The notes under the pieces: model-generated
Seen by the model: the letters and a program-made list of their open reading frames with translations, nothing else
Database searches by the model: none
Told to the model about the DNA's origin: nothing
From: a virus
DNA: 56,683 bases
Direction: 5' to 3' (one strand)
IMG/VR virus record: IMGVR_UViG_3300042922_001010
Location: 1-56,683 of that record
Made by a program: the position numbers and the translations under genes
Shown: in pieces, positions 1 through 56,683 of the stretch
How the letters are laid out: every line of letters starts with the position of its first letter
Position numbering within the stretch: position 1 is the stretch's first letter

Positions 1-127
1 TGACGAACTCGGCGAGGGTCTTCGGCTGCTCCGGATCCGGTGCCGGCGGCCCCGGGTACTTGATGAGGTGGGCGTCGATGTCAAAGCCCTTGGACATGCC
101 GGCGATGAGGCCGATGAGGGCGTTGTG
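1..127. repeat. Terminal direct repeat, left copy (assembly overlap)
   Basis: These 127 bases are identical to the last 127 bases of the window. A length of exactly 127 is a common maximum k-mer of short-read assemblers, so this is most simply the overlap that closes a circular contig, not a biological terminal repeat. The gene crossing it reads on in frame when the ends are joined, which supports circularity or circular permutation. Confidence 0.9.
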
Positions 128-367
128 AGTTCGCGCCGCGATGACCGTCGCCGCGTCCCAGCCCTGCAACTCCGGCGCTCCTCCGCGCAGCGCGAAGACA
201 CGCGACCGCGGGTTGAGCACGAGCTGCTCGGCGAGCACGACGACGTGCCACGCGTCCAACTGCTCCGACCAGACGTGGTCGATGTTCAGTTGGTAGAACT
301 CCGCGAGGTCCGCTCGTAGGGCTCCGTGAGTATCGAGTTCGTCGATTAGCTCGCGGAGCCGCTCGAT
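1..367 (-). CDS. Tail assembly chaperone, frameshift extension (first part; continues at 56556)
   Basis: This open frame has no start codon of its own. It is entered from the upstream chaperone gene by a -1 slip at the heptamer at 367-373. It begins IERLRELIDELDTHGALRAD, reads to base 1, and continues across the circle junction at 56556 down to a TGA at 56504. The extension adds about 139 residues. In siphoviruses the short and the long frameshifted product (lambda G and GT) load the tape measure protein and recruit tail tube subunits. Its place between the tail tube and tape measure genes fits that role. Confidence 0.85.
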   Translation of the reverse strand, partial: MERLRELIDELDTHGALRADLAEFYQLNIDHVWSEQLDAWHVVVLAEQLVLNPRSRVFALRGGAPELQGWDAATVIAARTHNALIGLIAGMSKGFDIDAHLIKYPGPPAPDPEQPKTLAEFV

Positions 368-789
368 TCCCCCAGTGCCTCCGCGTAGCGGTTGAAGATC
401 GCGAGGAAGTGGTCCTCGGTCTTCCCCTCCGACCACTCGACGTACGCCGCGGGCTCGACGGCGATCGACTCCGCGAACGCGTCGATCGATTCGACGAACG
501 TCTGCAGCTTCTTGTAGCGGGCGATGTCCTCCGGCTTGTCCATGTCGAACTGCATGTCGCCCTCGAACGCGCCCTCGGCGTAGGCGTCGAGCCGGAGGTT
601 GTGGAACGCGTTGCGGTGGACCAGCCGGAAGCGGGCCGCGGGGCGCAGCTCCGGCAGATCGGCGAGGAGCTCGGCGGCGAGTTCCTCCTGCTCGAGCTTC
701 GCGTCGTTCACCTCGGAGGGCGTCTGCTCCTTCGGCTTGCGGGCGGGAGCACGGCGGGGAGCGGCGGGCTTGGTTGCGGGAGTCGTCAT
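346..789 (-). CDS. Tail assembly chaperone (gpG-like, unshifted product)
   Basis: This 147-aa protein has an Ala/Pro/Lys-rich N-terminus (about residues 1-25) followed by an acidic helical region. It lies just downstream of the tail tube gene and just upstream of the tape measure, the standard position of the siphovirus chaperone pair. Near its 3' end the codons CTG GGG GAA include the slippery heptamer GGGGGAA. Unshifted ribosomes stop at TAA after six more codons; shifted ones make the longer fusion. No enzymatic motif is expected or seen. Confidence 0.85.
   Translation of the reverse strand: MTTPATKPAAPRRAPARKPKEQTPSEVNDAKLEQEELAAELLADLPELRPAARFRLVHRNAFHNLRLDAYAEGAFEGDMQFDMDKPEDIARYKKLQTFVESIDAFAESIAVEPAAYVEWSEGKTEDHFLAIFNRYAEALGESSGSAS
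367..373 (-). other. Programmed -1 frameshift site (GGGGGAA)
   Basis: The minus strand reads CTG GGG GAA TCG. The heptamer GGGGGAA fits X-XXY-YYZ slippage and is a familiar phage tail chaperone shift site. After a -1 slip the next codon is ATC (367-365), in an open frame of about 139 codons ending 5 bp before the tape measure ATG. Confidence 0.85.
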
Positions 790-890
790 GGCAGACCTCT
801 TTCAGAACGTGTGTGTGGCAGACCTGTCGTGCGGGTGTTGAAGGGCTCCGGGCGGGTCTGCGTACGCACCCGGAGCCCCGTGGGGTGGAC

Positions 891-1490
891 TCAGCCGACG
901 GGGGCGACGAGTCCGGTCTTGAAGATCTGGAACAGACCCGAGCGGCCGTTCACCGACGGGATGACCGACGTCGGGGCGGACAGGATCGAGCCCGACAGCG
1001 GCAGCTCGAAGAAGTTCGCCGTGTCGACCGAGGGCGCGTCGCCGAGGGCGATCTCCGTGTTCGGCAGCCAGAAGCCGAGCGAAGCGCTCGAGTCCTGGAA
1101 GTACAGGAAGATCGCGGTCGGCACGGGCGCCGGCGAGGCCACGGTGTAGCCGCCGGTGCTCGGGTCGAACTCGCCGTTGAACGCGAGGTCGAGGTTGTCC
1201 TCGTCGAACTGCAGGGCGCCGACCGTGAAGCCCCACGTGGTGGAGCTGGACGTGACGCGGACACCGTCGGCAAGGAAGGTGTCGAGCGTCTCGCGCTCTC
1301 CGCCCTCCTTGGTGAAGGCGATGGTGTTCTGCTTCGACGTGTGGCCGAGGTTCTTCCACGGTGCGGGACCGTCGGCGTCGATCTTGAAGCCGTCCGACCC
1401 AAGCGGGCCGGTGGGCGGCTTGGTGCCGACGGGGGCGTGGAACACGGTGCCGTGTCCCGGGATAACGAGCTTGGTTGCGTCAGCGGACAC
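891..1490 (-). CDS. Major tail (tube) protein
   Basis: This 199-aa protein, rich in beta-branched and small residues, starts MSADATKLVIPGHGTVFHA, typical of siphovirus tail tube subunits. An ATG follows a strong GGAGG site. It lies between the tail completion gene and the chaperones. It should form the hexameric rings stacked around the tape measure. It is assigned from order, size and composition; no catalytic motif applies. Confidence 0.85.
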   Translation of the reverse strand: MSADATKLVIPGHGTVFHAPVGTKPPTGPLGSDGFKIDADGPAPWKNLGHTSKQNTIAFTKEGGERETLDTFLADGVRVTSSSTTWGFTVGALQFDEDNLDLAFNGEFDPSTGGYTVASPAPVPTAIFLYFQDSSASLGFWLPNTEIALGDAPSVDTANFFELPLSGSILSAPTSVIPSVNGRSGLFQIFKTGLVAPVG

Positions 1491-1548
1491 ATTTCCTCCT
1501 GGATGAGAGATGCAGACCCGACCCCGGCGCCCGGGGCGCGCGGGGCGG

Positions 1549-1965
1549 TCAGTGGTTGCGGATGGTCAGCTCGAACGAGCCGGTGTACTGGGTGACGGAC
1601 TTCGCGAACATCCGGACTGCCTGACCGACGCGCGTGAACGCTTCGACGTCCCGGATGGTCTCGACTGCTCCGACGCCAGGGACGATGTGGTCCCACGGCG
1701 CTTCGCCCCATGCGTGGATGCCGTCGTAGAGGGCCTGGACGGTCTTGAAGGACTCCGTGTTGGCTTCGATGAATGCCGTGACGGTGAGGGCGGCGGTCCA
1801 GATGCCTTCGCTGTTGCCGCTCTGCGCGATGCTCGCGTTGTGGGTGACGAACGGGACGTCGTCGAACGAGTCGACGTCGAGGTCCGCGGCGACCGTGACG
1901 CCGGGGATCTCGATTCCGACGAGTAGCTGTTGGAATAGCCGGTCGGAGTCGATGAGTGGGCTCAC
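1549..1965 (-). CDS. Tail terminator / tail completion protein
   Basis: This 138-aa protein begins MSPLIDSDRLFQQLLVGI and sits between the head-tail connector block and the tail tube gene, where siphoviruses encode the protein that caps the finished tail and docks it to the head. Its start overlaps the previous stop by 4 bp. The size fits the gpU/gp17-like family. Assigned mainly by position. Confidence 0.65.
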   Translation of the reverse strand: MSPLIDSDRLFQQLLVGIEIPGVTVAADLDVDSFDDVPFVTHNASIAQSGNSEGIWTAALTVTAFIEANTESFKTVQALYDGIHAWGEAPWDHIVPGVGAVETIRDVEAFTRVGQAVRMFAKSVTQYTGSFELTIRNH

Positions 1966-2309
1966 GCTGACCTCATTCCGTTTCGCATGTGGTGCTGGCC
2001 CGGTTCCCAGCGGACGCGCCGGGCGCCTTCGACGCGGTACATGCGTCCGAACTCGATGGCCGCAGATCCGGGGTCGTCGGCGACGACGAGGCGGTCCTGC
2101 ACGTTCCGGCCGTAGCCGCGCTCACCGGGGACCGAGACGACGCGGAGCTTGTCGATGAAGGAGCCGGTGAGTCGATTCCCGAGCGCTGACGCGCGGACGG
2201 CACGCAGTGTCCGCATGGCGCCACGGTCCATCTCGGAGGATCGGCCCGCGATGACGGCGGTCTGCCGGTCGATCTCGAAATCGCTGAGGTAGACCTGGCC
2301 CGCCGCCAC
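1962..2309 (-). CDS. Head-tail connector / gp10-like protein
   Basis: This 115-aa basic protein has a GTG start chosen because it overlaps the preceding TAG (TAGTG); longer upstream starts would run through the preceding gene. It contains GERGYGRNVQDRLVVADDPG and an Arg-rich C-terminus. Its place fourth after the capsid gene matches the HK97 gp10-like or minor capsid proteins found next to the tail terminator in many actinophages. Function inferred from order. Confidence 0.55.
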   Translation of the reverse strand: MAAGQVYLSDFEIDRQTAVIAGRSSEMDRGAMRTLRAVRASALGNRLTGSFIDKLRVVSVPGERGYGRNVQDRLVVADDPGSAAIEFGRMYRVEGARRVRWEPGQHHMRNGMRSA

Positions 2310-2659
2310 TAGGCGTCTCCGAGGCGGCGCATGGTGATGCGCCAGTGCGAGGTCCGGCGCGACATGGTGAGCGGCTGAGGGGCGCCGATCATCTCGTAGA
2401 CGTCGTCCTCCCAGTAGACGTAGGAGTTGACATCGCCCGACCACGTCTTCGAGAGGATGACCCGCATGTCGATGATCTGCAGGCCGGGCGCCCCGGCCGT
2501 TTCCTCAGCGGATGACCAGTCACGCGCGACCTGCACCGCGCAGCGGTGCGCGACGGGATCTCCGTCGGGCACCCATACGCGGCGGCCCGCTTCGTCCCGT
2601 TCGACTCGGCGGTTCTGGACGAGCACCGTGTGCGGCGCCTTGCGTGTGAGCAGAGACAT
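2309..2659 (-). CDS. Head closure / stopper protein
   Basis: This 116-aa protein begins MSLLTRKAPHTVLVQNRRVE. Its size and position fit the small beta-barrel head closure proteins (SPP1 gp16-like) that seal the connector after packaging. Its ATG overlaps the stop of the upstream connector gene, so the two are translationally coupled. Assigned by order, without a diagnostic motif. Confidence 0.6.
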   Translation of the reverse strand: MSLLTRKAPHTVLVQNRRVERDEAGRRVWVPDGDPVAHRCAVQVARDWSSAEETAGAPGLQIIDMRVILSKTWSGDVNSYVYWEDDVYEMIGAPQPLTMSRRTSHWRITMRRLGDA

Positions 2660-3060
2660 CAGGCGAAACCGGGATCCAGCCGCCCGACGCGCACGGTCCC
2701 GACGATGGGCGAGCCCTTCGGGGACGTGCCGGTCAGGTCGTGGATGTCGTCGTCGGTGAACCAGATGGTTCCGGACGCCACCGCGGCGGAGAGGTTGTAC
2801 TGGTACGAGCCCTCCGTCTCCGACCGGTACCCCTCCGGGTTCCGGTAGACGCGCGTGGCGAGCCGACAGATCACCGCCTCGTAGAGACGCGCTTTGAGGC
2901 GCCCGCTCCGCAGCCGTCCCGCGACGAGACTCCCGTATCGGTTCTCGACCTTGTCGACCACCTCGTCGAGCCGCGCCTGCACGAACTCGTCCTTGAACTG
3001 GCTGAGGTCGCCTTCGTAGTGCTTCGGGAGCACGTCCAGGGTGACGTCGGGCAGGGCCAT
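2659..3060 (-). CDS. Head-tail adaptor (gp6/gp15-like)
   Basis: This 133-aa protein starts MALPDVTLDVLPKHYEGDLS; this ATG is preferred over an in-frame upstream one that would run into the preceding gene. It has a mostly helical, charged N-terminal half, as in the adaptor ring proteins that bind under the portal. Its place between the capsid region and the closure protein supports this. No motif proves it. Confidence 0.6.
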   Translation of the reverse strand: MALPDVTLDVLPKHYEGDLSQFKDEFVQARLDEVVDKVENRYGSLVAGRLRSGRLKARLYEAVICRLATRVYRNPEGYRSETEGSYQYNLSAAVASGTIWFTDDDIHDLTGTSPKGSPIVGTVRVGRLDPGFA

Positions 3061-3064
3061 CGGC

Positions 3065-3532
3065 TTACTCCTTCGTCTGGATGAGCAGCTCGAGTTCCGA
3101 TTCGCTGGTCTCGTCGGTGAACTCGAGTCCGAGCTCGTTGGCCTTCGTGCGGAGCGCTGCGATGTCCAGGTCGCCGGAATCGCCGGACGCACCGGATTCG
3201 GCGGCCGCTGCAGCGGCGATCTCCGCTTCCTTAGCGGCGATGCGCGCGAGGATGTCCTTGGTCTTGCCGTTCGCCTTGACCTCGAGCGCCTTGGCGCGAT
3301 CGACGACGGCGGCGCGGTCCGGTGCGGGTGCGGGTGCGGGCTGGGCCGGCTGGGCCGTGGTGCCGGCGGTCTCGGAACGGGCGGGCTGTGTCGCCTCGCC
3401 GTACACCTCGAGAACGTCGGGGTTGGTGACGATGTCCTTGGCCCAGTCGGGCAGGTCGTCGCCGGGAATGAGGGTGACGAATTCGGCGTCGCGCGGGACG
3501 GTGACGTACCCGGTAAGTCGTGTGGGGCTCAT
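3065..3532 (-). CDS. Capsid-region protein with two SAP/HeH-like motifs
   Basis: This 155-aa protein has a globular N-terminus (residues 1-48) and a Pro/Ala-rich linker (about 49-72). Two short helix-extended-helix-like segments follow: one around 75-98 containing VKANGKTKDILARI, and one around 123-155 containing LRTKANELGLEF. SAP/HeH motifs of this kind often bind nucleic acid. It lies directly after the major capsid gene and a hairpin terminator. A role in head completion or DNA contact is possible but unproven. Confidence 0.55.
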   Translation of the reverse strand: MSPTRLTGYVTVPRDAEFVTLIPGDDLPDWAKDIVTNPDVLEVYGEATQPARSETAGTTAQPAQPAPAPAPDRAAVVDRAKALEVKANGKTKDILARIAAKEAEIAAAAAAESGASGDSGDLDIAALRTKANELGLEFTDETSESELELLIQTKE

Positions 3533-3559
3533 GCAGACCTCTCAGTCGGTGGGGATGAG

Positions 3560-3595
3560 AAAGGGGCGCCCTCCGCGGATGGGAGGACGCCCCTT
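3560..3595 (-). terminator. Hairpin terminator after the capsid gene
   Basis: An 8-bp stem (AAGGGGCG with CGCCCCTT) encloses a second stem (CCTCC with GGAGG). On the minus strand it is followed by TTTCTC, a weak U tract. It lies directly 3' of the capsid gene and probably reduces downstream transcription or stabilises the abundant capsid mRNA. Confidence 0.65.
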
Positions 3596-3610
3596 CGGGG
3601 TCGCGTCAGA

Positions 3611-4606
3611 TCAGAACGCGTCGAGGACCGCGGTGCGGTCGGGGGCCGTCACGACGGGCAGCACGACACCCGACACGAGGACGTTGTAGCCCTCGGGGTC
3701 GCTGCGGTGCATGGCGCCGGCGAACAGTCCCGGGCGCTCGGCCTGGGCGATGCCGTTCTCGGGGTTGACCGACTCGGCCGCGATACCGACCTTGGTCGTG
3801 CCGACCTGGCCCGCGGGAACGATGAGCACCTTGTCGGCCGCGATGGTCGGAACCAGCACGCCGGAGGTGTTGGTCACGAGCTCCTCGTTGACGCGCGGGA
3901 CGCCGAGACGGAAGTCCGAGAACACCGTCTGCACGTCCGCCCACGAGATGCGGTCCGGGAGGTCCGTTCCGCGGCCGAGGGCCGTCTTGATGAGCTGCGT
4001 GTTCCGCTGCAGGTAGGTCGCGGACTGCTCCGACAGGATGACCCGTCCGAGCGGCCCGTAGACCGAGCGGAGCCCCTCGAGGTCCGCGATGGGGTTCGCC
4101 GTGGCGACGCTGGACCACGGGGTCGCGGCGTTGGCGCTGAGGGCGCCGTTGCGTCCGAACTCGACGGTGAAGTTGAGCTTGCCTTCGGTGATGGTCACCT
4201 TGCCGCTCGTGATGCCCTCGTAGGCGGCGAGCACGACACGGGCCGCGAGCGCCTGAGCGGAGCGGATCGCGCGGTCCTCGAACGCCTGGCCGATCGCGTT
4301 GTTCTGACCGAACAGCGTCAGCTTGAGGTACTCGTCGACCGGGTGGCGCTGGCTGATGGGCGGGAGCGCACCCTGCTTGCTCGAGCCGGAGGGCATCTCG
4401 CCCACGTCCGACTCGGTGTTCCACGCGCGGTAGGTCGCGGCGGCCGGGAGGGCGCCCTCGACGTTGCCGTACGTGAAGTCGAGGTCGTAGACCACGTCGA
4501 GCGGCAGGAGGCCGGCGACGAGGTACCCCTCGATGAAGGCGCGGAACGCCGCCCGCGCTGCAGCGGTGAGCTGCGCGGGGGTGCGGAAGTCCTTGGTGAA
4601 GGTCAT
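3611..4606 (-). CDS. Major capsid protein (gpE-like family)
   Basis: This 331-aa protein starts MTFTKDFRTPAQLTAAARAA. It resembles the lambda gpE-like family: an N-terminal arm, a hydrophobic stretch GYLVAGLLPLDVV, and late segments such as ADKVLIVPAGQVGTTKVG followed by a C-terminal strand region. It lies directly after the decoration protein and scaffold. It should build the icosahedral shell. There is no long delta domain, and a separate scaffold gene is present. Confidence 0.85.
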   Translation of the reverse strand: MTFTKDFRTPAQLTAAARAAFRAFIEGYLVAGLLPLDVVYDLDFTYGNVEGALPAAATYRAWNTESDVGEMPSGSSKQGALPPISQRHPVDEYLKLTLFGQNNAIGQAFEDRAIRSAQALAARVVLAAYEGITSGKVTITEGKLNFTVEFGRNGALSANAATPWSSVATANPIADLEGLRSVYGPLGRVILSEQSATYLQRNTQLIKTALGRGTDLPDRISWADVQTVFSDFRLGVPRVNEELVTNTSGVLVPTIAADKVLIVPAGQVGTTKVGIAAESVNPENGIAQAERPGLFAGAMHRSDPEGYNVLVSGVVLPVVTAPDRTAVLDAF

Positions 4607-4620
4607 GTGGTGGGGGCCTC

Positions 4621-5052
4621 TCAGACGAACTTGAAGATGCCGGTGGTGGCGGCATCGGCGACGGTGTCGCGCTGGGCGACGACGGGCAGGCGGTCGGCCG
4701 CGATCTCGGCGATTCCGACGAGAGCGAAGGTCGGCTTCGCGGTCGCCGGGTTCGCGCCGAGCTCGACGCCGAGGACGTCGCCCACGAAGCCGGCGAGGAC
4801 GCGTGCGGGGTCGCCGTCGGCGCCCGCCTCCGCGTCGAACGGCACGTAGAGGTCGTTCGCGGCGAGCGCGACAGCGACGCCCGAGGGGACGACGTTGTCG
4901 GTGCGACCGTTCAGGTTGTAGTGGACGCCGGACTCGAACGCGGTCGGGTCGAGCTGACCGGACTTCTCCGAGCCCTCCCCGAACTTGCCGATGCGGTACC
5001 GGGTGTCGATGGGGCGACCCACCGCGGTCGTGCTGGTCTGGAAATCGACCAT
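4621..5052 (-). CDS. Head decoration protein (gpD-like)
   Basis: This 143-aa protein begins MVDFQTSTTAVGRPID, with the ATG just after a GAGGG ribosome site. It is rich in Gly, Ala and Asp and has a barrel-like central part (VPSGVAVALAANDLYVPFDA). In gpE-type phages the trimeric decoration protein that stabilises the expanded capsid is encoded just before the capsid gene, as here. Confidence 0.75.
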   Translation of the reverse strand: MVDFQTSTTAVGRPIDTRYRIGKFGEGSEKSGQLDPTAFESGVHYNLNGRTDNVVPSGVAVALAANDLYVPFDAEAGADGDPARVLAGFVGDVLGVELGANPATAKPTFALVGIAEIAADRLPVVAQRDTVADAATTGIFKFV

Positions 5053-5068
5053 GAATCCCTCCTCGGGA

Positions 5069-5749
5069 CTAGTTGGACTTGGGCTTGAGGCGGTCGTAGA
5101 ACGCCTGCTCCATGGCCGCGACGGAACCGCCGGTGCCGGGAGGGGTCTTGGACTGCCGGGAGAGCACGTCGCCGAGCAGATCGCCCGGAGGGGTGCCGTC
5201 GTTGCTGGCCCTCGGAGCGAGGGTGTTGGCGAACGTCTCGACCTTCGCGGCGTCGAGATTTCCGTCGGCGTCGATGAACTTCTGCACATCGATCACCTCG
5301 AGGACACCGTTCACGCGCGCGGCGGCATCTTCGGGGGTTTCGTCCGCGCCGCGGGTGCGGGCGACGAGGATGGCCTGGACCGCGGGCTTCGCGAACTTGT
5401 CGCGGGCGGCCTCGAATCCGGCGGTCTGCGCTTCCGTGCGCGCCTGGGCGAGCGCGCGGTCCGCGTCGCTGAGCGCTGCGGCTGCGGCGTCGTCTGCGGC
5501 AGTGAGCTTGGTGCGGACTTCGTCGACCGAGCCGAACTTGAGCCAGGGCGTGAGGTTCTTCTGCTGCTTCTTGGACTCGTGGCGCCAGTATTCCGCGCGC
5601 TGTTCGGGCGTCATGTCGGCGACCTTGGTCTCGACGGGGAAGTCGAACGTCTCGCCGTCGAGCGTCGGCTTCAAGGGCGGCGTGGTGCCGCCGGTGGGGT
5701 TCTCGCCGTCGAAGAAACGGAGCAGGAAGAAGGGTTTGCGAGTGAACAT
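5069..5749 (-). CDS. Scaffolding protein
   Basis: This 226-aa acidic, Ala-rich protein has a predicted helical middle (about residues 75-125) and a basic C-terminus with SVAAMEQAFYDRLKPKSN, as in phage scaffolds that bind the inner capsid surface. It lies between the MuF-like gene and the decoration/capsid genes. It should direct procapsid assembly and then leave the head. No protease motif is seen. Confidence 0.75.
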   Translation of the reverse strand: MFTRKPFFLLRFFDGENPTGGTTPPLKPTLDGETFDFPVETKVADMTPEQRAEYWRHESKKQQKNLTPWLKFGSVDEVRTKLTAADDAAAAALSDADRALAQARTEAQTAGFEAARDKFAKPAVQAILVARTRGADETPEDAAARVNGVLEVIDVQKFIDADGNLDAAKVETFANTLAPRASNDGTPPGDLLGDVLSRQSKTPPGTGGSVAAMEQAFYDRLKPKSN

Positions 5750-5807
5750 GCTGAGGTGTCCTCCGGATCGGAAGTGGGAACCGCACCCAGATCGGGCGCG
5801 GGGTGCG

Positions 5808-6878
5808 TCAGGCCGCGTGGCGGCTGGCGCGTGCGATGAGGTCGCGGTGGTACTGGATGGCGGCGTCGATGTCCTTCACTGCGCGGGGGCTGCCGCTGCC
5901 GGCGATGTCGACGACGTTCGTGCCGCGGGACTTGGCGTTGAGCAAGTAGCGAATGGAGCGCTCGGACGTAGCGGCCATGGCTTTCCAGTTCCGCTCGTCG
6001 TCCTCGCGCGTCTGCCGCTTGAACGGCGTCGCCTTCGCGCTGTAGGTGGTGTCGCGGTTCACCTCGTCGAGCGTCCGGAACTTGGATCCCTGTCGGATGA
6101 GGATGGGACCGAGTTCGCCGTGCTCGTAGGACGTCACGCGGATGTTCTTGAGGCCCTGTCCTCCGGTGCCGCCGGCGGCCGCGTAGAGCGCGTCCAGGTC
6201 TTCGCGGTTGAGCTCGAGCCCGGGGTCGGACGTCGCAGTGACGGCGTCGACAGTGCACTTGCATCCGCCGTGGATCTCCATGAGGTCTTGGACGGAGTAC
6301 AGGCGGTCGGCGGCCACCATGCAGAGGCCGCACGTACCGGTGCGCGAGCGCTCCGGGTGGATGATGCGGCGGTAGCCGATCACCTTGGGCGAGGCGGCCA
6401 TGACCTTGTTCGTTTCGTCTCGCGCGGCCGCCTGGACGTCGGCCTCGACGATGCGCGTGAGGCGTTCGGTGAACGCTGCGTTGGCCTTTTCCGCGGCCTC
6501 GGCGGGCGACGCGCCCTGTTCAAGTTCACGCCGCTCGACGTAGTTCCGCTCGCGGGCAGGGCGCTGGTAGACGACAAGCTGCAGCGCCCCGCCGCGTTCG
6601 TAGGTGTTGACGGTCGGCGCCAGGCTGACGGGCGGGGCTCCGAGCTGTGCGAGCCGGGTGAGCATGTACCCGCGCGACATGCCGCGGACCTGAGCGAGAG
6701 CGACGTCCACGTCGACCGTGGAGCGTGCGGCGCGCGCGCGGACTAGGTCAGCGTCGTCCCACTGGTCGAAGCCGCCCCACAGCCCGAATAGCACCCGCAG
6801 AAGGGTGGCGAGGATGCTGGCCTGTGTCTTGGAGTAGGCGTCAACCGTTCGTCGGGTTTGATCCAGCGTTGTTGACAT
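5808..6878 (-). CDS. MuF-like minor capsid protein
   Basis: This 356-aa protein lies directly after the portal and overlaps it by 38 bp. The central region has the Cys/His pattern of MuF (SPP1 gp7-like) proteins: RTGTCGLCMVAADRLYS followed by HGGCKCTVDAV. Such proteins bind the portal inside the head and may be ejected with DNA. The C-terminal third (about 250-356) is basic and unrecognised. Some phages carry toxin domains there, but I see no known toxin motif. Confidence 0.8.
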   Translation of the reverse strand: MSTTLDQTRRTVDAYSKTQASILATLLRVLFGLWGGFDQWDDADLVRARAARSTVDVDVALAQVRGMSRGYMLTRLAQLGAPPVSLAPTVNTYERGGALQLVVYQRPARERNYVERRELEQGASPAEAAEKANAAFTERLTRIVEADVQAAARDETNKVMAASPKVIGYRRIIHPERSRTGTCGLCMVAADRLYSVQDLMEIHGGCKCTVDAVTATSDPGLELNREDLDALYAAAGGTGGQGLKNIRVTSYEHGELGPILIRQGSKFRTLDEVNRDTTYSAKATPFKRQTREDDERNWKAMAATSERSIRYLLNAKSRGTNVVDIAGSGSPRAVKDIDAAIQYHRDLIARASRHAA

Positions 6879-8262
6879 CGTTGCCTCCTGCGGCGACCGC
6901 CGCCATGAAGGCTTCGGTCAATCGGTCTTGGTCGGCGAGGCGCATCTCGGCGGGCGTCATCTGCAGGACGTTCTCGTCGATCCAGCGCTGAGTCGCGCCG
7001 CCCGCCTTGAACTTCGGTGCGGACTCGGCACGTTCCGCGAGCGTCGCCGGGTTGACCGTGGCGAACATGACCTCGATCTGCGTGACGTCGGCGCGCACGA
7101 GATCACGCATCGCCTGGAAGCCGAGCGCCATGATCTGCGCCAGCGAGGCGCCGGCGCGGCGGTTCATCCGCTTGACCGCGAACACGAGCTGTTCTCGAGC
7201 GAGCTCGGCGCCTGTGGCGGACTGGTTCGCGGAATCGCCTTGGAAGACGTACTGCGGCGTCGCCGTGAGGGACGCGAGAGTCTCGACCTCTTGCTTGCGC
7301 GCGTCGTAGATGGGGCGGACGTCCGTGGGCGCTGACTCCCAGATCTTGGACGTCTCGGGAAGGAGCCACAGGGCCGACGGGCTCGCCTTGAACATCTCGT
7401 CGTAGTCGATGGCTTCACCCGCCTGCGGGTGGCCTTCCGGGTAGTGCGTCGGCATGGAGCCCTGGATGGCTCGCTGCCGGAACGACTGCATGACGATTAG
7501 GGTCAGCCCGTTCAGGGTGATCTCGTTGATGCGGTCGACGCTGTCGAGATGCTTCTCGTAGACGCCGTAGCCGTCGTGAGTGCTGACCTTTGTGAGCACG
7601 CAGTCGGTCGTCCAGGGAGTGCGAATCGGGTCGCTCGCCCATTCCCAGTCGGTCGACCCGTACCACGGGCTGCCGTCTTTCGGGAGCGTCGCGACGGGCG
7701 TGCGGCGGAACGCGACGCGGTAGTAGCCCTTGCGGAACAGTACGACCGTCTCGGCCTGGGCGACCTCGTCGTAGCCGACAGTGATGCCGGCCTCGGTGAG
7801 CCACGGGAAGTTCTGGTCCGCGATCGTCGCGGTGTCCCAACCGTTGCTGAGCTTGAACCGTGGCGCTCCGTCGGCGGCGAGCCACGTCGCGACATAGGAC
7901 GCGCCGTAGTCGGCCGTGTCGTTGAACATCTGCTCTGACTGCATGTCCATGCGGGACAGCACCCAGTTCCGCCAGGCGACTGTGTCGCCGGACTCGTCGT
8001 CGGTGGCCGCCGTGCGGAAGCCGAGGATCTCCTGGCGGTTGGTGCGCGCGTCGCGGATGGTCTCGACGACGTGGAGGCGCGACTTCCGCAGGAAGTTCAT
8101 GTACGAGTCCCGCATGCCGTCCCACATATTCACGGGGATGAGGGCGTCGCCGTCGCGGTACTTCGTCAGGCGGTGCATTCGCGGCAGACCTTCGCCGAGC
8201 TGGTTACACAGGCGGACGAGGTACCAGTCGTCCGTGCCCGGGACACTCGCGTTCACGAGCAT
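6841..8262 (-). CDS. Portal protein
   Basis: This 473-aa protein starts MLVNASVPGTDDWYLVRLCN. Its length and its place between terminase and MuF-like gene fit the SPP1 gp6-like portal family that forms the dodecameric DNA gate. Supporting segments include PQYVFQGDSANQSATGAELA near residue 340, a common portal stem/crown signature in actinophages. The start follows an AAAGGGG ribosome site. Confidence 0.88.
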   Translation of the reverse strand: MLVNASVPGTDDWYLVRLCNQLGEGLPRMHRLTKYRDGDALIPVNMWDGMRDSYMNFLRKSRLHVVETIRDARTNRQEILGFRTAATDDESGDTVAWRNWVLSRMDMQSEQMFNDTADYGASYVATWLAADGAPRFKLSNGWDTATIADQNFPWLTEAGITVGYDEVAQAETVVLFRKGYYRVAFRRTPVATLPKDGSPWYGSTDWEWASDPIRTPWTTDCVLTKVSTHDGYGVYEKHLDSVDRINEITLNGLTLIVMQSFRQRAIQGSMPTHYPEGHPQAGEAIDYDEMFKASPSALWLLPETSKIWESAPTDVRPIYDARKQEVETLASLTATPQYVFQGDSANQSATGAELAREQLVFAVKRMNRRAGASLAQIMALGFQAMRDLVRADVTQIEVMFATVNPATLAERAESAPKFKAGGATQRWIDENVLQMTPAEMRLADQDRLTEAFMAAVAAGGNDVNNAGSNPTNG

Positions 8263-8279
8263 GGGCGACCCCTTTTCTG

Positions 8280-10037
8280 TTATCGGACGCGGGTGGGCAA
8301 CTGCTGTTGCTTCTCCACGTGTTGCTTTCGGTAGCGCGCGGTCGCTTCGTACGCGAGGGCCATGCCGACGGCGGCGTCCATCTTGTGCATCGAGCCGTGG
8401 CGGTCCTTGCCGATGACGTAGCCGAACGTCTTGACCCAGCGGCGCGCGTTCATCACGTGCCGTGTGAGGGTTTTGTGGTTGCCGTGCCGGATGCGCCGGT
8501 CGGCGACCGCGGTGTGCGCGCGTTCGATGACCTTCGCCATCTGGACGTGCTGGGAGGTATAGAACGCGATGGGCTTCTCTTTGGTGGAGACGACCATGAG
8601 GTACGGCCCGAGGTCGCGTTCCCAGTTCTCGACGTAGTCGTCGAACCGGGGCGGGTCCGCGAGGAACCCGACGACCTTGTAGTCCTTGAACGTCTGCCGG
8701 ACGACGGCGTCGACCTCGGTCTTGTCGATGCGCCAGTGCTTCGCGGCCTTCGAGTCGGGCGCCTCCCAGATGCGGATGGGGAAGACGTAGCCGTCAGATA
8801 CTCGGCAGGCAATGAGCACGGTCGCGTCGCCAGACTCGGATCCGTCGAACCCGAGGGTGATGGTGTCGCCCTTGGCCGGCGGGCGCCAGTCGAGCTTCTG
8901 GCCCTTCACCTTCGCTTCGTTCAGCGCGTAGGCGAGGCCGATCCGCTGCCACTGGGCGATAGAGATCCACGAGTTTGCGTCCTCGACGAGCGCGTTGAAG
9001 AAGTATCGGCGCGTCTCGGTCTCGGACTGGTGCGTGTCGAACAGTCCGTCGAGCAGGTCGTCGACCGTCCACCAGCCCATGGCGTCGCCGTAGGCCTCGA
9101 TGAACGCGTCACCGAGGCGCTTGAGGTACTCCTCCTCGGTCTCCATTCGCGTTTCGTCGGGATGGTCCGGGTCGATGGGCACCTTCATGGGCTCGAGCGA
9201 CTCGACGTCGGCCCAGCGGTGATCGAACAGCAGGTTCGGGCGTCGTGCCTTGCCCTCCTGGATCATGTCCGCCAGGTGGTACGTCTCCTCGGCGATGGAT
9301 TCCTCGCCGGGCGCGTACATCGTGGTGGTCTCGATGTACCAGGTGCCGACCTTCTTCCGCTTGCGGAGGTTTCGGGACACCACGCGGAACATCTCGCGCA
9401 GCGTCGGCACGTTGTAGAGGTGGGTCTCATCGAACACGGCGAACGTCTCGAGCCCGCCGTCCTTCGACGCCGCTCCGGCGGTCGACGGCACGATGAGGTC
9501 GCGACGATTGAGCTGCACACGCGTCTTGCCCGGGTCGACGCCGTAGGCCGCCTTGAGCTGGAACAGCGGGGCTTCCTCGTCGGTCAGGTTGTAGTAGACC
9601 GAGTCGTAGGTGTTGCCCACCTGGCCTTCCTCGGTCGCCATGATGCGGACGTACGGGTTGTGCATCGGCTTGCCCATGGGCTCGCCGGCGCGGTACTCGT
9701 AGGTCTGGCCGAGGAACTCGTAGGTCTCGCCGCCTTTGGCCCAGCCGGCGAACCGGCAGGGGCCGAATGCCTCGAACAGCACGAGCGCCGCGGCGATGCC
9801 GGACTTGTCCGTGCCCTTCGGGCGCGAGAGGAAGGCGGAGCCGTAGAACCGGCGCCCGTTCTTGTCGAGCGCGTAGCAGTCGACGTAGAACTGGGTGTAC
9901 TCGTCGCCGTAGCGGATCGGCTGCCCCTGGGGGTCGCCGCGGCCGTGGACGACGAAGGACTCGATCCACCAGACGGCGAGCCATCCGAGTGACCGGTTCC
10001 GGTCGTGATCCGGGTGGGTGATGACGCGGCGTGGCAT
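8280..10037 (-). CDS. Terminase large subunit
   Basis: This 585-aa protein is the packaging ATPase-nuclease. A Walker A-like SRPKGTDKSG lies at residues 71-80, a Walker B-like FAVFDETH around 199-206, and the C-terminal RNase H-like nuclease starts near ITLGFDGSESGDATV. The ATG at 10037 (MPRRVITHP) is chosen because the longer frame overlaps the small terminase gene, which ends 2 bp upstream. Sequence alone does not say whether it makes cos ends or headful ends. Confidence 0.92.
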   Translation of the reverse strand: MPRRVITHPDHDRNRSLGWLAVWWIESFVVHGRGDPQGQPIRYGDEYTQFYVDCYALDKNGRRFYGSAFLSRPKGTDKSGIAAALVLFEAFGPCRFAGWAKGGETYEFLGQTYEYRAGEPMGKPMHNPYVRIMATEEGQVGNTYDSVYYNLTDEEAPLFQLKAAYGVDPGKTRVQLNRRDLIVPSTAGAASKDGGLETFAVFDETHLYNVPTLREMFRVVSRNLRKRKKVGTWYIETTTMYAPGEESIAEETYHLADMIQEGKARRPNLLFDHRWADVESLEPMKVPIDPDHPDETRMETEEEYLKRLGDAFIEAYGDAMGWWTVDDLLDGLFDTHQSETETRRYFFNALVEDANSWISIAQWQRIGLAYALNEAKVKGQKLDWRPPAKGDTITLGFDGSESGDATVLIACRVSDGYVFPIRIWEAPDSKAAKHWRIDKTEVDAVVRQTFKDYKVVGFLADPPRFDDYVENWERDLGPYLMVVSTKEKPIAFYTSQHVQMAKVIERAHTAVADRRIRHGNHKTLTRHVMNARRWVKTFGYVIGKDRHGSMHKMDAAVGMALAYEATARYRKQHVEKQQQLPTRVR

Positions 10038-10039
10038 TG

Positions 10040-10549
10040 TCAGCCTCCCGTGCCGGTGATGCGGTCCCGTCGGTCGTTGAGCGAGGTGATGTTGTCGCTG
10101 ACGGGCCGGGCGTTGCCGACGCCGTACTCCTCGGGCACATCGACCTCGAGGCGGAGCTTGAGTCGGTCGCCGTAGGTGGCGCCGAACATGGCGACGCGGA
10201 TCCGGATTTCGGCCGCGCGCTCGGAGTTCTTCCCGCCGCTCATCCACATCTGGTGATGCAGGAGCGCGGTGTCGAGTAGGTAGTCCCAGTCGGGGGCGGT
10301 GAGCATGCGGGCGGCCTGCGGCGACTCGCGCCAGTTCTGCCACCACCGCACGGTCTGCGGGTGCCACTCCTCGCGCTGGATCTCGCCTTCCCAGTAGTCC
10401 GGGTCTTCGTCTTTCTTCTCGACGGGCGGAAGCACGTCGTTCGGGAGCGGGAACCCACCGAGCCGGCCGTCGGACTTGACGACGTCGCGCACTGCGTTGT
10501 CGCGCGCGCGGGAGCGGCTCGCGTTGGGGATCGGACCGTTACCGGCCAT
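10040..10549 (-). CDS. Terminase small subunit (probable)
   Basis: This 169-aa protein is encoded directly before the large terminase. It has a basic N-terminus (PNASRSRARDNAVRD), an acidic Trp-rich middle (EEWHPQTVRWWQNW) and a helical core, common for actinophage small terminases that bind the packaging site. It overlaps the upstream gene by 11 bp. Assigned from position and size. Confidence 0.75.
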   Translation of the reverse strand: MAGNGPIPNASRSRARDNAVRDVVKSDGRLGGFPLPNDVLPPVEKKDEDPDYWEGEIQREEWHPQTVRWWQNWRESPQAARMLTAPDWDYLLDTALLHHQMWMSGGKNSERAAEIRIRVAMFGATYGDRLKLRLEVDVPEEYGVGNARPVSDNITSLNDRRDRITGTGG

Positions 10550-10826
10550 GCGCGATCACCCCGGCGAGCGCGCGGGCGGCGTAGCGCTCCTGCACGCGGA
10601 GATTGACGCGGGTGAACAGAGGGGGCTCGGTGCCGCCGATGTTCGCGTCTGCTGCAGCGCCGGGCGCGAGCGAGAGAGCGGAGAGGCGCATACCGCGCAC
10701 GGCTTCCCATCCGCGGCCCTCGGCGAGCACGACGCGGACGTTGTGAGCGAGCTCGGGGTGCTCGAGGCGCCACGCGTCGGCGTCGGCGCTGTCGAGCGCG
10801 AGCACGACGAAGTCAGTTTTGGACAT
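10539..10826 (-). CDS. Small protein upstream of terminase, unknown
   Basis: This 95-aa protein starts MSKTDFVVLALDSADADAWR. The ATG at 10826 follows a GGAG site, and longer in-frame starts would run into the terminator and tRNA-Gly. It has no recognised domain. It is the first gene after the tRNA/terminator segment and is coupled to the small terminase by overlap, so a packaging or regulatory role is possible. Confidence 0.6.
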   Translation of the reverse strand: MSKTDFVVLALDSADADAWRLEHPELAHNVRVVLAEGRGWEAVRGMRLSALSLAPGAAADANIGGTEPPLFTRVNLRVQERYAARALAGVIAHGR

Positions 10827-10879
10827 GGTGTCTCCATCCGGAACGGAAGCCCGCGCCAGAACGACCGGGAAACGACAAA

Positions 10880-10900
10880 ACCCCTCCGGCGGGGAGGGGT
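10880..10900 (-). terminator. Intrinsic terminator downstream of tRNA-Gly
   Basis: An 8-bp perfect stem (ACCCCTCC with GGAGGGGT) is followed on the minus strand by TTTTGTCG. It lies between tRNA-Gly and the gene starting at 10826. It could end the transcript carrying the tRNAs and small genes, leaving terminase to a separate promoter or to antitermination. Confidence 0.75.
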
Positions 10901-10911
10901 GGGGTACTGCA

Positions 10912-10987
10912 TGGAGCCTCACGCGGGACTTGAACCCGCACCTTCCGGGTGGAAGCCGGATGCCCTACCTGATTGGGCTAGTGAGGC
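10912..10987 (-). tRNA. tRNA-Gly (TCC), CCA encoded
   Basis: Full cloverleaf on the minus strand: acceptor GCCTCAC pairs with GTGAGGC, anticodon stem TCCGG/CCGGA with loop CTTCCAC (anticodon TCC, reads GGA), and T loop TTCAAGT. The discriminator T is followed by an encoded CCA (10914-10912). Confidence 0.92.
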
Positions 10988-11072
10988 GAGCGCAGAGTGT
11001 GCCGATTCAAAGCCGGTAGCGAACCGAGCAGTGCGCTCACGGTTATCTCTGCTTGACGCGCGTCCGCGTCCG

Positions 11073-11143
11073 CTCCCCGCCAAGGACTCGAACCTCGGTT
11101 TCCTGATCCAGAATCAGGCGTCCTGCCACTGGACGAGCGGGGA
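11073..11143 (-). tRNA. tRNA-Gln (CTG)
   Basis: Minus-strand cloverleaf: acceptor TCCCCGC pairs with GCGGGGA, anticodon stem CCTGA/TCAGG with loop TTCTGGA (anticodon CTG, reads CAG), and T loop TTCGAGT. CCA is not encoded. It ends upstream of tRNA-Gly in the same transcript direction. Confidence 0.92.
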
Positions 11144-11147
11144 TCGG

Positions 11148-11561
11148 CTAGGCGCGATGCTTAGCCGGGATGTTGTGCCAGATGACGGTCGACAGGTTGC
11201 CGATGAGCTCGGCGATGGACTCGGGATGCCGGTCCAGCCACCCGTGCGCGCGCTGCTTGCGACGCACTTTCGGTCGATGCCAGAGCAACCCGACGTGCGT
11301 GACCTCGTGGACGACCGTTGACAGTTCGACGGGCTGCGCGAGCATGATCGTCGCCTGCATGCCGTCGGCGTCTTCCTCGCCGTACGTCGTCGAGAACCCA
11401 TTGATGTCTTCGCGCTCAACTGCGCGCTGCAGCGCGTCACGGTCGTTGAAGACGAACACGCGGACACCGTGCTCGATGGAGTAGCGGCGTTCGCTGTCGA
11501 ACTCGCCGTGCCAAGCGACGTCGGCGGCCGGCCAGTGAAACATGACGTCGTCGTCGGTCAT
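11148..11561 (-). CDS. Putative zinc metallopeptidase (HEVTH motif)
   Basis: This 137-aa protein starts MTDDDVMFHW; the ATG overlaps the stop of the previous gene. It carries a zincin-type motif, VVHEVTHVGLLWH (HExxH), followed about 25 residues later by ESIAEL, where a third zinc ligand could lie. The short size resembles single-domain ImmA/IrrE- or SprT-like metallopeptidases, but the family is not certain. It lies 5 bp upstream of tRNA-Gln. This genome also encodes a separate ImmA-like protein at 42.6 kb. Confidence 0.65.
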   Translation of the reverse strand: MTDDDVMFHWPAADVAWHGEFDSERRYSIEHGVRVFVFNDRDALQRAVEREDINGFSTTYGEEDADGMQATIMLAQPVELSTVVHEVTHVGLLWHRPKVRRKQRAHGWLDRHPESIAELIGNLSTVIWHNIPAKHRA

Positions 11562-11863
11562 TCGGTGTCGTCGTCCTTCACGTTGCGGACCAGGAAGACC
11601 ATCCAGCCGAAACCGCGTGCGGTGTAGAGCCGGGGCGACTCGAGCAGGGCGTCGCGCAAGCGGTTCGCGGCCCACTCATAGGGCTTCGGCTCGGACGAGA
11701 ACGGATTGACGCGCTTCGCGAGGACGACGCGTCCGAGCATGCGATAGTCGAAGGCCTTCCAGACCGCCCGGGACGCCGTGAGGAGCCATCCGAACGCGAT
11801 GTAGACGACGACCAGACCCGGGATGATGCCGAGCCCAATCCAGAACTCCACGCCGGGCGCCAT
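11558..11863 (-). CDS. Small membrane protein
   Basis: This 101-aa protein starts MAPGVEFWIGLGIIPGLVVV, with one long transmembrane helix at about residues 7-30 and a basic/aromatic cytoplasmic tail. It is coupled by 4-bp overlap to the putative metallopeptidase downstream and by 1 bp to the gene upstream. Function unknown. Confidence 0.6.
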   Translation of the reverse strand: MAPGVEFWIGLGIIPGLVVVYIAFGWLLTASRAVWKAFDYRMLGRVVLAKRVNPFSSEPKPYEWAANRLRDALLESPRLYTARGFGWMVFLVRNVKDDDTE

Positions 11864-12054
11864 CAGTCCTCGTCCAGCTTCGCGAGGGCGCCCTCGAGCG
11901 TCTTGCGGACGGCGGCGCGGATCTCTGAGGGGTTCACGACGACGTTGGTGCCCTGCACCTCGGACTCGTACGCTCCCCCGCCGATGGCGAGCGGCTCGCG
12001 GTCGGCGACCTGGATGAGCAGGGTGATGGGCGTGAGGAAGGTCTTGTGCTCCAC
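11863..12054 (-). CDS. Hypothetical 63-aa protein
   Basis: This short protein begins MEHKTFLTPITLLIQVADRE. The C-terminal half (NPSEIRAAVRKTLEGALAKL) is a likely amphipathic helix. The ATG is preceded by GGAGGCC. It is the first of three overlapping or abutting genes that end at tRNA-Gln. No family recognised. Confidence 0.6.
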   Translation of the reverse strand: MEHKTFLTPITLLIQVADREPLAIGGGAYESEVQGTNVVVNPSEIRAAVRKTLEGALAKLDED

Positions 12055-12112
12055 GAGTGGCCTCCGATTGGGCGGATTGAGCGTTTCGGCGTTACCCGCC
12101 GGTGGGAGAGGT

Positions 12113-12283
12113 TCATTTCCGATGTGGGCGGGGGCTGACTTCGGTCTCGGTGTAGCTGCGGGTGATGTGTCCGCAGTGACGTCGTTGGCAGATGACGACG
12201 ACTCTCCCTAGGGACTCGGCACCGTAGGCGTAGACGTGTTCGTATCGGTGTCCGAGCAGGCGGCAGAGGAATGGCGGGTTCAT
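12113..12283 (-). CDS. Small zinc-finger-like protein (56 aa)
   Basis: This 56-aa frame starts with ATG after a clear AGGAGAG site. It begins MNPPFLCRLLGHRYEHVYAY and contains a second half-site CQRRHCGHITR, giving the Cys/His pattern C7, H12, C32, C37, H39. Very small Cys/His proteins with a CxxxxGH start are frequent in actinophages and probably bind zinc. Function unknown. Confidence 0.7.
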   Translation of the reverse strand: MNPPFLCRLLGHRYEHVYAYGAESLGRVVVICQRRHCGHITRSYTETEVSPRPHRK

Positions 12284-12334
12284 CGGTCTCTCCTTGTCGG
12301 CACGACGGTCGGACGATGAGCGATCTGCTGATAT

Positions 12335-12457
12335 TCAGCGGATATAAGTCAGTTCGCGAAGCCGTCGGCGAGAGCGAGCCATGCCGACGAGCCCGCACCC
12401 GATGCCGGCGCACGCGAAGACGAACGAGACGAGGCTGAGAAGCAGGGCGGGATGCAA
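12335..12457 (-). CDS. Small membrane protein (40 aa), TTG start
   Basis: This frame reads LHPALLLSLVSFVFACAGIG from a TTG placed six bases after GGAGG. It has one hydrophobic helix (about residues 3-26) and a basic tail (ARSRRRLRELTYIR). It would be the first gene of the leftward transcript. The start codon and expression are uncertain; the good ribosome site and membrane-helix composition are the support. Confidence 0.5.
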   Translation of the reverse strand: MHPALLLSLVSFVFACAGIGCGLVGMARSRRRLRELTYIR

Positions 12458-12529
12458 CGTGCGCCTCCGAATCGCGGGCGGATCAATACCCCCCAGACCC
12501 GCGCGCACCGCGAGGGACAGAACGGAGCG

Positions 12530-12755
12530 GGCGGGGAGGCAGGGGTGGGGCGGGGGGTGGGTGCCCCGGGGTGCGTGGGGTGTCAAGCGGCTGGACAGTG
12601 TGCGTGTGTCGCTGTGTCAAGTGACGCGACAGTGTCGGGGTGTCTGTGTGTGCGTCGCTGTGTGGGTGTCAGGGGTGCGCGACAGGGGCAGGGTGTCGGC
12701 ACTAGCTGTGTGCGTGTGGGTGCGCGTCGCTGTGTCTGTCCCCTATGGGTGTGCC
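12530..12755. repeat. GT-rich, strand-asymmetric low-complexity region
   Basis: This 226-bp noncoding stretch between the leftward small genes and the rightward island is dominated by GTG, GTC and TGT words on the plus strand. GTCGCTGTGT recurs at three places, and GTGTCAAG at two. I see no reading frame with a ribosome site in it. It could be a regulatory region or a protein-binding array upstream of the promoter at 12793, or part of an untranslated transcript. Confidence 0.6.
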
Positions 12756-12792
12756 AATGCCGGCGCGGGAGTCCCCTGCCACGCATCCCGAA

Positions 12793-12821
12793 TTGACAAT
12801 GCATACGCGTGTGGGTAATGT
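12793..12821 (+). promoter_or_regulatory. Strong sigma70-type promoter of the plus-strand island
   Basis: TTGACA (12793-12798), a 17-bp spacer and TAATGT (12816-12821) form a near-consensus promoter reading right. It should start near 12828, just before a leader hairpin and the gene at 12877. It is the best-matching vegetative promoter I found in the window, so this island may be expressed early or in lysogeny. Confidence 0.85.
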
Positions 12822-12835
12822 GGAGGTATCGACAA

Positions 12836-12854
12836 GGGCTGAGCCAAGCGGCCC
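12836..12854 (+). promoter_or_regulatory. Leader hairpin with GAGCCAAGC loop, copy 1
   Basis: GGGCT pairs with GGCCC (one T-G closing pair) around the nine-base loop GAGCCAAGC at 12841-12849. A purine-rich GGAGGGA follows, then the ATG at 12877. The same loop with different stem bases recurs upstream of three other plus-strand genes. Confidence 0.7.
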
Positions 12855-12876
12855 CGATACGGAGGGACTACACACA

Positions 12877-13398
12877 ATGAGTGAGAGAAGAAGATTCGAG
12901 ACCGTCGTTATCCTGCGGGATGGTCTGCCGGTAGCTGTCACGGCGAATGAGTCGGAAGCGCTGGCATGGTTCCAGGGTGAGCACTCGTTCTCCATGAGCC
13001 ACGCACTCGAGCACGAGGGATACGCCATCGTCACCGAGGGGGACACTGTCGCGGGCCGCGCAACGGTCACCGGATGGATGGCATTCCAGCTAGCCTCCAC
13101 GCGTCGCGGGTACGGCGTACCGGGAGCGCTTGCGCGTCTCGCCGTGGCTATTCAGGGCACCATCGCGGCGTATGACCAGGACGGCGCCAAATTGGCGGAC
13201 GCTCCGGCCGGACGCGCTGAGAACGTAGACCCGTACACGCGTGATGCCCTTGTGCCCATGCTGTCGGCATTCATCGAACTACTGAGTAACACGGGCGCGG
13301 CAGAGTCGGCGGGCGCATTCGACGCCATCCGCGGGGATCTCGACGCGTGGGCGCGTGCCGCGGCGGAGCGTATCGGCGCGGACGGCGACGCGCTGTGA
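12877..13398 (+). CDS. Hypothetical protein, first gene of the plus-strand island
   Basis: This 173-aa protein starts MSERRRFETVVILRDGLPVA after GGAGGGA. The N-terminal part is beta-rich; the C-terminal half (about 95-173) is helical and acidic. I recognise no family. It is the first gene downstream of the strong promoter and the first leader hairpin, and it overlaps the next gene by 4 bp (GTGA). The context suggests early or lysogenic expression. Confidence 0.75.
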   Translation: MSERRRFETVVILRDGLPVAVTANESEALAWFQGEHSFSMSHALEHEGYAIVTEGDTVAGRATVTGWMAFQLASTRRGYGVPGALARLAVAIQGTIAAYDQDGAKLADAPAGRAENVDPYTRDALVPMLSAFIELLSNTGAAESAGAFDAIRGDLDAWARAAAERIGADGDAL

Positions 13399-13673
13399 GC
13401 GGCGGCGTAATGCCGACGGGCGCTACGCCCGTGGCGGAGCTGGAACGGATCGCCTCCGAGTACCCGAGCCGGGACGGTCGCGGCTACGTGACGGGGTTCT
13501 ACGTCGTGCGGCGCGGTCTCCACTCCGGTACGGAAGCGGGACCGTTCGCGACGATGGAAGCGGCAGAGACCGCCCGCTCGGAAGCGGTAACGCTTGACGT
13601 TCTCGCGATCATCTGCGGGCACGTGTTCACAGAACGCGGCACCATCGTTCGCGCGCCGGCGGGCACATTCTGA
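13395..13673 (+). CDS. Hypothetical protein (92 aa)
   Basis: The GTG start overlaps the preceding TGA; an ATG 15 bases further on is the alternative. The protein contains YVTGFYVVRRGLHSGTEAGP and a helical segment FATMEAAETARSEAVT. No recognised domain. It is translationally coupled to the preceding gene and followed by a hairpin at 13685-13710. Confidence 0.65.
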   Translation: MSGGVMPTGATPVAELERIASEYPSRDGRGYVTGFYVVRRGLHSGTEAGPFATMEAAETARSEAVTLDVLAIICGHVFTERGTIVRAPAGTF

Positions 13674-13684
13674 GGGCAGCGTTT

Positions 13685-13710
13685 CACCTACCGACGTAGC
13701 GCGGTAGGTG
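13685..13710 (+). other. Intergenic hairpin
   Basis: CACCTACCG and CGGTAGGTG form a perfect 9-bp stem with an 8-base loop. There is no U tract on either side, so it is not a classic terminator. It could be an RNA stability element or a protein-binding palindrome between two small genes. Confidence 0.5.
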
Positions 13711-13739
13711 GGCCGGTGTCGGACAGACATCACTCATTC

Positions 13740-13760
13740 CCCGGTGAGCCAAGCGCCGGG
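13740..13760 (+). promoter_or_regulatory. Leader hairpin with GAGCCAAGC loop, copy 2
   Basis: CCCGGT pairs with GCCGGG (closing T-G pair) around the loop GAGCCAAGC at 13746-13754. It is followed by GGATCGGAGGGA and the ATG at 13782. The stem differs from copy 1 but pairing is kept. The upstream word CACTCAT is shared with copy 3. Confidence 0.75.
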
Positions 13761-13781
13761 ACGGATCGGAGGGAACGGACC

Positions 13782-14222
13782 ATGTCCGCAGATAGGGAAG
13801 ACGTTGCCCGCATGGTTGCGGCCGTCGACAGGGGTGCGCGTTGCGAGATGTGCGGCGGTTCGCGAGTCGTGCATTTCGGCGGCGGGGCATCCGCGCCGTG
13901 CATCGTTTGCGATTCGGCGTATGCGGCCGCGCCGGTGCGCGCTGTGAGCGTGCGACGCGCTGAGGAGATCCAAGCCGGGGCCAAGCGGGCGCGGCGGCGG
14001 TTCGCGGTCGCGGTCGCTATTGCGGCCGTCGTGGCGGTCATCGTGCCTATGGCTGTGTGGGCGACGGTGGCGCATGCGCGCGACCCGCGCGGAGGGTTGC
14101 CCGCGTGCGTGACGGAGGATGCGCGAGATTGCTATTGGGATGCGTCCGAGCACGGGAACGGGGCCGGGCGGTCATTCACTGACCGCGCTGGCGTCGTGAC
14201 GTTCTGGGAGGCGGGACGATGA
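13782..14222 (+). CDS. Zinc-ribbon membrane protein
   Basis: This 146-aa protein has an N-terminal four-Cys zinc ribbon (CEMCGG near residue 21 and CIVCDS near 40), then a basic segment GAKRARRRF and one transmembrane helix (about 75-97, VAVAIAAVVAVIVPMAVWA). An outer domain follows with two Cys (ACVTEDARDCYWD) that could form a disulfide. Such a layout suggests an inner-membrane anchor with a cytoplasmic zinc module. Function unknown. It overlaps the next gene by 4 bp. Confidence 0.7.
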   Translation: MSADREDVARMVAAVDRGARCEMCGGSRVVHFGGGASAPCIVCDSAYAAAPVRAVSVRRAEEIQAGAKRARRRFAVAVAIAAVVAVIVPMAVWATVAHARDPRGGLPACVTEDARDCYWDASEHGNGAGRSFTDRAGVVTFWEAGR

Positions 14223-14821
14223 CGCGCGCGGACGTTGACGCGTGGAACGCGTACGTTGCGGGCGAGGTCGCGCGATTCTTCCAGCACTGTGAGGGCACTA
14301 CCTACATTTGGCAGGCCACCCCGGAAGCAGAACGGGCGATTGCGCGGAATGGCGGGGACTCCGAGCGGGCGGCATTCACCGGACCCTGGCACATCATCCG
14401 GAAGCACTTGACGACGGAATTCCGTCAGTGGGTGGAGGAGTACGAGGGGACCGAGCGCATTACGCCGACCGAGTGGCGCGCACGGCAAGTTGCGGGACGC
14501 GCTGAGGTCGCATGGATGGATTCCGCCGACTACAGCTTGGGACAGCTTGAGGAGCTCCGGCGACTCACCGCGGAGCGGGACGCCATCATCGTGGAAGCCG
14601 CGCGACGCGGCGCAACCAAAGTCTCTATTGCGCGTGCCGTGGGCCTGTCGCGTCAGCAGATACACACCATCGTTGCGGCCGCCGAGGTTGCGCCGGCGGA
14701 GGTGCTTGCACCCGTCACGCCGATCCGGCGGGAAGTTGCGCCCTCCGCGGAAGTTGCGGCCCCGGATGAGTCCGGCGAATGGCTGCAGACGGCATCCGGC
14801 GAATGGGTCGAAGTCTTCTGA
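14219..14821 (+). CDS. HTH-containing hypothetical protein
   Basis: This 200-aa protein carries a likely helix-turn-helix in its C-terminal half (about 130-152): GATKVSIARAVGLSRQQIHT. The C-terminus repeats a short unit, SGEWLQT then SGEWVEV. The N-terminal 90 residues are Trp-rich and unrecognised. The HTH is of the type seen in small site-specific DNA-binding or resolvase-like proteins, so a regulator is plausible. Three AAGTTGC words lie inside the gene. Confidence 0.65.
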   Translation: MTRADVDAWNAYVAGEVARFFQHCEGTTYIWQATPEAERAIARNGGDSERAAFTGPWHIIRKHLTTEFRQWVEEYEGTERITPTEWRARQVAGRAEVAWMDSADYSLGQLEELRRLTAERDAIIVEAARRGATKVSIARAVGLSRQQIHTIVAAAEVAPAEVLAPVTPIRREVAPSAEVAAPDESGEWLQTASGEWVEVF

Positions 14822-14879
14822 CGCACGCGGCGCGACCGGTCCAGCCGGCGGAGACCTGCGAGGGCTCACGCGCCACTCA

Positions 14880-14898
14880 TCCCCGAGCCAAGCGGGGA
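14880..14898 (+). promoter_or_regulatory. Leader hairpin with GAGCCAAGC loop, copy 3
   Basis: TCCCC pairs with GGGGA around the loop GAGCCAAGC at 14885-14893. It is followed by CGGATCGAAGGGA and the ATG at 14921. The stem is again different in sequence and fully paired, supporting a conserved RNA or DNA structure. Confidence 0.75.
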
Positions 14899-14920
14899 CG
14901 GATCGAAGGGAAGTTGCACC

Positions 14921-15328
14921 ATGGGCGAACCGATTGCCGCGACGGGATTCGACACATATCCGGACGACCGGGGCACGCTATTGCGCGTATACCACGTTGA
15001 GGCCGGTCGACGCGGTGACGCGGTCGCGGCTATCTCGCTCAGCGACGACGCGCGCGACGCTCTCCTGGGAGAACTTGCGCTAGCGATGGGGGCGCTGGAT
15101 TGCGATGAATCGACGCCCGAAGGTCTGGCGGCTCTGACGGATGCCGTCGCTCGTGTGACCGCGGCGCGGGACGCAATCAGGCGGGTTGAGTCCGAGCTGT
15201 CGATGCGGATGGTCCGGGCGCATCACGGCGCGCGGATCTTTGAGCGCGGGACGTCCCGGTATGTTTGCACGCTTGTCAAAGGTCACCAGGGGCGTTGCAG
15301 GAACACGGCGACAGGGATCGAAGCGTGA
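14921..15328 (+). CDS. Hypothetical protein (135 aa)
   Basis: It starts MGEPIAATGFDTYPDDRGTL after GAAGGGA. The first 50 residues look beta-rich, then there is an Ala-rich helical part. A C-terminal Cys/His pattern (YVCTLVKGHQGRCRN) could bind zinc. No known family. It overlaps the next gene by 4 bp (GTGA). Confidence 0.65.
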   Translation: MGEPIAATGFDTYPDDRGTLLRVYHVEAGRRGDAVAAISLSDDARDALLGELALAMGALDCDESTPEGLAALTDAVARVTAARDAIRRVESELSMRMVRAHHGARIFERGTSRYVCTLVKGHQGRCRNTATGIEA

Positions 15329-15624
15329 TCTGGGAAGTTGCATCCGGCGGCCGACTGGCGACCATCTACGGCACGCACCCGGTCCTAGTTGCACTGGATC
15401 TCGGGACGCTCGAATTGCACGCTGAGCCGGTGGCGGAAGGCATCGTTCCCGTGTTCGATGACCCGTTCACCACGTACCGCGTTGCGGGTTGCGAGGTGAC
15501 CGTCTACGCGGCGAATTGCGACGGCGCGGTGATGCGCGGCGGGGAATTGCACTCCGAGCTGCGGGACTGGATTGCGGCGCGCTACGGCGTGCACCGGTGG
15601 TCGGATCCGCAGTGGAGAAGATAG
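15325..15624 (+). CDS. Hypothetical protein (99 aa)
   Basis: The GTG overlaps the preceding stop. The protein begins VIWEVASGGRLATIYGTHPV and looks mostly beta-rich. It ends with WIAARYGVHRWSDPQW. No recognised domain or catalytic motif. A GC-rich hairpin follows 3 bp after the stop. Confidence 0.6.
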   Translation: MIWEVASGGRLATIYGTHPVLVALDLGTLELHAEPVAEGIVPVFDDPFTTYRVAGCEVTVYAANCDGAVMRGGELHSELRDWIAARYGVHRWSDPQWRR

Positions 15625-15627
15625 CGC

Positions 15628-15657
15628 CGCCCCGGGAGCCTGAGCGTCACCGGGGCG
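15628..15657 (+). terminator. GC-rich hairpin, possible terminator
   Basis: CGCCCCGG pairs with CCGGGGCG (8 bp) around a 14-base loop that begins GAGCCTGAGC. There is no U tract. It may be a weak terminator, or a diverged relative of the GAGCCAAGC leader hairpins, because the motif GATCGAAGGGA of those leaders follows at 15703. Confidence 0.5.
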
Positions 15658-15719
15658 GGCATGGAATGGTGCCAACGGCCAAGTTGCACCATCCCGGGTG
15701 CCGATCGAAGGGACCGAGC

Positions 15720-15965
15720 GTGCAGGAGTCTACATTGCGGCGACCTGCGTGGGACACTGGAACGGTGACCGTCCAGTACCTCTCATTGCAGGAATTTGCC
15801 GAGCGTATCGGCGTCTCCCGCGGTGCCCTCGCGGGGTACAAGTTGCCGGAACCGGACGTCCGTGTGGGGTCCGCGGCGAACTCGCCTCGAGGGTGGTCCG
15901 AGGAGACCATCGACGCCTGGAACAAGTCGCGCCCGGGGCGTGGCCGGTGGGGTTCGCGCGAGTGA
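15720..15965 (+). CDS. Small HTH protein (excisionase/MerR-like fold)
   Basis: This 81-aa protein starts at a GTG seven bases after GAAGGGA. Residues about 19-70 read like a winged-HTH of the AlpA/excisionase type: LSLQEFAERIGVSRGALAGY, then a wing and DAWNKSRPG. A shorter version could start at a GTG at 15764. It is far from the integrase, so it may be a regulator and not the excisionase; a closer candidate lies at 41.5 kb. Confidence 0.65.
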   Translation: MQESTLRRPAWDTGTVTVQYLSLQEFAERIGVSRGALAGYKLPEPDVRVGSAANSPRGWSEETIDAWNKSRPGRGRWGSRE

Positions 15966-16018
15966 AGTCTGCCGCGATGGGGGCCGCTCTTTGCGCGCCC
16001 GCACGTTCGCGGAAGTTG

Positions 16019-16092
16019 CGACCTCGACCGGACTCGAACCGGTAACCTCCCGCGGGACAGGCGGGCGCTCTGAGCCATTGAGCTACGGGGCC
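16019..16092 (-). tRNA. tRNA-Asp (GTC)
   Basis: Minus-strand cloverleaf: anticodon stem CCCGC/GCGGG with loop CTGTCCC (anticodon GTC) and T arm ACCGG TTCGAGT CCGGT. Acceptor GGCCCCG faces CGAGGTC with one C-A mismatch and one G-U pair, so it is slightly weak. CCA is not encoded. It sits just downstream of tRNA-Asn. Confidence 0.88.
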
Positions 16093-16104
16093 AGGGGTGG
16101 ATTG

Positions 16105-16177
16105 CTCGCGCGGCTGGGATCGAACCAGCGCGCTCCCGATTAACAGTCGGGCGCTCTGCCATCTGAGCTACGCACGA
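16105..16177 (-). tRNA. tRNA-Asn (GTT)
   Basis: Minus-strand cloverleaf: acceptor TCGTGCG pairs with CGCGCGA (one wobble), anticodon stem CCCGA/TCGGG with loop CTGTTAA (anticodon GTT), and T arm GCTGG TTCGATC CCAGC. CCA is not encoded. It begins directly after the HNH gene stop and lies 12 bp upstream of tRNA-Asp. Confidence 0.92.
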
Positions 16178-16483
16178 TCAGGCCAGTAGGCCCGGGTGCC
16201 GGCGTGCCGGCTCTTTGCGGCGGTTGCCGCGTCCGCCCTCGGCGGATGACTTGCGTTGGTGGTGCCACTGGCACAGCGATTGCAGGTTCGCGTCGCTGTG
16301 GTCGTCGCGGCGTTCCTGGTCGATGTGGTCGACCTGGTTCGCGCGGGCGCCACAGATGCGGTTGCGGTCGCTGCGGATGTGCTGGCACTGGTGGTGGTCG
16401 CGCGCGAGGATGCGCGGGCGGATCACCTTTTCCCAGTTTGGCGGGAGGGTGTCCTTGCGAGTGCTGCCCTGCCAGTTCGGCAA
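16178..16483 (-). CDS. HNH endonuclease
   Basis: This 101-aa protein has the HNH pattern: CQHIRSDRNRICGARANQVD, then HID, then NLQSLCQWHHQRKS, including the Cys pairs that hold the structural zinc. The TTG start at 16483 follows AGGGGG. Stand-alone HNH proteins of this size in phages can help DNA packaging or act as mobile nicking enzymes. Here it lies at the end of the early operon, directly before two tRNAs, so a homing role is possible. Confidence 0.85.
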   Translation of the reverse strand: MPNWQGSTRKDTLPPNWEKVIRPRILARDHHQCQHIRSDRNRICGARANQVDHIDQERRDDHSDANLQSLCQWHHQRKSSAEGGRGNRRKEPARRHPGLLA

Positions 16484-16498
16484 GTTGCACCCCCTAGG

Positions 16499-16789
16499 TC
16501 ACTGGTTGAACCAGAATGCTCCGATGATTGCCGCGAGGACGCCGAGTACGATGCCGACTCGAGCTAGCCAGACACCGGCGAGATGCTGGCGGGTTGCGAT
16601 TGCCCCGCCGGCGATGCCAAGAGTGATTGCCGCTGCGGACGCGATGAACGCGAACGGCGCATAGCGCGCTTCGACCGTGACGGTCAGTAGCAGGCCGACG
16701 ATTCCGAGCACGAGCGCCGCGACGGCGATGCCGCTGAGTCCCTGGTTCTCGGTGTCGGCCTCGGCTGCGTGCTGATCTCCCACGGTCAT
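16499..16789 (-). CDS. Membrane protein with two to three helices
   Basis: This 96-aa protein starts MTVGDQHAAEADTENQ. Hydrophobic helices lie at about 21-41 (GIAVAALVLGIVGLLLTV), 46-66 and 75-95. The pattern resembles short DUF4190-like membrane proteins. The ATG at 16789 fits the membrane topology better than an upstream ATG. Function unknown. Confidence 0.65.
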   Translation of the reverse strand: MTVGDQHAAEADTENQGLSGIAVAALVLGIVGLLLTVTVEARYAPFAFIASAAAITLGIAGGAIATRQHLAGVWLARVGIVLGVLAAIIGAFWFNQ

Positions 16790-16821
16790 GCGGGCATCCT
16801 CGCACGGCGCCATTCCGGACG

Positions 16822-16947
16822 CTAGTTCACGGAGCGGTAGAACGCGCCGGCGGCGCGGTCTTCGGCGTCGGAGCGATCCTGGTCAGCGCATTCCTCGGCG
16901 CGCAGCTTGGACGGCCACTCGCCGCCGCATTCGGGGCACGGGCTCAC
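16822..16947 (-). CDS. Tiny zinc-binding protein (41 aa)
   Basis: A GTG start follows GGGGGAG. The protein reads MSPCPECGGEWPSKLRAEEC, then a charged tail. Three Cys near the N-terminus (CPEC and a later EEC) suggest a half zinc ribbon. It starts 1 bp after the stop of the next tiny Cys-rich gene, so the two are likely co-expressed. Confidence 0.55.
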   Translation of the reverse strand: MSPCPECGGEWPSKLRAEECADQDRSDAEDRAAGAFYRSVN

Positions 16948-16948
16948 G

Positions 16949-17032
16949 TCACTCCCCCGTCGCGTTCGGACCGGCCTGGGATTCCACCAGGCACTCGACC
17001 TTGCAGGGCCAGGGGCATGCGTCGTTGCACAT
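16949..17032 (-). CDS. Tiny Cys-rich protein (27 aa)
   Basis: The ATG follows AAAGG. The product MCNDACPWPCKVECLVESQA has four Cys within 14 residues (positions 2, 6, 10 and 14), enough for one metal site. It lies between the phosphoesterase gene and the other tiny Cys protein. It is very short; the ribosome site and tight spacing are the only support. Confidence 0.5.
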   Translation of the reverse strand: MCNDACPWPCKVECLVESQAGPNATGE

Positions 17033-17043
17033 GGGCGCGCCTT

Positions 17044-18189
17044 TCAGAGCACAGTGAGGGATTGCATGTTGAAGCCGTCGTCCGTGATGTCGAACAGCAG
17101 CAGTCCGGGGTCGGAGTCGTCGCCGGCGATGTTGCGGAACCAGTCGGATCCGTTGTCGAGCGTCGGCGCCTGCAGCCACCACTTGCTCCGCCCGCTGTGG
17201 GGGTTGCGGCCAGTCGGGAGGACCGACAGGTGGTGGTAGTGGCCGGTGATGAGGATGTCCGCAGCGCCGACGGGCTGGCCGCCGTGCGTCTGCTTCGCCC
17301 ACCATTCCGGCGCCTTGCCGGGACGGAACTGATTGCCGTGCGCGAGGCCGACCTTCGTGCCGCGGACGTCGACCACCATGGACTCGTCGTACATCGGCGG
17401 GAACTGCCACGTTGCGTCGAGCCCGGCAGCCTTGGCGACCTTCTCGACCTGCTTGTGCACGAAGATCCCAAGGTCGTCGCCCGGGCGTCCGAGGTTCGTC
17501 GAGCCGCGCCGCCAGGCGGTGTGATTCGACGGGACGCACGCGAGGGTGACCGGTCCGAATCGGGCCGCGACCTTCACGAACTCGTAGAGCTCGGTCGCGA
17601 CGAGATCCATCTGCTGCGACAGCGACAGGTCGTTCGTGAACATGGGGTTACCACCGGACTCGAAGTTCTCGAACAGGTCGTTGATGTCGGGCATGAACAC
17701 GGCGTCGGGCTTGCGGCGCTTGAGCTCCGCGGTGAGCAGCGCGCGCTTCTCGGAGAGACGGTCGATGAGCTCGGGCGTCCCACCGCGGGATCCGACCTTG
17801 CCTGCCTGTACGTCAGCGATGACCGGAACGGATGTCTTGCCGCTCGAGGCGGTGACGAGTCGCGGTGCGGGTTTCCGTCTCGCAGTGGCGTACAGGGCAG
17901 GCAGGTCGTGGTGTGTGGACCGTCGCCGGAACTGGGCACGGTAGGAGTAGAGGTCGATGACGTCGCGGTCACCGTTCTCGGTCCGCTTGGACTGTTGCCA
18001 GGTGGAGCACCGGACGGTGTCGTCGACCACCTCGAAGACGTCGGGGTCCAGGTTGAACCGGCGGAAGACGTCGGTCCAGTCCGTGATGGGCGTCTCGGAG
18101 CGGATGCCGGTGAACTCGCCGCCGTCGGGGCCGAACTCGGCGCGGGCGGTGTTCTCGGGCTGGGTGTCTATGCGGTCGGCGAGGCTCAC
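17044..18189 (-). CDS. Calcineurin-like metallophosphoesterase
   Basis: This 381-aa protein has the phosphoesterase order VPVIADVQAGKVG (D-x-x-x-G), VFMPDINDLFENF (GD replaced by PD), ACVPSNHTAWRRG (GNHD replaced by SNHT), VGLAHGNQFRPG and ILITGHYHHLSVLP (GHxHH). Two metal-binding signatures are thus altered. It may be an Mre11-like nuclease or a phosphodiesterase. The GTG start at 18189 overlaps the preceding stop. Similar proteins occur in many actinophage early regions, usually called DNA repair exonuclease or metallophosphoesterase. Confidence 0.75.
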   Translation of the reverse strand: MSLADRIDTQPENTARAEFGPDGGEFTGIRSETPITDWTDVFRRFNLDPDVFEVVDDTVRCSTWQQSKRTENGDRDVIDLYSYRAQFRRRSTHHDLPALYATARRKPAPRLVTASSGKTSVPVIADVQAGKVGSRGGTPELIDRLSEKRALLTAELKRRKPDAVFMPDINDLFENFESGGNPMFTNDLSLSQQMDLVATELYEFVKVAARFGPVTLACVPSNHTAWRRGSTNLGRPGDDLGIFVHKQVEKVAKAAGLDATWQFPPMYDESMVVDVRGTKVGLAHGNQFRPGKAPEWWAKQTHGGQPVGAADILITGHYHHLSVLPTGRNPHSGRSKWWLQAPTLDNGSDWFRNIAGDDSDPGLLLFDITDDGFNMQSLTVL

Positions 18190-18416
18190 AGTGTGCGCCT
18201 CCAAGCGGCGATGGTGTGGATGTTCGCCCGGTAGCCGACGAACCCGTCGGACGGGTCGTCCTCGCGGATGGCGGTCCAGAGCCGCGTCGTCGAGACGTTC
18301 GGGTCGGTCGCCCACTTGAGGATGAGTGCGCGGTGCTCGGGGCTGAGGCCGTCGAGCCATGTCTCGAATCGGGAGCTTGTCGGCGCGGCGGTGTTGATCC
18401 GGTCTGCCAGGGCCAT
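18186..18416 (-). CDS. Hypothetical protein coupled to the phosphoesterase (76 aa)
   Basis: It starts MALADRINTAAPTSSRFETW. The helical body (LSPEHRALILKWATDPNVST, then RLWTAIRED) resembles the small putative HTH proteins found before nuclease genes in actinophages. Its first residues (ALADRINT) resemble the start of the next protein (SLADRIDT), suggesting a duplicated start or a shared targeting peptide. It overlaps that gene by 4 bp. Confidence 0.6.
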   Translation of the reverse strand: MALADRINTAAPTSSRFETWLDGLSPEHRALILKWATDPNVSTTRLWTAIREDDPSDGFVGYRANIHTIAAWRRTL

Positions 18417-18576
18417 GCGTCTCCTAGGAAGTCATGGCCGGATATGCGTCTCTCCGACGGGAGCACCTGTGAAGTTTTCCGCGGGCGTCGATGCCTGCGG
18501 TGGCGGCCGCGCACAATGGGCGGCCTCCCTGCGACCGGTATGCGCGAAAAGGAGGACGCGCGTGCCGGGAGGGTTG

Positions 18577-18640
18577 AGGGGGCGGGGAGAGTCGAACTCC
18601 GGGCGCCGACGGCCAATCCGTCTCGCCCCCGAGCGCCCCC
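18577..18640 (-). ncRNA. tRNA-like element, 64 nt, atypical
   Basis: A perfect 7-bp acceptor-like stem (GGGGGCG with CGCCCCC) and a canonical T loop (TTCGACT in GGAG...CTCC) are present. The middle is only about 32 nt: a CTCG/CGAG hairpin and a GACGG/CCGTC hairpin with a 5-base loop ATTGG, which cannot present a normal anticodon. It is probably a degenerate tRNA or a structured tRNA mimic. The stretch 18417-18766 otherwise holds only the terminator at 18673. Confidence 0.55.
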
Positions 18641-18672
18641 GCGGTATGTGGCGGGGACGGTCTGGAATGACG

Positions 18673-18706
18673 AAACCCCGCCGACGCGGTGCGTCATGCG
18701 GGGTTT
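18673..18706 (-). terminator. Hairpin terminator before the phosphoesterase genes
   Basis: AAACCCCGC pairs with GCGGGGTTT (9 bp), with an inner GACGC/GCGTC stem. The minus strand continues TTTCGTC. It lies about 60 bp downstream of the HTH gene at 18767 and upstream of the tRNA-like element, so it should end the long early transcript or leave downstream genes to readthrough. Confidence 0.75.
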
Positions 18707-18766
18707 AGAGCGTGGGATTGACCCAACCCTAGATACAGTATGGGGTCCGGGTGTAAAGCACAAGGG

Positions 18767-18994
18767 CTAGGGGGAACGAATTTTCCACCTCTTTCCGCCG
18801 ACGGATGCGGCGAGGATATCGGCAAGGGGAACGACTACCGCTCCCCCGGCGTTCTGCTTGCGGATCTTGTCCGCCCGGAGCCACGCGTCTATCGTGACGC
18901 GACTCACTCCGTAGAGCGAGGGCAGGGCTGACAGGTGAATGAGCGGGGACTCGGTCAGGTGACCTCCGCATCCGGAACGGTCGGTTTGGGGCAT
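18767..18994 (-). CDS. Small HTH / excisionase-like protein
   Basis: About 64-75 aa. It contains an excisionase-type winged HTH: LSALPSLYGVSRVTIDAWLR, then ADKIRKQ and a basic end GGKRWKIRSP. The start is unclear. An ATG at 18994 gives MPQTDRSGCGG; a CTG at 18960, five bases after GGAGGT and overlapping the previous stop, is the better coupled option but rare. It lies at the end of the operon just before a terminator. Likely a DNA-binding regulator. Confidence 0.6.
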   Translation of the reverse strand: MPQTDRSGCGGHLTESPLIHLSALPSLYGVSRVTIDAWLRADKIRKQNAGGAVVVPLADILAASVGGKRWKIRSP

Positions 18995-19695
18995 GGGGCA
19001 TACTCGGGGCGCGGGTCGTACTCCCATAGGACGCCAAACGGGTTGCCCGGCGCCTGGTTCAGAGGTGCACTCCGGCGTGTGCCGTCGAAGTAACGCCAGG
19101 GCTCCGGGTCGCATCCTTTCTGAGGCTTCCCTCTTGGCTCGAACGTTGTCATGAACGCCCAGCCGCGCGCCTTCGGTCTGCCCTGGATCCCGAGTACCGT
19201 GCCATCCGGCAGTCCGTCTTCCCCAAGCAGGTCGTACGTCTCCTCTGCGGCCCATGCATCCTCGACTGTCGCCCTGATGGGTCCGTGCTCGTAGACGTCG
19301 CCGTCCACGTGCGCGACGACGCGGTACTCGTGCTCTTGCGGCTCGGCCGCGGACGTCGAGTCTGGGGGCAGCACGCCTGCCCGTTCGGCCACGCGGACGA
19401 TCTTCCCGTCGAGCTCCGAAAGCGCGCGCCCCTGGTGCCCGCCGATGTGCTCGTAAGCGCCCAGCGCTGTGATGGCGACGTCGAGCAGCTCCTCGAGCAC
19501 CTTCTCGAAGGTGTTCGTCACGCCCTTGCGCGGGTTGGCGCCGAGCGCGCCGATGGTCGCAGTGACCACCTCGCCCGATTCCTCGGTGAGCTTGATGAGC
19601 CGGTGCAGGGTGAGTGCCTCCGGGTCGCGATGCGCGTTGCCGGCGTCGATCCATTCGCTGAGGCCTACGAGCGCGGCCTGACTGAGTTCAGTCAC
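18955..19695 (-). CDS. mazG: MazG-like nucleotide pyrophosphohydrolase
   Basis: This 246-aa protein has an N-terminal MazG-type domain (about 5-80) with the metal-binding motifs KLTEESGEV and EELLDVAI. The C-terminal 120 residues contain EHEYRVVAHVDGDVYEHGP and a Trp/Pro-rich end that I do not recognise. MazG enzymes hydrolyse NTPs or dNTPs to monophosphates, and some lower ppGpp. The GTG start (six bases after GGAG) overlaps the previous gene by 8 bp. It is in the same operon as the NAD-salvage genes. Confidence 0.8.
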   Translation of the reverse strand: MTELSQAALVGLSEWIDAGNAHRDPEALTLHRLIKLTEESGEVVTATIGALGANPRKGVTNTFEKVLEELLDVAITALGAYEHIGGHQGRALSELDGKIVRVAERAGVLPPDSTSAAEPQEHEYRVVAHVDGDVYEHGPIRATVEDAWAAEETYDLLGEDGLPDGTVLGIQGRPKARGWAFMTTFEPRGKPQKGCDPEPWRYFDGTRRSAPLNQAPGNPFGVLWEYDPRPEYAPCPKPTVPDAEVT

Positions 19696-20101
19696 CGGGT
19701 TCTCCAATCTGTGCATGTTTCGGATGCGGGGTCTTGGGCCATCCGGGGCGATGCCCGCAGACGGTGCATTGCCCGCACGAGAGGCATTCACCGACGCGGT
19801 CAGCGAAAGGCCACTCCCCCTCGGTGTCTTCGCGGGTGGCGGGCACGTGGCCGCGCACCATGTCGTCGCAAGCGACCCACTGCAGATGCAGCGCTGGCGT
19901 TCGGCGGTGCCGCTCGAACGCCTCGGGGACGATGCCCGCTCGTTTGAGGTCGACGTCGTTCCAGTCCGCCCAGCGGTGAGACGGGAACTCGCACTCGAGC
20001 TCCGGCGATTCGCCGCCCGACATGATGCCGCATACGTACCCGTGGCGTTTCACGGAAGCGCGGGTCTCGCCGCACTGCAGACAGGCATCACGTGCGTCCA
20101 C
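19688..20101 (-). CDS. Cys-rich zinc-binding protein
   Basis: This 137-aa protein has three Cys clusters: MDARDACLQCGETR at the start, an isolated YVCGIMSGG, and CLSCGQCTVCGHRPGWP near residue 110. At least one zinc ribbon is likely. The middle holds an RWADWNDVDL Trp-rich segment. No family recognised. It overlaps both neighbours and is part of the NAMPT/MazG operon. Confidence 0.6.
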   Translation of the reverse strand: MDARDACLQCGETRASVKRHGYVCGIMSGGESPELECEFPSHRWADWNDVDLKRAGIVPEAFERHRRTPALHLQWVACDDMVRGHVPATREDTEGEWPFADRVGECLSCGQCTVCGHRPGWPKTPHPKHAQIGEPGD

Positions 20102-20216
20102 GACTCTCCTCCCACTTCATGTGCCAGTTCGGGTCGCACGACGACAGCGCGACCCGCCCGTGGCTGTAGACGATGCCCACGGCGTCGCCGACGCGGGGCC
20201 AGATGATCCAGGTCAT
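20088..20216 (-). CDS. Hypothetical 42-aa protein
   Basis: It begins MTWIIWPRVGDAVGIVYSHG and contains SSCDPNWHMKWEESRG. The ATG overlaps the previous stop (ATGA) and the end overlaps the next gene. It is a Trp-rich small protein with no known relatives that I can name. Coupling to both neighbours is the main support. Confidence 0.55.
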   Translation of the reverse strand: MTWIIWPRVGDAVGIVYSHGRVALSSCDPNWHMKWEESRGRT

Positions 20217-20500
20217 GCGTTCCGCTCGGCGAGCCGGAGGAGCGTGGACTGAGCGTGGGTGCCGAAGTAGCCGGAGTGCGCCGCGCTGCGGAGGGCTGCA
20301 GCGCGCGCTCGGGCGGCGTGAGCCGCCAGGAGACTCGCGACGAACTTGTCGCACTCGTCGTTCGTCTCCTGGCGGACCCGTACCCACTCGGCGGAAGGGA
20401 TGAGCTCGTGCCAGACGTCGCCAATCTGGTTCACGATATTCCGCGCGACCGCCAGCGCTGCCTCGTCGACAGTGGCGACGTCTGCGGGAGTGTCAGCCAC
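20213..20500 (-). CDS. Hypothetical protein (95 aa)
   Basis: It starts MADTPADVATVDEAALAVAR and is entirely helical in appearance, with an Ala/Arg-rich C-terminal half (LLAAHAARARAAALRSAAHS). No recognised domain. It overlaps the end of the NAMPT gene by 8 bp and is therefore co-translated with it. Confidence 0.55.
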   Translation of the reverse strand: MADTPADVATVDEAALAVARNIVNQIGDVWHELIPSAEWVRVRQETNDECDKFVASLLAAHAARARAAALRSAAHSGYFGTHAQSTLLRLAERNA

Positions 20501-21998
20501 GCTCGTTCTCCCACTCGGCGGCGAGCACCGCGCGCACCTCGGCGAAGGACTGGTAGCGGAGGAACTCGCCGTTCTCCCAGACGGGCTGCAGCAGCGACCC
20601 GGCTTCCGCTTCCGGCGACGCCGACTGGATGAGCGTCGGCTCCCCGAAGATGTCGCGGGTGACGGCGAGGCGGCCGGTGGCGCTGCGCTTGAGTCCGCTG
20701 TCGGTGACCGGGTTTTTCTGGATGTCGCGGCCCTCGCCGTCGATCTCCACCCACGTCGCCTTCATGGCCGACCCGAACGTGTCGCGCGTGACGTACTGGT
20801 AGCTGTAGCTCCCGACGCCGAACACGACGTTGCTCGAGGCGAAGCCCTTCGCGGCGAGGCGCTCGACGATGACCTCTGCGCGCTCGAGCGTGATGCTGTC
20901 GCCGTAGATGGTCCCGATGTGCGGGTCCAGCACCTTGTAGCCCTCGGCGTTCACGGTGCCGCCGAACGTCTCCCAGAGGAGCTCGACGACGCCCTTGTCG
21001 GCCGGCGTGCGGGCGGCGTCGAGCGAGGCCGCCCATCCGTCGCGGCCCGCGAGGATCTCGACGGGGTCGCCGGAGTCGGGTCGGATGACGACCTTGCCGT
21101 CGCGGCCCACGATGTCGTCGCGCAGCGCGGGCAGGATGTTCGTCAGCACGTTCCAGAGATCCCACGTGTCGCTGACGATGCTCACGATGCCGGACGGGTA
21201 CAGGTCCAGCAGTCGCGAGTACGTGTCGAACTCGTCGGCCTCGCCGCCCGCGCACATGACCGAGTGCTCGGTGGCCGGGACCGATACGAGTACGAGCCCG
21301 TTGTCCCCGGCGTAGTAGCGGCGGATCCAGTCCAGCGCGGCGAGGGTGTCGCTGCCCTTGAAGCTGAGGAGGTGGCCGGCTGCGGATGCGGCCGCGGCCT
21401 CCATGCCCGCCATGCCGCGAAAGCTGAAGTCGTGGAGCTGGAAGTCGACGGACGCGGGGTCCGCGCCGGTGACGTCCGCGGCCTCGTCGAGCAGCACGCG
21501 GTACTGGTGCGCGATGGTCGCCGTGGTCGACGGGTGCCACACGGACGCGCTGAGCACCGTCTCCACGAAGTTCGTCAGCCAGAAGAACTCGGGCAGGGTG
21601 TTCTCGACTGTGAACGACGGCACGCGGAGCGGCACGAGCGTCCCTTCGGGGACCGCGGCGAATCGGAGCGGGAGGTACCCGAGTCGGTGGAGCGCGCGGA
21701 TGTGGTCGCTGCCGACCTCGTTCGGTCCGACGATGGACAGGATGGCGCCTTCGTACTCGCGGGCGACGTCGTCCTCGTCCGCGGCGAAGAACGGCGCGAA
21801 CGCCTCGATGCAGTAGCGCTGCAGGAACGCTTGCAGCCCGAAGTGCACGACCTTGTCGATGCCGGGGATGCGGCTGCCGCGGTTCGTGAAGTTCGAGTAC
21901 ACGCGGGTCGTGCCCTCGGGGTACTGGCGGCGGTGGTCGATCTTGTAAGCGTCCGACGCGAGGAGCGGGGCGATGGGGCTTGCTGAGGTGATGGTCAC
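20493..21998 (-). CDS. nadV: Nicotinamide phosphoribosyltransferase
   Basis: This 501-aa protein is full length for the family. It makes NMN from nicotinamide and PRPP. Diagnostic segments are QLHDFSFRGMAGME (about 187-200), SFKGSDT (212-218), SVPATEHSVMCAG with the catalytic-type His245, and VVIRPDSGDP (303-312), which binds the phosphoribosyl group. The GTG start overlaps the stop of the upstream PRPP synthetase, so substrate supply and use are coupled. In phages this enzyme supports NAD rebuilding, known as a counter to NAD-depleting defences. Confidence 0.93.
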   Translation of the reverse strand: MTITSASPIAPLLASDAYKIDHRRQYPEGTTRVYSNFTNRGSRIPGIDKVVHFGLQAFLQRYCIEAFAPFFAADEDDVAREYEGAILSIVGPNEVGSDHIRALHRLGYLPLRFAAVPEGTLVPLRVPSFTVENTLPEFFWLTNFVETVLSASVWHPSTTATIAHQYRVLLDEAADVTGADPASVDFQLHDFSFRGMAGMEAAAASAAGHLLSFKGSDTLAALDWIRRYYAGDNGLVLVSVPATEHSVMCAGGEADEFDTYSRLLDLYPSGIVSIVSDTWDLWNVLTNILPALRDDIVGRDGKVVIRPDSGDPVEILAGRDGWAASLDAARTPADKGVVELLWETFGGTVNAEGYKVLDPHIGTIYGDSITLERAEVIVERLAAKGFASSNVVFGVGSYSYQYVTRDTFGSAMKATWVEIDGEGRDIQKNPVTDSGLKRSATGRLAVTRDIFGEPTLIQSASPEAEAGSLLQPVWENGEFLRYQSFAEVRAVLAAEWENERG

Positions 21999-22855
21999 GC
22001 GATGTATCCGTTCAGGGTCGATGCGAGCGGGATGACGTTGAGGTCGTCCCCTGGGAAGTGCGGCGAGGGGTAGGAGTCGGTCGTCCACACCTCGCCGTAG
22101 TGGGTGCGGAGGTTGTGGGGTGCACCGCCGGAGAACACGCCGTGGCTCACGTAGAGACCGAGTCGCTCGCGGGGCAGGCCGGTCGCTTCCGCGAGTCCCA
22201 TGAACGTGCCGCCCCCGTCGCAGATGTCATCCACGATGAGGAACCGGCCGTAGTCGGGCAGGGGCTCACAGGTGAAGCCGGATAGCTTGCCGGTGTCGGG
22301 GTCGCGTCGCTTCTCCGCCCGGTAGAGCGGCAGATGCGTCGCGGCCGCTACCTTGGCCGCCCGGTCCACGGCGCCCTTGTCCGGCGCGATGATGCCGTCG
22401 TAGCGCTGTGGGCCGCCGCGGTCCGCGTGACCGACGATGTGTCGGCGCACGAGCCGCGTCGGGTCGACGACGACGACGTTCCGCAGCATCGACGGCATGG
22501 CCGGGCTGTGCGGGTCGAAGCAGACGACTCGGTCGACGGAGAGCGAGTTGATGAACTCGGCGTACACCGATGCTCCCCGCGGCACGAAGTCTTCATGGTC
22601 AGCGCGCGCGCCCGGAAGGTACGGGAGCAGCAGCACCGTATCCGCGCCGCGGCGGTAGGCGGCGTCCGCCCACATCCCGAGCGCGAACAGGTCGTTCCCG
22701 TCGGCACCGTAGAGCCGGGCGACCTCCGTCAGCGTCCCCTTCCCGTCGTTCTCGTTGACGACCTTGATGTGGGACTCGCCAGCAGGGAAACGCATGGCCT
22801 CGAACGTCGGCGTCGTCGTGAAGCCGGGTCCGATTCGGGTTGAGAACTCGATCAA
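21995..22855 (-). CDS. prs: Ribose-phosphate pyrophosphokinase (PRPP synthetase)
   Basis: This 286-aa protein is slightly shorter than bacterial Prs (about 310-320). It makes PRPP from ribose 5-phosphate and ATP. It shows LLPYLPGARADHE near residue 78, VVCFDPHSP near 110, and the PRPP-binding loop VDDICDGGGTF at 208-218. It should feed the downstream nicotinamide phosphoribosyltransferase, with which it overlaps. Shortening near the flexible and regulatory loops may make it less sensitive to ADP inhibition, but that is inference. Confidence 0.92.
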   Translation of the reverse strand: MIEFSTRIGPGFTTTPTFEAMRFPAGESHIKVVNENDGKGTLTEVARLYGADGNDLFALGMWADAAYRRGADTVLLLPYLPGARADHEDFVPRGASVYAEFINSLSVDRVVCFDPHSPAMPSMLRNVVVVDPTRLVRRHIVGHADRGGPQRYDGIIAPDKGAVDRAAKVAAATHLPLYRAEKRRDPDTGKLSGFTCEPLPDYGRFLIVDDICDGGGTFMGLAEATGLPRERLGLYVSHGVFSGGAPHNLRTHYGEVWTTDSYPSPHFPGDDLNVIPLASTLNGYIA

Positions 22856-23526
22856 CGCGTCTCTCCTTCGGTCGGTTCAGGTGCGACAACGCAGCCGCCA
22901 GCGAGTGTTCGGGCGAACTGTTCCGCGTGCTTCTCGGACTCAAAGCGCGCGCGTAGGCGGCCAGCGCCGTTACGCACGACGTACGGCAGCGCTGGTTCCG
23001 GTTCGGGTGCGGGACGAACAGCACCGAGAGCGGCGAGAGCGTTCGCCATCATCACTAGGACGTCTACGAGATCCTGGGTGTCGTCGTAGCGCCGGTAGTC
23101 CTCCGCAAGCGCGCGAGCTTGCTGAATCAGGATCGCGACGTGCCCGTCCGGCACTTCGCGGCCGTCGGCTGCTCGGTGCTTGGAGTAGCACGCAGCTTCG
23201 TCGGCGAGACGGTTCAGCAGGCCCGCAGCATCCCCGGCAACGCCTTCGAACTCGTACTCCTCAAGCGCGCCGGCAGCGGTCCGGGCACTCGCGATCAGTG
23301 CGGCCGTGTCGGTGTCGGCTTCTCGGGGCTTGGAGTAGCCCGCGATCACCTCAGCGTCGTGAGCGACGAGCCAGCGATCGAACGCCGCAGCTCGCGCGGC
23401 ATCCTTCGCCTCGCTCTGCGCGGTGATCTCCTCCCACGGGCGCGGTTCACCGCCAACCTCGACGTACTCCCGGATCTCTTGGGTCGTCGGCGTGTACTCG
23501 GCGCGGGCTTCGGGGTAAGTGCTCAT
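22852..23526 (-). CDS. Hypothetical protein upstream of the NAD genes
   Basis: This 224-aa protein starts MSTYPEARAEYTPTTQEIRE. It is acidic and Ala-rich, with helical segments. A C-terminal piece (PYVVRNGAGRLRARFESEKH) resembles the short DUF-type tail modules of actinophage proteins. No catalytic motif. It overlaps prs by 4 bp and the upstream tiny gene by 4 bp. Confidence 0.6.
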   Translation of the reverse strand: MSTYPEARAEYTPTTQEIREYVEVGGEPRPWEEITAQSEAKDAARAAAFDRWLVAHDAEVIAGYSKPREADTDTAALIASARTAAGALEEYEFEGVAGDAAGLLNRLADEAACYSKHRAADGREVPDGHVAILIQQARALAEDYRRYDDTQDLVDVLVMMANALAALGAVRPAPEPEPALPYVVRNGAGRLRARFESEKHAEQFARTLAGGCVVAPEPTEGETR

Positions 23527-23657
23527 CGGTTCGCTCCCTCTCCGTGGCATGGGCATTGGCAGTCCGTCGGCTCGTCGCGCTCGTCATCCCATGCGTTGCC
23601 GAGGCACGCGCGGTGCTTGCCCTGTTCGCAGTCCGGATCGACGACGGGCACCTTCAC
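23523..23657 (-). CDS. Small Cys/His-rich protein (44 aa)
   Basis: A GTG start gives MKVPVVDPDCEQGKHRACLG, then NAWDDERDEPTDCQCPCHGE. The pattern C-x(4)-H-x-x-C ... C-x-C-x-C-H with a central AWD is a recurrent type of tiny zinc protein in actinophages. It overlaps the genes on both sides by 4 bp. Function unknown. Confidence 0.65.
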   Translation of the reverse strand: MKVPVVDPDCEQGKHRACLGNAWDDERDEPTDCQCPCHGEGANR

Positions 23658-24235
23658 GAGATGGCCTCCACGATCACGAGCCCCGATGCGCGCCGGCTGC
23701 CGCGCCTCTGGGACGCGAGCGACAAGACCTCGAGGTCGTAGTCGGTGGCGCGTCCGGATGCGATGCGATGGACGCCGACGATGCGCCAGACCGCGGCGCT
23801 CCCGTCCCATTTGGACTGCACGAGCTCGCCGGGCTTCGGGTTTTCGGTCGCGGGCCGGACCGTGACGTACCGGACGGTCTTCTTCGGGAGTGTGGACTCG
23901 AGGGCGTCGGCGAGCTTCACGATGAGGCTGACGCGCTGATCCGCCGCGGCGCCCGCGCGCACGAGGGACGCAGACGTGTCCGGCAGTCCGACGCACAGCG
24001 CTTCGATGTGGTCTCGAGCTTCCGCCACGAGGGCAGGGTGATCGTTCAAGGGGTCTCCTTCCTGAGAACGAGAGCGGGCGACCGCAGCATTCGCGATCGC
24101 CCGCCCGATGAGGACGTATACGTCCCCGGGTGTGAGATTGTCGTCGGTCTGGGAGTGCCAGATCCGGGTGTGGATGCCGAGTAGTTCGGCGTCCGTCAGG
24201 TCACTCGCAGTCAGCGAGGCCGATGGGCTCGTCAT
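23654..24235 (-). CDS. Hypothetical protein (193 aa)
   Basis: It starts MTSPSASLTASDLTDAELLG. The N-terminal two thirds are helical; the C-terminal third (about 115-193) is beta-rich with KKTVRYVTVRPATENPKPGE and GSAAVWRIVGVHRI. No family recognised. The 4-bp overlap with the downstream gene suggests coupled translation. Confidence 0.6.
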   Translation of the reverse strand: MTSPSASLTASDLTDAELLGIHTRIWHSQTDDNLTPGDVYVLIGRAIANAAVARSRSQEGDPLNDHPALVAEARDHIEALCVGLPDTSASLVRAGAAADQRVSLIVKLADALESTLPKKTVRYVTVRPATENPKPGELVQSKWDGSAAVWRIVGVHRIASGRATDYDLEVLSLASQRRGSRRASGLVIVEAIS

Positions 24236-24263
24236 GTTCGTCGCGCTCGTCAGGTCCGCTCAT
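24201..24263 (-). CDS. Possible micro-ORF (20 aa)
   Basis: An ATG overlapping the preceding TGA opens a frame for MSGPDERDEHDEPIGLADCE, which ends inside the next gene's start region. It is acidic and very short. It may only serve translational coupling between the two genes; I cannot support a function. Confidence 0.3.
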   Translation of the reverse strand: MSGPDERDEHDEPIGLADCE

Positions 24264-25021
24264 GCCGCCTTGTCCTTCCGTCGTCTCTCGCGCTCCGCGC
24301 GCTCTTGCTGGGTCCAGACGTGCTCGATGATCGGGCCGTACAGGTCCAGCCACTCGAACCAGTCCATGGACCACTCGCACTGCTCGTAGCCGAGCCCGCG
24401 TTCGTAGCCGAGCTCGGTGCCGCACGTGACCCGGATGTCGTCCAGGAACTCGAGCGGCGCTTTCCGCCACAGGTGGGCGTAGCGGCAGTTCGGACACGAG
24501 ATCCACGGGATGGGCCGGAGGTCGACCTCCGAGTCCGGCCATCGCTTGAGCGCGGTCTGCATCCGCTTCACGAGCACCACGGCTCGCTTCGCGCCTTCGC
24601 GGGACTGGACGATGGTCTCCGCGTCGTCCCATTCGGCGACCGCGACGCGCGCGATGAGGAACGCCTCGTCGATGGTCGCCGTGGACGGGATGACGTTGGC
24701 GCCGAGCGCCTCCATCAGCCCGTCGGCGGCCATCCACGTCTCGGGCAGGATGAGGCGCTTCTCCATCGTCGTGTCGACGCGCTCTCCCACCGCCTGCGCC
24801 ATCTTCTCGATGCTGCGGAGGTGCACGATGAGGTTCTCCACTCGGGAGAGCGCGTCCTGCGTCTTCGCCCAGCACACGCGACAGAGGTAGCCGACGCTCG
24901 CTTCCCGGGCGACGCACCCCCGGTGCGAGTCGGGGTCTTCGCACGTGGCCCAATGAGCCCCGCGCACGATGCACGGGTTCGGCCTGTCGCCTCGGTTGAC
25001 ACGTGCCAGGTCGTTGGTCAC
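24260..25021 (-). CDS. Zinc-binding protein with two Cys clusters
   Basis: This 253-aa protein has an N-terminal Cys/His cluster (CIVRGAHWATCEDPDSHRGC, then YLCRVCW) and a second one near residue 175 (WISCPNCRYAHLW) followed by a Trp-rich stretch (WSMDWFEWLDLYGP). The middle is helical. This layout is common in actinophage early regions and is usually annotated as hypothetical. The GTG start follows GAGGAG. DNA or RNA binding is plausible. Confidence 0.65.
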   Translation of the reverse strand: MTNDLARVNRGDRPNPCIVRGAHWATCEDPDSHRGCVAREASVGYLCRVCWAKTQDALSRVENLIVHLRSIEKMAQAVGERVDTTMEKRLILPETWMAADGLMEALGANVIPSTATIDEAFLIARVAVAEWDDAETIVQSREGAKRAVVLVKRMQTALKRWPDSEVDLRPIPWISCPNCRYAHLWRKAPLEFLDDIRVTCGTELGYERGLGYEQCEWSMDWFEWLDLYGPIIEHVWTQQERAERERRRKDKAA

Positions 25022-25043
25022 ACAGTCGTGCGTTCCGTGCTCC

Positions 25044-26534
25044 TCAGACTGTTCGGACAGGGGGTACTCCTTCCCTCGAGAGCAGCACGCGAAGCGCGGC
25101 TGCGGCTTGCTGCGGGACGACGCCGTTCCCCGCGGCTTTCAACTGTTCGGCGCGCGATAGGCCGATGGCGGGGTCGGTCACCCAGCCGGCGGGCCAGCCC
25201 ATCATCCATTCGGGCAGTTCCGGGTTCAGCCGGTCCTTGCCTGCCTTTCCGTCCGGGCGGACAGGCGACGGCGCGTCGCGACCGATGACCCTCGCCCAGC
25301 GGTCGACGGCACCCTGGTATGGCCCCCAGGTATCGCCGGGGACGACGACGCCTTGCGGCCGCTCATCGTCGCTGCGCGTGCCGCCCATGGCGTATGCGAT
25401 TTCCGTCGATGAGCCGCCCCGCGTCGCGCGAGGCGTCGGCATCAGTCCGTGCTCGGTCACGTCGGCCAGGGAGACCGTGTGTCCGCCGTCGCGGCGTTTG
25501 TCCGGGTGCTGCGACCCTCCGCGCGACCCGCTGTAGGCGTCCGGAGTAGGGAGCAGAACCGCTCGAGTCAGCGATGGGTGCCCGCCGTTGTAGACCGTGT
25601 CGACCGTCTTCTTCGCCTCGGCCGCGCTGGGCGTTGGGAGCAGCTGCACGGCGATGGCGAGAGGCATCCCCATGCCGTTGCCGTTCTTCGCAGTGAGCTT
25701 GACCCGCTCGCGCCGAGCGAGCCAGCTTTCGGTCCCTTCTCCGTCGTTCGGGTTCATGGCAGCCGGCGTCGGCAGCAGTGTCAGATCACGATTCGACCGT
25801 CCTCGATCTCCTCCCGGATCTGATCCGAAAGACGCATCGTCGCCCGCGGGCGCTCCCTGTTCCGCGGGCCGCCGTCCGCTTCCGCGGCTGCGGGTGTTCT
25901 CAGCAGGCCAAGCGAGGATGAAGACTCGGAACCGGCCATGGGGAGCGCCGATTTCGGATGCTGGTAGGCCGATCCACTCCGCATCGAACCCGAGCTGGGC
26001 CAGGTCGCCAAGAACGGCTCCAAGTGCCCGCAGAGCATGTTGCTCGTCGTTGTCTCCCAGACACCACGGGCAGCGTTCCATGTCGCTATGTGCTTCTGCA
26101 CTCAGCAGTCCTCTCACGTTCTCGATGACGACCCAGTCGGGCCGATCCTCGGCGATGGATCGCGCGAACTCGGACCACAGGCCCGAGCGTGTGCCATCCC
26201 TCATCCCGCGACGGCCACCGGCCATCGAAACGTCCTGGCAGGGGAATCCGCCGGCGCGGATGTCAGTATGGGTGACCTGCCGGAAGTCGATCTTCGTGAC
26301 ATCACCGAGGTTGGGGACGTCGGGGTAGCGGTGCGCGAGCACCTTTGAAGGCGCGGCATCGAACTCAGCGAACCAGGCGGGCTCGGATCCGAAGACCTCG
26401 TCGACCGCCATGCCGAGTCCGCCGACGCCTGCGAACAGTTCTCCCGAGCGGAGCCGCCGAGGGGCGGGGGCGGCGCAACGGCACGCCACCACCCGCCCCT
26501 TGAACCTGCCGCACCAATCGCAGCGTGGGGTCAT
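25044..26534 (-). CDS. DNA (cytosine-5) methyltransferase
   Basis: This 496-aa enzyme has an N-terminal Cys cluster (CDWCGRFKGRVVACRC), then the C5 motifs: SGELFAGVGGLGMAVDEVFG (motif I), AGGFPCQDVSMAG (catalytic PCQ, motif IV), VVIENVRG (motif VI) and KAAGNGVVPQQ (motif X). The long target-recognition part carries four spaced LLPTP/LMPTP units. No matching restriction gene is visible, so it is probably an orphan methylase protecting phage DNA or altering host sites. Confidence 0.9.
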   Translation of the reverse strand: MTPRCDWCGRFKGRVVACRCAAPAPRRLRSGELFAGVGGLGMAVDEVFGSEPAWFAEFDAAPSKVLAHRYPDVPNLGDVTKIDFRQVTHTDIRAGGFPCQDVSMAGGRRGMRDGTRSGLWSEFARSIAEDRPDWVVIENVRGLLSAEAHSDMERCPWCLGDNDEQHALRALGAVLGDLAQLGFDAEWIGLPASEIGAPHGRFRVFILAWPAENTRSRGSGRRPAEQGAPAGDDASFGSDPGGDRGRSNRDLTLLPTPAAMNPNDGEGTESWLARRERVKLTAKNGNGMGMPLAIAVQLLPTPSAAEAKKTVDTVYNGGHPSLTRAVLLPTPDAYSGSRGGSQHPDKRRDGGHTVSLADVTEHGLMPTPRATRGGSSTEIAYAMGGTRSDDERPQGVVVPGDTWGPYQGAVDRWARVIGRDAPSPVRPDGKAGKDRLNPELPEWMMGWPAGWVTDPAIGLSRAEQLKAAGNGVVPQQAAAALRVLLSREGVPPVRTV

Positions 26535-26704
26535 GCGGCCCGTGCGGGGTCGTTCGGGCACGGAAGGGCGGAGCGGCCGTACGGGGTGCGGCAGTTCCCG
26601 CACGAGTGCACGATCTGCTTCACCTCCGGCGCCCGTGCCTCCTCGAGCCACCCGGCTTCCTCGTCGGTGATGCGGGCGCGCGGGTAGCTGTATCCAGGTG
26701 TCAT
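26531..26704 (-). CDS. Small zinc-binding protein (57 aa)
   Basis: It starts MTPGYSYPRARITDEEAGWL and ends with a Cys pattern SCGNCRTPYGRSALPCPND (three Cys). The ATG at 26704 overlaps nothing upstream and the stop overlaps the methyltransferase start. Probably a zinc knuckle. Function unknown. Confidence 0.6.
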   Translation of the reverse strand: MTPGYSYPRARITDEEAGWLEEARAPEVKQIVHSCGNCRTPYGRSALPCPNDPARAA

Positions 26705-26718
26705 CTGTTCCTCTCGGG

Positions 26719-27240
26719 TCAGAACGGGGTGTCGTCGCCGTATGAGCCGGGCGTCGACCACGCGTCGGTGTCGGTCGAGCCGGCGCTTCCGGGCTGTCGG
26801 GTGGCCCACTCGTCGGTCTGCGGCGGCTGGGAGTTGTTCCCGCTCCACGAGCCGGAGTTGCCGCCGCCGTTGCCGGATGCGGCGCGCGTGACCTGCGCTG
26901 TCGCGTAGCGCAGCGACGGGCCGATCTCGTCGACCTCGAGCTCGATGGACGTGCGGTTCTGGCCCTCGCGGTCCTGGTAGGAACGCTGCTTGAGGCGACC
27001 GGTCGCGATGACGCGGAAGCCCTTCGTCAGCGACCCGGAGACGTGTTCGGCGAACTCCCGCCAGACGGATGCGCGAAGGAACAGCGCGTCGCCGTCCTTC
27101 CACTCCCCCGATGCCCGGTCGAAGTTCCGCGGGGTCGACGCGATCGTGAAGTTCGCGACGGGGAGGCCGTTCTGCGTGTACCGCAGCTCGGGGTCGGCGG
27201 TCAGGTTGCCGACGACGGTGATGAGTGTCTCGCCGGCCAT
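26719..27240 (-). CDS. ssb: Single-stranded DNA-binding protein
   Basis: This 173-aa SSB has an N-terminal OB fold (about 1-110): [20 protein letters not shown], then VANFTIAS and [10 protein letters not shown] Gly/Ser/Asn/Gln-rich linker and an acidic tip, YGDDTPF, follow; the tip is the usual partner-binding tail. It coats ssDNA in replication and in recombination by the phage's RecE/Erf-like pair. Confidence 0.93.
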
Positions 27241-27485
27241 CAGACATCTCCTCCGACGCGACGGGCGAGTTCGTCGATCTTGTCCGGCCGGAACCCGGCC
27301 CAGCCGTCGTTACCGACCATGACGACGGGCGCAGAAGCGAATCCGAGAGACTTCGCCGCTTCGAGGTTCGCCGGTTCGGTCAGGTCTTCGGTCTCGAACG
27401 GGATGCCCTTCTTCGTCAGAGCCTCCTTGGTGAGATCGCACTGCTTGCAGTTGGGTTTGGTGTAGACGGTGACGTTGGACGTCAT
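27240..27485 (-). CDS. NrdH-like glutaredoxin
   Basis: This 81-aa thioredoxin-fold protein starts [20 protein letters not shown] with the redox motif CKQC at residues 13-16. A cis-Pro segment (SAPVVMV) and the NrdH-type [12 protein letters not shown] end follow. NrdH proteins reduce class Ib ribonucleotide reductase. None is encoded here, so it would serve the host enzyme to raise dNTPs. It overlaps its neighbours by 1-4 bp. Confidence 0.88.
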
Positions 27486-27856
27486 GGGGCTTCCTTCCTG
27501 CCGCCGAGGATGACGGCGAGGTCTCCGAGGGTCATCACGACCCACTGGTCTGCGGGGTTCGTGGTGCCCCGTCGTTTCGCGACGACGACACCGACGGGTG
27601 CGTCGTCGTTGGCGGCCTCGAGGTGGGCTTCTGCGACCCACTCCGCGGCCTTGATCTGTCCGCCGTAGTCCTTGCACTCGATGACGACGCGTTCACCCAG
27701 CGCTGTGCGGACGCCGCCGATGTCGCCGCGGTCCTTGGCGCCGTTCCGAGCGCGCCGTTCGATGCGGTCGTCGGACAACGCCGCTGCGAGGTACTCCGCC
27801 GTGCGGGTCTCCATGGCGGTGCCCGCCGCCTTCGCGGACGAACGTGACCGGGTCAC
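27482..27856 (-). CDS. PD-(D/E)xK nuclease, resolvase-like
   Basis: This 124-aa protein (GTG start overlapping the previous stop; an ATG 14 codons on is the alternative) has the nuclease core DRGDIGGV followed by ERVVIECKDYGGQIKAAEW, the D-(x)n-E-x-K signature, and a later VVVAKRRG strand. The size fits Holliday junction resolvase- or RecB-like small nucleases of actinophages. A role in recombination or branch resolution is likely. Confidence 0.75.
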   Translation of the reverse strand: MTRSRSSAKAAGTAMETRTAEYLAAALSDDRIERRARNGAKDRGDIGGVRTALGERVVIECKDYGGQIKAAEWVAEAHLEAANDDAPVGVVVAKRRGTTNPADQWVVMTLGDLAVILGGRKEAP

Positions 27857-28389
27857 GAGGTTTCTCCGCGAAGCCGAACGATGTGTCCGTCCAAGCCAGC
27901 GGACTCGAGTGCGGCGGCATCCCGCTCCCCGTAGGCGATGAGCACGCTCGGCGCGCCCGAATTGGCGTTCGCCTTCCTGCCGGTCGGATCCAGGAATGTG
28001 ACACGACCGCGGAGGAACAGGATGGCTGTCGCTTGCGGCCATACCCAGTCGTGAAACAGTGCCGTCTCGGTGCGGGCGAAGATGAGCGCGGTGCCCTGCC
28101 CATGGCGCGCGAGGGCACCCATCCAGTCGGACATCGTCCTGCCGTACGGAGGGTTCAGCCAGACCCGCCCCGTCCACGGAAGCGACAGTCCGTCGCCGAC
28201 TACTTCTGGCGTCCAGACTTCGGTAGCGGTGGGATGCCCGGGGGCGCCGCACGGATCGAGGTCGAAGGTTCCCAGCGCTTCGATTAGGGGTAGCGGCGTA
28301 AGCCACCTGTCGTTTCGCCCGGCGAATGGGTTCTCGTCGAAGATGTCCGCGCGAGCGGATGTCTTTCCGACGGCGAGTGCCCGGCTCAT
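27853..28389 (-). CDS. DNA N6-adenine methyltransferase (Dam-like phage family)
   Basis: This 178-aa protein carries the signature of the phage DNA N-6-adenine methyltransferase family: NDRWLTPLPLIEALG, FDLDPCGAPGHPTA and VWLNPPYGRTMSDW (catalytic NPPY). It methylates adenine, probably in a short site. Being alone, without nuclease, it is another orphan methylase in the same operon as the cytosine enzyme. Confidence 0.88.
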   Translation of the reverse strand: MSRALAVGKTSARADIFDENPFAGRNDRWLTPLPLIEALGTFDLDPCGAPGHPTATEVWTPEVVGDGLSLPWTGRVWLNPPYGRTMSDWMGALARHGQGTALIFARTETALFHDWVWPQATAILFLRGRVTFLDPTGRKANANSGAPSVLIAYGERDAAALESAGLDGHIVRLRGETS

Positions 28390-29339
28390 GCCGCCCCTCT
28401 CAGTTCAGATTGGTCGTACACGGGCAGCTCGAGCTCGCCGCGGACGCGGTCGACCGTCTTCACGCTGCAGTCGATGTAGGCGCCGATCCGCCCTGCCGAC
28501 CATCTCCGCGCGTTGAGCTTCGTGATGACCTCGCGGCGTTCGACCGGCGACATCTCCGGCTTGTCTCCGTCGAGAGCCGCCAGGATGACCGCCTCGTCGT
28601 TACGCGTCAGGAACCCGCGTTCGGTGGCTCCGCGCTTCCACTCCGCGGGCTCCGCGCTCGGGTCGTCGATGACGTCGTCATCCCACGCGAGCGGCGGGGC
28701 GTACCCGTTCTTCGCGGCGATGTTCCGGATGCGCTGCACCTCCCACGTGTCGGGCAGCTTCGTCATCGACAGTTCGTCGTAGAGCGCGGCGACCGCGATG
28801 CGGGTCGGTTCGACCACGAACTCCTGTCGCATCACGCGTGATGCGAATGGGCGGGGCTTGTGGAGCCGTGCGGACAATTCGGTCGTCGAGTAGCCGAGCG
28901 CCATGAGCGCCTGCATTCGGCGGCGGGTGCCCGTGCCGTCGACTCGCTGGCCGGCGTCGATGCTGCGTGCCGGTTTGACGGCGAGCAGTGCGCGCTCCGT
29001 GGTCGCGAAGATCCACGGCACCTTGCCCTTGGTGATGTTCCGGACGGTGAGCTCCGACAGCCCGGCGCGCGCGGCGATGTCCCGCTGCGTCATCCGCGCC
29101 TCGAGCAGCGTGGCGATGTGGGCGGTCGCGGCGGCCGGGTCGACCTCGCGGCGACGGACGCCGTTCGCGAAGCTGGCGCGGCGGGTGCGTTCCCGCTTCG
29201 CGACGCCGTCGCGGCACGGCTGGCACCGGCACTTGTGCGTCTTGTAGCAGGCGCTCGTGGCCTTGTGCGCGTGGTCAGGCGGGCACGAAAAAGGCACCGT
29301 CTCCGGTGCCTTCGTGGTGGTGGTCTGGGCGGCGCTCAA
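28386..29339 (-). CDS. HTH DNA-binding protein with Cys-rich N-terminus
   Basis: This 317-aa protein has an N-terminal Cys/His segment (SACYKTHKCRCQPCRDG) followed by basic residues. An HTH lies near 85-105 (MTQRDIAARAGLSELTVRNI) and a second near 285 (SAGRIGAYIDCSVKTVDRVR). Such multi-HTH proteins are common in actinophages and resemble WhiB-adjacent regulators. The TTG start overlaps the previous stop. A strong intrinsic terminator lies inside codons 10-17, which may make expression conditional. Confidence 0.7.
   Translation of the reverse strand: MSAAQTTTTKAPETVPFSCPPDHAHKATSACYKTHKCRCQPCRDGVAKRERTRRASFANGVRRREVDPAAATAHIATLLEARMTQRDIAARAGLSELTVRNITKGKVPWIFATTERALLAVKPARSIDAGQRVDGTGTRRRMQALMALGYSTTELSARLHKPRPFASRVMRQEFVVEPTRIAVAALYDELSMTKLPDTWEVQRIRNIAAKNGYAPPLAWDDDVIDDPSAEPAEWKRGATERGFLTRNDEAVILAALDGDKPEMSPVERREVITKLNARRWSAGRIGAYIDCSVKTVDRVRGELELPVYDQSELRGAA
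29286..29312 (-). terminator. Intrinsic terminator inside the HTH gene
   Basis: On the minus strand, AAGGCACCG and CGGTGCCTT form a 9-bp stem closed by the GNRA-type tetraloop GAGA and run into TTTTT. It lies about 28 bases inside the HTH reading frame. Either the true start is further on (no good start is seen) or this is an attenuator-like stop relieved by translation or antitermination. Confidence 0.8.
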
Positions 29340-29476
29340 GCGGTCACCCTCGCTACCCGATATTTCTCGTAGCCGCACGCGCGGTTGAGGTACGCGACGT
29401 CCTCGAACGACCACGGCATCGCCGAGGTCTTCCAGGCGCCGTGCTTGCTGTGGCGGTACTGGATGGTCAGGGTCAC
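29336..29476 (-). CDS. Hypothetical 46-aa protein
   Basis: A GTG start overlapping the previous stop gives MTLTIQYRHSKHGAWKTSAM, then a small basic, aromatic-rich body ending YEKYRVARVTA. It overlaps the HTH gene start by 4 bp. No known family. Confidence 0.55.
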   Translation of the reverse strand: MTLTIQYRHSKHGAWKTSAMPWSFEDVAYLNRACGYEKYRVARVTA

Positions 29477-29997
29477 GAGTCCTCCTTGGGCCACATGCGG
29501 TACCCGGCCGCGATCTCGTCCGAGTAGTAGAACGACTCGTCCTCGAACATGAAGGCGCCGCTCTCGAGCACCCACGCGTCGTTCGTCTTCCCCGTCTTCG
29601 TGGTGATGTTCCACACCTCGCGGGGCTTGGCGTCCTCCCACGCCTGCGGGTCGGGATTCGCGTCCAGCCATGCGTGGCCGGCGCGAATGTAAGGCTCCTC
29701 ACCCAGCGGGCGGTCGAGCTTCTCCCATACGGTCCAGTGGCTGAGCGTGTCGGGCTCGAGTACGAGCACGGCGCGGCCGTCAGTGTCGTCGGCGGACGGA
29801 CGGCGGAAGAACAGCCAACCGGGGAAGTCCGGGTGGGCGCCGACGCCGAGGCGAGCTCGCTCCTCTGCTGCGAAGAACTCGCGGGCAGCGTCTTCGTTCC
29901 GATGTGCGTCGATGTAGTCGCCTTCGTTGAACGTCAGGTCGCCGTCCGCGTCGCGAGTGATGGTGACGCCGTTGGTGGCGGTGAAGGGAAGGTTCAT
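29473..29997 (-). CDS. Hypothetical protein (174 aa)
   Basis: It starts MNLPFTATNGVTITRDADGD and is acidic and aromatic-rich, with WLFFRRPSADDTDGRAVLVL and a late FMFEDESFYYSDEIAAGY. The ATG at 29997 overlaps the stop of the initiator gene. No family recognised, but it is the gene co-translated with the replication initiator. Confidence 0.6.
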   Translation of the reverse strand: MNLPFTATNGVTITRDADGDLTFNEGDYIDAHRNEDAAREFFAAEERARLGVGAHPDFPGWLFFRRPSADDTDGRAVLVLEPDTLSHWTVWEKLDRPLGEEPYIRAGHAWLDANPDPQAWEDAKPREVWNITTKTGKTNDAWVLESGAFMFEDESFYYSDEIAAGYRMWPKEDS

Positions 29998-30827
29998 GCG
30001 TTCTCCTTTTCGGCCGCGATGGCGCGGCACTTGTCGCATGGCAGCGGCCACCCCGGGTGTTGGTCGCACTCGGGGTCGCGCTGCGCTCGTGGTGCCGGGC
30101 GAGACGCGGTGATGTGGTCGCGCGCCTCGCCCGGGTTCTTCGTGATGGATCCGAGGACGTACGCCTGGGGGCGTGTGACGTCGGATCCGCGCTCGAGGAT
30201 GGTCACTGCGAGCGCTGACGCCTCGGCGGGCGACGGCTGCACGCCTGCCTTCTCAGCGATGTGGCGGATGAGCCTGTCCGGGTCGATGCCGAGCCCCGAG
30301 ATGACAGCCCGAGAGATTTCCGTCTGTCCGTCGCCGCTCTCGCGGTTACCAGAGTGAGATGACTGACTGACTGTATTTAGTCCCTCTGAACTCTGGACTC
30401 TGACCTCTGGACTCTGACTCTGCTTTCGTTCGGGTTCGTCTGGGTTCCCGTCATAACCCGGCTGGGTTTCCTCGGGTTTCTTCCGAGGGCGCCCGCCCTT
30501 GCTCCCGTTCGCGCGACTGACGGCCGCCAGGCGCTCCCGGTCAGCCTTCGTCTGCTGGTGCTCCGCATAGTCCCGGATGACGTAGTCGTTGCCCTCGAGC
30601 AGCACAAGCGGGCGCACGGGATGACTGGACACCAACGCGTCGAGCAGCCGTTGCTCCCACATGAACTCGGCGTCGACCACGGGGATGCGGCCGTCGAGAT
30701 CGTTCATGCGGGAGAACCCGTTCATCTCGACGAACGTCCACTTCACGTCCGCCGGGAGCCGCGACACTTTCGGGTGCCAGGGGAAGTCGTTCGGGAACGT
30801 CATGTAGAGGCGGCTGTCACGTGGCAT
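29994..30827 (-). CDS. Replication initiation protein (probable)
   Basis: This 277-aa protein starts MPRDSRLYMTFPNDFPWHPK, a start typical of actinophage replication initiator/DnaD-like proteins. The N-terminal domain (1-95) looks like a winged HTH. A Ser/Gln-rich linker follows (about 115-165, encoded by tandem DNA repeats), then a helical C-terminal domain and a Cys/His end (CDQHPGWPLPCDKCRAIA). With no polymerase or helicase gene in the phage, this protein likely recruits host replication proteins to the origin. Confidence 0.7.
   Translation of the reverse strand: MPRDSRLYMTFPNDFPWHPKVSRLPADVKWTFVEMNGFSRMNDLDGRIPVVDAEFMWEQRLLDALVSSHPVRPLVLLEGNDYVIRDYAEHQQTKADRERLAAVSRANGSKGGRPRKKPEETQPGYDGNPDEPERKQSQSPEVRVQSSEGLNTVSQSSHSGNRESGDGQTEISRAVISGLGIDPDRLIRHIAEKAGVQPSPAEASALAVTILERGSDVTRPQAYVLGSITKNPGEARDHITASRPAPRAQRDPECDQHPGWPLPCDKCRAIAAEKENA
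30340..30480. repeat. Candidate replication origin (iterons inside the initiator gene)
   Basis: Within the initiator's linker region there are six tandem copies of CTCTGRA (30384-30422, 5-7 bases each), a short ACTG run (about 30361-30372) and four GGGTT words plus one inverted AACCC (about 30430-30480). The segment is less GC-rich than its surroundings. Lambda O likewise has its origin iterons inside the initiator gene, so this is my best origin candidate. Confidence 0.55.
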
Positions 30828-30830
30828 TCA

Positions 30831-31322
30831 TCACGGCTCCCTTCCTTCCAGCAACGCCTCGAGTTCGGCGATGCGTGCTTCGGCCGCGGCGACCTTGTCG
30901 GCCGGGGTGAGTCCGTCGACACGCTGCATGGTGAACACGAACTGGGGCTCCGAGCCGCCGTCCACGGCGAGCTTCGTCTCGACGTAGTTGATGCCGCCCA
31001 CCGCGTCGAACCACTGCAGCGCGATCTCCGAGATGAGCAGCACCGTGTACTGGGTGTCCTCGACGGTGAGCTTCGCTTTCCCGTCGCGCAGTTCCAGATA
31101 CCGGAGCCGCAACTGATCGTTGGAGGCCGACGGCAGCGCGCCGCGTCCACGCTTCCGCGGCCCCCAGCCCTCGCGAGGCGCGAGGATGGTGAACTGGTCG
31201 CCGTTCGGCTGCATGAGCGTGTTCCCCGTGCCGTAGATTCGCTCCACGGCCTCCCGGATCGTGTCCATGGCGTCCAGGGGCAGCGGCAGTTTGAACGCGG
31301 CGACGCCGTCGGTCCGATTCAT
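30831..31322 (-). CDS. Hypothetical protein with C-terminal coiled coil
   Basis: This 163-aa protein starts MNRTDGVAAFKLPLPLDAMD. The middle is beta-rich (QFTILAPREGWGPRKRGRGA) and the end is a short coiled coil (ADKVAAAEARIAELEALLEG). No recognised domain. It lies directly upstream of the replication initiator and downstream of the RNA repair genes. Confidence 0.6.
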   Translation of the reverse strand: MNRTDGVAAFKLPLPLDAMDTIREAVERIYGTGNTLMQPNGDQFTILAPREGWGPRKRGRGALPSASNDQLRLRYLELRDGKAKLTVEDTQYTVLLISEIALQWFDAVGGINYVETKLAVDGGSEPQFVFTMQRVDGLTPADKVAAAEARIAELEALLEGREP

Positions 31323-31594
31323 CGCATGGAGCCTTTCGCGGTCAGAGCGTCGAAGATGGGCGTTCCTTCTTCCGGCACCACCGATTTCGTCATCAGGACA
31401 CCCTCCGAGCCCGGTTCGTAGGACAGCGTGAGCGTCCGCGTCGGCGGCATGACGTAGTCGGAGAACCACGTCTGAATCGCTTCCTGAACCTCGTAATCGA
31501 CGTGATCGGGGATCTCGATCACGAGACGGCATAGGGCGCCGTCGCTGCCGCGGTAGTAACCCGTCAGCGGGGCAACCTGCACTCCGTCCTTCAC
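31319..31594 (-). CDS. Hypothetical protein (91 aa)
   Basis: The GTG start overlaps the RNA ligase stop. The protein contains LVIEIPDHVDYEVQEAIQTW and TLTLSYEPGSEGV and looks like a compact alpha/beta domain. No family recognised. Its coupling to the RNA ligase may be meaningful or merely operon packing. Confidence 0.55.
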   Translation of the reverse strand: MKDGVQVAPLTGYYRGSDGALCRLVIEIPDHVDYEVQEAIQTWFSDYVMPPTRTLTLSYEPGSEGVLMTKSVVPEEGTPIFDALTAKGSMR

Positions 31595-32916
31595 GCCGCG
31601 ATGCTCTCGGCGGACTCGAGGTCGACCTCGCCGGCGTCGAGCTGCGCGGTCTCGTAAAGGAAGTGGCTCGCGTTCTTGTGCTTGAACAGCAGCGGCACGC
31701 GGCCGCCGCGGTCGACGCGGATCGCGATGCCCTCGTCGGCGCCCGTGCCGTCCTTGCTCAGCGGCAGCGGGACGTCGACATAGGCGCGGATCCCGAGTTC
31801 GGCTCCTGCCATGAACGACCGCGCGAAGTCCACCTCGTCGAACGCCGGGAGGTAGAAGTCGTGCTTGGGGCCTCGCCAGAGCTCGGCGACGTGCTGGAAT
31901 CCGTGCTCGTTCGCGAACGTCCGCACCTGATCCCACGACAGGTCGTAGAGGTCGCCGGTCTCGGTGATGAACGAGACCCGGTAGAGGAACAGCGCTCGCT
32001 CGCCTCGCGGCAGGTGGTACGTGTGGCCGGGCTGGATCTGCGCGCCGTCCTTCGTCCAGCCGACGACCTCGCCGTAGACGATCACGTTCGCGGGGATGCG
32101 GTCCTGCACCTCGCGGCCGATCTCGGACCACAGGTCGGTGCCGTAGTAGTGCGCCTGGTCCGGGTTGTTGACGTCCTTGATGACCTGACGGGAGCCGAAC
32201 ACGACGTCGAGCTCGTGCTCGGCCACCTTCACGCCGAGGCGCCGCGCGAGGCGCTCGAGCCACGTCAGCTTCCGGCGGACTGGGACGCGGCCGGCGCGGA
32301 ACGACGTGCCGTGGAGCTTCTGCGTGACGATGAGGGTGTCGTTCTCGGCGATGAGGTGCTCGTTGCGGAGGTACTGGTCCGTCTCGATGTGCACGGGGAA
32401 CATGGCCGCGTCCACGCGCTTGAACGCCTTCTTGACGTTCGCCTTCTCGCGCGACGTCGTCGCGACCGGCTCCTTGACCCGGTACTTCCGGGACACCTCG
32501 TCGCCGTTGATGTGGTCGAACGCGAGACCCTCGGTGAATACCGAGTCCGGCACGCCGAACGCGTCCGCGACGACCGCCACGGGCAGCACGAGACCGTTCG
32601 AGATGGTGCCGCGCAGCTTGAGCGCGCGCACCCGGCGGTTGTCCTCGAGGTAGCCCTTCTGGGTGCTGTCGCGGTTCAGGAACTCGTGGCGGTAGAGGTT
32701 CGCGTGCCGGGCGAGGTCGTCGCTGATCTGCGACTCCGCCGGGAAGAACACGGCGAGGTCGTCCTCGCGGATGTCGCCGTCCTTCTGGGTGATGACGGTG
32801 TAGCCGAAGATGCCGAGACCGACCAGGCGGTCAGCGTTCGGCAGCGCGTACGGTGCGGGCACGCGCACCACCTGGGCGGCGTAGTTGGGGGTGTCGATGA
32901 TCTCGAACTTGGTCAT
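31591..32916 (-). CDS. RNA ligase (nucleotidyltransferase, Rnl-type)
   Basis: This 441-aa protein is an ATP-type RNA ligase. The adenylated lysine is probably Lys200 in TQKLHGTSF (motif I, KxxG). Motif IIIa is VIVYGEVVG (278-286), motif IV EGIAIRV (395-401) and motif V LLFKHKN (409-415). The N-terminal 140 residues look like an added OB-type domain, as in DraRnl-like (Rnl5) ligases. It seals RNA ends and sits 12 bp downstream of the end-healing kinase-phosphatase. Confidence 0.9.
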   Translation of the reverse strand: MTKFEIIDTPNYAAQVVRVPAPYALPNADRLVGLGIFGYTVITQKDGDIREDDLAVFFPAESQISDDLARHANLYRHEFLNRDSTQKGYLEDNRRVRALKLRGTISNGLVLPVAVVADAFGVPDSVFTEGLAFDHINGDEVSRKYRVKEPVATTSREKANVKKAFKRVDAAMFPVHIETDQYLRNEHLIAENDTLIVTQKLHGTSFRAGRVPVRRKLTWLERLARRLGVKVAEHELDVVFGSRQVIKDVNNPDQAHYYGTDLWSEIGREVQDRIPANVIVYGEVVGWTKDGAQIQPGHTYHLPRGERALFLYRVSFITETGDLYDLSWDQVRTFANEHGFQHVAELWRGPKHDFYLPAFDEVDFARSFMAGAELGIRAYVDVPLPLSKDGTGADEGIAIRVDRGGRVPLLFKHKNASHFLYETAQLDAGEVDLESAESIAA

Positions 32917-32928
32917 GGTTTCCTTTCC

Positions 32929-33819
32929 TCAGAACTCGTTGGCCGGGTCGCCGACCTGGAACGTCTTGACGCCCTTCATGCGCCATGCGCGGCACACGGA
33001 CGGGCGATCGTCGATCACACCGAGGACGTTGAAGCGGTCCCGGATGTGACGGTCGAACAGTTCGGGCTTGATGACGTCGTCGCGGCGTCCGTCGCCGTCG
33101 GCGCGCATGTGCAGCGCGTCGTAGGAGACGAAGTTCGCGTCGAGCCACTTGACGGTCTCGGCGCGCGCGGTCTCGTCACGCCCGGACAGGAGCACGATGT
33201 GGTGCGACTGGTGCAGCGCGTTCACGACGTCGCGGACCGCGACATCGACGTCGTCCTCCCCCACCCGCGTCATGTCGTAGTACGACCGGCCACCGTTGTT
33301 GTGCGCGAGCGTCCCGTCGATATCGACGATGAACGCACTGTCGAGCTGCCAGTCCTGCTCGTACTTCCACGGCTCGGACGGCGTCGCAGCGGGCAGTGCC
33401 GGGATGTCGCCGTTCACGGTGAAGCGGCGGAACATGCGGCGGATGGCTTCCGCGGGGATCGGGTGCTCCCGACGCGCGTTCCGCTCGAGCGCCTCCCGGA
33501 TCGTGACCGGGAAGTCGACGGTCTCGACGGGGAACCCGAGGTGCAGCCACGCCCGCACGAACCGCGGGTTGAGGTTCGTCGCGTCGATCACCACGTCCTT
33601 GCCAGCGGCGAGGGAGGTGATGGCGATGGATTTCTCGATGGCGCTCACATGCTGTTCCTGCGCGGGCGACAGCAGCTTGTCGGGGGTGGCGTAGAGCATC
33701 CCGCGGAGGTCGTCACGGCTGATGCGGACGCGGCTCTCGGGGGCCTCCTGGACCCACTTCTTCGCGTAGGTGCTCTTGCCGGAGCCGGGGATGCCCCGGG
33801 TGAGGTAGAGGGTGGTCAT
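32929..33819 (-). CDS. Polynucleotide 5'-kinase / 3'-phosphatase (T4 Pnkp-like)
   Basis: This 296-aa protein has an N-terminal P-loop kinase (GIPGSGKS at 9-16, ISRDDLR, VVIDATNLN) and a C-terminal HAD-type phosphatase (FIVDIDGTLAHN with the DxDGT motif, then LLSGRDE and VIDDRPS). This is the domain order of T4 Pnkp, which heals 2',3'-cyclic phosphate and 5'-OH RNA ends. With the adjacent RNA ligase it forms a complete repair pair, classically used against anticodon nucleases. Confidence 0.93.
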   Translation of the reverse strand: MTTLYLTRGIPGSGKSTYAKKWVQEAPESRVRISRDDLRGMLYATPDKLLSPAQEQHVSAIEKSIAITSLAAGKDVVIDATNLNPRFVRAWLHLGFPVETVDFPVTIREALERNARREHPIPAEAIRRMFRRFTVNGDIPALPAATPSEPWKYEQDWQLDSAFIVDIDGTLAHNNGGRSYYDMTRVGEDDVDVAVRDVVNALHQSHHIVLLSGRDETARAETVKWLDANFVSYDALHMRADGDGRRDDVIKPELFDRHIRDRFNVLGVIDDRPSVCRAWRMKGVKTFQVGDPANEF

Positions 33820-33826
33820 GGCGCTC

Positions 33827-34033
33827 CTATCGGTACGCGCCGGACCTCGCCTCGGCGCGATGGATTCTGTGCGGCTCGGTCGTCTTCGAGCAGCACCGGT
33901 CCGTGTCGAGCGCGAGGGCTCGTTGGCCGCAGACGACGCATTGTGGGTAGTCGCGGTGAAGCTGGTCGATGCGAGCGAGTGCCGCCACCTTCGCGGCGAT
34001 GGCGGCGGCACTCGGGACGTAGGCGTCAGCCAC
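33827..34033 (-). CDS. Small zinc-binding protein (68 aa)
   Basis: A GTG start gives MADAYVPSAAAIAAKVAALA, then HRDYPQCVVCGQRALALDTD and RCCSKTTEPHRIHR. The Cys/His set (CVVC, CC, H) suggests one zinc site. It is immediately upstream of the kinase-phosphatase (7 bp). Function unknown. Confidence 0.65.
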   Translation of the reverse strand: MADAYVPSAAAIAAKVAALARIDQLHRDYPQCVVCGQRALALDTDRCCSKTTEPHRIHRAEARSGAYR

Positions 34034-34042
34034 GCGGCCGCA

Positions 34043-34423
34043 TCACGCCGCGGCGTCGCCGTCGCCGTCGGTAAGACGCTTCCCGATGTCGTCGACCGCG
34101 TCCTCGTTCGTGACGGCCTCTTTGACCGCAATCCGCCTGCACGCCGCGCAGTGCGTGGAGTCGATCTCCGCCGGCACCGCCTCGGGGAAGAAGAAGTGGT
34201 GCAGGTAGCTTGCGCGCGTCTGCACAGCATTCAGCCGGTCGGCCTCCGCGGCGACTTCCTCCCACGTGCCGTACATCGGAGTGAATCCAGGCGGCACCTC
34301 GGGAAGCCCGGCGTCGGCGTCACGGTCGCGGGTGTAGACGCCCGTGACCTTGTTGTAGCTGTACGCCTCGGTGCGGTGCCGGAGCTCGAACTTGAGGGGG
34401 GTGATGGGCTCTGCGACGGTCAT
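34043..34423 (-). CDS. Hypothetical protein (126 aa)
   Basis: It starts MTVAEPITPLKFELRHRTEA and contains PPGFTPMYGTWEEVAAEADR and one Cys pair (HCAACRRIAVKEA), with an acidic tail. No recognised domain. It overlaps the upstream gene by 4 bp. The CxxC could be half of a zinc site or a redox pair. Confidence 0.6.
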   Translation of the reverse strand: MTVAEPITPLKFELRHRTEAYSYNKVTGVYTRDRDADAGLPEVPPGFTPMYGTWEEVAAEADRLNAVQTRASYLHHFFFPEAVPAEIDSTHCAACRRIAVKEAVTNEDAVDDIGKRLTDGDGDAAA

Positions 34424-35064
34424 GCTGCGATCTCCTTCGGTGCCGCGGCGGCCGCCGCGCGCTCGTTGTACTTCTCGACGGTCCAGACGATGGCGAGCAG
34501 CGCGAGGATGAAGTGCCAGTCGTACGTCTTACTGCTCCACTCCCACGTGTCGGAGAACCGGTGGGTGAATCCGTCGTCCCCGGTGAACTCGAACTCGTCG
34601 AGCACTCGGCGGTAGTCAGACTCGGTCTCGAAGTAGACGCTGCGCCAGGCATCCTCGAGGCCGCTCGTGGCGGCCGCTACCTGCGCTTGGTCGAGATCCC
34701 ACTCGCTGAGCGTTTCGCGCCCGTGCTCGAGCAACACGTCAGCGTCGAACACCTTCGCCGCGTCGCGAAGCTGCGACGGCATCTTCTCCCACCAGTAGTC
34801 CGCGTCAATGCGGTAGGGCTCGGGGCTCGGGTGGAAGAACGAGAGCATGTCGTCGGTGCGGGAGAACGTCCATCCGTTCCCGACGTCGCCCACGATGGTC
34901 AGGTAGCCGGGCCAGGTGATGATGTCCCAGGACCACATGCGCGTCCCGGGCGCCTGCGCGCGGAGGTGGCGGTAGAGGCCGTCCTCGCGGATGACCGTGA
35001 GTTCGTGCTTCGTGGTCTCACCGTCGAACTGGCGGCGCTGTTCGGTCCAGGGGAACTTCGGCAT
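34420..35064 (-). CDS. Conserved-type hypothetical protein (214 aa)
   Basis: It starts MPKFPWTEQRRQFDGETTKH and is rich in Trp and Tyr (MWSWDIITWPGYLTIVGDVG). A C-terminal hydrophobic helix (DWHFILALLAIVWTVEKYNE) may touch the membrane. Proteins with this look recur in actinophage early regions without assigned function. The ATG at 35064 follows the HNH gene. Confidence 0.65.
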   Translation of the reverse strand: MPKFPWTEQRRQFDGETTKHELTVIREDGLYRHLRAQAPGTRMWSWDIITWPGYLTIVGDVGNGWTFSRTDDMLSFFHPSPEPYRIDADYWWEKMPSQLRDAAKVFDADVLLEHGRETLSEWDLDQAQVAAATSGLEDAWRSVYFETESDYRRVLDEFEFTGDDGFTHRFSDTWEWSSKTYDWHFILALLAIVWTVEKYNERAAAAAAPKEIAA

Positions 35065-35075
35065 GGTGTCGTCTT

Positions 35076-35462
35076 TCAGTCGTCGGGCGGCGGCTCGTGC
35101 GAGTACGTGCCCTTGTTCGTGAGGTAGATGGGGCCGTGCTGGAAGTGCACGACGGGTATGTCGGCCGGTAGGCGGATGCCATGGCGGACGATGATGCCGT
35201 CGCGCTCGGCGTCCTTCCGGTGCGTCTCGGCCTCTCCGTGACAGCCGGTGACGCCGGATCCGCAGAGCAGGATGATGTTGGCGGCGAGGTTGATCCACCA
35301 CGCCTTCGATCCGCCGCTCCCGCGCGGCGTCCGGTGATGGGCTGACCACCCCATGCCGCGGTTCTCGAACACGAGACGGCGGCCGCACTTGAAGCAGCGG
35401 CCGCCGTCTCGGTCCCAGACCGCGAACAGGGTGTCGCGGGAGATGCCTGTCGCCCTACCCAC
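35076..35462 (-). CDS. HNH endonuclease
   Basis: This 128-aa protein has the Cys4-type HNH fold: RCFKCGRRLVF, then WSAHHRTPRGSGG (HH), NLAANIILLCGSGVTGCHGE (the N and second Cys pair) and a final H. It lies beside the RecE/Erf-like genes, whereas the other HNH protein lies beside tRNAs. It overlaps the upstream gene by 8 bp. Confidence 0.85.
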   Translation of the reverse strand: MGRATGISRDTLFAVWDRDGGRCFKCGRRLVFENRGMGWSAHHRTPRGSGGSKAWWINLAANIILLCGSGVTGCHGEAETHRKDAERDGIIVRHGIRLPADIPVVHFQHGPIYLTNKGTYSHEPPPDD

Positions 35463-35877
35463 TCGCCTCGGCGCGCTGGTGACGCGAGTCGATGCCGATG
35501 AACCGCAGCGCGCGGCCGAGGGCGACCGACTCGGCGGTCTCCATGGCGCGCGACGCGTACGGCTCCTCGCCGACGCCCTGCGTGCGCTCGGCGTGTGCGA
35601 CCGCGTCGGGTCGACCGGTGACGTCGCTGCGGTCGAGCCACACCCGCGCGACGAACGCGTAGCTGCGGACGCCCAAGCCGTCCTGCCACCACTCGTAGGT
35701 CGTCTCGTACGCCGCCTGGGGGTAGGCGGCGTAGAGGCTCGTCACCTTGTCGTCGACAGTGCCGACGTCGTCCGGATCCACCTCGCTCGTGCTCCGCGCG
35801 GCGCGCTTGCGAGGTGCCAGGCGACTCGCGCTCATGTCGGTCGGAATCTCGATCTCGTCGAGTGCCTCCGCGGTCAC
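35455..35877 (-). CDS. Erf/RecT-like single-strand annealing protein (probable)
   Basis: This 140-aa protein starts at a GTG overlapping the exonuclease stop. The C-terminal half contains ETAESVALGRALRFIGIDS, like the T-A/S-x-x-GRAL-x-x-x-G signature of Erf/Sak annealing proteins, and EWWQDGLGVRSYAFVARVWL in the core. It is shorter than usual (about 200 aa). Pairing with the RecE-like nuclease supports a homologous recombination role; the family call is tentative. Confidence 0.6.
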   Translation of the reverse strand: MTAEALDEIEIPTDMSASRLAPRKRAARSTSEVDPDDVGTVDDKVTSLYAAYPQAAYETTYEWWQDGLGVRSYAFVARVWLDRSDVTGRPDAVAHAERTQGVGEEPYASRAMETAESVALGRALRFIGIDSRHQRAEASG

Positions 35878-36770
35878 GCGGCCTCCCCGTCGTCGTACTG
35901 ATCCTGGAAGTCGTAGATCGACCACATGGGCGCCTTGAGCACGCCCACGGCGCCTCCGCTGCGCGTCGAGTAGCCGGGCCACTGACCGGACTCCATCGAC
36001 TGGGCGTAGCGCTCACGGGCGCGCTGCGCCTTCTCGCGGCCCATCCGCTGTTCGTCCTCTCCCAGCACGTGCACGCCGGAGAGGTACGGCGCGTTGGACT
36101 CGACGACGATGAACACGAACGGCCGACGCTCGCCGGTGATGAGCTCGTAGATGTAGTCGTAGTGGCCGAACTGGACGTCGTAGCCCAGCCGGAACACGAC
36201 CTGCTCGAACCCGGACTCCGATGCCTCGCCGGCGGACGTCTTGAGGTCGCCGTGGCGCGGCCCCTCCGAGTCGAGTCGGCCGCGGAGCGAGACGCCCGTG
36301 ACAGGGCACACGGCGAACATGGACACCTCCGGGCGTCCGGCCTCGAAGATCGCGCGGGCGACTCGGTTGGACAGCACGGACTCGGCCATGATGTTCACGA
36401 CGCGGCCCGTGACGCGCTTGACGGGGATGAGTCCCCGCTCGCGCATCGCCTGCTCGAACGCCTTCGCGGCCTTCGTGCTGATGGCTCCGTTCGCGGCGAG
36501 CACGTTGTCCATCTCCTTGCCCTCGAACTCGAACCGTTCGGGTCCGTTGCCGTCGGGGTAGATGGCGATGTCCGCGCCGACTCCCAGCACCTTCGAGTGC
36601 ACCGCGGAGCCGAGGTCGAACTCCGGCTTCGGCTTCTCGGGCTGCGAGATGTAGTGCTGGAAGTGGGCGGGCGACTTGAGGATCTTCTTCGCGCCGGTAG
36701 ACGAAAGCCCGGGGAGCCGGTGGTAGCGCTCCTCGGGCAAGTCGTACTCGAGCCGGTTGGGTTCAGTCAT
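35874..36770 (-). CDS. RecE/Cas4-like PD-(D/E)xK exonuclease
   Basis: This 298-aa protein matches the RecE-type family. The start YHRLPGLSSTGAKKILKSPA is typical (the SSTxxK start of phage exonucleases), then LGSAVHSKVLG (His of the active site) and the catalytic SLRGRLDSEG followed by HGDLKTSAG (D-(x)n-D-x-K). It should resect dsDNA 5'-3' to give ssDNA for the downstream annealing protein. Confidence 0.85.
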   Translation of the reverse strand: MTEPNRLEYDLPEERYHRLPGLSSTGAKKILKSPAHFQHYISQPEKPKPEFDLGSAVHSKVLGVGADIAIYPDGNGPERFEFEGKEMDNVLAANGAISTKAAKAFEQAMRERGLIPVKRVTGRVVNIMAESVLSNRVARAIFEAGRPEVSMFAVCPVTGVSLRGRLDSEGPRHGDLKTSAGEASESGFEQVVFRLGYDVQFGHYDYIYELITGERRPFVFIVVESNAPYLSGVHVLGEDEQRMGREKAQRARERYAQSMESGQWPGYSTRSGGAVGVLKAPMWSIYDFQDQYDDGEAA

Positions 36771-36966
36771 GTGCCTCCTCGGGCTGCCGAGGCCAGAGAC
36801 GCTCGGTCGCAGTGATGGCCGCCGCGGTCACGGCGATGGGGTTGCTGGATCCGTCGTGGACCGGGTGGAACACGTGTCCGTGCAGCGGTGAGCGGTCCAC
36901 GCGGCAGACGAGAGTCGCCGCGCCGATGGTGACCGCCCAGAACTGCCCCGGCTGCGGCTCAACCAA
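36763..36966 (-). CDS. Hypothetical 67-aa protein
   Basis: A TTG start (36966) overlaps the upstream frame's end. The product begins MVEPQPGQFWAVTIGAATLV and is beta-rich, as in small Tudor-like or SH3-like folds. It overlaps the exonuclease start by 8 bp. No assigned function. Confidence 0.55.
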   Translation of the reverse strand: MVEPQPGQFWAVTIGAATLVCRVDRSPLHGHVFHPVHDGSSNPIAVTAAAITATERLWPRQPEEAHD

Positions 36967-37138
36967 ACGCCGCCTTCACGGCGATGACGGCGAGCGCGAT
37001 GAGGCCGATGACGATGGCGCTCGAGGCGACCGCCGCGCCGAGGACGAGCATCCCGGCGAGGATCTTCCCGAGGGCCTGGCCGACGCGCCACGGGCGGGGC
37101 TGCTTCGCGGCGAGCTTGCTGACGTTGGTCTGGGTCAT
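36959..37138 (-). CDS. Small membrane protein (59 aa)
   Basis: It starts MTQTNVSKLAAKQPRPWRVG, with a basic N-terminus and one or two hydrophobic segments (about 22-57, ending VIGLIALAVIAVKAAFG). It is a typical phage transmembrane micro-protein. The ATG overlaps the previous stop. Confidence 0.65.
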   Translation of the reverse strand: MTQTNVSKLAAKQPRPWRVGQALGKILAGMLVLGAAVASSAIVIGLIALAVIAVKAAFG

Positions 37139-37506
37139 ACGTTCTCCTTCGGTGTGGCGTTGGCGATCTCGAGCAGCACGTCGGCGTGGCACGGCTGGTC
37201 GAGCGGGCAGAAACACATGAGGTTCTTGCCCGCCAGTTCGGCTATGCGTCGGGTTCCGAAATCCTCGTGTCCGGGTCCGCGATGGCTCAGCCATTCGCGA
37301 AAGAGCTCGACGGCGTGAGCTCGGTCGCGCACTCGCTCCGAGCGGTCCGCCTCGAAACGACCCGGGGAAGGGCCGATGACGTCCCTCGGGGTGAACCACT
37401 CCCCGATACGGAACGGGTTACCGTACCGGCCGGGGCGAGCAACGCTGACCGTGTTCTCGGGTTTCCGCCACCCGGGCGAACGACGCTGTTGAATTCGCTC
37501 GGGCAT
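37135..37506 (-). CDS. DUF4326 family protein
   Basis: This 123-aa protein shows the full DUF4326 pattern: RRSPGWRKPENTVSVARPGR, then YGNPF, AVELFREWL and GKNLMCFCPLDQPCHADVLL (C-x-C-x(4)-CHxD). The family is frequent in actinobacteria and their phages; its role is unknown, though the Cys/His set suggests zinc. It overlaps genes on both sides. Confidence 0.85.
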   Translation of the reverse strand: MPERIQQRRSPGWRKPENTVSVARPGRYGNPFRIGEWFTPRDVIGPSPGRFEADRSERVRDRAHAVELFREWLSHRGPGHEDFGTRRIAELAGKNLMCFCPLDQPCHADVLLEIANATPKENV

Positions 37507-37805
37507 CAGGGCGCCGGGTACCAGAGGATGCGGGCGTCGCCGCTGACGGTGATGTCGAGTCCGTGCGGGAAGCTGAGGGTCAGCGTCTTGTGCACGCGGT
37601 CCACCGCGACGTTGTCGACGAACCCGGTGCCCGGGATCGTGACGGATACTCGCCCCTCCGGGGCGTCCTGCTGGACGAGGAAGATGAAGTCGGCGTGCTC
37701 CGGCGGCCGGTCCGATGCGACGAGTTCGGCTACGGACTGCCGACGGAACGGCGGCGCGTCGTCTGTCCGTGAGCCGGGGAATTCGATGACGTTGGTGAGA
37801 GTCAC
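37506..37805 (-). CDS. Hypothetical protein (99 aa)
   Basis: The GTG start at 37805 overlaps the previous stop (an ATG 15 bases upstream is the alternative). The product begins VTLTNVIEFPGSRTDDAPPF and contains RVSVTIPGTGFVDNVAVDRV and LTLSFPHGLDITVSGDARIL, a likely small beta sandwich. No known family. Confidence 0.55.
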   Translation of the reverse strand: MTLTNVIEFPGSRTDDAPPFRRQSVAELVASDRPPEHADFIFLVQQDAPEGRVSVTIPGTGFVDNVAVDRVHKTLTLSFPHGLDITVSGDARILWYPAP

Positions 37806-38137
37806 GGGCTGAGGGTCCATTTCTGTGAGGCGTTGCCGAGCGCGGAGAGACCCTCGCCGACTGCTTTGACGTTGCCGTCGGCGACAAGTTCGCTTCGGGC
37901 GGTTCTGAGGCGAGATCCGGAGCAGGGCTTCTGCCCCTTCGCGCGGCGCGAGCGGCGGTGCTTGTCGGCGATCTCGTCGTCGGTGAGGCCCTCGGGGTGG
38001 AGGGAGAGCCACGACAGCACCTCATGGTGCGCGTCGCCGCGGCGGTTGGTCATGTCCGCTGCCCGGTGGGAAGTGAGCGGGTCCGAGCGACGGGCGCGGG
38101 GCCGGTCGTCGGGGAAGATCATGGGGACGATGGTCAT
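37802..38137 (-). CDS. Winged-helix DNA-binding protein (probable)
   Basis: This 111-aa protein starts MTIVPMIFPDDRPRARRSDP. A winged-HTH-like segment runs from about 35 to 95: HEVLSWLSLHPEGLTDDEIA, SGSRLRTARSELVADG, then GNVKAVGEG. It resembles small regulators or the resolvase-associated HTH proteins of actinophages. It probably binds DNA. Function unknown. Confidence 0.65.
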   Translation of the reverse strand: MTIVPMIFPDDRPRARRSDPLTSHRAADMTNRRGDAHHEVLSWLSLHPEGLTDDEIADKHRRSRRAKGQKPCSGSRLRTARSELVADGNVKAVGEGLSALGNASQKWTLSP

Positions 38138-38138
38138 G

Positions 38139-38525
38139 TCAGCGCGTCAGCAGACAGTCCCGGTTCACGTCGCGGCCGGAGCCGACGTGTCCAGTCACTC
38201 GCGCGCGTTCCCACGCCTCGCGCGTCGCGAACAGCATGGTCAGCACGTCCGGGTACCCCGAAGGGTCGAGTCGGATCGCGAGCGTGAGGCGTCCCGCCGA
38301 AAGGTTGACCGCCTGGTGCCGCGTGGAGAACGTGATGCGCTCCGGGCGCGCGATGGCCTGGAAGACCTCGTCCTCCGTAATCCCCATCTCGACGCGTCGG
38401 GATGCTGCGTGAGCGGTGAAACCGATGTGGGGACGCTCCCCGGCTTCGTACGCGCGCTTGAACTCCTGGATGCTGTCGAACGGTCGCGGCTTCCAGTGCT
38501 TCCGGGGCGTGGCAGAACCAGTCAT
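38139..38525 (-). CDS. DUF4258-like protein
   Basis: This 128-aa protein contains PHIGFTAHAASRRVEMGITE, then EDEVFQAIARPERI, matching the opening pattern of DUF4258 and related small folds (H-x-x-x-R-x-x-x-x-I-x-x-x-x-V). A beta-rich half follows. Some relatives are toxin-like proteins, but no active site can be shown here. It overlaps the next gene by 4 bp. Confidence 0.55.
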   Translation of the reverse strand: MTGSATPRKHWKPRPFDSIQEFKRAYEAGERPHIGFTAHAASRRVEMGITEDEVFQAIARPERITFSTRHQAVNLSAGRLTLAIRLDPSGYPDVLTMLFATREAWERARVTGHVGSGRDVNRDCLLTR

Positions 38526-38611
38526 GGATTCCTCGGGCGGGTAGGGCCACCAGCGACGAACGCGGCGGCGATGACGAGTAGAGCGGCGGCGATCCAGTCC
38601 CCGGCGCTCAT
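38522..38611 (-). CDS. Single-helix membrane micro-protein (29 aa)
   Basis: The product MSAGDWIAAALLVIAAAFVA ends with a short GGPTRPRNP tail: one transmembrane helix and a basic tail. The ATG overlaps the previous stop and its own stop overlaps the next start. A real but very small membrane protein is likely. Confidence 0.5.
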   Translation of the reverse strand: MSAGDWIAAALLVIAAAFVAGGPTRPRNP

Positions 38612-38748
38612 CGGGGACCGCCGCGCTTCGCTTTCCCGCGGCGGGCGACGGCCGCGCGATGAAGCGCGGAGCGCCGGGCGACCTCGAGCGCTTCCTCGCG
38701 CTGACGACGGGCGCGAAGGCGCATCATCTGGAACGGATTCAGGAACAT
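38608..38748 (-). CDS. Small basic protein (46 aa)
   Basis: It starts MFLNPFQMMRLRARRQREEA and is strongly basic (ending RRGKAKRGGPR), so it may bind nucleic acid. The ATG follows GAGAGGA and lies directly after a strong hairpin. It overlaps the membrane micro-protein by 4 bp. Confidence 0.55.
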   Translation of the reverse strand: MFLNPFQMMRLRARRQREEALEVARRSALHRAAVARRGKAKRGGPR

Positions 38749-38774
38749 GCGACCGGTCCTCTCGGGTACGAGAA

Positions 38775-38803
38775 CGGGAGCCGACATTTGATGTCGGCTC
38801 CCG
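38775..38803 (-). terminator. Strong hairpin between early sub-operons
   Basis: CGGGAGCCGACAT and ATGTCGGCTCCCG form a perfect 13-bp stem with a 3-base loop. Neither side has a long U tract. It separates the membrane/lipoprotein gene group from the rest of the early operon and could be a terminator or an RNA-processing/stability element. Confidence 0.7.
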
Positions 38804-38876
38804 CGAGAAAGAGATGAGGCGGCGCGCGTAGTAGTTGGGGTTTGCCCAGCCCAACACGCTTCTGCGCGCCGCTCGC

Positions 38877-38917
38877 GCGTGGGACGGGAGTCGAACCCGC
38901 CCTGCGACCATCCACGC
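38877..38917 (-). ncRNA. tRNA-like minihelix C
   Basis: The 41-nt minus-strand element has GCGTGG pairing with CCACGC (acceptor-like) and a 6-bp T arm GGCGGG/CCCGTC with the canonical loop TTCGACT. Only about 9 nt replace the D and anticodon arms. It is the third member of a family with elements at 40123 and 40676. Confidence 0.6.
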
Positions 38918-38924
38918 TGTGCGG

Positions 38925-39101
38925 TCAGCGACCGCGTGCCTTCTTCCAGCCCTTCTTGACGTGCGACCATGTGCCGGCGGCGAAAGTCGCGACGACGGAC
39001 AGGACGCCGTCCTTGTCGCGAGCGGCGAACTCGAGCACGTGCTCACGCGTGTCGTGCGACTGGGCACGAACCTTGACGCGTTCCCCGTCCCGCAGCGTCA
39101 C
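38925..39101 (-). CDS. Small basic protein; start codon uncertain (possible ATC at 39128)
   Basis: The frame codes for a basic protein ending GTWSHVKKGWKKARGR. A GTG at 39101 gives 58 aa. The best ribosome site (GGAGG at the end of the lipoprotein gene) instead points to an ATC at 39128, seven bases on, which would give 67 aa starting with IADKQKSWTVTLRDGERVKV. The reading frame looks coding throughout, so the longer form is attractive. No known family. Confidence 0.55.
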   Translation of the reverse strand: MTLRDGERVKVRAQSHDTREHVLEFAARDKDGVLSVVATFAAGTWSHVKKGWKKARGR

Positions 39102-39131
39102 AGTCCAGGACTTCTGCTTGTCGGCGATGGG

Positions 39132-39635
39132 TCAGCCTCCGAGACGCGGGACGTCGATGGCGAGCGGCGCGTCGGACTGGATGTAGTCGAGCGACGTGAC
39201 GACCATCGTGCCGTCGGACGTGAAGAAGAAGATGCCGGGGTCGCCGTCGCCGTAGCTGCCGTCGTCCTGCGCGCTCTCCACGGAGAAGAAGTCCGCGGAC
39301 GTGCCGTTCGCGTAACTCGGTCGCACGAACTCCGTCTCCGGCGCGATCTGCGAGCCGTTGCTGCTGATCTTGCCCTTGGTGACGTAGTAGCCGACGATGT
39401 CGCCGAACGACATCACGTAGAGGTAGCGCAGCGCCTCGGGGTCGTCCTCGCGGGCGCGCTTCTCCTTGAGGTTCGTGAGTTCGAGCGAGCTGGTCGTGTC
39501 GTACTCCGCGGCGAGCGACTTCCGATCTTCGTACGCCTGCCGCTCGCTGGTGTTCCCGGTGCACCCGCTGAGCGCGAGCGCACCGACGAGGGCGAGGGCG
39601 GCGGTCGCGGCGAGCCGCTTCGTGAGGTTCTTCAT
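39132..39635 (-). CDS. Putative lipoprotein
   Basis: This 167-aa protein has a classic lipoprotein signal: MKNLTKRL, a hydrophobic core and the lipobox ALSGC (Cys25). The mature part is acidic with Tyr/Ser-rich stretches (YLYVMSFGDIVGYYVTKGKI). Prophage lipoproteins in the early, repressor-near region often block superinfection or are surface-exposed. This is inference from signal and location only. Confidence 0.75.
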   Translation of the reverse strand: MKNLTKRLAATAALALVGALALSGCTGNTSERQAYEDRKSLAAEYDTTSSLELTNLKEKRAREDDPEALRYLYVMSFGDIVGYYVTKGKISSNGSQIAPETEFVRPSYANGTSADFFSVESAQDDGSYGDGDPGIFFFTSDGTMVVTSLDYIQSDAPLAIDVPRLGG

Positions 39636-39638
39636 GGG

Positions 39639-40091
39639 TTACTCCTTGCAGTCGGTGGTCGGGTCGAGATCGTCGATCTGATGGGGCAAGTCCGGGGCGC
39701 GCCAGTCGGCGGCCAGGAACTTCCGTGCCTCGGCGTTGTAGTCGCCTACGAGCGAGACGCAGATGTTCACCGTTCCGAGGTACGTGTCGGCCGCCGTGCG
39801 GTCGTCGGGATTGGCGGCCTTCGCTTGCGCGGCGATGGTGACCTTCCGGTCGGTCGCGACGATGTCGGCGTACAAGTCCTCGAACTTGGCCTGCGCCGCC
39901 GTCCAGTTCTGCGCGCTGTTGTTCTTGACGATCCCGTCGCCCTGACCGCGCACACCCGACGTCGCGACGCCGATGCCCCACCACGCCGCGCCGATGAGCG
40001 CCACGATCACGGTGCCTGCGATGATCCAGATGGCGACGAAACGGCCGCCTCGGTTGAGTTGTCTGCGCGTATCGCGCCAGTCGTCCGTCAT
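39639..40091 (-). CDS. Membrane-anchored protein (150 aa)
   Basis: It starts MTDDWRDTRRQLNRGGRFVA, with a single N-terminal transmembrane helix (about 18-42) and an outer domain of about 105 residues with two Cys (ICVSLVGDY and TTDCKE). It is followed by the lipoprotein, 3 bp away, with which it may form a pair at the cell surface. No family recognised. Confidence 0.65.
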   Translation of the reverse strand: MTDDWRDTRRQLNRGGRFVAIWIIAGTVIVALIGAAWWGIGVATSGVRGQGDGIVKNNSAQNWTAAQAKFEDLYADIVATDRKVTIAAQAKAANPDDRTAADTYLGTVNICVSLVGDYNAEARKFLAADWRAPDLPHQIDDLDPTTDCKE

Positions 40092-40122
40092 GTGCTCCCT
40101 TTCGTGTGGATGTCGTTCACCC

Positions 40123-40165
40123 GTGCGCGCCAGGGACTCGAACGCCTGGTGTCTGCCGGTCGCGC
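40123..40165 (-). ncRNA. tRNA-like minihelix B
   Basis: The 43-nt minus-strand element has GCGCG pairing with CGCGC and a T arm CCAGG/CCTGG with the T-loop-like sequence TTCGAGT. About 12 nt lie between the 5' strand and the T arm. It is about 75 percent identical to element A (40676-40719) and lies between two short genes. Confidence 0.65.
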
Positions 40166-40171
40166 GTCTTC

Positions 40172-40438
40172 TCACAGATCAGCGGTGCTCACGGGGGCTG
40201 CTCCTTCCGTTTCCTGAATGGGCCTCATGCGGCCTGCTTCGACGGCGGCGTCCGTCGCGAGATCCTCGAGGAGCTGGACGGCGCGGTCGTTGACGGCGAT
40301 CGTGTCCTCATGCCACAGGCGGCGGTTGGTTTCGACGGACGTCGCCACCCCCACGGCCGCGGTCCGAATCGCGTTGAACGCGACGACAAGCGCGCGCTCT
40401 TGGATCTCGTTCTGGGTGAGCTTCGTCTTGAGGGCCAT
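40172..40438 (-). CDS. Hypothetical helical protein (88 aa)
   Basis: It starts MALKTKLTQNEIQERALVVA and looks all-helical, with an acidic tail. The ATG overlaps the previous stop by 1 bp. No known family. It lies between two tRNA-like elements. Confidence 0.55.
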   Translation of the reverse strand: MALKTKLTQNEIQERALVVAFNAIRTAAVGVATSVETNRRLWHEDTIAVNDRAVQLLEDLATDAAVEAGRMRPIQETEGAAPVSTADL

Positions 40439-40638
40439 CAGACGCCCTTGAACTTCCGCCCGAGAACGACCGACGCCATCCGCGCGGCCGGTGCGCCGCC
40501 TCCGTCGATGACCGCGAGGCGAGATGCGATCTTCTCGGCGGCAGCTTGGGCGGGGACGCCGTGCTTGCTCGCGACCCGAGCCAGTTCGTTCGGGTCGACG
40601 TTCTTGAGCGCGGCCCGCGCCTCCTGGATGACGTTCAT
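40438..40638 (-). CDS. Hypothetical protein (66 aa)
   Basis: It starts MNVIQEARAALKNVDPNELA, with the ATG at 40638 six bases after AGGAG (a second ATG 6 bases upstream has no room for a ribosome site). The product is helical and basic at the end (RMASVVLGRKFKGV). It follows a structured leader and tRNA-like element A. Confidence 0.6.
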   Translation of the reverse strand: MNVIQEARAALKNVDPNELARVASKHGVPAQAAAEKIASRLAVIDGGGAPAARMASVVLGRKFKGV

Positions 40639-40675
40639 GTGCATCTCCTTCTCGTTCGGCTGGTGTCGTGGATGC

Positions 40676-40719
40676 GTGCGCGCCGGGGACTCGCTCCCCC
40701 GGTGTCGGCTACGTCGCGC
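40676..40719 (-). ncRNA. tRNA-like minihelix A
   Basis: The 44-nt minus-strand element has GCGCG pairing with CGCGC and a T-arm-like stem CCGGGG/CCCCGG with a changed loop (GAGCGAGT). It shares the frame and many bases with element B. It lies 38 bp upstream of the gene at 40638. Confidence 0.6.
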
Positions 40720-40739
40720 CCCCGGCCGTAGCCGGGAAG

Positions 40740-40865
40740 TGTTGTGGAATCCCTTCGATCCCTTGGTAAGCAGCCGCCCTCTCGGGGCGACCCGCCGCCG
40801 GGACATACCGGCGGTCCTCACAACCAGCCGCCCGTAGACCCCGTTCGGTCCCTATGGGCGGTCGA
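40740..40865 (-). ncRNA. Structured leader with tandem hairpins
   Basis: On the minus strand three hairpins follow each other: CCGCCCATAG/CTACGGGCGG with an inner ACC/GGT pairing (about 40829-40862), CCGCCGG/CCGGCGG (about 40794-40813) and CGCCC/GGGCG (about 40774-40789). A CCAAGGGATCGAAGGGA leader word follows. The stretch 40639-41014 has no supportable gene, and this is its main content. It may be an untranslated regulatory RNA at the start of the early operon. Confidence 0.5.
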
Positions 40866-41014
40866 CTGCTATCTCTGTGGAGTTACTTCTGCCTGTCCCC
40901 CTCCGCCGGTCGGTGGCCGGGGTCAACGAGGGTGTGGCATCTCTCGGGCATGCCGAGTAGTGCCCCCAACCGATCTGCGAGCGCGTCGGGGGCTGTGAGG
41001 CACCGCGGAGCGAG

Positions 41015-41470
41015 CTACTCGAGCTCGGGGGCGGTGGTGGCGAGGACGGGTTCGTCGTCGCGGGGCGCGTAGGCCAGTCCGGTCTTCGGGTCGGAGATCC
41101 AGTAGGACGGGTGGTCCCATGCCACGCGGTACGCGGGCGGGATGTCGCCGGGGATCGACACGGTGCAGTCGCTGCCGGTCGCGCCGAGGAAGACAGCTTC
41201 GACAGTCTCGGTCTTGGGGCCGACGGACCGGTTGAGGTGGACGGACGTTCCGGAGGTGAGGTCTGCAGCGTTGAGCATGGCGGTCCTTCCGCAGTGAGCG
41301 GTCCAGAGGATGAGGCCGATAAGGGCAACGAGCCACAGGAGAGTGGCGCTGTTCGTTCGCGCGACCGGCTGATTCAGCAGACCGATGGCGATGCCGGCAG
41401 TACAGACAGCCGGGACGATGTAGCGGCGGGGGCTACGGGGCGACGTGCGGGGCGCGATGGCGGAGGACAC
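41015..41470 (-). CDS. Membrane protein with two helices
   Basis: This 151-aa protein (GTG start) has two hydrophobic helices (about 17-34 and 42-59) and then an outer or cytoplasmic beta-rich domain (TVSIPGDIPPAYRVAWDHPS). It is encoded directly beyond the excisionase-like gene, the usual place for phage exclusion proteins. Function unknown. Confidence 0.65.
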   Translation of the reverse strand: MSSAIAPRTSPRSPRRYIVPAVCTAGIAIGLLNQPVARTNSATLLWLVALIGLILWTAHCGRTAMLNAADLTSGTSVHLNRSVGPKTETVEAVFLGATGSDCTVSIPGDIPPAYRVAWDHPSYWISDPKTGLAYAPRDDEPVLATTAPELE

Positions 41471-41476
41471 TGCGGG

Positions 41477-41698
41477 TCATCCCCGCACCTTCGCGGGACG
41501 CTCCTTCAACCCGTCCACGTAGCCGTCGAGTTCAGCTTTCGTGAAAGTGATCCGCTTGCCGTCGCCGACAGGGATCAGGTCGCCCGAGGCGCGGAGGTCG
41601 TCGACCTCGCGAAGCGACTTGGACAGGTAGTAGGCGGCCAGTTCGCGGGTGAAGAGTGCCGGCGCGAATTCGATCCGCTGGACGACACCGGCGCTCAC
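41477..41698 (-). CDS. xis: Excisionase-like HTH protein
   Basis: This 73-aa winged-HTH of the MerR/excisionase type reads FTRELAAYYLSKSLREVDDL, then RASGDLIPVGDGKRITFTKA, ending with a Tyr/Lys tail. The GTG overlaps the stop of the Cro-like gene, so it is transcribed from the same leaderless promoter. Its place near repressor and integrase makes it the best excisionase candidate in the genome. Confidence 0.75.
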   Translation of the reverse strand: MSAGVVQRIEFAPALFTRELAAYYLSKSLREVDDLRASGDLIPVGDGKRITFTKAELDGYVDGLKERPAKVRG

Positions 41699-41946
41699 GC
41701 GGCGACCTCGGGAGACGCTGCGGCTTCTTCGCCGTTCTGGCCTCGCTGTGCGATGTAGGCGCTCAGGGCGCCCATGGTGTTGGCGATGTACTTCTCGGAC
41801 ACGTTTCTGGCCTTGCCGGTCTCGACAAGGGAGAGGTACCCCGGGGACCGACCGTTGAGCTGCGCTGCCTCGGTCAGAGTGAGCCCCGCGAGTACCCGGA
41901 CGGCACGAATGCTCTCTCCGGCTGCTCTAGCTGCTTCGTTCTGCAT
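41695..41946 (-). CDS. Cro-like/XRE HTH regulator
   Basis: This 83-aa XRE-type HTH (about 13-55): IRAVRVLAGLTLTEAAQLNG, then RSPGYLSLVETGKARNVSEK. The ATG at 41946 is chosen because it lies exactly seven bases after the -10 TACTTT with no ribosome site, implying a leaderless mRNA. It reads opposite to the ImmR-like gene, as Cro does to CI. The longer frame would start inside the divergent gene. Confidence 0.8.
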   Translation of the reverse strand: MQNEAARAAGESIRAVRVLAGLTLTEAAQLNGRSPGYLSLVETGKARNVSEKYIANTMGALSAYIAQRGQNGEEAAASPEVAA

Positions 41947-42046
41947 GAGTAAGAAAGTACCAGAGTTCCCCACGCATGTGCGGCACTTACTCTCGATCTT
42001 CCCCGCGTGTTGCTCGAAATGGGGAACTTCCTGTACGTTTGGACCC
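41947..42046. promoter_or_regulatory. Divergent leaderless promoters and shared operators
   Basis: Plus: TTGCTC (42010), 18-bp spacer, TACGTT (42034-42039), seven bases, ATG 42047. Minus: TACTTT (41959-41954), seven bases, ATG 41946. Each spacer holds the same asymmetric site pointing along transcription: TGGGGAACTTCCTGTAC (42020-42036) and TGGGGAACTCTGGTAC (41972-41957). The duplicated site is the natural operator for the two flanking HTH proteins. Confidence 0.75.
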
Positions 42047-42568
42047 ATGACCACGCCTAGGGATGGGGAAGATTTTCTCCGCCACTTGATTGACGTTGAT
42101 GCTCTGACCGCGGAGCAGCGAGCGAAACTGGGACCGCTGGTGCGTCAGCGTCGTGAGGCGCTCAACTACTCGCAGCAGGAACTCGCGGAGGCGGCGGGCA
42201 TCGACCGCAAGACGCTCGGGACGCTCGAGTCGGGACGCCGCGCGCCGCACGCCCCGAAGCTGCGCGCGGTCCTCGAGGCTCTCGGGATCCCACAGGCCGG
42301 TGACGTCGACCGCAAGTACAGCGAGCGGACTCGCTCCTTCGTCGTGACCACCGCGCCTATCTTCGATCTGCTCCCCGACGAGTTGAAGGACGAGGCTCAG
42401 CACGACGTCGTCGTCCTCCTGGCGGGGAAGCTGTCGCGCGCGAACGGCACGGCGTCCATCACTTCGATCCGCAATGTCGGGGGCGCGTCCGATACTCGCC
42501 AGAGCGAATTGGCGGCCGTTGCCAAGAAGAAGTCGCTCGACCGCGGTGAGGATCCCTCGGACACTTGA
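42047..42568 (+). CDS. Immunity repressor (ImmR-like, XRE HTH)
   Basis: This 173-aa protein starts MTTPRDGEDFLRHLIDVDAL, with an XRE HTH at about 25-70: VRQRREALNYSQQELAEAAG, then DRKTLGTLESGRRAPHAP. The C-terminal half has no RecA-type autocleavage signature. It is followed, with a TTGA overlap, by an ImmA-like metallopeptidase, the arrangement of ICEBs1/phi105-type immunity in which ImmA cleaves the repressor. The mRNA looks leaderless. Confidence 0.82.
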   Translation: MTTPRDGEDFLRHLIDVDALTAEQRAKLGPLVRQRREALNYSQQELAEAAGIDRKTLGTLESGRRAPHAPKLRAVLEALGIPQAGDVDRKYSERTRSFVVTTAPIFDLLPDELKDEAQHDVVVLLAGKLSRANGTASITSIRNVGGASDTRQSELAAVAKKKSLDRGEDPSDT

Positions 42569-43035
42569 TAGACGACGACCTGGACGACATGATCCACGCA
42601 CTCGGGGTGCGTGTGGAGTACGTCGAGATGCCGCCGGACCGAGACGGGGAATACCTGCACGGTCGGCGCCTGATCCGGCTGCAGCGGGGCATGGCCCGAC
42701 GCCTGCACCGTTGGGTGAAGGCTCACGAGTGCGGCCACGCCGTGCACGCGCACCAGGCGACTCGATTCGGCCCAGTGAACGCCAAGAACGAGCGCCAGGC
42801 GGACGAGTGGGCGGCGCTCCGGCTCATCACCCTCCCCGCGTACAAGCGCGCCGAGATTCTGCACAACGGACACACCGGGGCGATGGCCGTCGAACTCGAC
42901 GTCGTCGTCGATGCCGTCGAGGTGTTCCGATCGATGCTGCTCACTGTGCAGGACGAGCACGGTATGCACACCTACCTGCAGCCGCGTATGGGTGACGGTC
43001 AGTGGGTGCACCGGGAACTGACCCGGCACGCCTGA
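42565..43035 (+). CDS. ImmA/IrrE-like zinc metallopeptidase (antirepressor)
   Basis: This 156-aa protein starts at a TTG overlapping the repressor stop. It carries VKAHECGHAVHAH (HExxH, catalytic Glu) and a downstream acidic ligand in NERQADEWAALRL, the ImmA/IrrE pattern. In related elements ImmA cuts the ImmR repressor after DNA damage or a signal, causing induction. A terminator follows within 10 bp. Confidence 0.85.
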   Translation: MIDDDLDDMIHALGVRVEYVEMPPDRDGEYLHGRRLIRLQRGMARRLHRWVKAHECGHAVHAHQATRFGPVNAKNERQADEWAALRLITLPAYKRAEILHNGHTGAMAVELDVVVDAVEVFRSMLLTVQDEHGMHTYLQPRMGDGQWVHRELTRHA

Positions 43036-43041
43036 ACGCAG

Positions 43042-43087
43042 AAAAGGCCCGGGACCGACCGCATGAAGCGGTGGTCCCGGGCCTTGT
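43042..43087. terminator. Bidirectional terminator between immA and int
   Basis: AAGGCCCGGGACC and GGTCCCGGGCCTT form a 13-bp stem with an inner CCGC/GCGG stem. The plus strand ends TTGTTCGTT and the minus strand CCTTTTCTG, so it serves the convergent immA (plus) and int (minus) genes. Confidence 0.88.
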
Positions 43088-43092
43088 TCGTT

Positions 43093-44400
43093 CTAGGCGG
43101 CGATGGCCTCCCTGAGTTCCCCGCGCTGGATGGCGTCGGCGAAGTGCTCCCCCAGCGCAGTGAGTGCCGCGCGGGCGGCCGCCGAGGAGACGTGCTGGTA
43201 GCCGCGAGTGGTCCGCTCCGACACGTGTCCGACGATCTCGCCGATGATCTTCGCGTCCACGCCGAGCTCCATGAGCACGGTCGCGGTCGTGTGGCGGGCG
43301 ACGTGCGTCGTGGGCGTAAGCGGCGTGCCCGGCGCGCGGTCGCGCTCCGGCTGGTTCTGCTCAGCGGTGATGACGCCCGCTTCGTAGAGGACCGTTCGCC
43401 AGGCTTCCTGATCCTGCTCCGCCGTGATCGGACGGCCGTCGGCGTGCCGCCAGATTAATCCGTGCGGGTTCGGGCCGGTAGACGCTGCCACGTAGCGGCG
43501 CAGCGCCTCCTCGAGTTCGGGGATGAGCGGGATGGTCCGCACCTTGCCGGACTTCGGCCGCACGAGGCAGAGCCGGCCGTCCAGCTGTCGATACTCCATG
43601 TCGTCCGCCATGATGAGCTTCCGCTCGGGGCAGGCGCCGCCGCGCTTCCTGCCGCACGGGTCATCGTCGGGGCACCCGTGTCGGAAACGGGCCTCGGTGA
43701 GCGACCACTGGACGACGAACTGGTGGTTCACGAAGTCGATGCTGTCGAGAGTCGCACCGATGCGCTCTCCCTGTCGCAATCCTGCCAACAGAGCGACCCA
43801 CCACCGCGTTCCGTCCGCGTGCATGGCCGCTGTGCGGAGGACGTCGAGTGCCGCCTCAGTGGACAGTGCGTCTCGCTCTGCGCCGTTCGCCGACGGAGCC
43901 TTCACGTCGCTCGCGATGTTCCGAGCGATGATGCCGTCCAGGCGGGCGGCTTCGAGCATCGAACTCAGGACAGCGTGCACCTTGAGCGCGCTCGAGGAAG
44001 CGCGCCCGGCGTCGAACATGGCGCGCGTGACCGCGCGGACGTCGGAGGGCTTGAGCTGCGCGACGCGCTTCCTGCGGAGGGTGGGGACGATCCACCGGTT
44101 GACCGCGGACTCGTAGCCCTGCAGGGCCGCCGGCTTCATGTTCGGCTCGCACACCGTTCGGAGCCAGTGCTCCGCCCACTGCTCGACGGTCATGGCCTTG
44201 TCGAGCGGCGCGCCGTGCTGCTCGAGCTCCGCGCGAAGCGTCTTGAGCTTCGCCCGCGCGTCTGCCTGCGTCTTGCCGTAGACGTAGCGCTGTCGACGGC
44301 GCCCGTCGGGCCAGAACCCGTCGTCGATGACGCCTCGCCAGAGGCCGCGCGACTTGATGAAGTACAGGCCACCGTCGCCGTGGCTGCGCTTTTTCGGCAT
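43093..44400 (-). CDS. int: Tyrosine integrase
   Basis: This 435-aa phage integrase has an N-terminal AP2-like arm-binding domain (PKKRSHGDGGLYFIKSRGLW), a core-binding SAM-like domain (about 70-160) and a C-terminal catalytic domain: LRQGERIG (Arg), HVARHTTATVL (HxxR) and SERTTRGYQHVS with the nucleophile Tyr. The ATG at 44400 (after AAGGGG) is preferred over upstream starts that would run into attP. It lies next to attP and should recombine with a tRNA-Thr gene. Confidence 0.92.
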   Translation of the reverse strand: MPKKRSHGDGGLYFIKSRGLWRGVIDDGFWPDGRRRQRYVYGKTQADARAKLKTLRAELEQHGAPLDKAMTVEQWAEHWLRTVCEPNMKPAALQGYESAVNRWIVPTLRRKRVAQLKPSDVRAVTRAMFDAGRASSSALKVHAVLSSMLEAARLDGIIARNIASDVKAPSANGAERDALSTEAALDVLRTAAMHADGTRWWVALLAGLRQGERIGATLDSIDFVNHQFVVQWSLTEARFRHGCPDDDPCGRKRGGACPERKLIMADDMEYRQLDGRLCLVRPKSGKVRTIPLIPELEEALRRYVAASTGPNPHGLIWRHADGRPITAEQDQEAWRTVLYEAGVITAEQNQPERDRAPGTPLTPTTHVARHTTATVLMELGVDAKIIGEIVGHVSERTTRGYQHVSSAAARAALTALGEHFADAIQRGELREAIAA

Positions 44401-44421
44401 CCGAATCCCCTTGTCTGTGCT

Positions 44422-44442
44422 GTGCACACATGAGTGCACACA
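44422..44442. repeat. Integrase arm-type sites, int side (two copies)
   Basis: GTGCACACA occurs at 44422-44430 and 44434-44442, 12 bases apart in the same orientation. An identical pair with the same spacing lies on the other side of the attP core. This symmetry is the expected layout of P and P' arm sites bound by the integrase N-terminal domain. A CACCTGC/GCAGGTG inverted repeat (44445-44471) lies between these sites and the core. Confidence 0.78.
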
Positions 44443-44527
44443 TACACCTGCGAACACTGCCTTTGCAGGTGCATTCGACTTGAGGAGGAGAAACCGCATA
44501 ATTCCGGGGTAAACCCGGGGGTCATGT

Positions 44528-44577
44528 GGAGCCACCTAAGGGAATCGAACCCTTGACCTATTCATTACGAGTGAATT
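44528..44577 (-). other. attP core: 3' half of a tRNA-Thr(CGT) gene
   Basis: The minus strand reads the 3' half of a tRNA: anticodon stem-loop ATTCA CTCGTAA TGAAT (anticodon CGT), T arm AAGGG TTCGATT CCCTT, acceptor strand AGGTGGC, discriminator T and CCA. The 5' half of a tRNA is absent. This is the usual sign of a tyrosine integrase attP core that restores the host tRNA-Thr gene on integration. Confidence 0.85.
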
Positions 44578-44646
44578 GGTCCCGCCGTCGGAATGACCTA
44601 CAAATCGTTGATTTTCTAAGAGCCTAGCAAGGGCGCTCCAACCCCT

Positions 44647-44667
44647 GTGCACACAGAGGTGCACACA
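44647..44667. repeat. Integrase arm-type sites, far side (two copies)
   Basis: GTGCACACA at 44647-44655 and 44659-44667, again 12 bases apart and in the same orientation as the int-side pair. They lie about 70 bases beyond the attP core, at the 3' end of the DUF3263-like gene. Confidence 0.78.
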
Positions 44668-44671
44668 TCAC

Positions 44672-44899
44672 TTACCGCCGTCGTCGAGCGCGGTGCTCGT
44701 CGCGACGGCGCAACAGCGTGTGGACCAACTGCGGATCGGACTTGAGCCCCTCGTGGGTCTCGATAGCCCTGTTGAGCAGTTGGTAATAGCGCGCCGGGGC
44801 GATCCCGAGGTCGCGTCGGATAGCGACCTCCTTGTTTCCGGTATGCCGGCCGACGACCCACGCGGCTTCGAACGCGAACAACTCAGAAGTGGAAAGCAT
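44672..44899 (-). CDS. DUF3263-like protein
   Basis: This 75-aa protein fits the actinobacterial DUF3263 pattern: LFAFEAAWVVGRHTGNKEVA, then RRDLGIAPARYYQLLNRAIE and an Arg-rich end. It is probably a small HTH DNA-binding protein. It ends 5 bp before the attP arm sites, so it may act in attP architecture or regulate int. The ATG lies next to a divergent plus-strand promoter. Confidence 0.82.
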   Translation of the reverse strand: MLSTSELFAFEAAWVVGRHTGNKEVAIRRDLGIAPARYYQLLNRAIETHEGLKSDPQLVHTLLRRRDEHRARRRR

Positions 44900-44959
44900 G
44901 TGGACAGTCTCGTCCTGGGTTCCGACGTTCTAGGTGCGGCGGATGTCAGATCGCGACCA

Positions 44960-44965
44960 TACGAT
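44960..44965 (+). promoter_or_regulatory. -10 element of a leaderless promoter
   Basis: TACGAT lies exactly seven bases before the ATG at 44973, the same geometry as the two immunity promoters. No ribosome site precedes that ATG. No clear -35 box is seen, so the call rests on the repeated spacing. Confidence 0.55.
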
Positions 44966-44972
44966 CGATCCC

Positions 44973-45242
44973 ATGTTCATCGGACTGACCCGCTCCGTCG
45001 AGACCAACACCCGAGAAGTCCGGGGTGAGGGCATCGCAGCCATCCACGACCAGCTCGAAGCGCCGCCCGGGTGGGAGCTGACGCAGGCGCACATCGGGCG
45101 CCGGCCGGGGACGACTGAGTTCTTCACCGTCGGCCACTTCGCGCGCCGCGATGAGCCGACTGAGATCGAAGCGGACGACATCCAGACACTGCGCGGCAAG
45201 GTTCCTGAGGGGCACCAGTTACTCTCCATCGTCCAGCGATGA
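44973..45242 (+). CDS. Hypothetical protein (89 aa)
   Basis: It starts MFIGLTRSVETNTREVRGEG at the leaderless ATG; GTG and ATG starts upstream (44934, 44943) would lie inside the promoter. The alpha/beta body contains PPGWELTQAHIGRRPGTTEF. It resembles small DUF-type proteins with no known function. It overlaps the next gene by 4 bp. Its position beside attP, away from the late genes, suggests expression in the prophage. Confidence 0.65.
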   Translation: MFIGLTRSVETNTREVRGEGIAAIHDQLEAPPGWELTQAHIGRRPGTTEFFTVGHFARRDEPTEIEADDIQTLRGKVPEGHQLLSIVQR

Positions 45243-45559
45243 GCGTCCTGCACCCCGACGTTCTCCTGAGCATCGCGCTCAGCGCCGCCATGGGCCGCAA
45301 CCAGTACACGCGAGACGTGCAGCCGATCATCGACGAGGTGCGGCAGCTCGCCGGCGGACGCCCCGACATCCTCTATTCGGAGGTCGGCCGGTGGGTCGGG
45401 TATCACGGCATCCCCGAGAACGCCGCGCTCACGTCCGCGCTGCTAGGCGCGTTCCCCGGCGCGGTGCCTTTCATCCGTGAGGGCCAGGAGCGACGCAACC
45501 GGGGCTCGCACAGCACACCATCCGTCCGAACGATGAAGCAGCCCCCGACCGCCCCATAA
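45239..45559 (+). CDS. Hypothetical protein (106 aa)
   Basis: It starts MSVLHPDVLLSIALSAAMGR in overlap with the preceding stop. The first 80 residues are helical, with VGYHGIPENAALTSALLGAF; the tail is basic and Pro-rich. No recognised family. A hairpin terminator overlaps its last codons. Confidence 0.6.
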   Translation: MSVLHPDVLLSIALSAAMGRNQYTRDVQPIIDEVRQLAGGRPDILYSEVGRWVGYHGIPENAALTSALLGAFPGAVPFIREGQERRNRGSHSTPSVRTMKQPPTAP

Positions 45560-45576
45560 GAGGCAGCCGGGGGCTG
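45539..45576 (+). terminator. Terminator-like hairpin
   Basis: CAGCCCCCG pairs with CGGGGGCTG (9 bp) across a 20-base loop, followed by TTCGTG. The U tract is weak. It separates the two-gene prophage transcript from the next plus-strand gene, which has its own promoter. Confidence 0.65.
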
Positions 45577-45585
45577 TTCGTGATC

Positions 45586-45622
45586 TGGTAATCTCCGGGA
45601 ATCGAGGAGCCAAGCCGCTCCC
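45586..45622 (+). promoter_or_regulatory. Extended -10 promoter and leader with GAGCCAAGC, copy 4
   Basis: TGGTAATCT (TGn extended -10, 45586-45594) lies just upstream of a leader that again contains GAGCCAAGC (45607-45615). Stem pairing is weaker here (GGGA with TCCC outside, GAG with CTC inside, with unpaired bases). A GGGGGA ribosome site follows before the ATG at 45644. It links this gene to the 12.8-16 kb island by regulation. Confidence 0.6.
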
Positions 45623-45643
45623 ATGTCCTGGGGGATAGAGAAG

Positions 45644-45886
45644 ATGACGTCGGCGCTACACATGGACGTTGCGGCGCGCACCGGCGCGTGCCCGGACTGC
45701 GGTCACTCGGCAGAGGCCGACACCGATCCCACCGGTTGGTCCGACGTCGCGGCGGCCTGGGTCCGTCGGCTGTTGCGGATGCGCCCGCTGCCCGCGGAGT
45801 GCCATGCGTACGTTGCCGAGCGCGCTGTTAGCGGCTGGGGCGGAGACACCGACTGCGGGTGCCGGCACCCATTCCACGGCTCGTAG
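45644..45886 (+). CDS. Zinc-ribbon protein (80 aa)
   Basis: From the ATG after GGGGGA the product begins MTSALHMDVAARTGACPDCG. The Cys/His set is CPDCGH at the start and CGCRHPFHGS at the end, joined by a Trp-containing helical middle, giving a likely treble zinc site. It is the last plus-strand gene before the converging late operon. An upstream in-frame ATG (45623) would be inside the leader. Confidence 0.65.
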   Translation: MTSALHMDVAARTGACPDCGHSAEADTDPTGWSDVAAAWVRRLLRMRPLPAECHAYVAERAVSGWGGDTDCGCRHPFHGS

Positions 45887-45913
45887 GCCGGAAGGTACCG
45901 ACTCTCCTCGGTT

Positions 45914-47251
45914 TCAAGCCGGGTTCGGGAAGTGGGTCGCGGGATTGATGGTCGCGGCGATCATGGCGATGATCGACGAGTTCCAGTGGACGCCGTCAGT
46001 GGTCGGCCAGTTCGCGGTGCCATTAACCTTCCACAGGCCCGAGTTCGTGGCGGACTCCGCGATCTCCGCGAAGTCAAAGAACCCGTTCGCCATGAGCGGG
46101 TGTCCGGTCTCGCCGAAACGCACCGTGCCGGGCGCGTTGGTCCCGGTGCCGACAGCGACACCGTTCAGCATCGGCGCGCCGTCGCGCATCCAGTTGTTGA
46201 ACTGAACTCGAGTGGGGTTGGAAGCTGCAGTCGTCTGATTGACCGTCGTCGCCCAGTTGTCGGTCGACGTCGAGCGAGGCGGGATCGTTGCACCGCGGAC
46301 GAGCATGCCCGCCGCCGCCATTCGCTTCCAGACCGCGATAACGCGCGACTGCAGTGTTGCCAGCGAGGCGCCTCCGTTGAGGTCGTTGGTGCCGATGAGT
46401 AGCACGCCGTGCGTCGCGCCCTGCACCTTCGGCCAGAGGGTGTTGTCGTACGTCAGAAGATCGGAGGCAAGCTTGCCGGAGTACGCGGCCTTCACGTACG
46501 AGCGGAGCCCCTTGAGTGCCTGAGCGCCCCACCCGCGGTCGTTCGGGGTGTCCCCGTCGCCGTGGGTCAGGGAGTCACCGATGAGCGCGACGATCGCCTG
46601 CCACGGAACGGTCGCCTTCGCACGCGCGAGGATCATGCTCGGCCCGTACAGGTATCCGTAGCCCAGCGCGTGCGTGCCGGTCAGGGTCAGGTCGGTGCTG
46701 TCGATCGACCGGCCTTCGCCGTCGGCGACGCTGTTCGCCATGTTCACCGGCAGCGTCGTCGCACCGTTCGCGACCACCGCGCGCGTCCGCACCCAGAAGT
46801 AGGGCGTGGCCGCAGCGGGCCCGTCGTGATCCATCGCGACGAATCCGCGCGCTTCGCCACCGGGCGGGATCACCACAGTGCGACCGCTCGGGAAGTAAAT
46901 CGCGCGCGGGGTGCCGCCGTTTTCTAGAGAGGCGGACACGATGATGTCGCCCGCGCCAGGACCGTCCACGAGGTCGTTGCGGAACACGAGCTCAAGGAAC
47001 TCGACCGCCACCGGCGGCGTCACCCGCAGCCGCGCATCGCACGACGTCATCGCGAGAGCCGCCTGCGAGTTCGCGCTCGTGCGCGGCCCGATCGGGATCA
47101 AGTTGTCGTAGTTCGACAGCCCCGGTCGCGACAGCACCGCGAGGCCCGCCACCGTGACCTTCTTGGTGACACCTCCCTGCACGACGGGGAGGACGTCGGA
47201 CTGCCCGAGCGGCCCGGCAGGGGGCAGTTCAGAAATCTTGTGGTTTACCAT
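45914..47251 (-). CDS. Minor tail protein with SGNH hydrolase domain
   Basis: This 445-aa protein begins MVNHKISELPPAGPLGQSDV, a phage fibre start. From about 215 it has an SGNH/GDSL esterase domain: VALIGDSLTHGDG (Ser227), LIGTNDLNGG (286-295) and DGVHWNSS (Asp419 and His422). Such tail esterases remove acyl groups from surface polysaccharide or other host surface esters. It is the last gene of the late operon. Confidence 0.85.
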   Translation of the reverse strand: MVNHKISELPPAGPLGQSDVLPVVQGGVTKKVTVAGLAVLSRPGLSNYDNLIPIGPRTSANSQAALAMTSCDARLRVTPPVAVEFLELVFRNDLVDGPGAGDIIVSASLENGGTPRAIYFPSGRTVVIPPGGEARGFVAMDHDGPAAATPYFWVRTRAVVANGATTLPVNMANSVADGEGRSIDSTDLTLTGTHALGYGYLYGPSMILARAKATVPWQAIVALIGDSLTHGDGDTPNDRGWGAQALKGLRSYVKAAYSGKLASDLLTYDNTLWPKVQGATHGVLLIGTNDLNGGASLATLQSRVIAVWKRMAAAGMLVRGATIPPRSTSTDNWATTVNQTTAASNPTRVQFNNWMRDGAPMLNGVAVGTGTNAPGTVRFGETGHPLMANGFFDFAEIAESATNSGLWKVNGTANWPTTDGVHWNSSIIAMIAATINPATHFPNPA

Positions 47252-47259
47252 TCGCTCTC

Positions 47260-47874
47260 CTATGCGTGGAGCAGGTTGTCGTTGGATTCGGACACGAGGA
47301 AAGCGCCGGCCTCAGTGAGTAGCGCATTGTCGACTGCGGGGGTGGAGGAGCCTGCGTTCAGCCACGAAAGCTGTCCGCCGACGAGCCCCAGCACTTGCCC
47401 GTCTGTTCCTCCGGCCGGCAGTCGCACGAAGGCATCCCCCGCCGACTCAGCCCGCGCCGCTGCGCTCAGCGCCTCGTCTCGAGCCGCTCGCGCGTAGACG
47501 AGGGCATCCTCGGTGTGTTGCCGCGCCAAAGCCGCCGCGTTCGCTGCGACCGAAGCGGCCCCCGCGCTTCCGGAAGCCATTCCCGCCGCGGCCTCTGCAG
47601 CGTTCGCGTACACGGACAGCGACGTCATGGGCGTGCGGAGCGAGCCGGAAACAACGACGACCTGCATGGTCCCGTTCACGACACGGAAGGCGGGGTAGAT
47701 CCCGACGTCCGAGGACTGCAGAGCCGCTATCGGGACACCTTGCAGGTCCGTCAAGGCCAGCGGGTTCGAGAGGCTCGTATCAGAGAGCGCGTAGACCTGT
47801 GCAGCGGCGTTCTTGACGGTGACGCCGTTGCCGTCGGCGGCGAGAGCGGCCGGGAAGTAATCAATGATCGCCAC
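47260..47874 (-). CDS. Tail fibre-like protein, Ala-rich
   Basis: This 204-aa protein has a beta-rich N-terminal part (about 1-80), an Ala-rich coiled-coil stretch (about 88-150, AAARAESAG-like) and a C-terminal segment with GTDGQVLGLVGGQLSW, the phage fibre G-T-D-G-Q-V-L tip motif. It likely forms a trimeric fibre and precedes the esterase-carrying tail protein. Confidence 0.72.
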   Translation of the reverse strand: MAIIDYFPAALAADGNGVTVKNAAAQVYALSDTSLSNPLALTDLQGVPIAALQSSDVGIYPAFRVVNGTMQVVVVSGSLRTPMTSLSVYANAAEAAAGMASGSAGAASVAANAAALARQHTEDALVYARAARDEALSAAARAESAGDAFVRLPAGGTDGQVLGLVGGQLSWLNAGSSTPAVDNALLTEAGAFLVSESNDNLLHA

Positions 47875-47907
47875 TTCGACGCTCCTTTCGGGTCAGGGGG
47901 TGAGAAT

Positions 47908-48306
47908 TCAGCCGCGCGCGCGGCGCGACTCGATGACCGATGCGACGACTCCCTCCGGGGTGGACGAAGTCGCGGGAGAGCCGTCAGCGCGAACCTGAAC
48001 GCCGATCTCGGTCGCCAGCGCGGACAGTGCTGCGAGAGCGAAGATCACGAGCGACTGCCAGGTAAAGCCGAGGATGAGCGGGATGATGAGCGTCGCGACG
48101 GCAGCGAAGATCGCGGCGCCCGTCTTGAACAGACCCCGCCAGCGGCCGTCGACAACCGGCACGACGAAGGTGACGATGACACCGGCAGTCAGCGCGAGGA
48201 GCTGGCCGCCTTCGATGTCGTTGATACGGTCGTCGGCGAGCGCGGTCTGCAGGCCGCCGAACAGGATGATGAAGCCGGGCAGGAGCGCGGCGAGGTACTT
48301 CTTCAT
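47908..48306 (-). CDS. Holin (probable)
   Basis: This 132-aa protein starts MKKYLAALLPGFIILFGGLQ. Hydrophobic helices lie at about 5-24, 36-53, 62-80 and 83-100, followed by a charged, Ser/Arg-rich tail. Such a membrane protein beside the endolysin genes is the usual holin in actinophages. Confidence 0.7.
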   Translation of the reverse strand: MKKYLAALLPGFIILFGGLQTALADDRINDIEGGQLLALTAGVIVTFVVPVVDGRWRGLFKTGAAIFAAVATLIIPLILGFTWQSLVIFALAALSALATEIGVQVRADGSPATSSTPEGVVASVIESRRARG

Positions 48307-48321
48307 GGTGACCTCCTCAGG

Positions 48322-48735
48322 TCAGGGCTTGGTCGGGGCGGTTTGCGCCCACAGGTCTTCGTCCGCGCGGAGAGCGCGCGCCTTATCGATGGCTTCGTGC
48401 TCGCGCTGCGTGAAGCGCGGCATCCGGCCGGCGATCTCGGCCTCTCGCTCGACGTAGTTCGAGAGGGCGTCGAACCCCTCGCCCATGATTCGGTTGATGT
48501 TGAGCTGGGTTTCGCGGCTCAGAATGAGGCGCTCGACTTTGCCCTCGAGGGCGGTGTGGTCTTCGCGGAGCTTGCGGTTCTCGGCCCAGAGATCCTGAAT
48601 CTGCACCGGTGTCCGGGTGACGCGGACGATGAGCGCGACGACGCCGCCGATGATGGCGGCGAGGAGACCCCCGCCGAACGTGATCCATGCGGTCGGCGGG
48701 ACGCCCGCCTCCGCGGCCAGGAGAGCTACGATCAC
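48322..48735 (-). CDS. Membrane protein with coiled coil, lysis region
   Basis: This 137-aa protein (GTG start overlapping the next gene's stop) has one N-terminal helix (about 15-42, ITFGGGLLAAIIGGVVALIV) and a coiled coil (about 52-75, LWAENRKLREDHTALEGKVE). It may act as a second holin, antiholin or spanin-like protein. Location is the only functional hint. Confidence 0.6.
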   Translation of the reverse strand: MIVALLAAEAGVPPTAWITFGGGLLAAIIGGVVALIVRVTRTPVQIQDLWAENRKLREDHTALEGKVERLILSRETQLNINRIMGEGFDALSNYVEREAEIAGRMPRFTQREHEAIDKARALRADEDLWAQTAPTKP

Positions 48736-49166
48736 GGCGCCTTCCGGGTGCGCTTGCGCGCGATGTCCAGCAAGTGCGCGTACGGCATCACCATGACGAT
48801 CACCGGCAGAAGTCCCGTCGGTCCGCGCGTCCACGTGCCCTCGACGACGCAGCGCACGTAGATGGTGAGCGCGTAGCTGGCGAGCACGGCGAGGAGCATG
48901 ATGATGCCGGTGATTTCGGTCGCGTGTCGGCCTGTGCGCCGCGAACGGATGACGCCAATGATCGCGATGACGGCTGCGACGACGATGGCCCACGGCCAAA
49001 CCGACTCAACGAGCTCGCCCGACATCTGCCGTAGCGTCTGCACGCCGACGAGAGCCGACCATAGGCCGTAGACGCCGAGGAGCGCGTACTTGACGATGTA
49101 TCGGACGTCGCGCGTGTCCGCACTGGCCTCTTGTAGTTCTTCGACCGGCGCGCGCAGTACGCGCAT
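48732..49166 (-). CDS. Four-helix membrane protein, lysis region
   Basis: This 144-aa protein has four predicted transmembrane helices (about 28-46, 57-73, 86-104 and 117-133) and a basic C-terminus (DIARKRTRKAP). It is coupled to the endolysin by a shared 1-bp junction. Probably part of the holin system. Confidence 0.65.
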   Translation of the reverse strand: MRVLRAPVEELQEASADTRDVRYIVKYALLGVYGLWSALVGVQTLRQMSGELVESVWPWAIVVAAVIAIIGVIRSRRTGRHATEITGIIMLLAVLASYALTIYVRCVVEGTWTRGPTGLLPVIVMVMPYAHLLDIARKRTRKAP

Positions 49167-50077
49167 CAGCTTCCCGTCCCGGCCTGAACGCCGAGCCGCT
49201 CGCGGTCGCGGCGGTCGCGCTCGTCCGCTGCCGCCTTCGCCAAGCGCTCGACAGTGGCGTCGTCGATGTCTCCGAACCCCTGAGCCAGGAGCAAGGGGGC
49301 GAGCGCCGGGGCGAGGCCCTTCGCGAGTGCTTCCTCGTCGATCTCGACCGGAGCCTGTCCGTTGCCCTCCCGGATCGTGTTGACGACGGCGACGAACGCG
49401 TTGTAGTTCGCGCCCGGGAAAGTGATGTTGCCCGCGGCGATGCTCGCGAGGGCCGTGAGGACGTTACCCATGAGCGCGCGGTTGTCGTTGATCGCGGCGT
49501 CGGTCTTGTAGTAGTCACCGCTGGGTGAGTGGGCAACGAGCGCGTCGTACATCTGCGCCTGCTGGAAGTCGCTGAGTGCCATGAGGAAGCCTTTCGGAGC
49601 GGGTGTGGAGGCTGCGGCACCCGCCGCTGAGCCGATCTGGCCGAGGTTCCCGACGTTCTCCCAGTGCCAGTCCTCGGAGAAGTTGACGCCCGTCCACTTG
49701 AGCCCGTGATGGGCCGCGATCTGCTGCAGGCGGCGGTGGGCGGCGGAATGACGGTTGTTGTACGGGGCGCCGAGATCCGCGGCTCGTCGGGACTCGTGGT
49801 TCGATGTCCCAGGAATAGCCACGGTTCCCGCGGCCGAGATTCGATACCACGTCACGCCGTTCCATCTGCGGGTGTCGTAGACGCGGCGACCGCGGATGTT
49901 GTTAGCGGTGACGTACCGCTCTAGGAAGATGCGCTTCTGGTCCTCGTACTCGCGGTCGCCCGACAGAATCGTGATCGCGGGGTGCCCCTCGCGCTCGAGT
50001 TGGTCGGAGGCGCGGCCGAAGGAATCTCGTGTGCCGGACGCTTTGCAGTAGGCGCCGTTGGCGAAGCGGAGCGTCAT
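49166..50077 (-). CDS. Endolysin, D-Ala-D-Ala carboxypeptidase (M15/VanY-type)
   Basis: This 303-aa protein has the M15 zinc peptidase core in its first 145 residues: TSNHESRRAADLG (His94 and Asp101 as ligands) and SEDWHWENVG (Glu135 catalytic, His138 ligand). It cuts peptidoglycan cross-links at host lysis. The second half (about 165-300) is helical and acidic, with no known wall-binding motif. It overlaps the small gene upstream by 4 bp. Confidence 0.88.
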   Translation of the reverse strand: MTLRFANGAYCKASGTRDSFGRASDQLEREGHPAITILSGDREYEDQKRIFLERYVTANNIRGRRVYDTRRWNGVTWYRISAAGTVAIPGTSNHESRRAADLGAPYNNRHSAAHRRLQQIAAHHGLKWTGVNFSEDWHWENVGNLGQIGSAAGAAASTPAPKGFLMALSDFQQAQMYDALVAHSPSGDYYKTDAAINDNRALMGNVLTALASIAAGNITFPGANYNAFVAVVNTIREGNGQAPVEIDEEALAKGLAPALAPLLLAQGFGDIDDATVERLAKAAADERDRRDRERLGVQAGTGS

Positions 50078-50298
50078 TCGCTCCCGCCCTCTAGGCCTTC
50101 GCCTGTAGAGACGGCGACCGTGTCCCCGACCGTGACGCCGGAGACGATGGTTAGGTTGCCGTCGGCGTCGAGACTGTAGAAGTCCGGTACGCCATCGCCG
50201 TCCTCGTCCTGATACGCGGGGATGATCGGGTTCCCGAGTCCCTCCGCCTTCCAGCGGGTAAGGATCTCGAGGAGGATCTCGTGCTCGTCGTTAGTCAT
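50074..50298 (-). CDS. Small acidic protein with calcium-loop-like motif
   Basis: This 74-aa protein starts MTNDEHEILLEILTRWKAEG and contains YQDEDGDGVPDFYSLDADGN, a D-x-D-x-D-G series like thrombospondin type 3 or EF-hand calcium loops. It sits between minor tail genes and the endolysin. It may be a small structural tail-tip protein. Confidence 0.6.
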   Translation of the reverse strand: MTNDEHEILLEILTRWKAEGLGNPIIPAYQDEDGDGVPDFYSLDADGNLTIVSGVTVGDTVAVSTGEGLEGGSE

Positions 50299-50307
50299 GG
50301 ATCCCCC

Positions 50308-51246
50308 TCAGTAACCGATCGCTGTCCACAGGAATGAGCGCACCCAGGGGCTCGTGCTTCGCGGGTACATCACGCGGAACCCTCCGCGGGACACGCCGTC
50401 GACGCCGGGTGCGATCGGTGGCGCCAGCGGCGACGCGATGTCGGCGAACACGGGCAGCACCGAAACCGAGAGGATGCCGTTCGGGAACGCTTGCTCGAAG
50501 ACGATTCCCGGCATGTACTCGTTGCCGAACGCGACCGTCGTGCCGGACGTGAGCATCCCGGTCTTGACCTGCGCGCCCGCAACCGCCATCGCCCCGCTCG
50601 GGACTTCGATGCCAGCGAGGGTCGCGCCGGGGTTTCCGTTGTGACGGGTTTCCGCTCCGGTCACCGCCCAGGATGGCGAGCCGAGCGAGTCGATGACGCG
50701 GGACCATTCCCTGTTGCCGATCCTGACTCGCGTGCCTAGCCGGTTGAGGAACTGCAGCACCAGTTCGTCCTTGGCGAACGCTCCGCCGTCCCCGCCCCAG
50801 ACGCGGAGGTCGATGATGTTGGCGTCCACGATGGTGGACTGGCCTGCGACGACCGGAACGAGCGCAAGTGGCTGATCGTCAACCGTTCCCGGCGTCGTGT
50901 CGCGTAGCGGGATCTGCTTGGTCGCGGATCCCGTGATGGAGGTGAACGTCGACTCGTTCGCGGCCCAATCGCGATGCGCCGCGATGAGGTGCCAGACGGT
51001 TCCGGAGGTGGACGGCGGAAGCGTCAGCGTGGCGACATCGGTCGTCCGGTCGTGGACGCCGAACCCGAATCCGCGCCCGGGCGCAATCTGGATCTGGCGG
51101 TCGCCGCCGACTCCCGTGGTGACCTTCCACGCCGCTGCGCCGGAGACGCCGTACTGACGTCCCCCCGCGTTGGAGAGCAGATCGGACCACTCGGGTTCGT
51201 CGACCGTGCCTTCGTATCCGGCACTGTGGGGAATCAAGACTGACAA
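50308..51246 (-). CDS. Minor tail protein
   Basis: This 312-aa protein starts MSVLIPHSAGYEGTVDEPEW and is beta-rich throughout, as in receptor-binding or baseplate upper proteins of actinophages. A central repeat-like part (PSTSGTVWHLIAAHRDW) is common in such proteins. Its position after the Tal-like gene supports the role. Confidence 0.7.
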   Translation of the reverse strand: MSVLIPHSAGYEGTVDEPEWSDLLSNAGGRQYGVSGAAAWKVTTGVGGDRQIQIAPGRGFGFGVHDRTTDVATLTLPPSTSGTVWHLIAAHRDWAANESTFTSITGSATKQIPLRDTTPGTVDDQPLALVPVVAGQSTIVDANIIDLRVWGGDGGAFAKDELVLQFLNRLGTRVRIGNREWSRVIDSLGSPSWAVTGAETRHNGNPGATLAGIEVPSGAMAVAGAQVKTGMLTSGTTVAFGNEYMPGIVFEQAFPNGILSVSVLPVFADIASPLAPPIAPGVDGVSRGGFRVMYPRSTSPWVRSFLWTAIGY

Positions 51247-51249
51247 GGG

Positions 51250-52365
51250 CTACCTTCTTCCTTGGTCGCGGGCACCGCGAGCGAGACGCTCGACCTGGCG
51301 AGCGAGCTGCACTTCGGTGTCGGACGATGCGTCCACGTCGCCGATGAGGGGCGTGACGATGACGCCGCCCGAGGCGGTTTCTGTGATGGAGACGCTGATG
51401 CGTTGTTCGATGTCGACCGGGTCGATGACGGTCCGGACTAGGTCGCCGACCTCGAAGGTCGTGCGGTAGCGGAAAGCGTCGGTCTCCGTCAGCTCTGTGG
51501 TGATGGATGCTCGTGGGGCGCCCTCGGCGAGCGCCTCGCGGGCGTCGACCGAGATGTCCGCGCCTTCTTCCGTGTTGCGCGCGTCTACGAAGCCTTCGAT
51601 GATGTCGCCCCACGTGGACTCGCGGGCGGTGTCGATCACTTCGACGAAGGACCGCTCGACGCCTTCGCCACGGCCGCCGGCGACGGCGCGCGTGACGGTG
51701 GGCGCGATGGTGTTGAACTCGTAGGCGCTGGGCACACCGGACGCGAGGGTGAGTCGCCCCGGCACGGTGGCGGGCTCGCGCACGTCGACCACTACCTCGC
51801 CGTCCTCGCCGTACGTCAGCACGACGAGAAGCCCCGCAGCATCGAGGATCGGCATGAGCTTGTCTGCGAGCGGGTGCATGCGGAACTCCACGCGGACGGG
51901 AGCACCTCCGCGTCCCAGGTCGGGCGCAACCGACCACGGCACTCCGAGACGAGCGAAGTTCTCGGCGAGTGCTTGCTTGAAGACACTCTCCGGCGCCCCC
52001 GTGTATACGCGGTATTCCGCTGGGATCAGGGTCGGGGTCGCTGCAATCGGGGTTGTCGGCGACTGTCGCCCCTGCCAGTCCCAGAGCTTCCGCATGTCCG
52101 ACTGGACATGCGCCGTGACTTGCCCGGTGGGACCGAATCCCGGTGTCTGCTGCACGCGGCCGCGAAAGACCTCACCGCCGCGGAACCACACCGCGCAGCG
52201 GGCGCCGCGCGCCGTGACGGCGCCCAGAGCGGGGTGGTCGTCATCGAGCGTGAAAGTGGCCGCGGAGATCGCGTTTGGAACGATGTCGGCGGTTGCTTCG
52301 GCGCCCGTAACTGCGCGCCGGAATTCCTCGTGGTGGTCATAAAGAACGAATCGGAGACCGTCCAT
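51250..52365 (-). CDS. Tail-associated/baseplate protein (Tal-like, minor tail)
   Basis: This 371-aa protein starts MDGLRFVLYDHHEEFRRAVT. Its layout (beta-barrel N-terminal domains, then a helical part) is that of the siphovirus Tal/gp27-like baseplate hub. Segments such as GDLVRTVIDPVDIEQRISVS resemble hub proteins. It is the second gene after the tape measure. Confidence 0.72.
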   Translation of the reverse strand: MDGLRFVLYDHHEEFRRAVTGAEATADIVPNAISAATFTLDDDHPALGAVTARGARCAVWFRGGEVFRGRVQQTPGFGPTGQVTAHVQSDMRKLWDWQGRQSPTTPIAATPTLIPAEYRVYTGAPESVFKQALAENFARLGVPWSVAPDLGRGGAPVRVEFRMHPLADKLMPILDAAGLLVVLTYGEDGEVVVDVREPATVPGRLTLASGVPSAYEFNTIAPTVTRAVAGGRGEGVERSFVEVIDTARESTWGDIIEGFVDARNTEEGADISVDAREALAEGAPRASITTELTETDAFRYRTTFEVGDLVRTVIDPVDIEQRISVSITETASGGVIVTPLIGDVDASSDTEVQLARQVERLARGARDQGRR

Positions 52366-52374
52366 ACCCGCCTT

Positions 52375-53313
52375 TCAGAAGGCTCGGAAGTAGAGAGGCG
52401 TGAGCTCGAAAAGCACCTGACCGGCGCCCGTCGCGTTCACGTGAAGATCCACCGCCGCACCGGTGGGGACTGGCGCGTAGTCCTGCAGCCCCAGTTCGCT
52501 AGTGACGTCGTCTCCAACGAAGTCCTCGCGCTTCACCGGGGTCGCGCCGCGCTTCGCTGTGGCGCGCCGGGGGTCGGTGTCTATCCGGAGGGTCTGCCCC
52601 TCCGGGAGGTTGAACGGCGGAATGATGAGCGCGGAGCCGATGCCGAGTTCGATGGCGTCGAGCGGGCCATCAACCCACCAGACGCCCCATGCGTCCACGT
52701 CACCGGGGTTCGGGATCGTGGCCGATCCAAACGCGCTAGAGGATGAGATTGTGAAGGATGGCCCGGGGAAGAACGGGCTCGACTGTGGTGCGCGCCACGG
52801 GCCGCGGCGGATCGTCTTACCCGTCCAGTAGGGCTGCTCCGCCTCGAGCGTGATCGGGTAGTTTGCCCAGCCGTAGACGAGCGGGTCGATCTCGTAGCGA
52901 AACGGGGTGTCGTAGACGCCCGTGAGTTCGATGCTCCGGGTGGACTGGCCGGCGGTGACCGTCCATTTGCCCGCGCGGTCGGGGTGAATCGAGGCCATGA
53001 AGGCGCTGTTGCGTTCGAGCCACGCGTCTGAGCCGTCAGCCCATAGGTGGATGGGCCAGAACACCTCTCGCGGTTCCACCCGCCATCCCCGGGAGCGTTT
53101 CCCAGGGATGGCGGGGGCGACGGTCGAGTGCTTCGTGATTTGCGGGTTATGGAGCCCTTCGACGCCATTACGAAGGAGGACGACTCCTCCTTCGCGGTCG
53201 TTGAGATTCCACGACGAGCCATCAGCGCCGTCCCAGTGGAGACCGATGGAGGCCCACCCAGATTCGGGCGCGCTTTCCATCTCCCGGGCACTGAGAATGA
53301 AGGGGCTACTCAC
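52375..53313 (-). CDS. Distal tail protein (Dit-like)
   Basis: This 312-aa protein starts MSSPFILSAREMESAPESGW and contains the Dit-type core (YRYEI-type strand, here TPFRYEIDPLVYGWANYPIT) and a C-terminal galectin-like half. It is encoded directly after the tape measure, as Dit is in Gram-positive siphophages, and overlaps its stop. It should form the hub ring at the tail tip. Confidence 0.78.
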   Translation of the reverse strand: MSSPFILSAREMESAPESGWASIGLHWDGADGSSWNLNDREGGVVLLRNGVEGLHNPQITKHSTVAPAIPGKRSRGWRVEPREVFWPIHLWADGSDAWLERNSAFMASIHPDRAGKWTVTAGQSTRSIELTGVYDTPFRYEIDPLVYGWANYPITLEAEQPYWTGKTIRRGPWRAPQSSPFFPGPSFTISSSSAFGSATIPNPGDVDAWGVWWVDGPLDAIELGIGSALIIPPFNLPEGQTLRIDTDPRRATAKRGATPVKREDFVGDDVTSELGLQDYAPVPTGAAVDLHVNATGAGQVLFELTPLYFRAF

Positions 53314-56300
53314 TATCGGACTCCTGCCTTTGCCAGCGCGCCAGAACGCGCGAGGCGTCGCCGGCGGGCTGTTTCGATTGCGGTTGCGATCTCGGATGCC
53401 GCGGTGTCCGTGGTGACTCCGTAGAACTGGAAGACGTCTCCCCCGGCGGCGGAATCTGTTGGCGATCCGTCGGTACCGGTCGCCGCGAGCGGAACGGCGC
53501 GCGCGGCAAGGCGAGCAACTTCCATGCCCGACGCGAGGTCGCTCTGGATGCCGCTTGCAAGCCCGAGGCCGAGCTCCTCACGGACGCTCGATGCCATGGT
53601 CCGCACACGGTTCTGCACCCGGCCGAAGCCGTCTACGAGACCCCGCTCGAAGCCGCCCATGATCCAGCCACCGGCCGGCTCGAGGAGGCGACGGTCGTAG
53701 GACTCCGGACCCTTGTTGTCTCGGATCCAGCCGGCGATGCCGCCGATGAACGTCTGCACGCCGACGTACGCAGTACGGAGGCTTCCGAGGAAGCCGCCCA
53801 TGATCGCGGATCCCGCGCCGATGAGGATGCTCCCGGCGTTCGGGATCGAGATTCGACCGCCGAGGCCGCCGAACCAGCCCTGCACGTTGGGGAACTCCCC
53901 GTCGGCGCCACTGCGGAATCCGCGGATGGTGTCGCCACCGCGTCCTGTCAGCCAGGCGCTCGCGCCGTTCATGGCGCCGGAGAACGTCGGCCCGAGGCCT
54001 CCGAACCATCCAGCAGTGTTCGGCGCTTCGTTCGCCGACCCGAGCCGCAGCCCTTCCATCAGGCCCTTGCCCTTGGGCTTGAGCCACTCTCCGGCGGTAC
54101 CGAACGAGTGGTCGAGGTTGACCCGGGTGGGTGTCCCGAAGTCCATAGGAGTCTCGGTGAAGCCCATCGTGAGCCCGCGCGAGAACCCGCCGCCGCCGAG
54201 GCGGCCCTTCTCGATGAGCTGCTGGTCGAGGTCGGGTCCGAAAGCGTTCTCGAGCTGGTCACGGAGCGTGGCGGGCATGTCGACGTCCCGCAGACCGTCC
54301 AGGAACGCCTCACCGGCTTCCGGACCGCCCTTTTCGAGCTCCTCGCGGTAGACCGCAAGGATCGCGGCGGCGTACGCCTTGACGTCCCCCGCCTGCGCGG
54401 GATCCATCTGCGGCATGACGAAGCCGTTCGGCCCGCGGAGGTGGTCACCGACGAGCTGCTCGAGTTCGACGTTCCACTTTTGGCCGTCGGGCGTGAGGGA
54501 GAGCCGGAGAGTCTCGAAGAAGCCCTTGTTGTTGTCGGACCACGTGTTCAGGCCTTCGACCGCCTCACTCAGCCCGTCGACCAAGGTGGCGACGGCGGGT
54601 GCGAGGTCGGCGATGGATTCAGCGAGCCCAACGAAGGCGTCAACCACCATCGGAGACAGGGCTTCGACGAGGTCCGCCGCGGCCGGGCCGAGGCGGTCCG
54701 AGATCGAGGTGACTGCGGACGCGAGGTCGGGAAGCGCCGGACCGATCGCGGAGATGAGTCCGTCGATCGAGGGCATGAGGTCTGCCAGCACGCTTGCAGC
54801 GGTCGGGAGCAGGTTTGCGGTCAGATCACCCAGCAACCCGAGGAACCCGCCGAACGTGTCCGCGATGGGCTGCAGTGAGGGTTGGATGCCCTCGAGCGCG
54901 GATACGAGTCCAGACGAGAATCCGTCCAGCCCAGCGGCGACCTTCGGGGAGTTGAGCGCGTTGGCGATGCCTTCGGCCAATCCGCCGAGGAACGTGCCGG
55001 ACGACCCGATGAACCGCTCGACGGCGGCGCTCTGGTCAGCGAGCAGATTCCCGACAGCCTCCACCGCGTCGCCGAATGCGTCCATGGCGACGTAGGAGCC
55101 TCGGAAGATGGCTGTGAGGCCCTTCTGGAACTGCGCGCCGTTCACGACGCGGTCCCACTCCTGCATCATGTCCGCGAAGCCGCGGAGTCCGCCGGAGCCC
55201 GCCTGGTCGGCGGCCTTCCAGATGCCCGAGAACACACCGGCGATGCCAGTGGTCGCGTCCCACAGCGCGTAGGCGCTGTCGATGGCGCCCTCCATCCAGG
55301 CCGCGAGGCGACCGTCGGACGAGATGTCCGTGAGCCACTTGTCGAGCGTGTTGGCCTGACGCACGAGCCACGACGCCAGGCGCGGCGTGTAGTTCGCCGC
55401 AATCTGCGAGAGCGACACCATGGCGCCCGCGAACCCGTCCGCGCCGGACGCGAGGATGCGCCAGCCGTCGGCAATCCCCTTGAAGATGGATTCGAGCCGC
55501 CCGTTGGCGAGTTCCTCGCCGAACGCGCGGGACATCTCCGCGGTGAAGTCTCCGACCCCTGCCGAGATGTCCCGGAACGAGTTCCGGAGCTGCGGCATGA
55601 GGTTGGTGACGAGGTCGATGATCGGCTGTCGAGCACGGTCCCAGAAGGTGCCGTTGATGATGTCGCCGAGCTCGCTGATGGAGCTCTTGAGGGGCGCCAG
55701 TTCCGTGCCTGCATTCCGCAGCGCGACGACGAGCACGGTGAGCGACCCCGCAGCGTTCGCGATAAGTCCGGGGACGAGGAGGAGTCCCGGCGCGAGGGCG
55801 ACGAGGCCCTGGCCGAGTCCGACGACTCCGGAGATCGCGGCGAACACTCCCCCGACGAGGGACGTGATGCCGGTCGTCCAGTTCACGATGGACGGGAGGG
55901 ACTTGTCGAGGTTCTTCGCGAAGTCGCCGATGTCGCTGAGCATCTGGCCCGACAGCCGGGCGCCGGAGAGCGCAGCGAGGGTCGTGGCGGCGCTGATGGC
56001 GCTTGCACGGTTCACCTTGACGATGAGCTCGACGATGCGCGTTCGGGACGTGTACGCGAGGCGTGCGTTGGCGACCGCCGTGGTCACGGCGACGGGGATG
56101 TCGACCTCGTTACGTTCGGCCCGGTCGACGAGCTTCTTGAGCTCCCGCTCGAACTTCTCCTTGTCGGCGACCTGCGCCTTGAGGTTGGTCCGGAAGTCAC
56201 CGAACTCGTTGAGTTGCTGCTGGATCTGAGCGCGCAGCTTCTGCTTCTGCAGGTCCGCCTTCGTGACGTTGACCGTCCCGTCGACATCCACCTTGGGGGC

Positions 56301-56498
56301 GGTCATCTTCGCCACCTGGCGGTCGAGCGACTGCTGCAGCCGACTTCGGTCCGCCTCGAGGCCCGTGACGCGGACTTTCATGGTGAGGGTCTTCGCGATG
56401 CGCTCGAGTTCCCGCTTGGCCTGGGGGCGGAACTTAGTCGTGTCGGGAACGACACGGATGGACACTCGTCCGACGTTGCGACCGGGGTTGAATGCCAT
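53313..56498 (-). CDS. Tape measure protein
   Basis: This is the longest gene: 1061 aa, basic at the start (MAFNPGRNVGRVSIRVVPDT). The N-terminal 200 residues form coiled coils, a hydrophobic region follows (about 215-260, LVALAPGLLLVPGLIANAAG), and helical repeats fill the middle. Late repeats (WFGGLG twice) precede the last third. Tape measures set tail length at roughly 0.15 nm per residue, predicting a tail near 160 nm. Its ATG lies 5 bp after the frameshifted chaperone stop. Confidence 0.93.
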   Translation of the reverse strand: MAFNPGRNVGRVSIRVVPDTTKFRPQAKRELERIAKTLTMKVRVTGLEADRSRLQQSLDRQVAKMTAPKVDVDGTVNVTKADLQKQKLRAQIQQQLNEFGDFRTNLKAQVADKEKFERELKKLVDRAERNEVDIPVAVTTAVANARLAYTSRTRIVELIVKVNRASAISAATTLAALSGARLSGQMLSDIGDFAKNLDKSLPSIVNWTTGITSLVGGVFAAISGVVGLGQGLVALAPGLLLVPGLIANAAGSLTVLVVALRNAGTELAPLKSSISELGDIINGTFWDRARQPIIDLVTNLMPQLRNSFRDISAGVGDFTAEMSRAFGEELANGRLESIFKGIADGWRILASGADGFAGAMVSLSQIAANYTPRLASWLVRQANTLDKWLTDISSDGRLAAWMEGAIDSAYALWDATTGIAGVFSGIWKAADQAGSGGLRGFADMMQEWDRVVNGAQFQKGLTAIFRGSYVAMDAFGDAVEAVGNLLADQSAAVERFIGSSGTFLGGLAEGIANALNSPKVAAGLDGFSSGLVSALEGIQPSLQPIADTFGGFLGLLGDLTANLLPTAASVLADLMPSIDGLISAIGPALPDLASAVTSISDRLGPAAADLVEALSPMVVDAFVGLAESIADLAPAVATLVDGLSEAVEGLNTWSDNNKGFFETLRLSLTPDGQKWNVELEQLVGDHLRGPNGFVMPQMDPAQAGDVKAYAAAILAVYREELEKGGPEAGEAFLDGLRDVDMPATLRDQLENAFGPDLDQQLIEKGRLGGGGFSRGLTMGFTETPMDFGTPTRVNLDHSFGTAGEWLKPKGKGLMEGLRLGSANEAPNTAGWFGGLGPTFSGAMNGASAWLTGRGGDTIRGFRSGADGEFPNVQGWFGGLGGRISIPNAGSILIGAGSAIMGGFLGSLRTAYVGVQTFIGGIAGWIRDNKGPESYDRRLLEPAGGWIMGGFERGLVDGFGRVQNRVRTMASSVREELGLGLASGIQSDLASGMEVARLAARAVPLAATGTDGSPTDSAAGGDVFQFYGVTTDTAASEIATAIETARRRRLARSGALAKAGVR

Positions 56499-56503
56499 CC
56501 GTG

Positions 56504-56683
56504 TCAGCCCTCTCCGTAGATGAACTCTGTGAAGCGGCCGCCATCGACGTAGGTTCTGACGAACTCGGCGAGGGTCTTCGGCTGCTCCGGATCCGGTGCC
56601 GGCGGCCCCGGGTACTTGATGAGGTGGGCGTCGATGTCAAAGCCCTTGGACATGCCGGCGATGAGGCCGATGAGGGCGTTGTG
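56504..56683 (-). CDS. Tail assembly chaperone, frameshift extension (C-terminal part)
   Basis: This frame continues the extension from base 1 of the window when the circle is closed (base 1 joins base 56556). It reads RTYVDGGRFTEFIYGEG and stops at TGA (56504-56506). Bases 56557-56683 repeat the left end. Together with the part at 1-367 it gives the complete GT-type product. Confidence 0.85.
   Translation of the reverse strand, partial: HNALIGLIAGMSKGFDIDAHLIKYPGPPAPDPEQPKTLAEFVRTYVDGGRFTEFIYGEG
56557..56683. repeat. Terminal direct repeat, right copy (assembly overlap)
   Basis: Identical to bases 1-127. Removing it gives a circle of 56,556 bases in which the chaperone gene is intact. Confidence 0.9.

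Follow-up and report, generated by a model that had tools for sequence, protein, structure and literature searches.

The closest described relatives of the gene pair reported here are the NARP1 systems, which consist of an ADPR-pyrophosphate synthetase (Adps) and a nicotinamide ADPR transferase (Namat). The NARP1 enzymes studied are reported to convert ADP-ribose (ADPR) and ATP to ADPR-pyrophosphate (ADPR-PP), and to join this product with nicotinamide to give NAD+ (PMC12774641; PMC11559045; PMC13232231). Synthesis of NAD+ from ADPR, ATP and nicotinamide has been described for the homologues of SPbetaL1 and Paenibacillus foliorum (PMC12774641) and of DyoEdafos (PMC13232231), and the SPbetaL1 NARP1 was reported to counter NAD-depleting defence in vivo (PMC12774641). 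SPbetaL1 Namat has been solved with nicotinamide (9W5X) and with NAD+ (9W5W), and according to the same report the adenine ring is held by a clamp that combines a loop residue with a helix of the motif GS-X-phi-X-phi-X-phi-TRD, X being aromatic (PMC12774641). The ICP1 pair NrsAB was first called PRPP synthetase and nicotinate phosphoribosyltransferase, and was then reassigned (PMC11559045).

We analyzed a virus record of 56,683 bases, hereafter called the window, in which two genes of these families lie within a long and tight run of minus-strand genes. Very probably (about 0.93) the pair is a NARP1 cassette of an actinobacterial phage, rebuilding NAD+ against NAD-cleaving defence. It is most likely a further example of known NARP1 and not a separate salvage route.

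The gene pair and its surroundings

The Adps-like gene is located at 21995-22855 on the minus strand (286 aa, TTG start) and matches PHROG 619 with an E-value of 2.3e-66. A ribosome-binding-like AAGGAG is found 7 bases ahead of its start, at 22863-22868 of the same strand. The Namat-like gene follows at 20493-21998, also on the minus strand (501 aa, GTG start at 21998), with a match to PHROG 448 at E 2.2e-195. The Adps stop and the Namat start overlap by 4 bases, GTGA, and by analogy with the studied systems the two genes would be expressed on one transcript; a longer Namat reading frame to 22088 is a mechanical extension into the Adps gene. The preliminary description had placed two overlapping genes at 20493-22855, and both reading frames are present where it stated, on the minus strand, with PHROG homology far beyond chance. 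A promoter and terminator scan of 16000-30000, which is uninformative for this type of organism, found none.

An integrase is encoded at 43093-44400 (PF00589 match), so the record probably derives from a temperate phage. Short stretches are similar to Microbacterium phages, with the SSB at about 84% in the best rows among the matches listed, and from this likeness the host is probably an actinobacterium.

Upstream, a gene at 22852-23526 (minus strand) overlaps the Adps start by 4 bases and is probably co-transcribed with the pair, and downstream a gene at 20213-20500 (minus strand) overlaps the Namat stop by 8 bases; both are without assigned function. The same gene run contains a possible MazG-like pyrophosphohydrolase at 18955-19695 (minus strand). 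The protein gave no match to PF03819 (MazG) at E <= 10 and matched PHROG 671, a nucleotide pyrophosphohydrolase, at E 0.39; its one relative (L142) matched PHROG 671 at E 0.0013 and PHROG 715 at E 0.16. An AlphaFold model of the lone sequence had a pLDDT of 42 and was unusable. For the MazG that had earlier been placed in the same operon, the identity is weakly supported, and the gene is not part of the unit.

To describe linkage we used 111 related loci, comprising the best 80 of 102 confirmed viral loci and 31 genome loci, 4 of the latter belonging to the Nampt clade. A match to Adps preceded Namat by at most 700 bases in 71 of these best 80 of 102 viral loci (39 of them by at most 60 bases) and in 19 of the 27 cellular Namat-side loci (6 of them at most 60 bases). 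The match was farther upstream in 6 of the same 80 viral loci and 1 genome locus, and downstream in 2 viral loci and 1 genome locus; some matches in these positions are weak, at about 26-32% identity, and could be something other than Adps. An Adps match was absent from 1 of the 80 viral loci and 6 genome loci, some at contig ends, and from all 4 Nampt-clade genome loci. Searches of the 111 loci (best 80 of 102 viral and 31 genome; tblastn E <= 1e-5, low-complexity filter, flanks of at most 8 kb) gave no hit for the MazG-like gene or for either immediate neighbour of the pair, and for the gene at 22852-23526 no relative was found in phage records either. A larger conserved operon with MazG was rejected on this result: the conserved unit is Adps and Namat.

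Some related loci differ in how the two genes are joined. In A3Wally (L014:2995-5914) and Mimi (L017:3001-5604), large Microbacterium and Arthrobacter phages, small unknown genes are inserted between Adps and Namat at the site taken by RyDEP in DyoEdafos, and these could be accessory enzymes. PHROG 12872 (547 positions) matches the window Adps with its start and the window Namat with its end, which suggests that fused or shortened Adps-Namat proteins occur in some phages.

Elsewhere in the record, an RNA ligase (31591-32916, PF09414) adjoins a polynucleotide kinase with a PNKP phosphatase domain (32929-33819, PF25109 and AAA_33), likely an RNA-repair pair. Of the 111 loci (best 80 of 102 viral and 31 genome), 34 have a match to the RNA ligase and 36 a match to the polynucleotide kinase, and in Gordonia phage Syleon these matches are immediately ahead of Adps. 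The record also encodes a DUF4326 protein (37135-37506, PF14216, E 3.8e-21), two DNA methyltransferases (25044-26411, PHROG 363-type; 27853-28389, Dam-type, PF05869) and four tRNAs (Asp, Asn, Gly, Gln) at 16018-16177 and 10912-11143. PADLOC matched 0 of 9 proteins. The whole record gave no match to PF02026, the RyR domain of a cADPR-cleaving partner such as that of DyoEdafos, and no macrodomain was found; a partner of this kind was rejected on these results.

Residues of Namat and Adps

Among solved chains searched with phmmer, the Namat-like protein was closest to SPbetaL1 Namat (9W5W and 9W5X, E about 7e-155; 9W5W 7.3e-155), followed by 9KE8 (2e-128) and then by human and other NAMPT (about 4e-75). 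The catalytic core is identical to that of SPbetaL1 Namat (Phe189, Arg192, Asp215, Arg306 and the catalytic histidine). His245 (21264-21266, minus strand), to which the preliminary description had pointed, is present and is the equivalent of this histidine, with the same number in SPbetaL1 Namat. The selectivity-clamp helix GSYSYQYVTRD (residues 396-406; 20781-20813, minus strand) fits the published Namat consensus. At the clamp-loop position Arg, Lys or Tyr is expected, and the window has Arg43 (21870-21872, minus strand), which in the alignment is the equivalent of Arg40 of SPbetaL1. SPbetaL1 Namat contacts NAD through 20 listed residues, 18 of which the window shares. The two that differ are Phe392, which is Tyr, and Ala362, which is Ser, the commonest residue at that position (87/108 Namat-side rows).

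For such counts we kept 115 Namat/Nampt rows (108 Namat-side and 7 Nampt) and 99 Adps rows; length-filter failures (for Namat including L098, L099 and L123), the ICP1 Namat with its stop, and exact duplicates were left out. The first clamp aromatic, at position 392 (Phe, Tyr or Trp), was found in 104 of the 108 Namat-side rows, the others having His (2), Leu (1) or Val (1), and in 0 of the 7 Nampt rows. The second clamp position is variable (n = 108: Tyr 73, His 12, Met 11, Phe 4, Arg 4, Gly 2, Ser 1, Pro 1), and the DyoEdafos Namat, a working enzyme, has His there. In a maximum-likelihood tree of 36 rows, hand-picked from the 115 and with long branches flagged for KVP40, phiM7 and phiCbK, the 7 Nampt were separated from the 29 others, including the window, with support of 100/100. 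In the same tree the window Namat paired with the viral locus L018 (100/99). Based on its sequence, the second gene is most likely Namat and not NAMPT.

Family library models do not separate Namat. The Namat-like protein passes NF006629 (nicotinate phosphoribosyltransferase) with 542 bits against a cut-off of 405, and the names that the libraries give to the pair are PRPP synthetase-like and nicotinamide or nicotinate phosphoribosyltransferase, with no Namat or Adps class among the matches. Such names again conceal a NARP1 pair.

Two Namat-side proteins, from an Acidimicrobiaceae MAG (L116:7749-9470) and from Saccharibacteria (L124:7995-9482), deviate in the clamp, which reads GSHTYQRTNRD, and no match to Adps lies within the flanks retrieved. 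Their scanned neighbours include a GntR-type regulator, a histidine kinase, a GGDEF-EAL protein and a DinB protein. These two proteins may use another donor or partner.

The best PDB matches for the Adps profile are PRPP synthetases, and the kinase-type residues F23, G26, R84, D86, H116, K182 and R184 are invariant among 17 aligned Adps. Against TIGR01251 (PRPP synthetase), the Adps-like protein of the window scored 82.6 bits, below the curated cut-off of 113. Four actinobacterial genomes carrying a pair of this kind served for comparison: their top-scoring PRPP synthetases reached 369-401 bits and the runner-up loci 79-87 bits; two of the four runner-up loci were aligned, and both have the Adps loop. 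The loop in question is of the ribose-5-phosphate type and reads DDICDGGGT in the window (residues 209-217; 22205-22231, minus strand), with Gly214 at the position of the threonine of the TGGT loop, which we take to be the ribose-5-phosphate loop residue of PRPP synthetases. All four actinobacterial Prs have the threonine (DDMIDTGGT), as do the aligned chains of E. coli type and 4TWB. None of the 99 distinct Adps-like rows has it; the residue there is Gly in 89, Tyr in 4, Phe in 2, Ala in 2 and Arg in 2. This count is biased, since similarity to NARP1 Adps was the criterion for collecting the rows. The first gene, judged in this way, is most likely Adps and not PRPP synthetase.

The structure of Adps is stated to be unsolved as of January 2026 and its selectivity to be obscure (PMC12774641). 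We propose tentatively, at slightly less than even odds, that the lost threonine is a signature of substrate choice belonging to Adps itself, a counterpart of the Namat clamp. With Gly, Tyr, Phe, Ala or Arg in place of the threonine, the 5'-phosphate site would become open to ADP-ribose, accommodating its diphosphate bridge and its AMP half. A description of this substitution was not found in the NARP1 literature examined, although the founding Nature 2024 paper may state it, and it is the sole point here that may be new. Should the mark be causal, the way in which the PRPP-synthetase fold acquired ADP-ribose as a substrate could be tested directly through it.

Proposed route and alternative explanations

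By analogy with the studied enzymes, the route would begin when a host TIR, SIR2, SEFIR or like enzyme cleaves NAD+ to ADP-ribose and nicotinamide. Adps would transfer the pyrophosphate of ATP to ADP-ribose, giving ADPR-PP, and Namat would let nicotinamide displace this pyrophosphate, giving NAD+ directly. With NAD+ replenished, phage replication could continue. As to purpose, the earlier description was right: the two genes would let the phage rebuild NAD with the nicotinamide that NAD-cleaving defences set free. The reactions assigned to them at that time are wrong or unsupported: ribose 5-phosphate would have been converted to PRPP, and PRPP with nicotinamide to NMN, as in NARP2, with the host NMN adenylyltransferase completing NAD+, whereas the sequence fits activation of ADP-ribose followed by joining of nicotinamide.

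The library names point to such a PRPP synthetase and phosphoribosyltransferase, and Namat is reported to retain NMN-forming activity in vitro, that of SPbetaL1 making NMN from PRPP at about half the activity of human Nampt (PMC12774641). From this activity, formation of NMN from PRPP is likely as a side activity of the window Namat. The window Namat nevertheless does not group with the Nampt proteins of KVP40 (NadV), phiM7 and phiCbK, and it has the adenine clamp, while its partner is under the PRPP-synthetase cut-off and is without the loop threonine; moreover, a separate PRPP synthetase is encoded in each of the four actinobacterial genomes that carry a pair of this kind. On the clade, the clamp, the TIGR01251 score and the loop we reject NARP2 and the PRPP/NAMPT route, to which we leave a very small probability. 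Gene neighbourhood also speaks against it. A gene annotated as adenylyltransferase or cytidyltransferase adjoins Nampt in phiM7 and phiCbK, but not in KVP40 (2/3 loci); nothing of the kind is present in the window record. As the preliminary description had noted, no NMN adenylyltransferase is recognizable: a search of the 56,683-base record, which is possibly a fragment, gave nothing for PF01467 at E <= 1, and the control detected this domain in 14 of 14 genomes. NARP1 yields NAD+ directly, so this absence is expected and neither the host enzyme nor an unrecognized neighbour, as once supposed, is needed to finish the route. A hidden NMN adenylyltransferase was rejected on the same two grounds.

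Instead of acting in counter-defence, a NARP1 pair could chiefly serve to increase the levels of NAD+ and ADP-ribose, or to keep them in balance, while the phage infects or is lysogenic. NARP1 pairs are present in bacterial genomes, a self-regulatory role has been proposed (PMC12774641), and the integrase makes a lysogenic phase likely. The phage pairs studied, however, are reported to counter NAD-depleting systems (PMC12774641; PMC11559045), and the reported fitness cost of ICP1 NrsAB where no NAD-depleting system is present (PMC11559045) speaks against a general benefit; we regard this role as unlikely. Least probable of all is that the pair is a degenerate, inactive copy. Such decay might be read from the TTG and GTG starts and from the His of the window Adps in the ARxDR stretch, where most relatives have Arg or Lys. 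The same His is seen in L018, L069 and L119, though, and the frames are full-length, with intact catalytic and clamp residues, the 4-base overlap and the ribosome-binding-like site. Counter-defence by a functional NARP1 pair remains the preferred reading.

Comparison with described systems

NadV-type Nampt of NARP2, as in Vibrio phage KVP40 and Sinorhizobium phage phiM7, belongs to the same enzyme family and shares most of the residues contacting the NMN half. It differs from the window Namat in having no aromatic clamp and no adjoining Adps and in forming a separate clade, and in phiM7 an annotated NMN adenylyltransferase adjoins the Nampt gene. Sequence alone separates the pair from a true PRPP synthetase and Nampt, by the Namat clamp helix and the lost loop threonine of Adps.

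ICP1 NrsAB agrees with the window in both gene families and in their order, and the ICP1 record has a stop in nrsB. The window Adps is 65% identical to that of L018. Gordonia phage OneUp (gp100-gp101) and Leifsonia aquatica (L098) have an abutting pair with Namat 66-71% and Adps 41-60% identical to the window; the genes surrounding the pair differ from those of the window, and OneUp has SSB and NrdH-like genes in common with it farther from the pair. In Mycobacterium phage DyoEdafos (MN234187, gp77 and gp79), Namat is 62% and Adps 41% identical, and gp78 (RyDEP, RyR domain) lies between the two genes, where the window has none; the purified DyoEdafos Adps and Namat were reported to make NAD+ in vitro (PMC13232231). 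The NARP1 of Bacillus phage SPbetaL1 (OQ921341; PDB 9W5W/9W5X) shares with the window the gene order and abutment, the catalytic residues, the clamp motif and the clamp-loop Arg. Its Namat is 50% identical to that of the window and its Adps only 26%, with the loop DDLSSFGGT as compared to DDICDGGGT. The window adds to this already wide family a NARP1 pair from an integrase-bearing phage.

What the first reader, a model, noticed from the sequence alone, without database searches (positions are those of the whole stretch)
38877..40719. Family of tRNA-like minihelices without anticodon arms between early genes
Elements at 38877-38917, 40123-40165 and 40676-40719 (minus strand) each combine an acceptor-like stem with a T arm; two keep the canonical T loop. 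Only 9-12 nt replace the D and anticodon arms. Two copies are about 75 percent alike. They sit in successive intergenic gaps near the operon start. They could be RNase P/RNase Z processing punctuation, decoys for tRNA-targeting defence nucleases, or decayed tRNAs.
Basis: partly seen in the sequence, partly recalled or inferred. Interest (0 to 1): 0.75.

Follow-up and report, generated by a model that had tools for sequence, protein, structure and literature searches.

The report
tRNA-like minihelices between phage genes
Actinobacterial phages, and at least one probable integrative element, carry a widespread and apparently undescribed family of ~41-nucleotide RNA elements shaped like the top half of a tRNA in the gaps between genes, most likely cutting or capping points for their messenger RNAs.

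Summary
The three minus-strand elements (E1 38877-38917, E2 40125-40165, E3 40678-40719) belong to a structured RNA family found in Streptomyces, Mycobacterium, Gordonia and other actinobacterial phages, and in sporadic loci of actinobacterial chromosomes, one of them an integrative-element-like operon. Covariance models built without window sequence find E1 (66.8 bits, E=1e-15), E2 (55.1 bits, E=2e-11) and E3 (26.6 bits, E=2e-4). In relatives 99-100% of helix cells pair, with many compensatory changes. The 'linker' is a D-loop mimic: GG near the acceptor, plus two covarying contacts, one to the last T-loop base. The helix is followed by purine-C in about 99% of copies. All 55 copies checked in annotated phages are intergenic, on the coding strand, about 44 nt before the next start codon. 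No Rfam family covers it; no description was found in open-access papers. Best explanation (inferred, about 0.45): natural RNase P substrates that cut and cap polycistronic early mRNA. Main rival: a stabiliser or roadblock against 5'-end-dependent RNases. Decayed tRNA is excluded; a nuclease decoy is unlikely. E3 has lost T loop and GG and may be inactive.

The parts
38877..38917 (-). Element E1 (type B): GCGTGG / linker ATGGTCGCAG / GGCGGG-TTCGACT-CCCGTC / CCACGC, followed by G-C-G
   Evidence: R3 model (no window sequence in training) 66.8 bits, E=1.2e-15; blastn to Mycobacterium phage Sheen 86% over 51 nt, E=3e-8
40125..40165 (-). Element E2 (type A): GCGCG / linker ACCGGCAGACA / CCAGG(c)G-TTCGAGT-CCCTGG / CGCGC, followed by A-C-G; 33 nt before the ATG of 39639-40091
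   Evidence: R1 model (no window sequence in training) 55.1 bits, E=2.3e-11; 97.7% identity over 42 nt to Streptomyces phage Lannister, E=1e-10
40678..40719 (-). Element E3 (degenerate type A): GCGCG / ACGTAGCCGACA / CCGGGG-GAGCGAGT-CCCCGG / CGCGC, followed by A-C-G; helices kept, T loop and linker GG both lost; 39 nt before the ATG of 40438-40638
   Evidence: R1 26.6 bits, E=2.2e-4; 78% identical to E2
39639..40091 (-). Small membrane-anchored protein gene downstream of E2; relatives in Microbacterium, Arthrobacter and Curtobacterium phages
40438..40638 (-). Small gene (66 aa) downstream of E3
38608..38748 (-). Small ORF (46 aa) downstream of E1; two strong hairpins lie between E1 and its ATG

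Best explanation
SHOWN: the three elements belong to a conserved family of tRNA-top-half RNA elements (5-6 bp acceptor-like stem, 10-12 nt D-loop-like linker, 6 bp T stem with canonical T loop, then purine-C) placed in intergenic gaps of actinobacterial phages, on the coding strand and at a fixed distance before the next start codon, and in sporadic chromosomal loci including one GntR/Nudix/WhiB operon that resembles an integrative element. I put the reality of the family at 0.97. INFERRED: they are natural substrates of the host tRNA-maturation machinery, foremost RNase P. RNase P would recognise the stacked 11-12 bp helix, the T loop folded against the linker GG, and the 3' purine-C through the GGU of its P15 loop, and cut just 5' of the element. 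The polycistronic early transcript would be split, and each downstream cistron would get a 5'-monophosphate end capped by a compact tRNA-like fold about 85 nt ahead of its start codon. RNase Z may cut 3' of the purine instead of, or after, RNase P. The confidence below is for this mechanism.
For: (1) Structure under selection: type A 71 distinct rows, 100% of 923 cells paired, 167 two-sided changes, 0/500 shuffles; type B 26 rows, 99% paired, 65 two-sided changes; slid controls collapse. (2) Tertiary tRNA-like fold: in type A two linker positions covary (CG 50, GC 21) and another covaries with the last T-loop base (AU 52, GC 12, CG 4, others 3), both in 71/71 rows. In the remaining linkers of varied length and sequence GG still starts 2-4 nt after the acceptor in 12 of 13 (4.8 expected). 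(3) R-C right behind the helix in 215 of 217 copies, then mostly U; RNase P RNA of four host genomes carries a GGU in the P15-loop region, the motif that pairs with R73-C74-C75 (PMC11143913). (4) Published model hairpins made of acceptor stem, T stem and T loop only are cleaved by bacterial RNase P at the canonical site; phage C4 antisense RNA and polycistronic mRNAs are known substrates (PMC11143913, PMC12710915). (5) Placement: 55 of 55 in gaps that make up 14% of the loci; element-to-start distance narrow (middle half 37.5-50 nt), stop-to-element wide. (6) A shared host factor would explain presence in otherwise unrelated phages and integrative-element-like loci.
Against: No RNA-end data were available. 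Third base is mostly U, not the second C of RCC(A), so pairing to GGU would rest on C74 plus a G-U wobble. Type A has 11 bp, not the 12 bp of tRNA. Base -1 is A (type A) or C/A (type B), not U as in many tRNA precursors. RNase P is universal, yet the family was seen almost only in Actinomycetota, which may be mobile-element host range or may point to a lineage-specific factor. Punctuation alone does not require a fixed distance to the start codon. E3 has lost T loop and GG.
Confidence: 0.45

Rival explanations
1. mRNA stabiliser or roadblock: the compact tRNA-like fold in the 5' leader resists 5'-end-dependent or 5'-to-3' RNases (RNase J, RNase E; known to be present in Actinobacteria), working like exoribonuclease-resistant RNAs of eukaryotic viruses, without needing RNase P.
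For: Position is fixed relative to the start codon, not the stop codon. Tertiary covariation points to a compact fold. A second hairpin follows type A copies in 80 of 116 cases against 21 expected.
Against: A mere roadblock does not need the R-C behind the helix (215/217) nor the canonical T-loop sequence.
Confidence: 0.2
2. Binding site for a protein (host tRNA-binding enzyme or an element-encoded regulator) that controls translation of the downstream gene, as thrS-type tRNA-like leaders do.
For: Narrow distance to the start codon; one element per gene in several operons.
Against: No element-encoded partner protein was found; a shared one was not systematically sought. Acceptor stems vary freely, which argues against sequence-specific reading there.
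Confidence: 0.17
3. RNase Z rather than RNase P is the cutting enzyme, freeing the mRNA at the purine 3' of the helix.
For: Purine discriminator kept; the trailing bases are rarely CC, and CCA would block RNase Z.
Against: The near-invariant C behind the purine is not needed for RNase Z but fits RNase P pairing.
Confidence: 0.1
4. Decoys for tRNA-targeting defence nucleases.
For: This window also encodes an RNA ligase and a PNKP-type repair enzyme.
Against: No anticodon loop; the RNA ligase family is absent from the 12 other element-bearing phages; fixed cis placement before genes and low copy number.
Confidence: 0.03
5. Decayed tRNA genes or attP-like tRNA fragments.
For: T arm resembles tRNA; this phage has a probable attP tRNA fragment elsewhere (44538-44600).
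Against: Many copies with compensatory pairing, up to about 15 per phage genome, strictly intergenic and strand-biased.
Confidence: 0.01

Closest known systems
Plant mitochondrial t-elements (tRNA-like structures processed by RNase P/RNase Z at mRNA ends)
   Same: tRNA-like structures inside polycistronic RNA that mark mRNA ends (own knowledge; papers listed, not read in detail)
   Different: Those are few and organellar; here a repeated, covarying family without anticodon arm in actinobacterial phages
RNase P model hairpins (AT1, pATSer-type acceptor + T-stem + T-loop)
   Same: Almost the same anatomy: acceptor and T stem stacked, T loop, no anticodon arm (PMC11143913, PMC12710915)
   Different: Man-made with RCCA 3' ends; the natural elements have R-C-U, a D-loop-like linker and 11 or 12 bp
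C4 antisense RNA of phages P1/P7 and E. coli polycistronic mRNAs cut by RNase P
   Same: Phage or operon RNAs cleaved by RNase P (cited in PMC11143913)
   Different: Not a repeated intergenic family; no tRNA top-half fold of this type known to me
mascRNA/MEN-beta RNA (Rfam RF01684)
   Same: tRNA-like RNA matured by RNase P and RNase Z (own knowledge); one copy gives a sub-threshold match (26.9 bits against a cut-off of 42.5)
   Different: Vertebrate, 3' end of long non-coding RNAs, keeps a reduced anticodon arm; no significant match
Start-associated sequences of cluster K mycobacteriophages (own knowledge) and stoperators of cluster A-type phages (PMC3029335)
   Same: Repeated short sequences, mostly intergenic, in actinobacteriophages, one orientation
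   Different: Stoperators are 13-bp DNA sites for a repressor; neither kind is tRNA-like

Membership tests
tRNA (Rfam RF00005) | Score above gathering threshold over the cloverleaf | tested here: not met
   No match at the three elements at gathering or E<=5; no tRNA match in the relatives' loci
tRNA (Rfam RF00005) | Anticodon arm and D arm | tested here: not met
   Only 10-12 nt lie between acceptor and T arm in types A and B; ARAGORN calls no tRNA in 12 relatives' loci
tRNA (Rfam RF00005) | T stem-loop TTCRANN on a stacked 12-bp helix | tested here: inconclusive
   Loop TTC(G/A)ANN kept in both types; type B has 12 bp, type A 11 bp; E3 lacks the loop
RNase P substrate | Stacked acceptor/T stem with T loop | tested here: met
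   Covariation (stacking itself inferred)
RNase P substrate | 3' R73-C74-C75 able to pair with GGU of the P15 loop | tested here: inconclusive
   R and C kept in 215/217 copies, third base mostly U; GGU in the P15-loop region of RNase P RNA of four hosts
RNase P substrate | Cleavage at the 5' end of the element | not testable with these tools
   Needs 5'-end mapping or in vitro cleavage
mascRNA/MEN-beta (RF01684) | Score above gathering threshold | tested here: not met
   Best 26.9 bits against 42.5
Plant mitochondrial t-elements | tRNA-like structure at mature mRNA ends made by RNase P/RNase Z | not testable with these tools
   No transcript ends available
attP/attB tRNA fragment | Identity with the 3' end of a host tRNA gene, next to an integrase | tested here: not met
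   The attP candidate is at 44538-44600 beside the integrase; the elements are multicopy and intergenic, and their relatives are the same element in other phages. Identity to host tRNA genes was not searched separately

The most novel reading that the evidence does not exclude
A previously undescribed class of natural tRNA mimic, the 'top half' of tRNA with a D-loop-like linker, is used across actinobacterial phages and integrative-element-like operons as modular mRNA punctuation and 5' caps, recruiting host RNase P gene by gene in polycistronic early operons.
Probability: 0.45. Interest if true: 0.88.

Novelty: new variant of a known kind. Interest (0 to 1): 0.8.

Why it matters
If right, phages and mobile elements of an entire bacterial phylum share a portable RNA module that turns the host's tRNA-processing enzyme into a tool for cutting and capping mRNA. 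It would be a natural counterpart to the minimal RNase P substrates designed in the laboratory and a bacterial parallel of tRNA punctuation in mitochondria. It explains a repeated non-coding feature of well-studied phages (for example Lika, Konstantine, Lannister) that is unannotated in those records, gives a ready test bed in laboratory phages, and can be added to RNA family libraries so that these gaps become annotated.

Tried and rejected
Folding of single elements: no clear signal above shuffles, as expected for 40-nt GC-rich stems; not used as evidence. Relatives of the neighbouring proteins: they keep the genes, but no type A or B element was found in their loci, so the elements are not tied to these genes. 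Relatives of the 66-aa and 88-aa proteins: none. Pairing between base -1 and the purine 3' of the helix: no correlation, so the acceptor does not extend. Link to tRNA repair: RNA ligase absent from the other 12 phages. Promoter-driven leader: some gaps of Streptomyces phages carry TTGCAC...TACCTT-like motifs before the element, but their spacing varies; they may be stoperators, so no claim is made. Rfam at relaxed thresholds: nothing relevant except sub-threshold mascRNA. Paper searches for an earlier description: none found, but only open-access papers were searchable.

Full report
WHAT WAS CLAIMED. Three tRNA-like minihelices without anticodon arms sit in intergenic gaps at 38877-40719 (minus strand) of a 56,683-base phage record (a virus record). 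The neighbourhood is a temperate actinophage: tyrosine integrase at 43093-44430 with a tRNA-like attP candidate at 44538-44600, followed leftwards by Cro/excisionase-like small genes (my reading) and a leftward early operon of small genes in which the elements lie.

CHECK OF THE OBSERVATION. All three elements are present. E1: GCGTGG ATGGTCGCAG GGCGGG-TTCGACT-CCCGTC CCACGC. E2: GCGCG ACCGGCAGACA CCAGG(c)G-TTCGAGT-CCCTGG CGCGC. E3: GCGCG ACGTAGCCGACA CCGGGG-GAGCGAGT-CCCCGG CGCGC. E2 and E3 are 78% alike. Single-sequence folding gives no signal above shuffles, and a strict descriptor would find 0.13 such objects per shuffled window, so the window alone could not settle it.

RELATIVES SETTLE IT. 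blastn of 57 and 83 nt around E1 and E2 against phage records finds intergenic, multi-copy homologues in Mycobacterium phage Sheen (E=3e-8), Gordonia phages and Mycobacterium phage Konstantine, and in many Streptomyces phages, e.g. Lannister at 97.7% over 42 nt, E=1e-10, with 3-5 places per genome in Lannister, Lika, Yosif and Izzy. Reading the gaps of 12 such phages shows an element in a large part of the gaps between their early genes. Three covariance models were built: R1 (type A, 29 sequences, none from the window), R2 (type B, 14 sequences, E1 included) and R3 (type B, 26 sequences, none from the window). R1 finds E2 at 55.1 bits (E=2.3e-11) and E3 at 26.6 bits (E=2.2e-4); R3 finds E1 at 66.8 bits (E=1.2e-15). 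Whole phage genomes hold between 1 (Sheen, HINdeR) and about 15 (VanLee) copies, 7-10 in the four Streptomyces phages of the type A group, nearly all on one strand and in one arm.

STRUCTURE UNDER SELECTION. Type A (71 distinct rows): 100% of 923 cells form standard pairs, 167 with changes on both sides; no shuffle reaches this, and sliding the partner by 1-3 columns drops pairing to 31-46%. Type B (26 rows): 99% paired, 65 two-sided changes. Caveats: the first seeds were partly gathered with a pairing descriptor, and A5 is aligned to the model, which favours the helices. The two linker contacts were in no descriptor or model, yet they pair in 71 of 71 rows: linker position 2 with position 8 (C-G 50, G-C 21), and linker position 9 with the last T-loop base (A-U 52, G-C 12, C-G 4, others 3). 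The linker A-N-Y-G-G-C-A resembles the tRNA D-loop consensus around G18-G19-N20-A21, the first contact lies where the Levitt pair 15-48 would lie, and GG can meet positions 55-56 of the T loop; this last reading is inference from tRNA structure. In the third, heterogeneous group (VanLee, Morgana, MyraDee) linkers differ in length and sequence, yet GG starts 2-4 nt after the acceptor in 12 of 13 (4.8 expected; the window of 2-4 was set after seeing types A and B). E3 has lost both the T loop and the GG, as expected if they work together, so it may be a decaying copy.

ENDS. Directly behind the helix stands a purine, then C in 215 of 217 copies, then mostly U; base -1 is A (111/116) in type A and C or A in type B. 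The models contain these columns, so part of this is selection by the search. Base -1 and the purine do not covary. Type A copies are followed by a second hairpin in 80 of 116 cases (21 expected).

PLACEMENT. In the 12 annotated phage loci all 55 copies lie in gaps between genes, which make up 14% of the sequence, and on the coding strand. Some copies were noticed by reading gaps, but the model hits that I compared by hand with the gap table also lie in gaps. The distance from element to next start codon is narrow (median 44 nt, middle half 37.5-50), whereas the distance from the preceding stop is wide (1-217 nt). In the window E2 and E3 lie 33 and 39 nt before their ATG; E1 is an outlier at about 128 nt, with two strong hairpins in between.

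DISTRIBUTION. A type B pattern scan of one genome per species (84,980 species) gives 81 stretches, of which 80 loci are listed, all but one in Actinomycetota, mainly Streptomyces and Nonomuraea, also Brachybacterium, Corynebacterium, Tsukamurella, Gordonia and Microbacterium; the other is a contig of a Bacteroidales metagenome bin, possibly misbinned. Prevalence is sporadic, as for mobile DNA: 8 of 81 Streptomyces and 10 of 55 Nonomuraea genomes (centres included), two genomes besides the centre among 149 drawn from the phylum, and only the centre itself among 99 genomes of the phylum of that bin. These searches score only the best first-look candidates, so the numbers are lower bounds. In Nonomuraea aurantiaca (L111) five near-identical copies stand in the gaps of an operon with a divergent GntR regulator, a Nudix gene and a WhiB gene. 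That content resembles pSAM2-type integrative conjugative elements (own knowledge); conjugation and integrase genes were not checked, so 'integrative element' is a likely reading for this one locus only. Most of the other chromosomal loci may be prophages or integrative elements; I did not check them one by one.

MECHANISM. The elements hold what bacterial RNase P is known to read: stacked acceptor/T stem, T loop, and a 3' purine-C that can pair with the GGU in the P15 loop (PMC11143913); a GGU stands in the corresponding region of the RNase P RNA of four host genomes (the loop was identified by eye). Laboratory hairpins made of just these parts are cleaved at the normal site (PMC11143913), and phage C4 RNA and polycistronic mRNAs are known substrates (PMC11143913, PMC12710915). 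I therefore infer cutting 5' of the element, giving each downstream cistron a capped 5' end about 85 nt before its start. Shown: the family, its fold by covariation, its placement. Inferred: the enzyme, the cut and the benefit. Against it: U instead of the second C, 11 bp in type A, base -1 not U, and the near-restriction to Actinomycetota although RNase P is universal. Rivals, in order: a stabiliser or roadblock in the 5' leader, a protein-binding translational control site, RNase Z cleavage, nuclease decoy.

WHAT IT IS NOT. Not a tRNA, not any Rfam family at its threshold, not an attP, not decayed tRNA. No earlier description turned up in the full-text searches of open-access papers, which do not cover subscription journals or preprints, so novelty is likely but not proven.

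VERDICT. A real, widespread and apparently undescribed RNA family; its most likely role has known parallels (mitochondrial tRNA punctuation, model RNase P hairpins), hence 'new variant of a known kind'.

Noticed in passing
window 31591-34230 (-): RNA ligase (PF09414) next to a PNKP-type kinase/phosphatase gene: a tRNA/RNA repair pair like that of Microbacterium phages Hubbs and Platte.
   Followed up: partly
window 44538-44600 (-): Truncated tRNA (34 bits, no acceptor stem in the match) right beside the integrase gene: probable attP or attL.
   Followed up: no
window 40720-41014 (-): Gap of about 300 nt with several GC-rich hairpins upstream of E3 and no obvious gene; folding z-score only -1.3; could hold a further structured RNA.
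   Followed up: no
window 38750-38872 (-): Large hairpin plus a long perfect terminator-like hairpin between E1 and the next ATG; the region with E1 folds far better than shuffles (z=-3.9).
   Followed up: no
L111 (Nonomuraea aurantiaca) 3512-6398: Integrative-element-like operon with GntR, Nudix and WhiB genes and five near-identical type B elements.
   Followed up: partly
L012 (IMGVR_UViG_3300012204_000007): 21 predicted tRNA genes within 12 kb, several isoacceptors repeated (Lys x4, Arg x3).
   Followed up: no
L015 5107-5189, L013 3826-3943 and similar gaps: Streptomyces phages repeat a GCACAC...GTGTGCTACCTTCGCA-like motif upstream of elements; perhaps stoperators or promoters.
   Followed up: no
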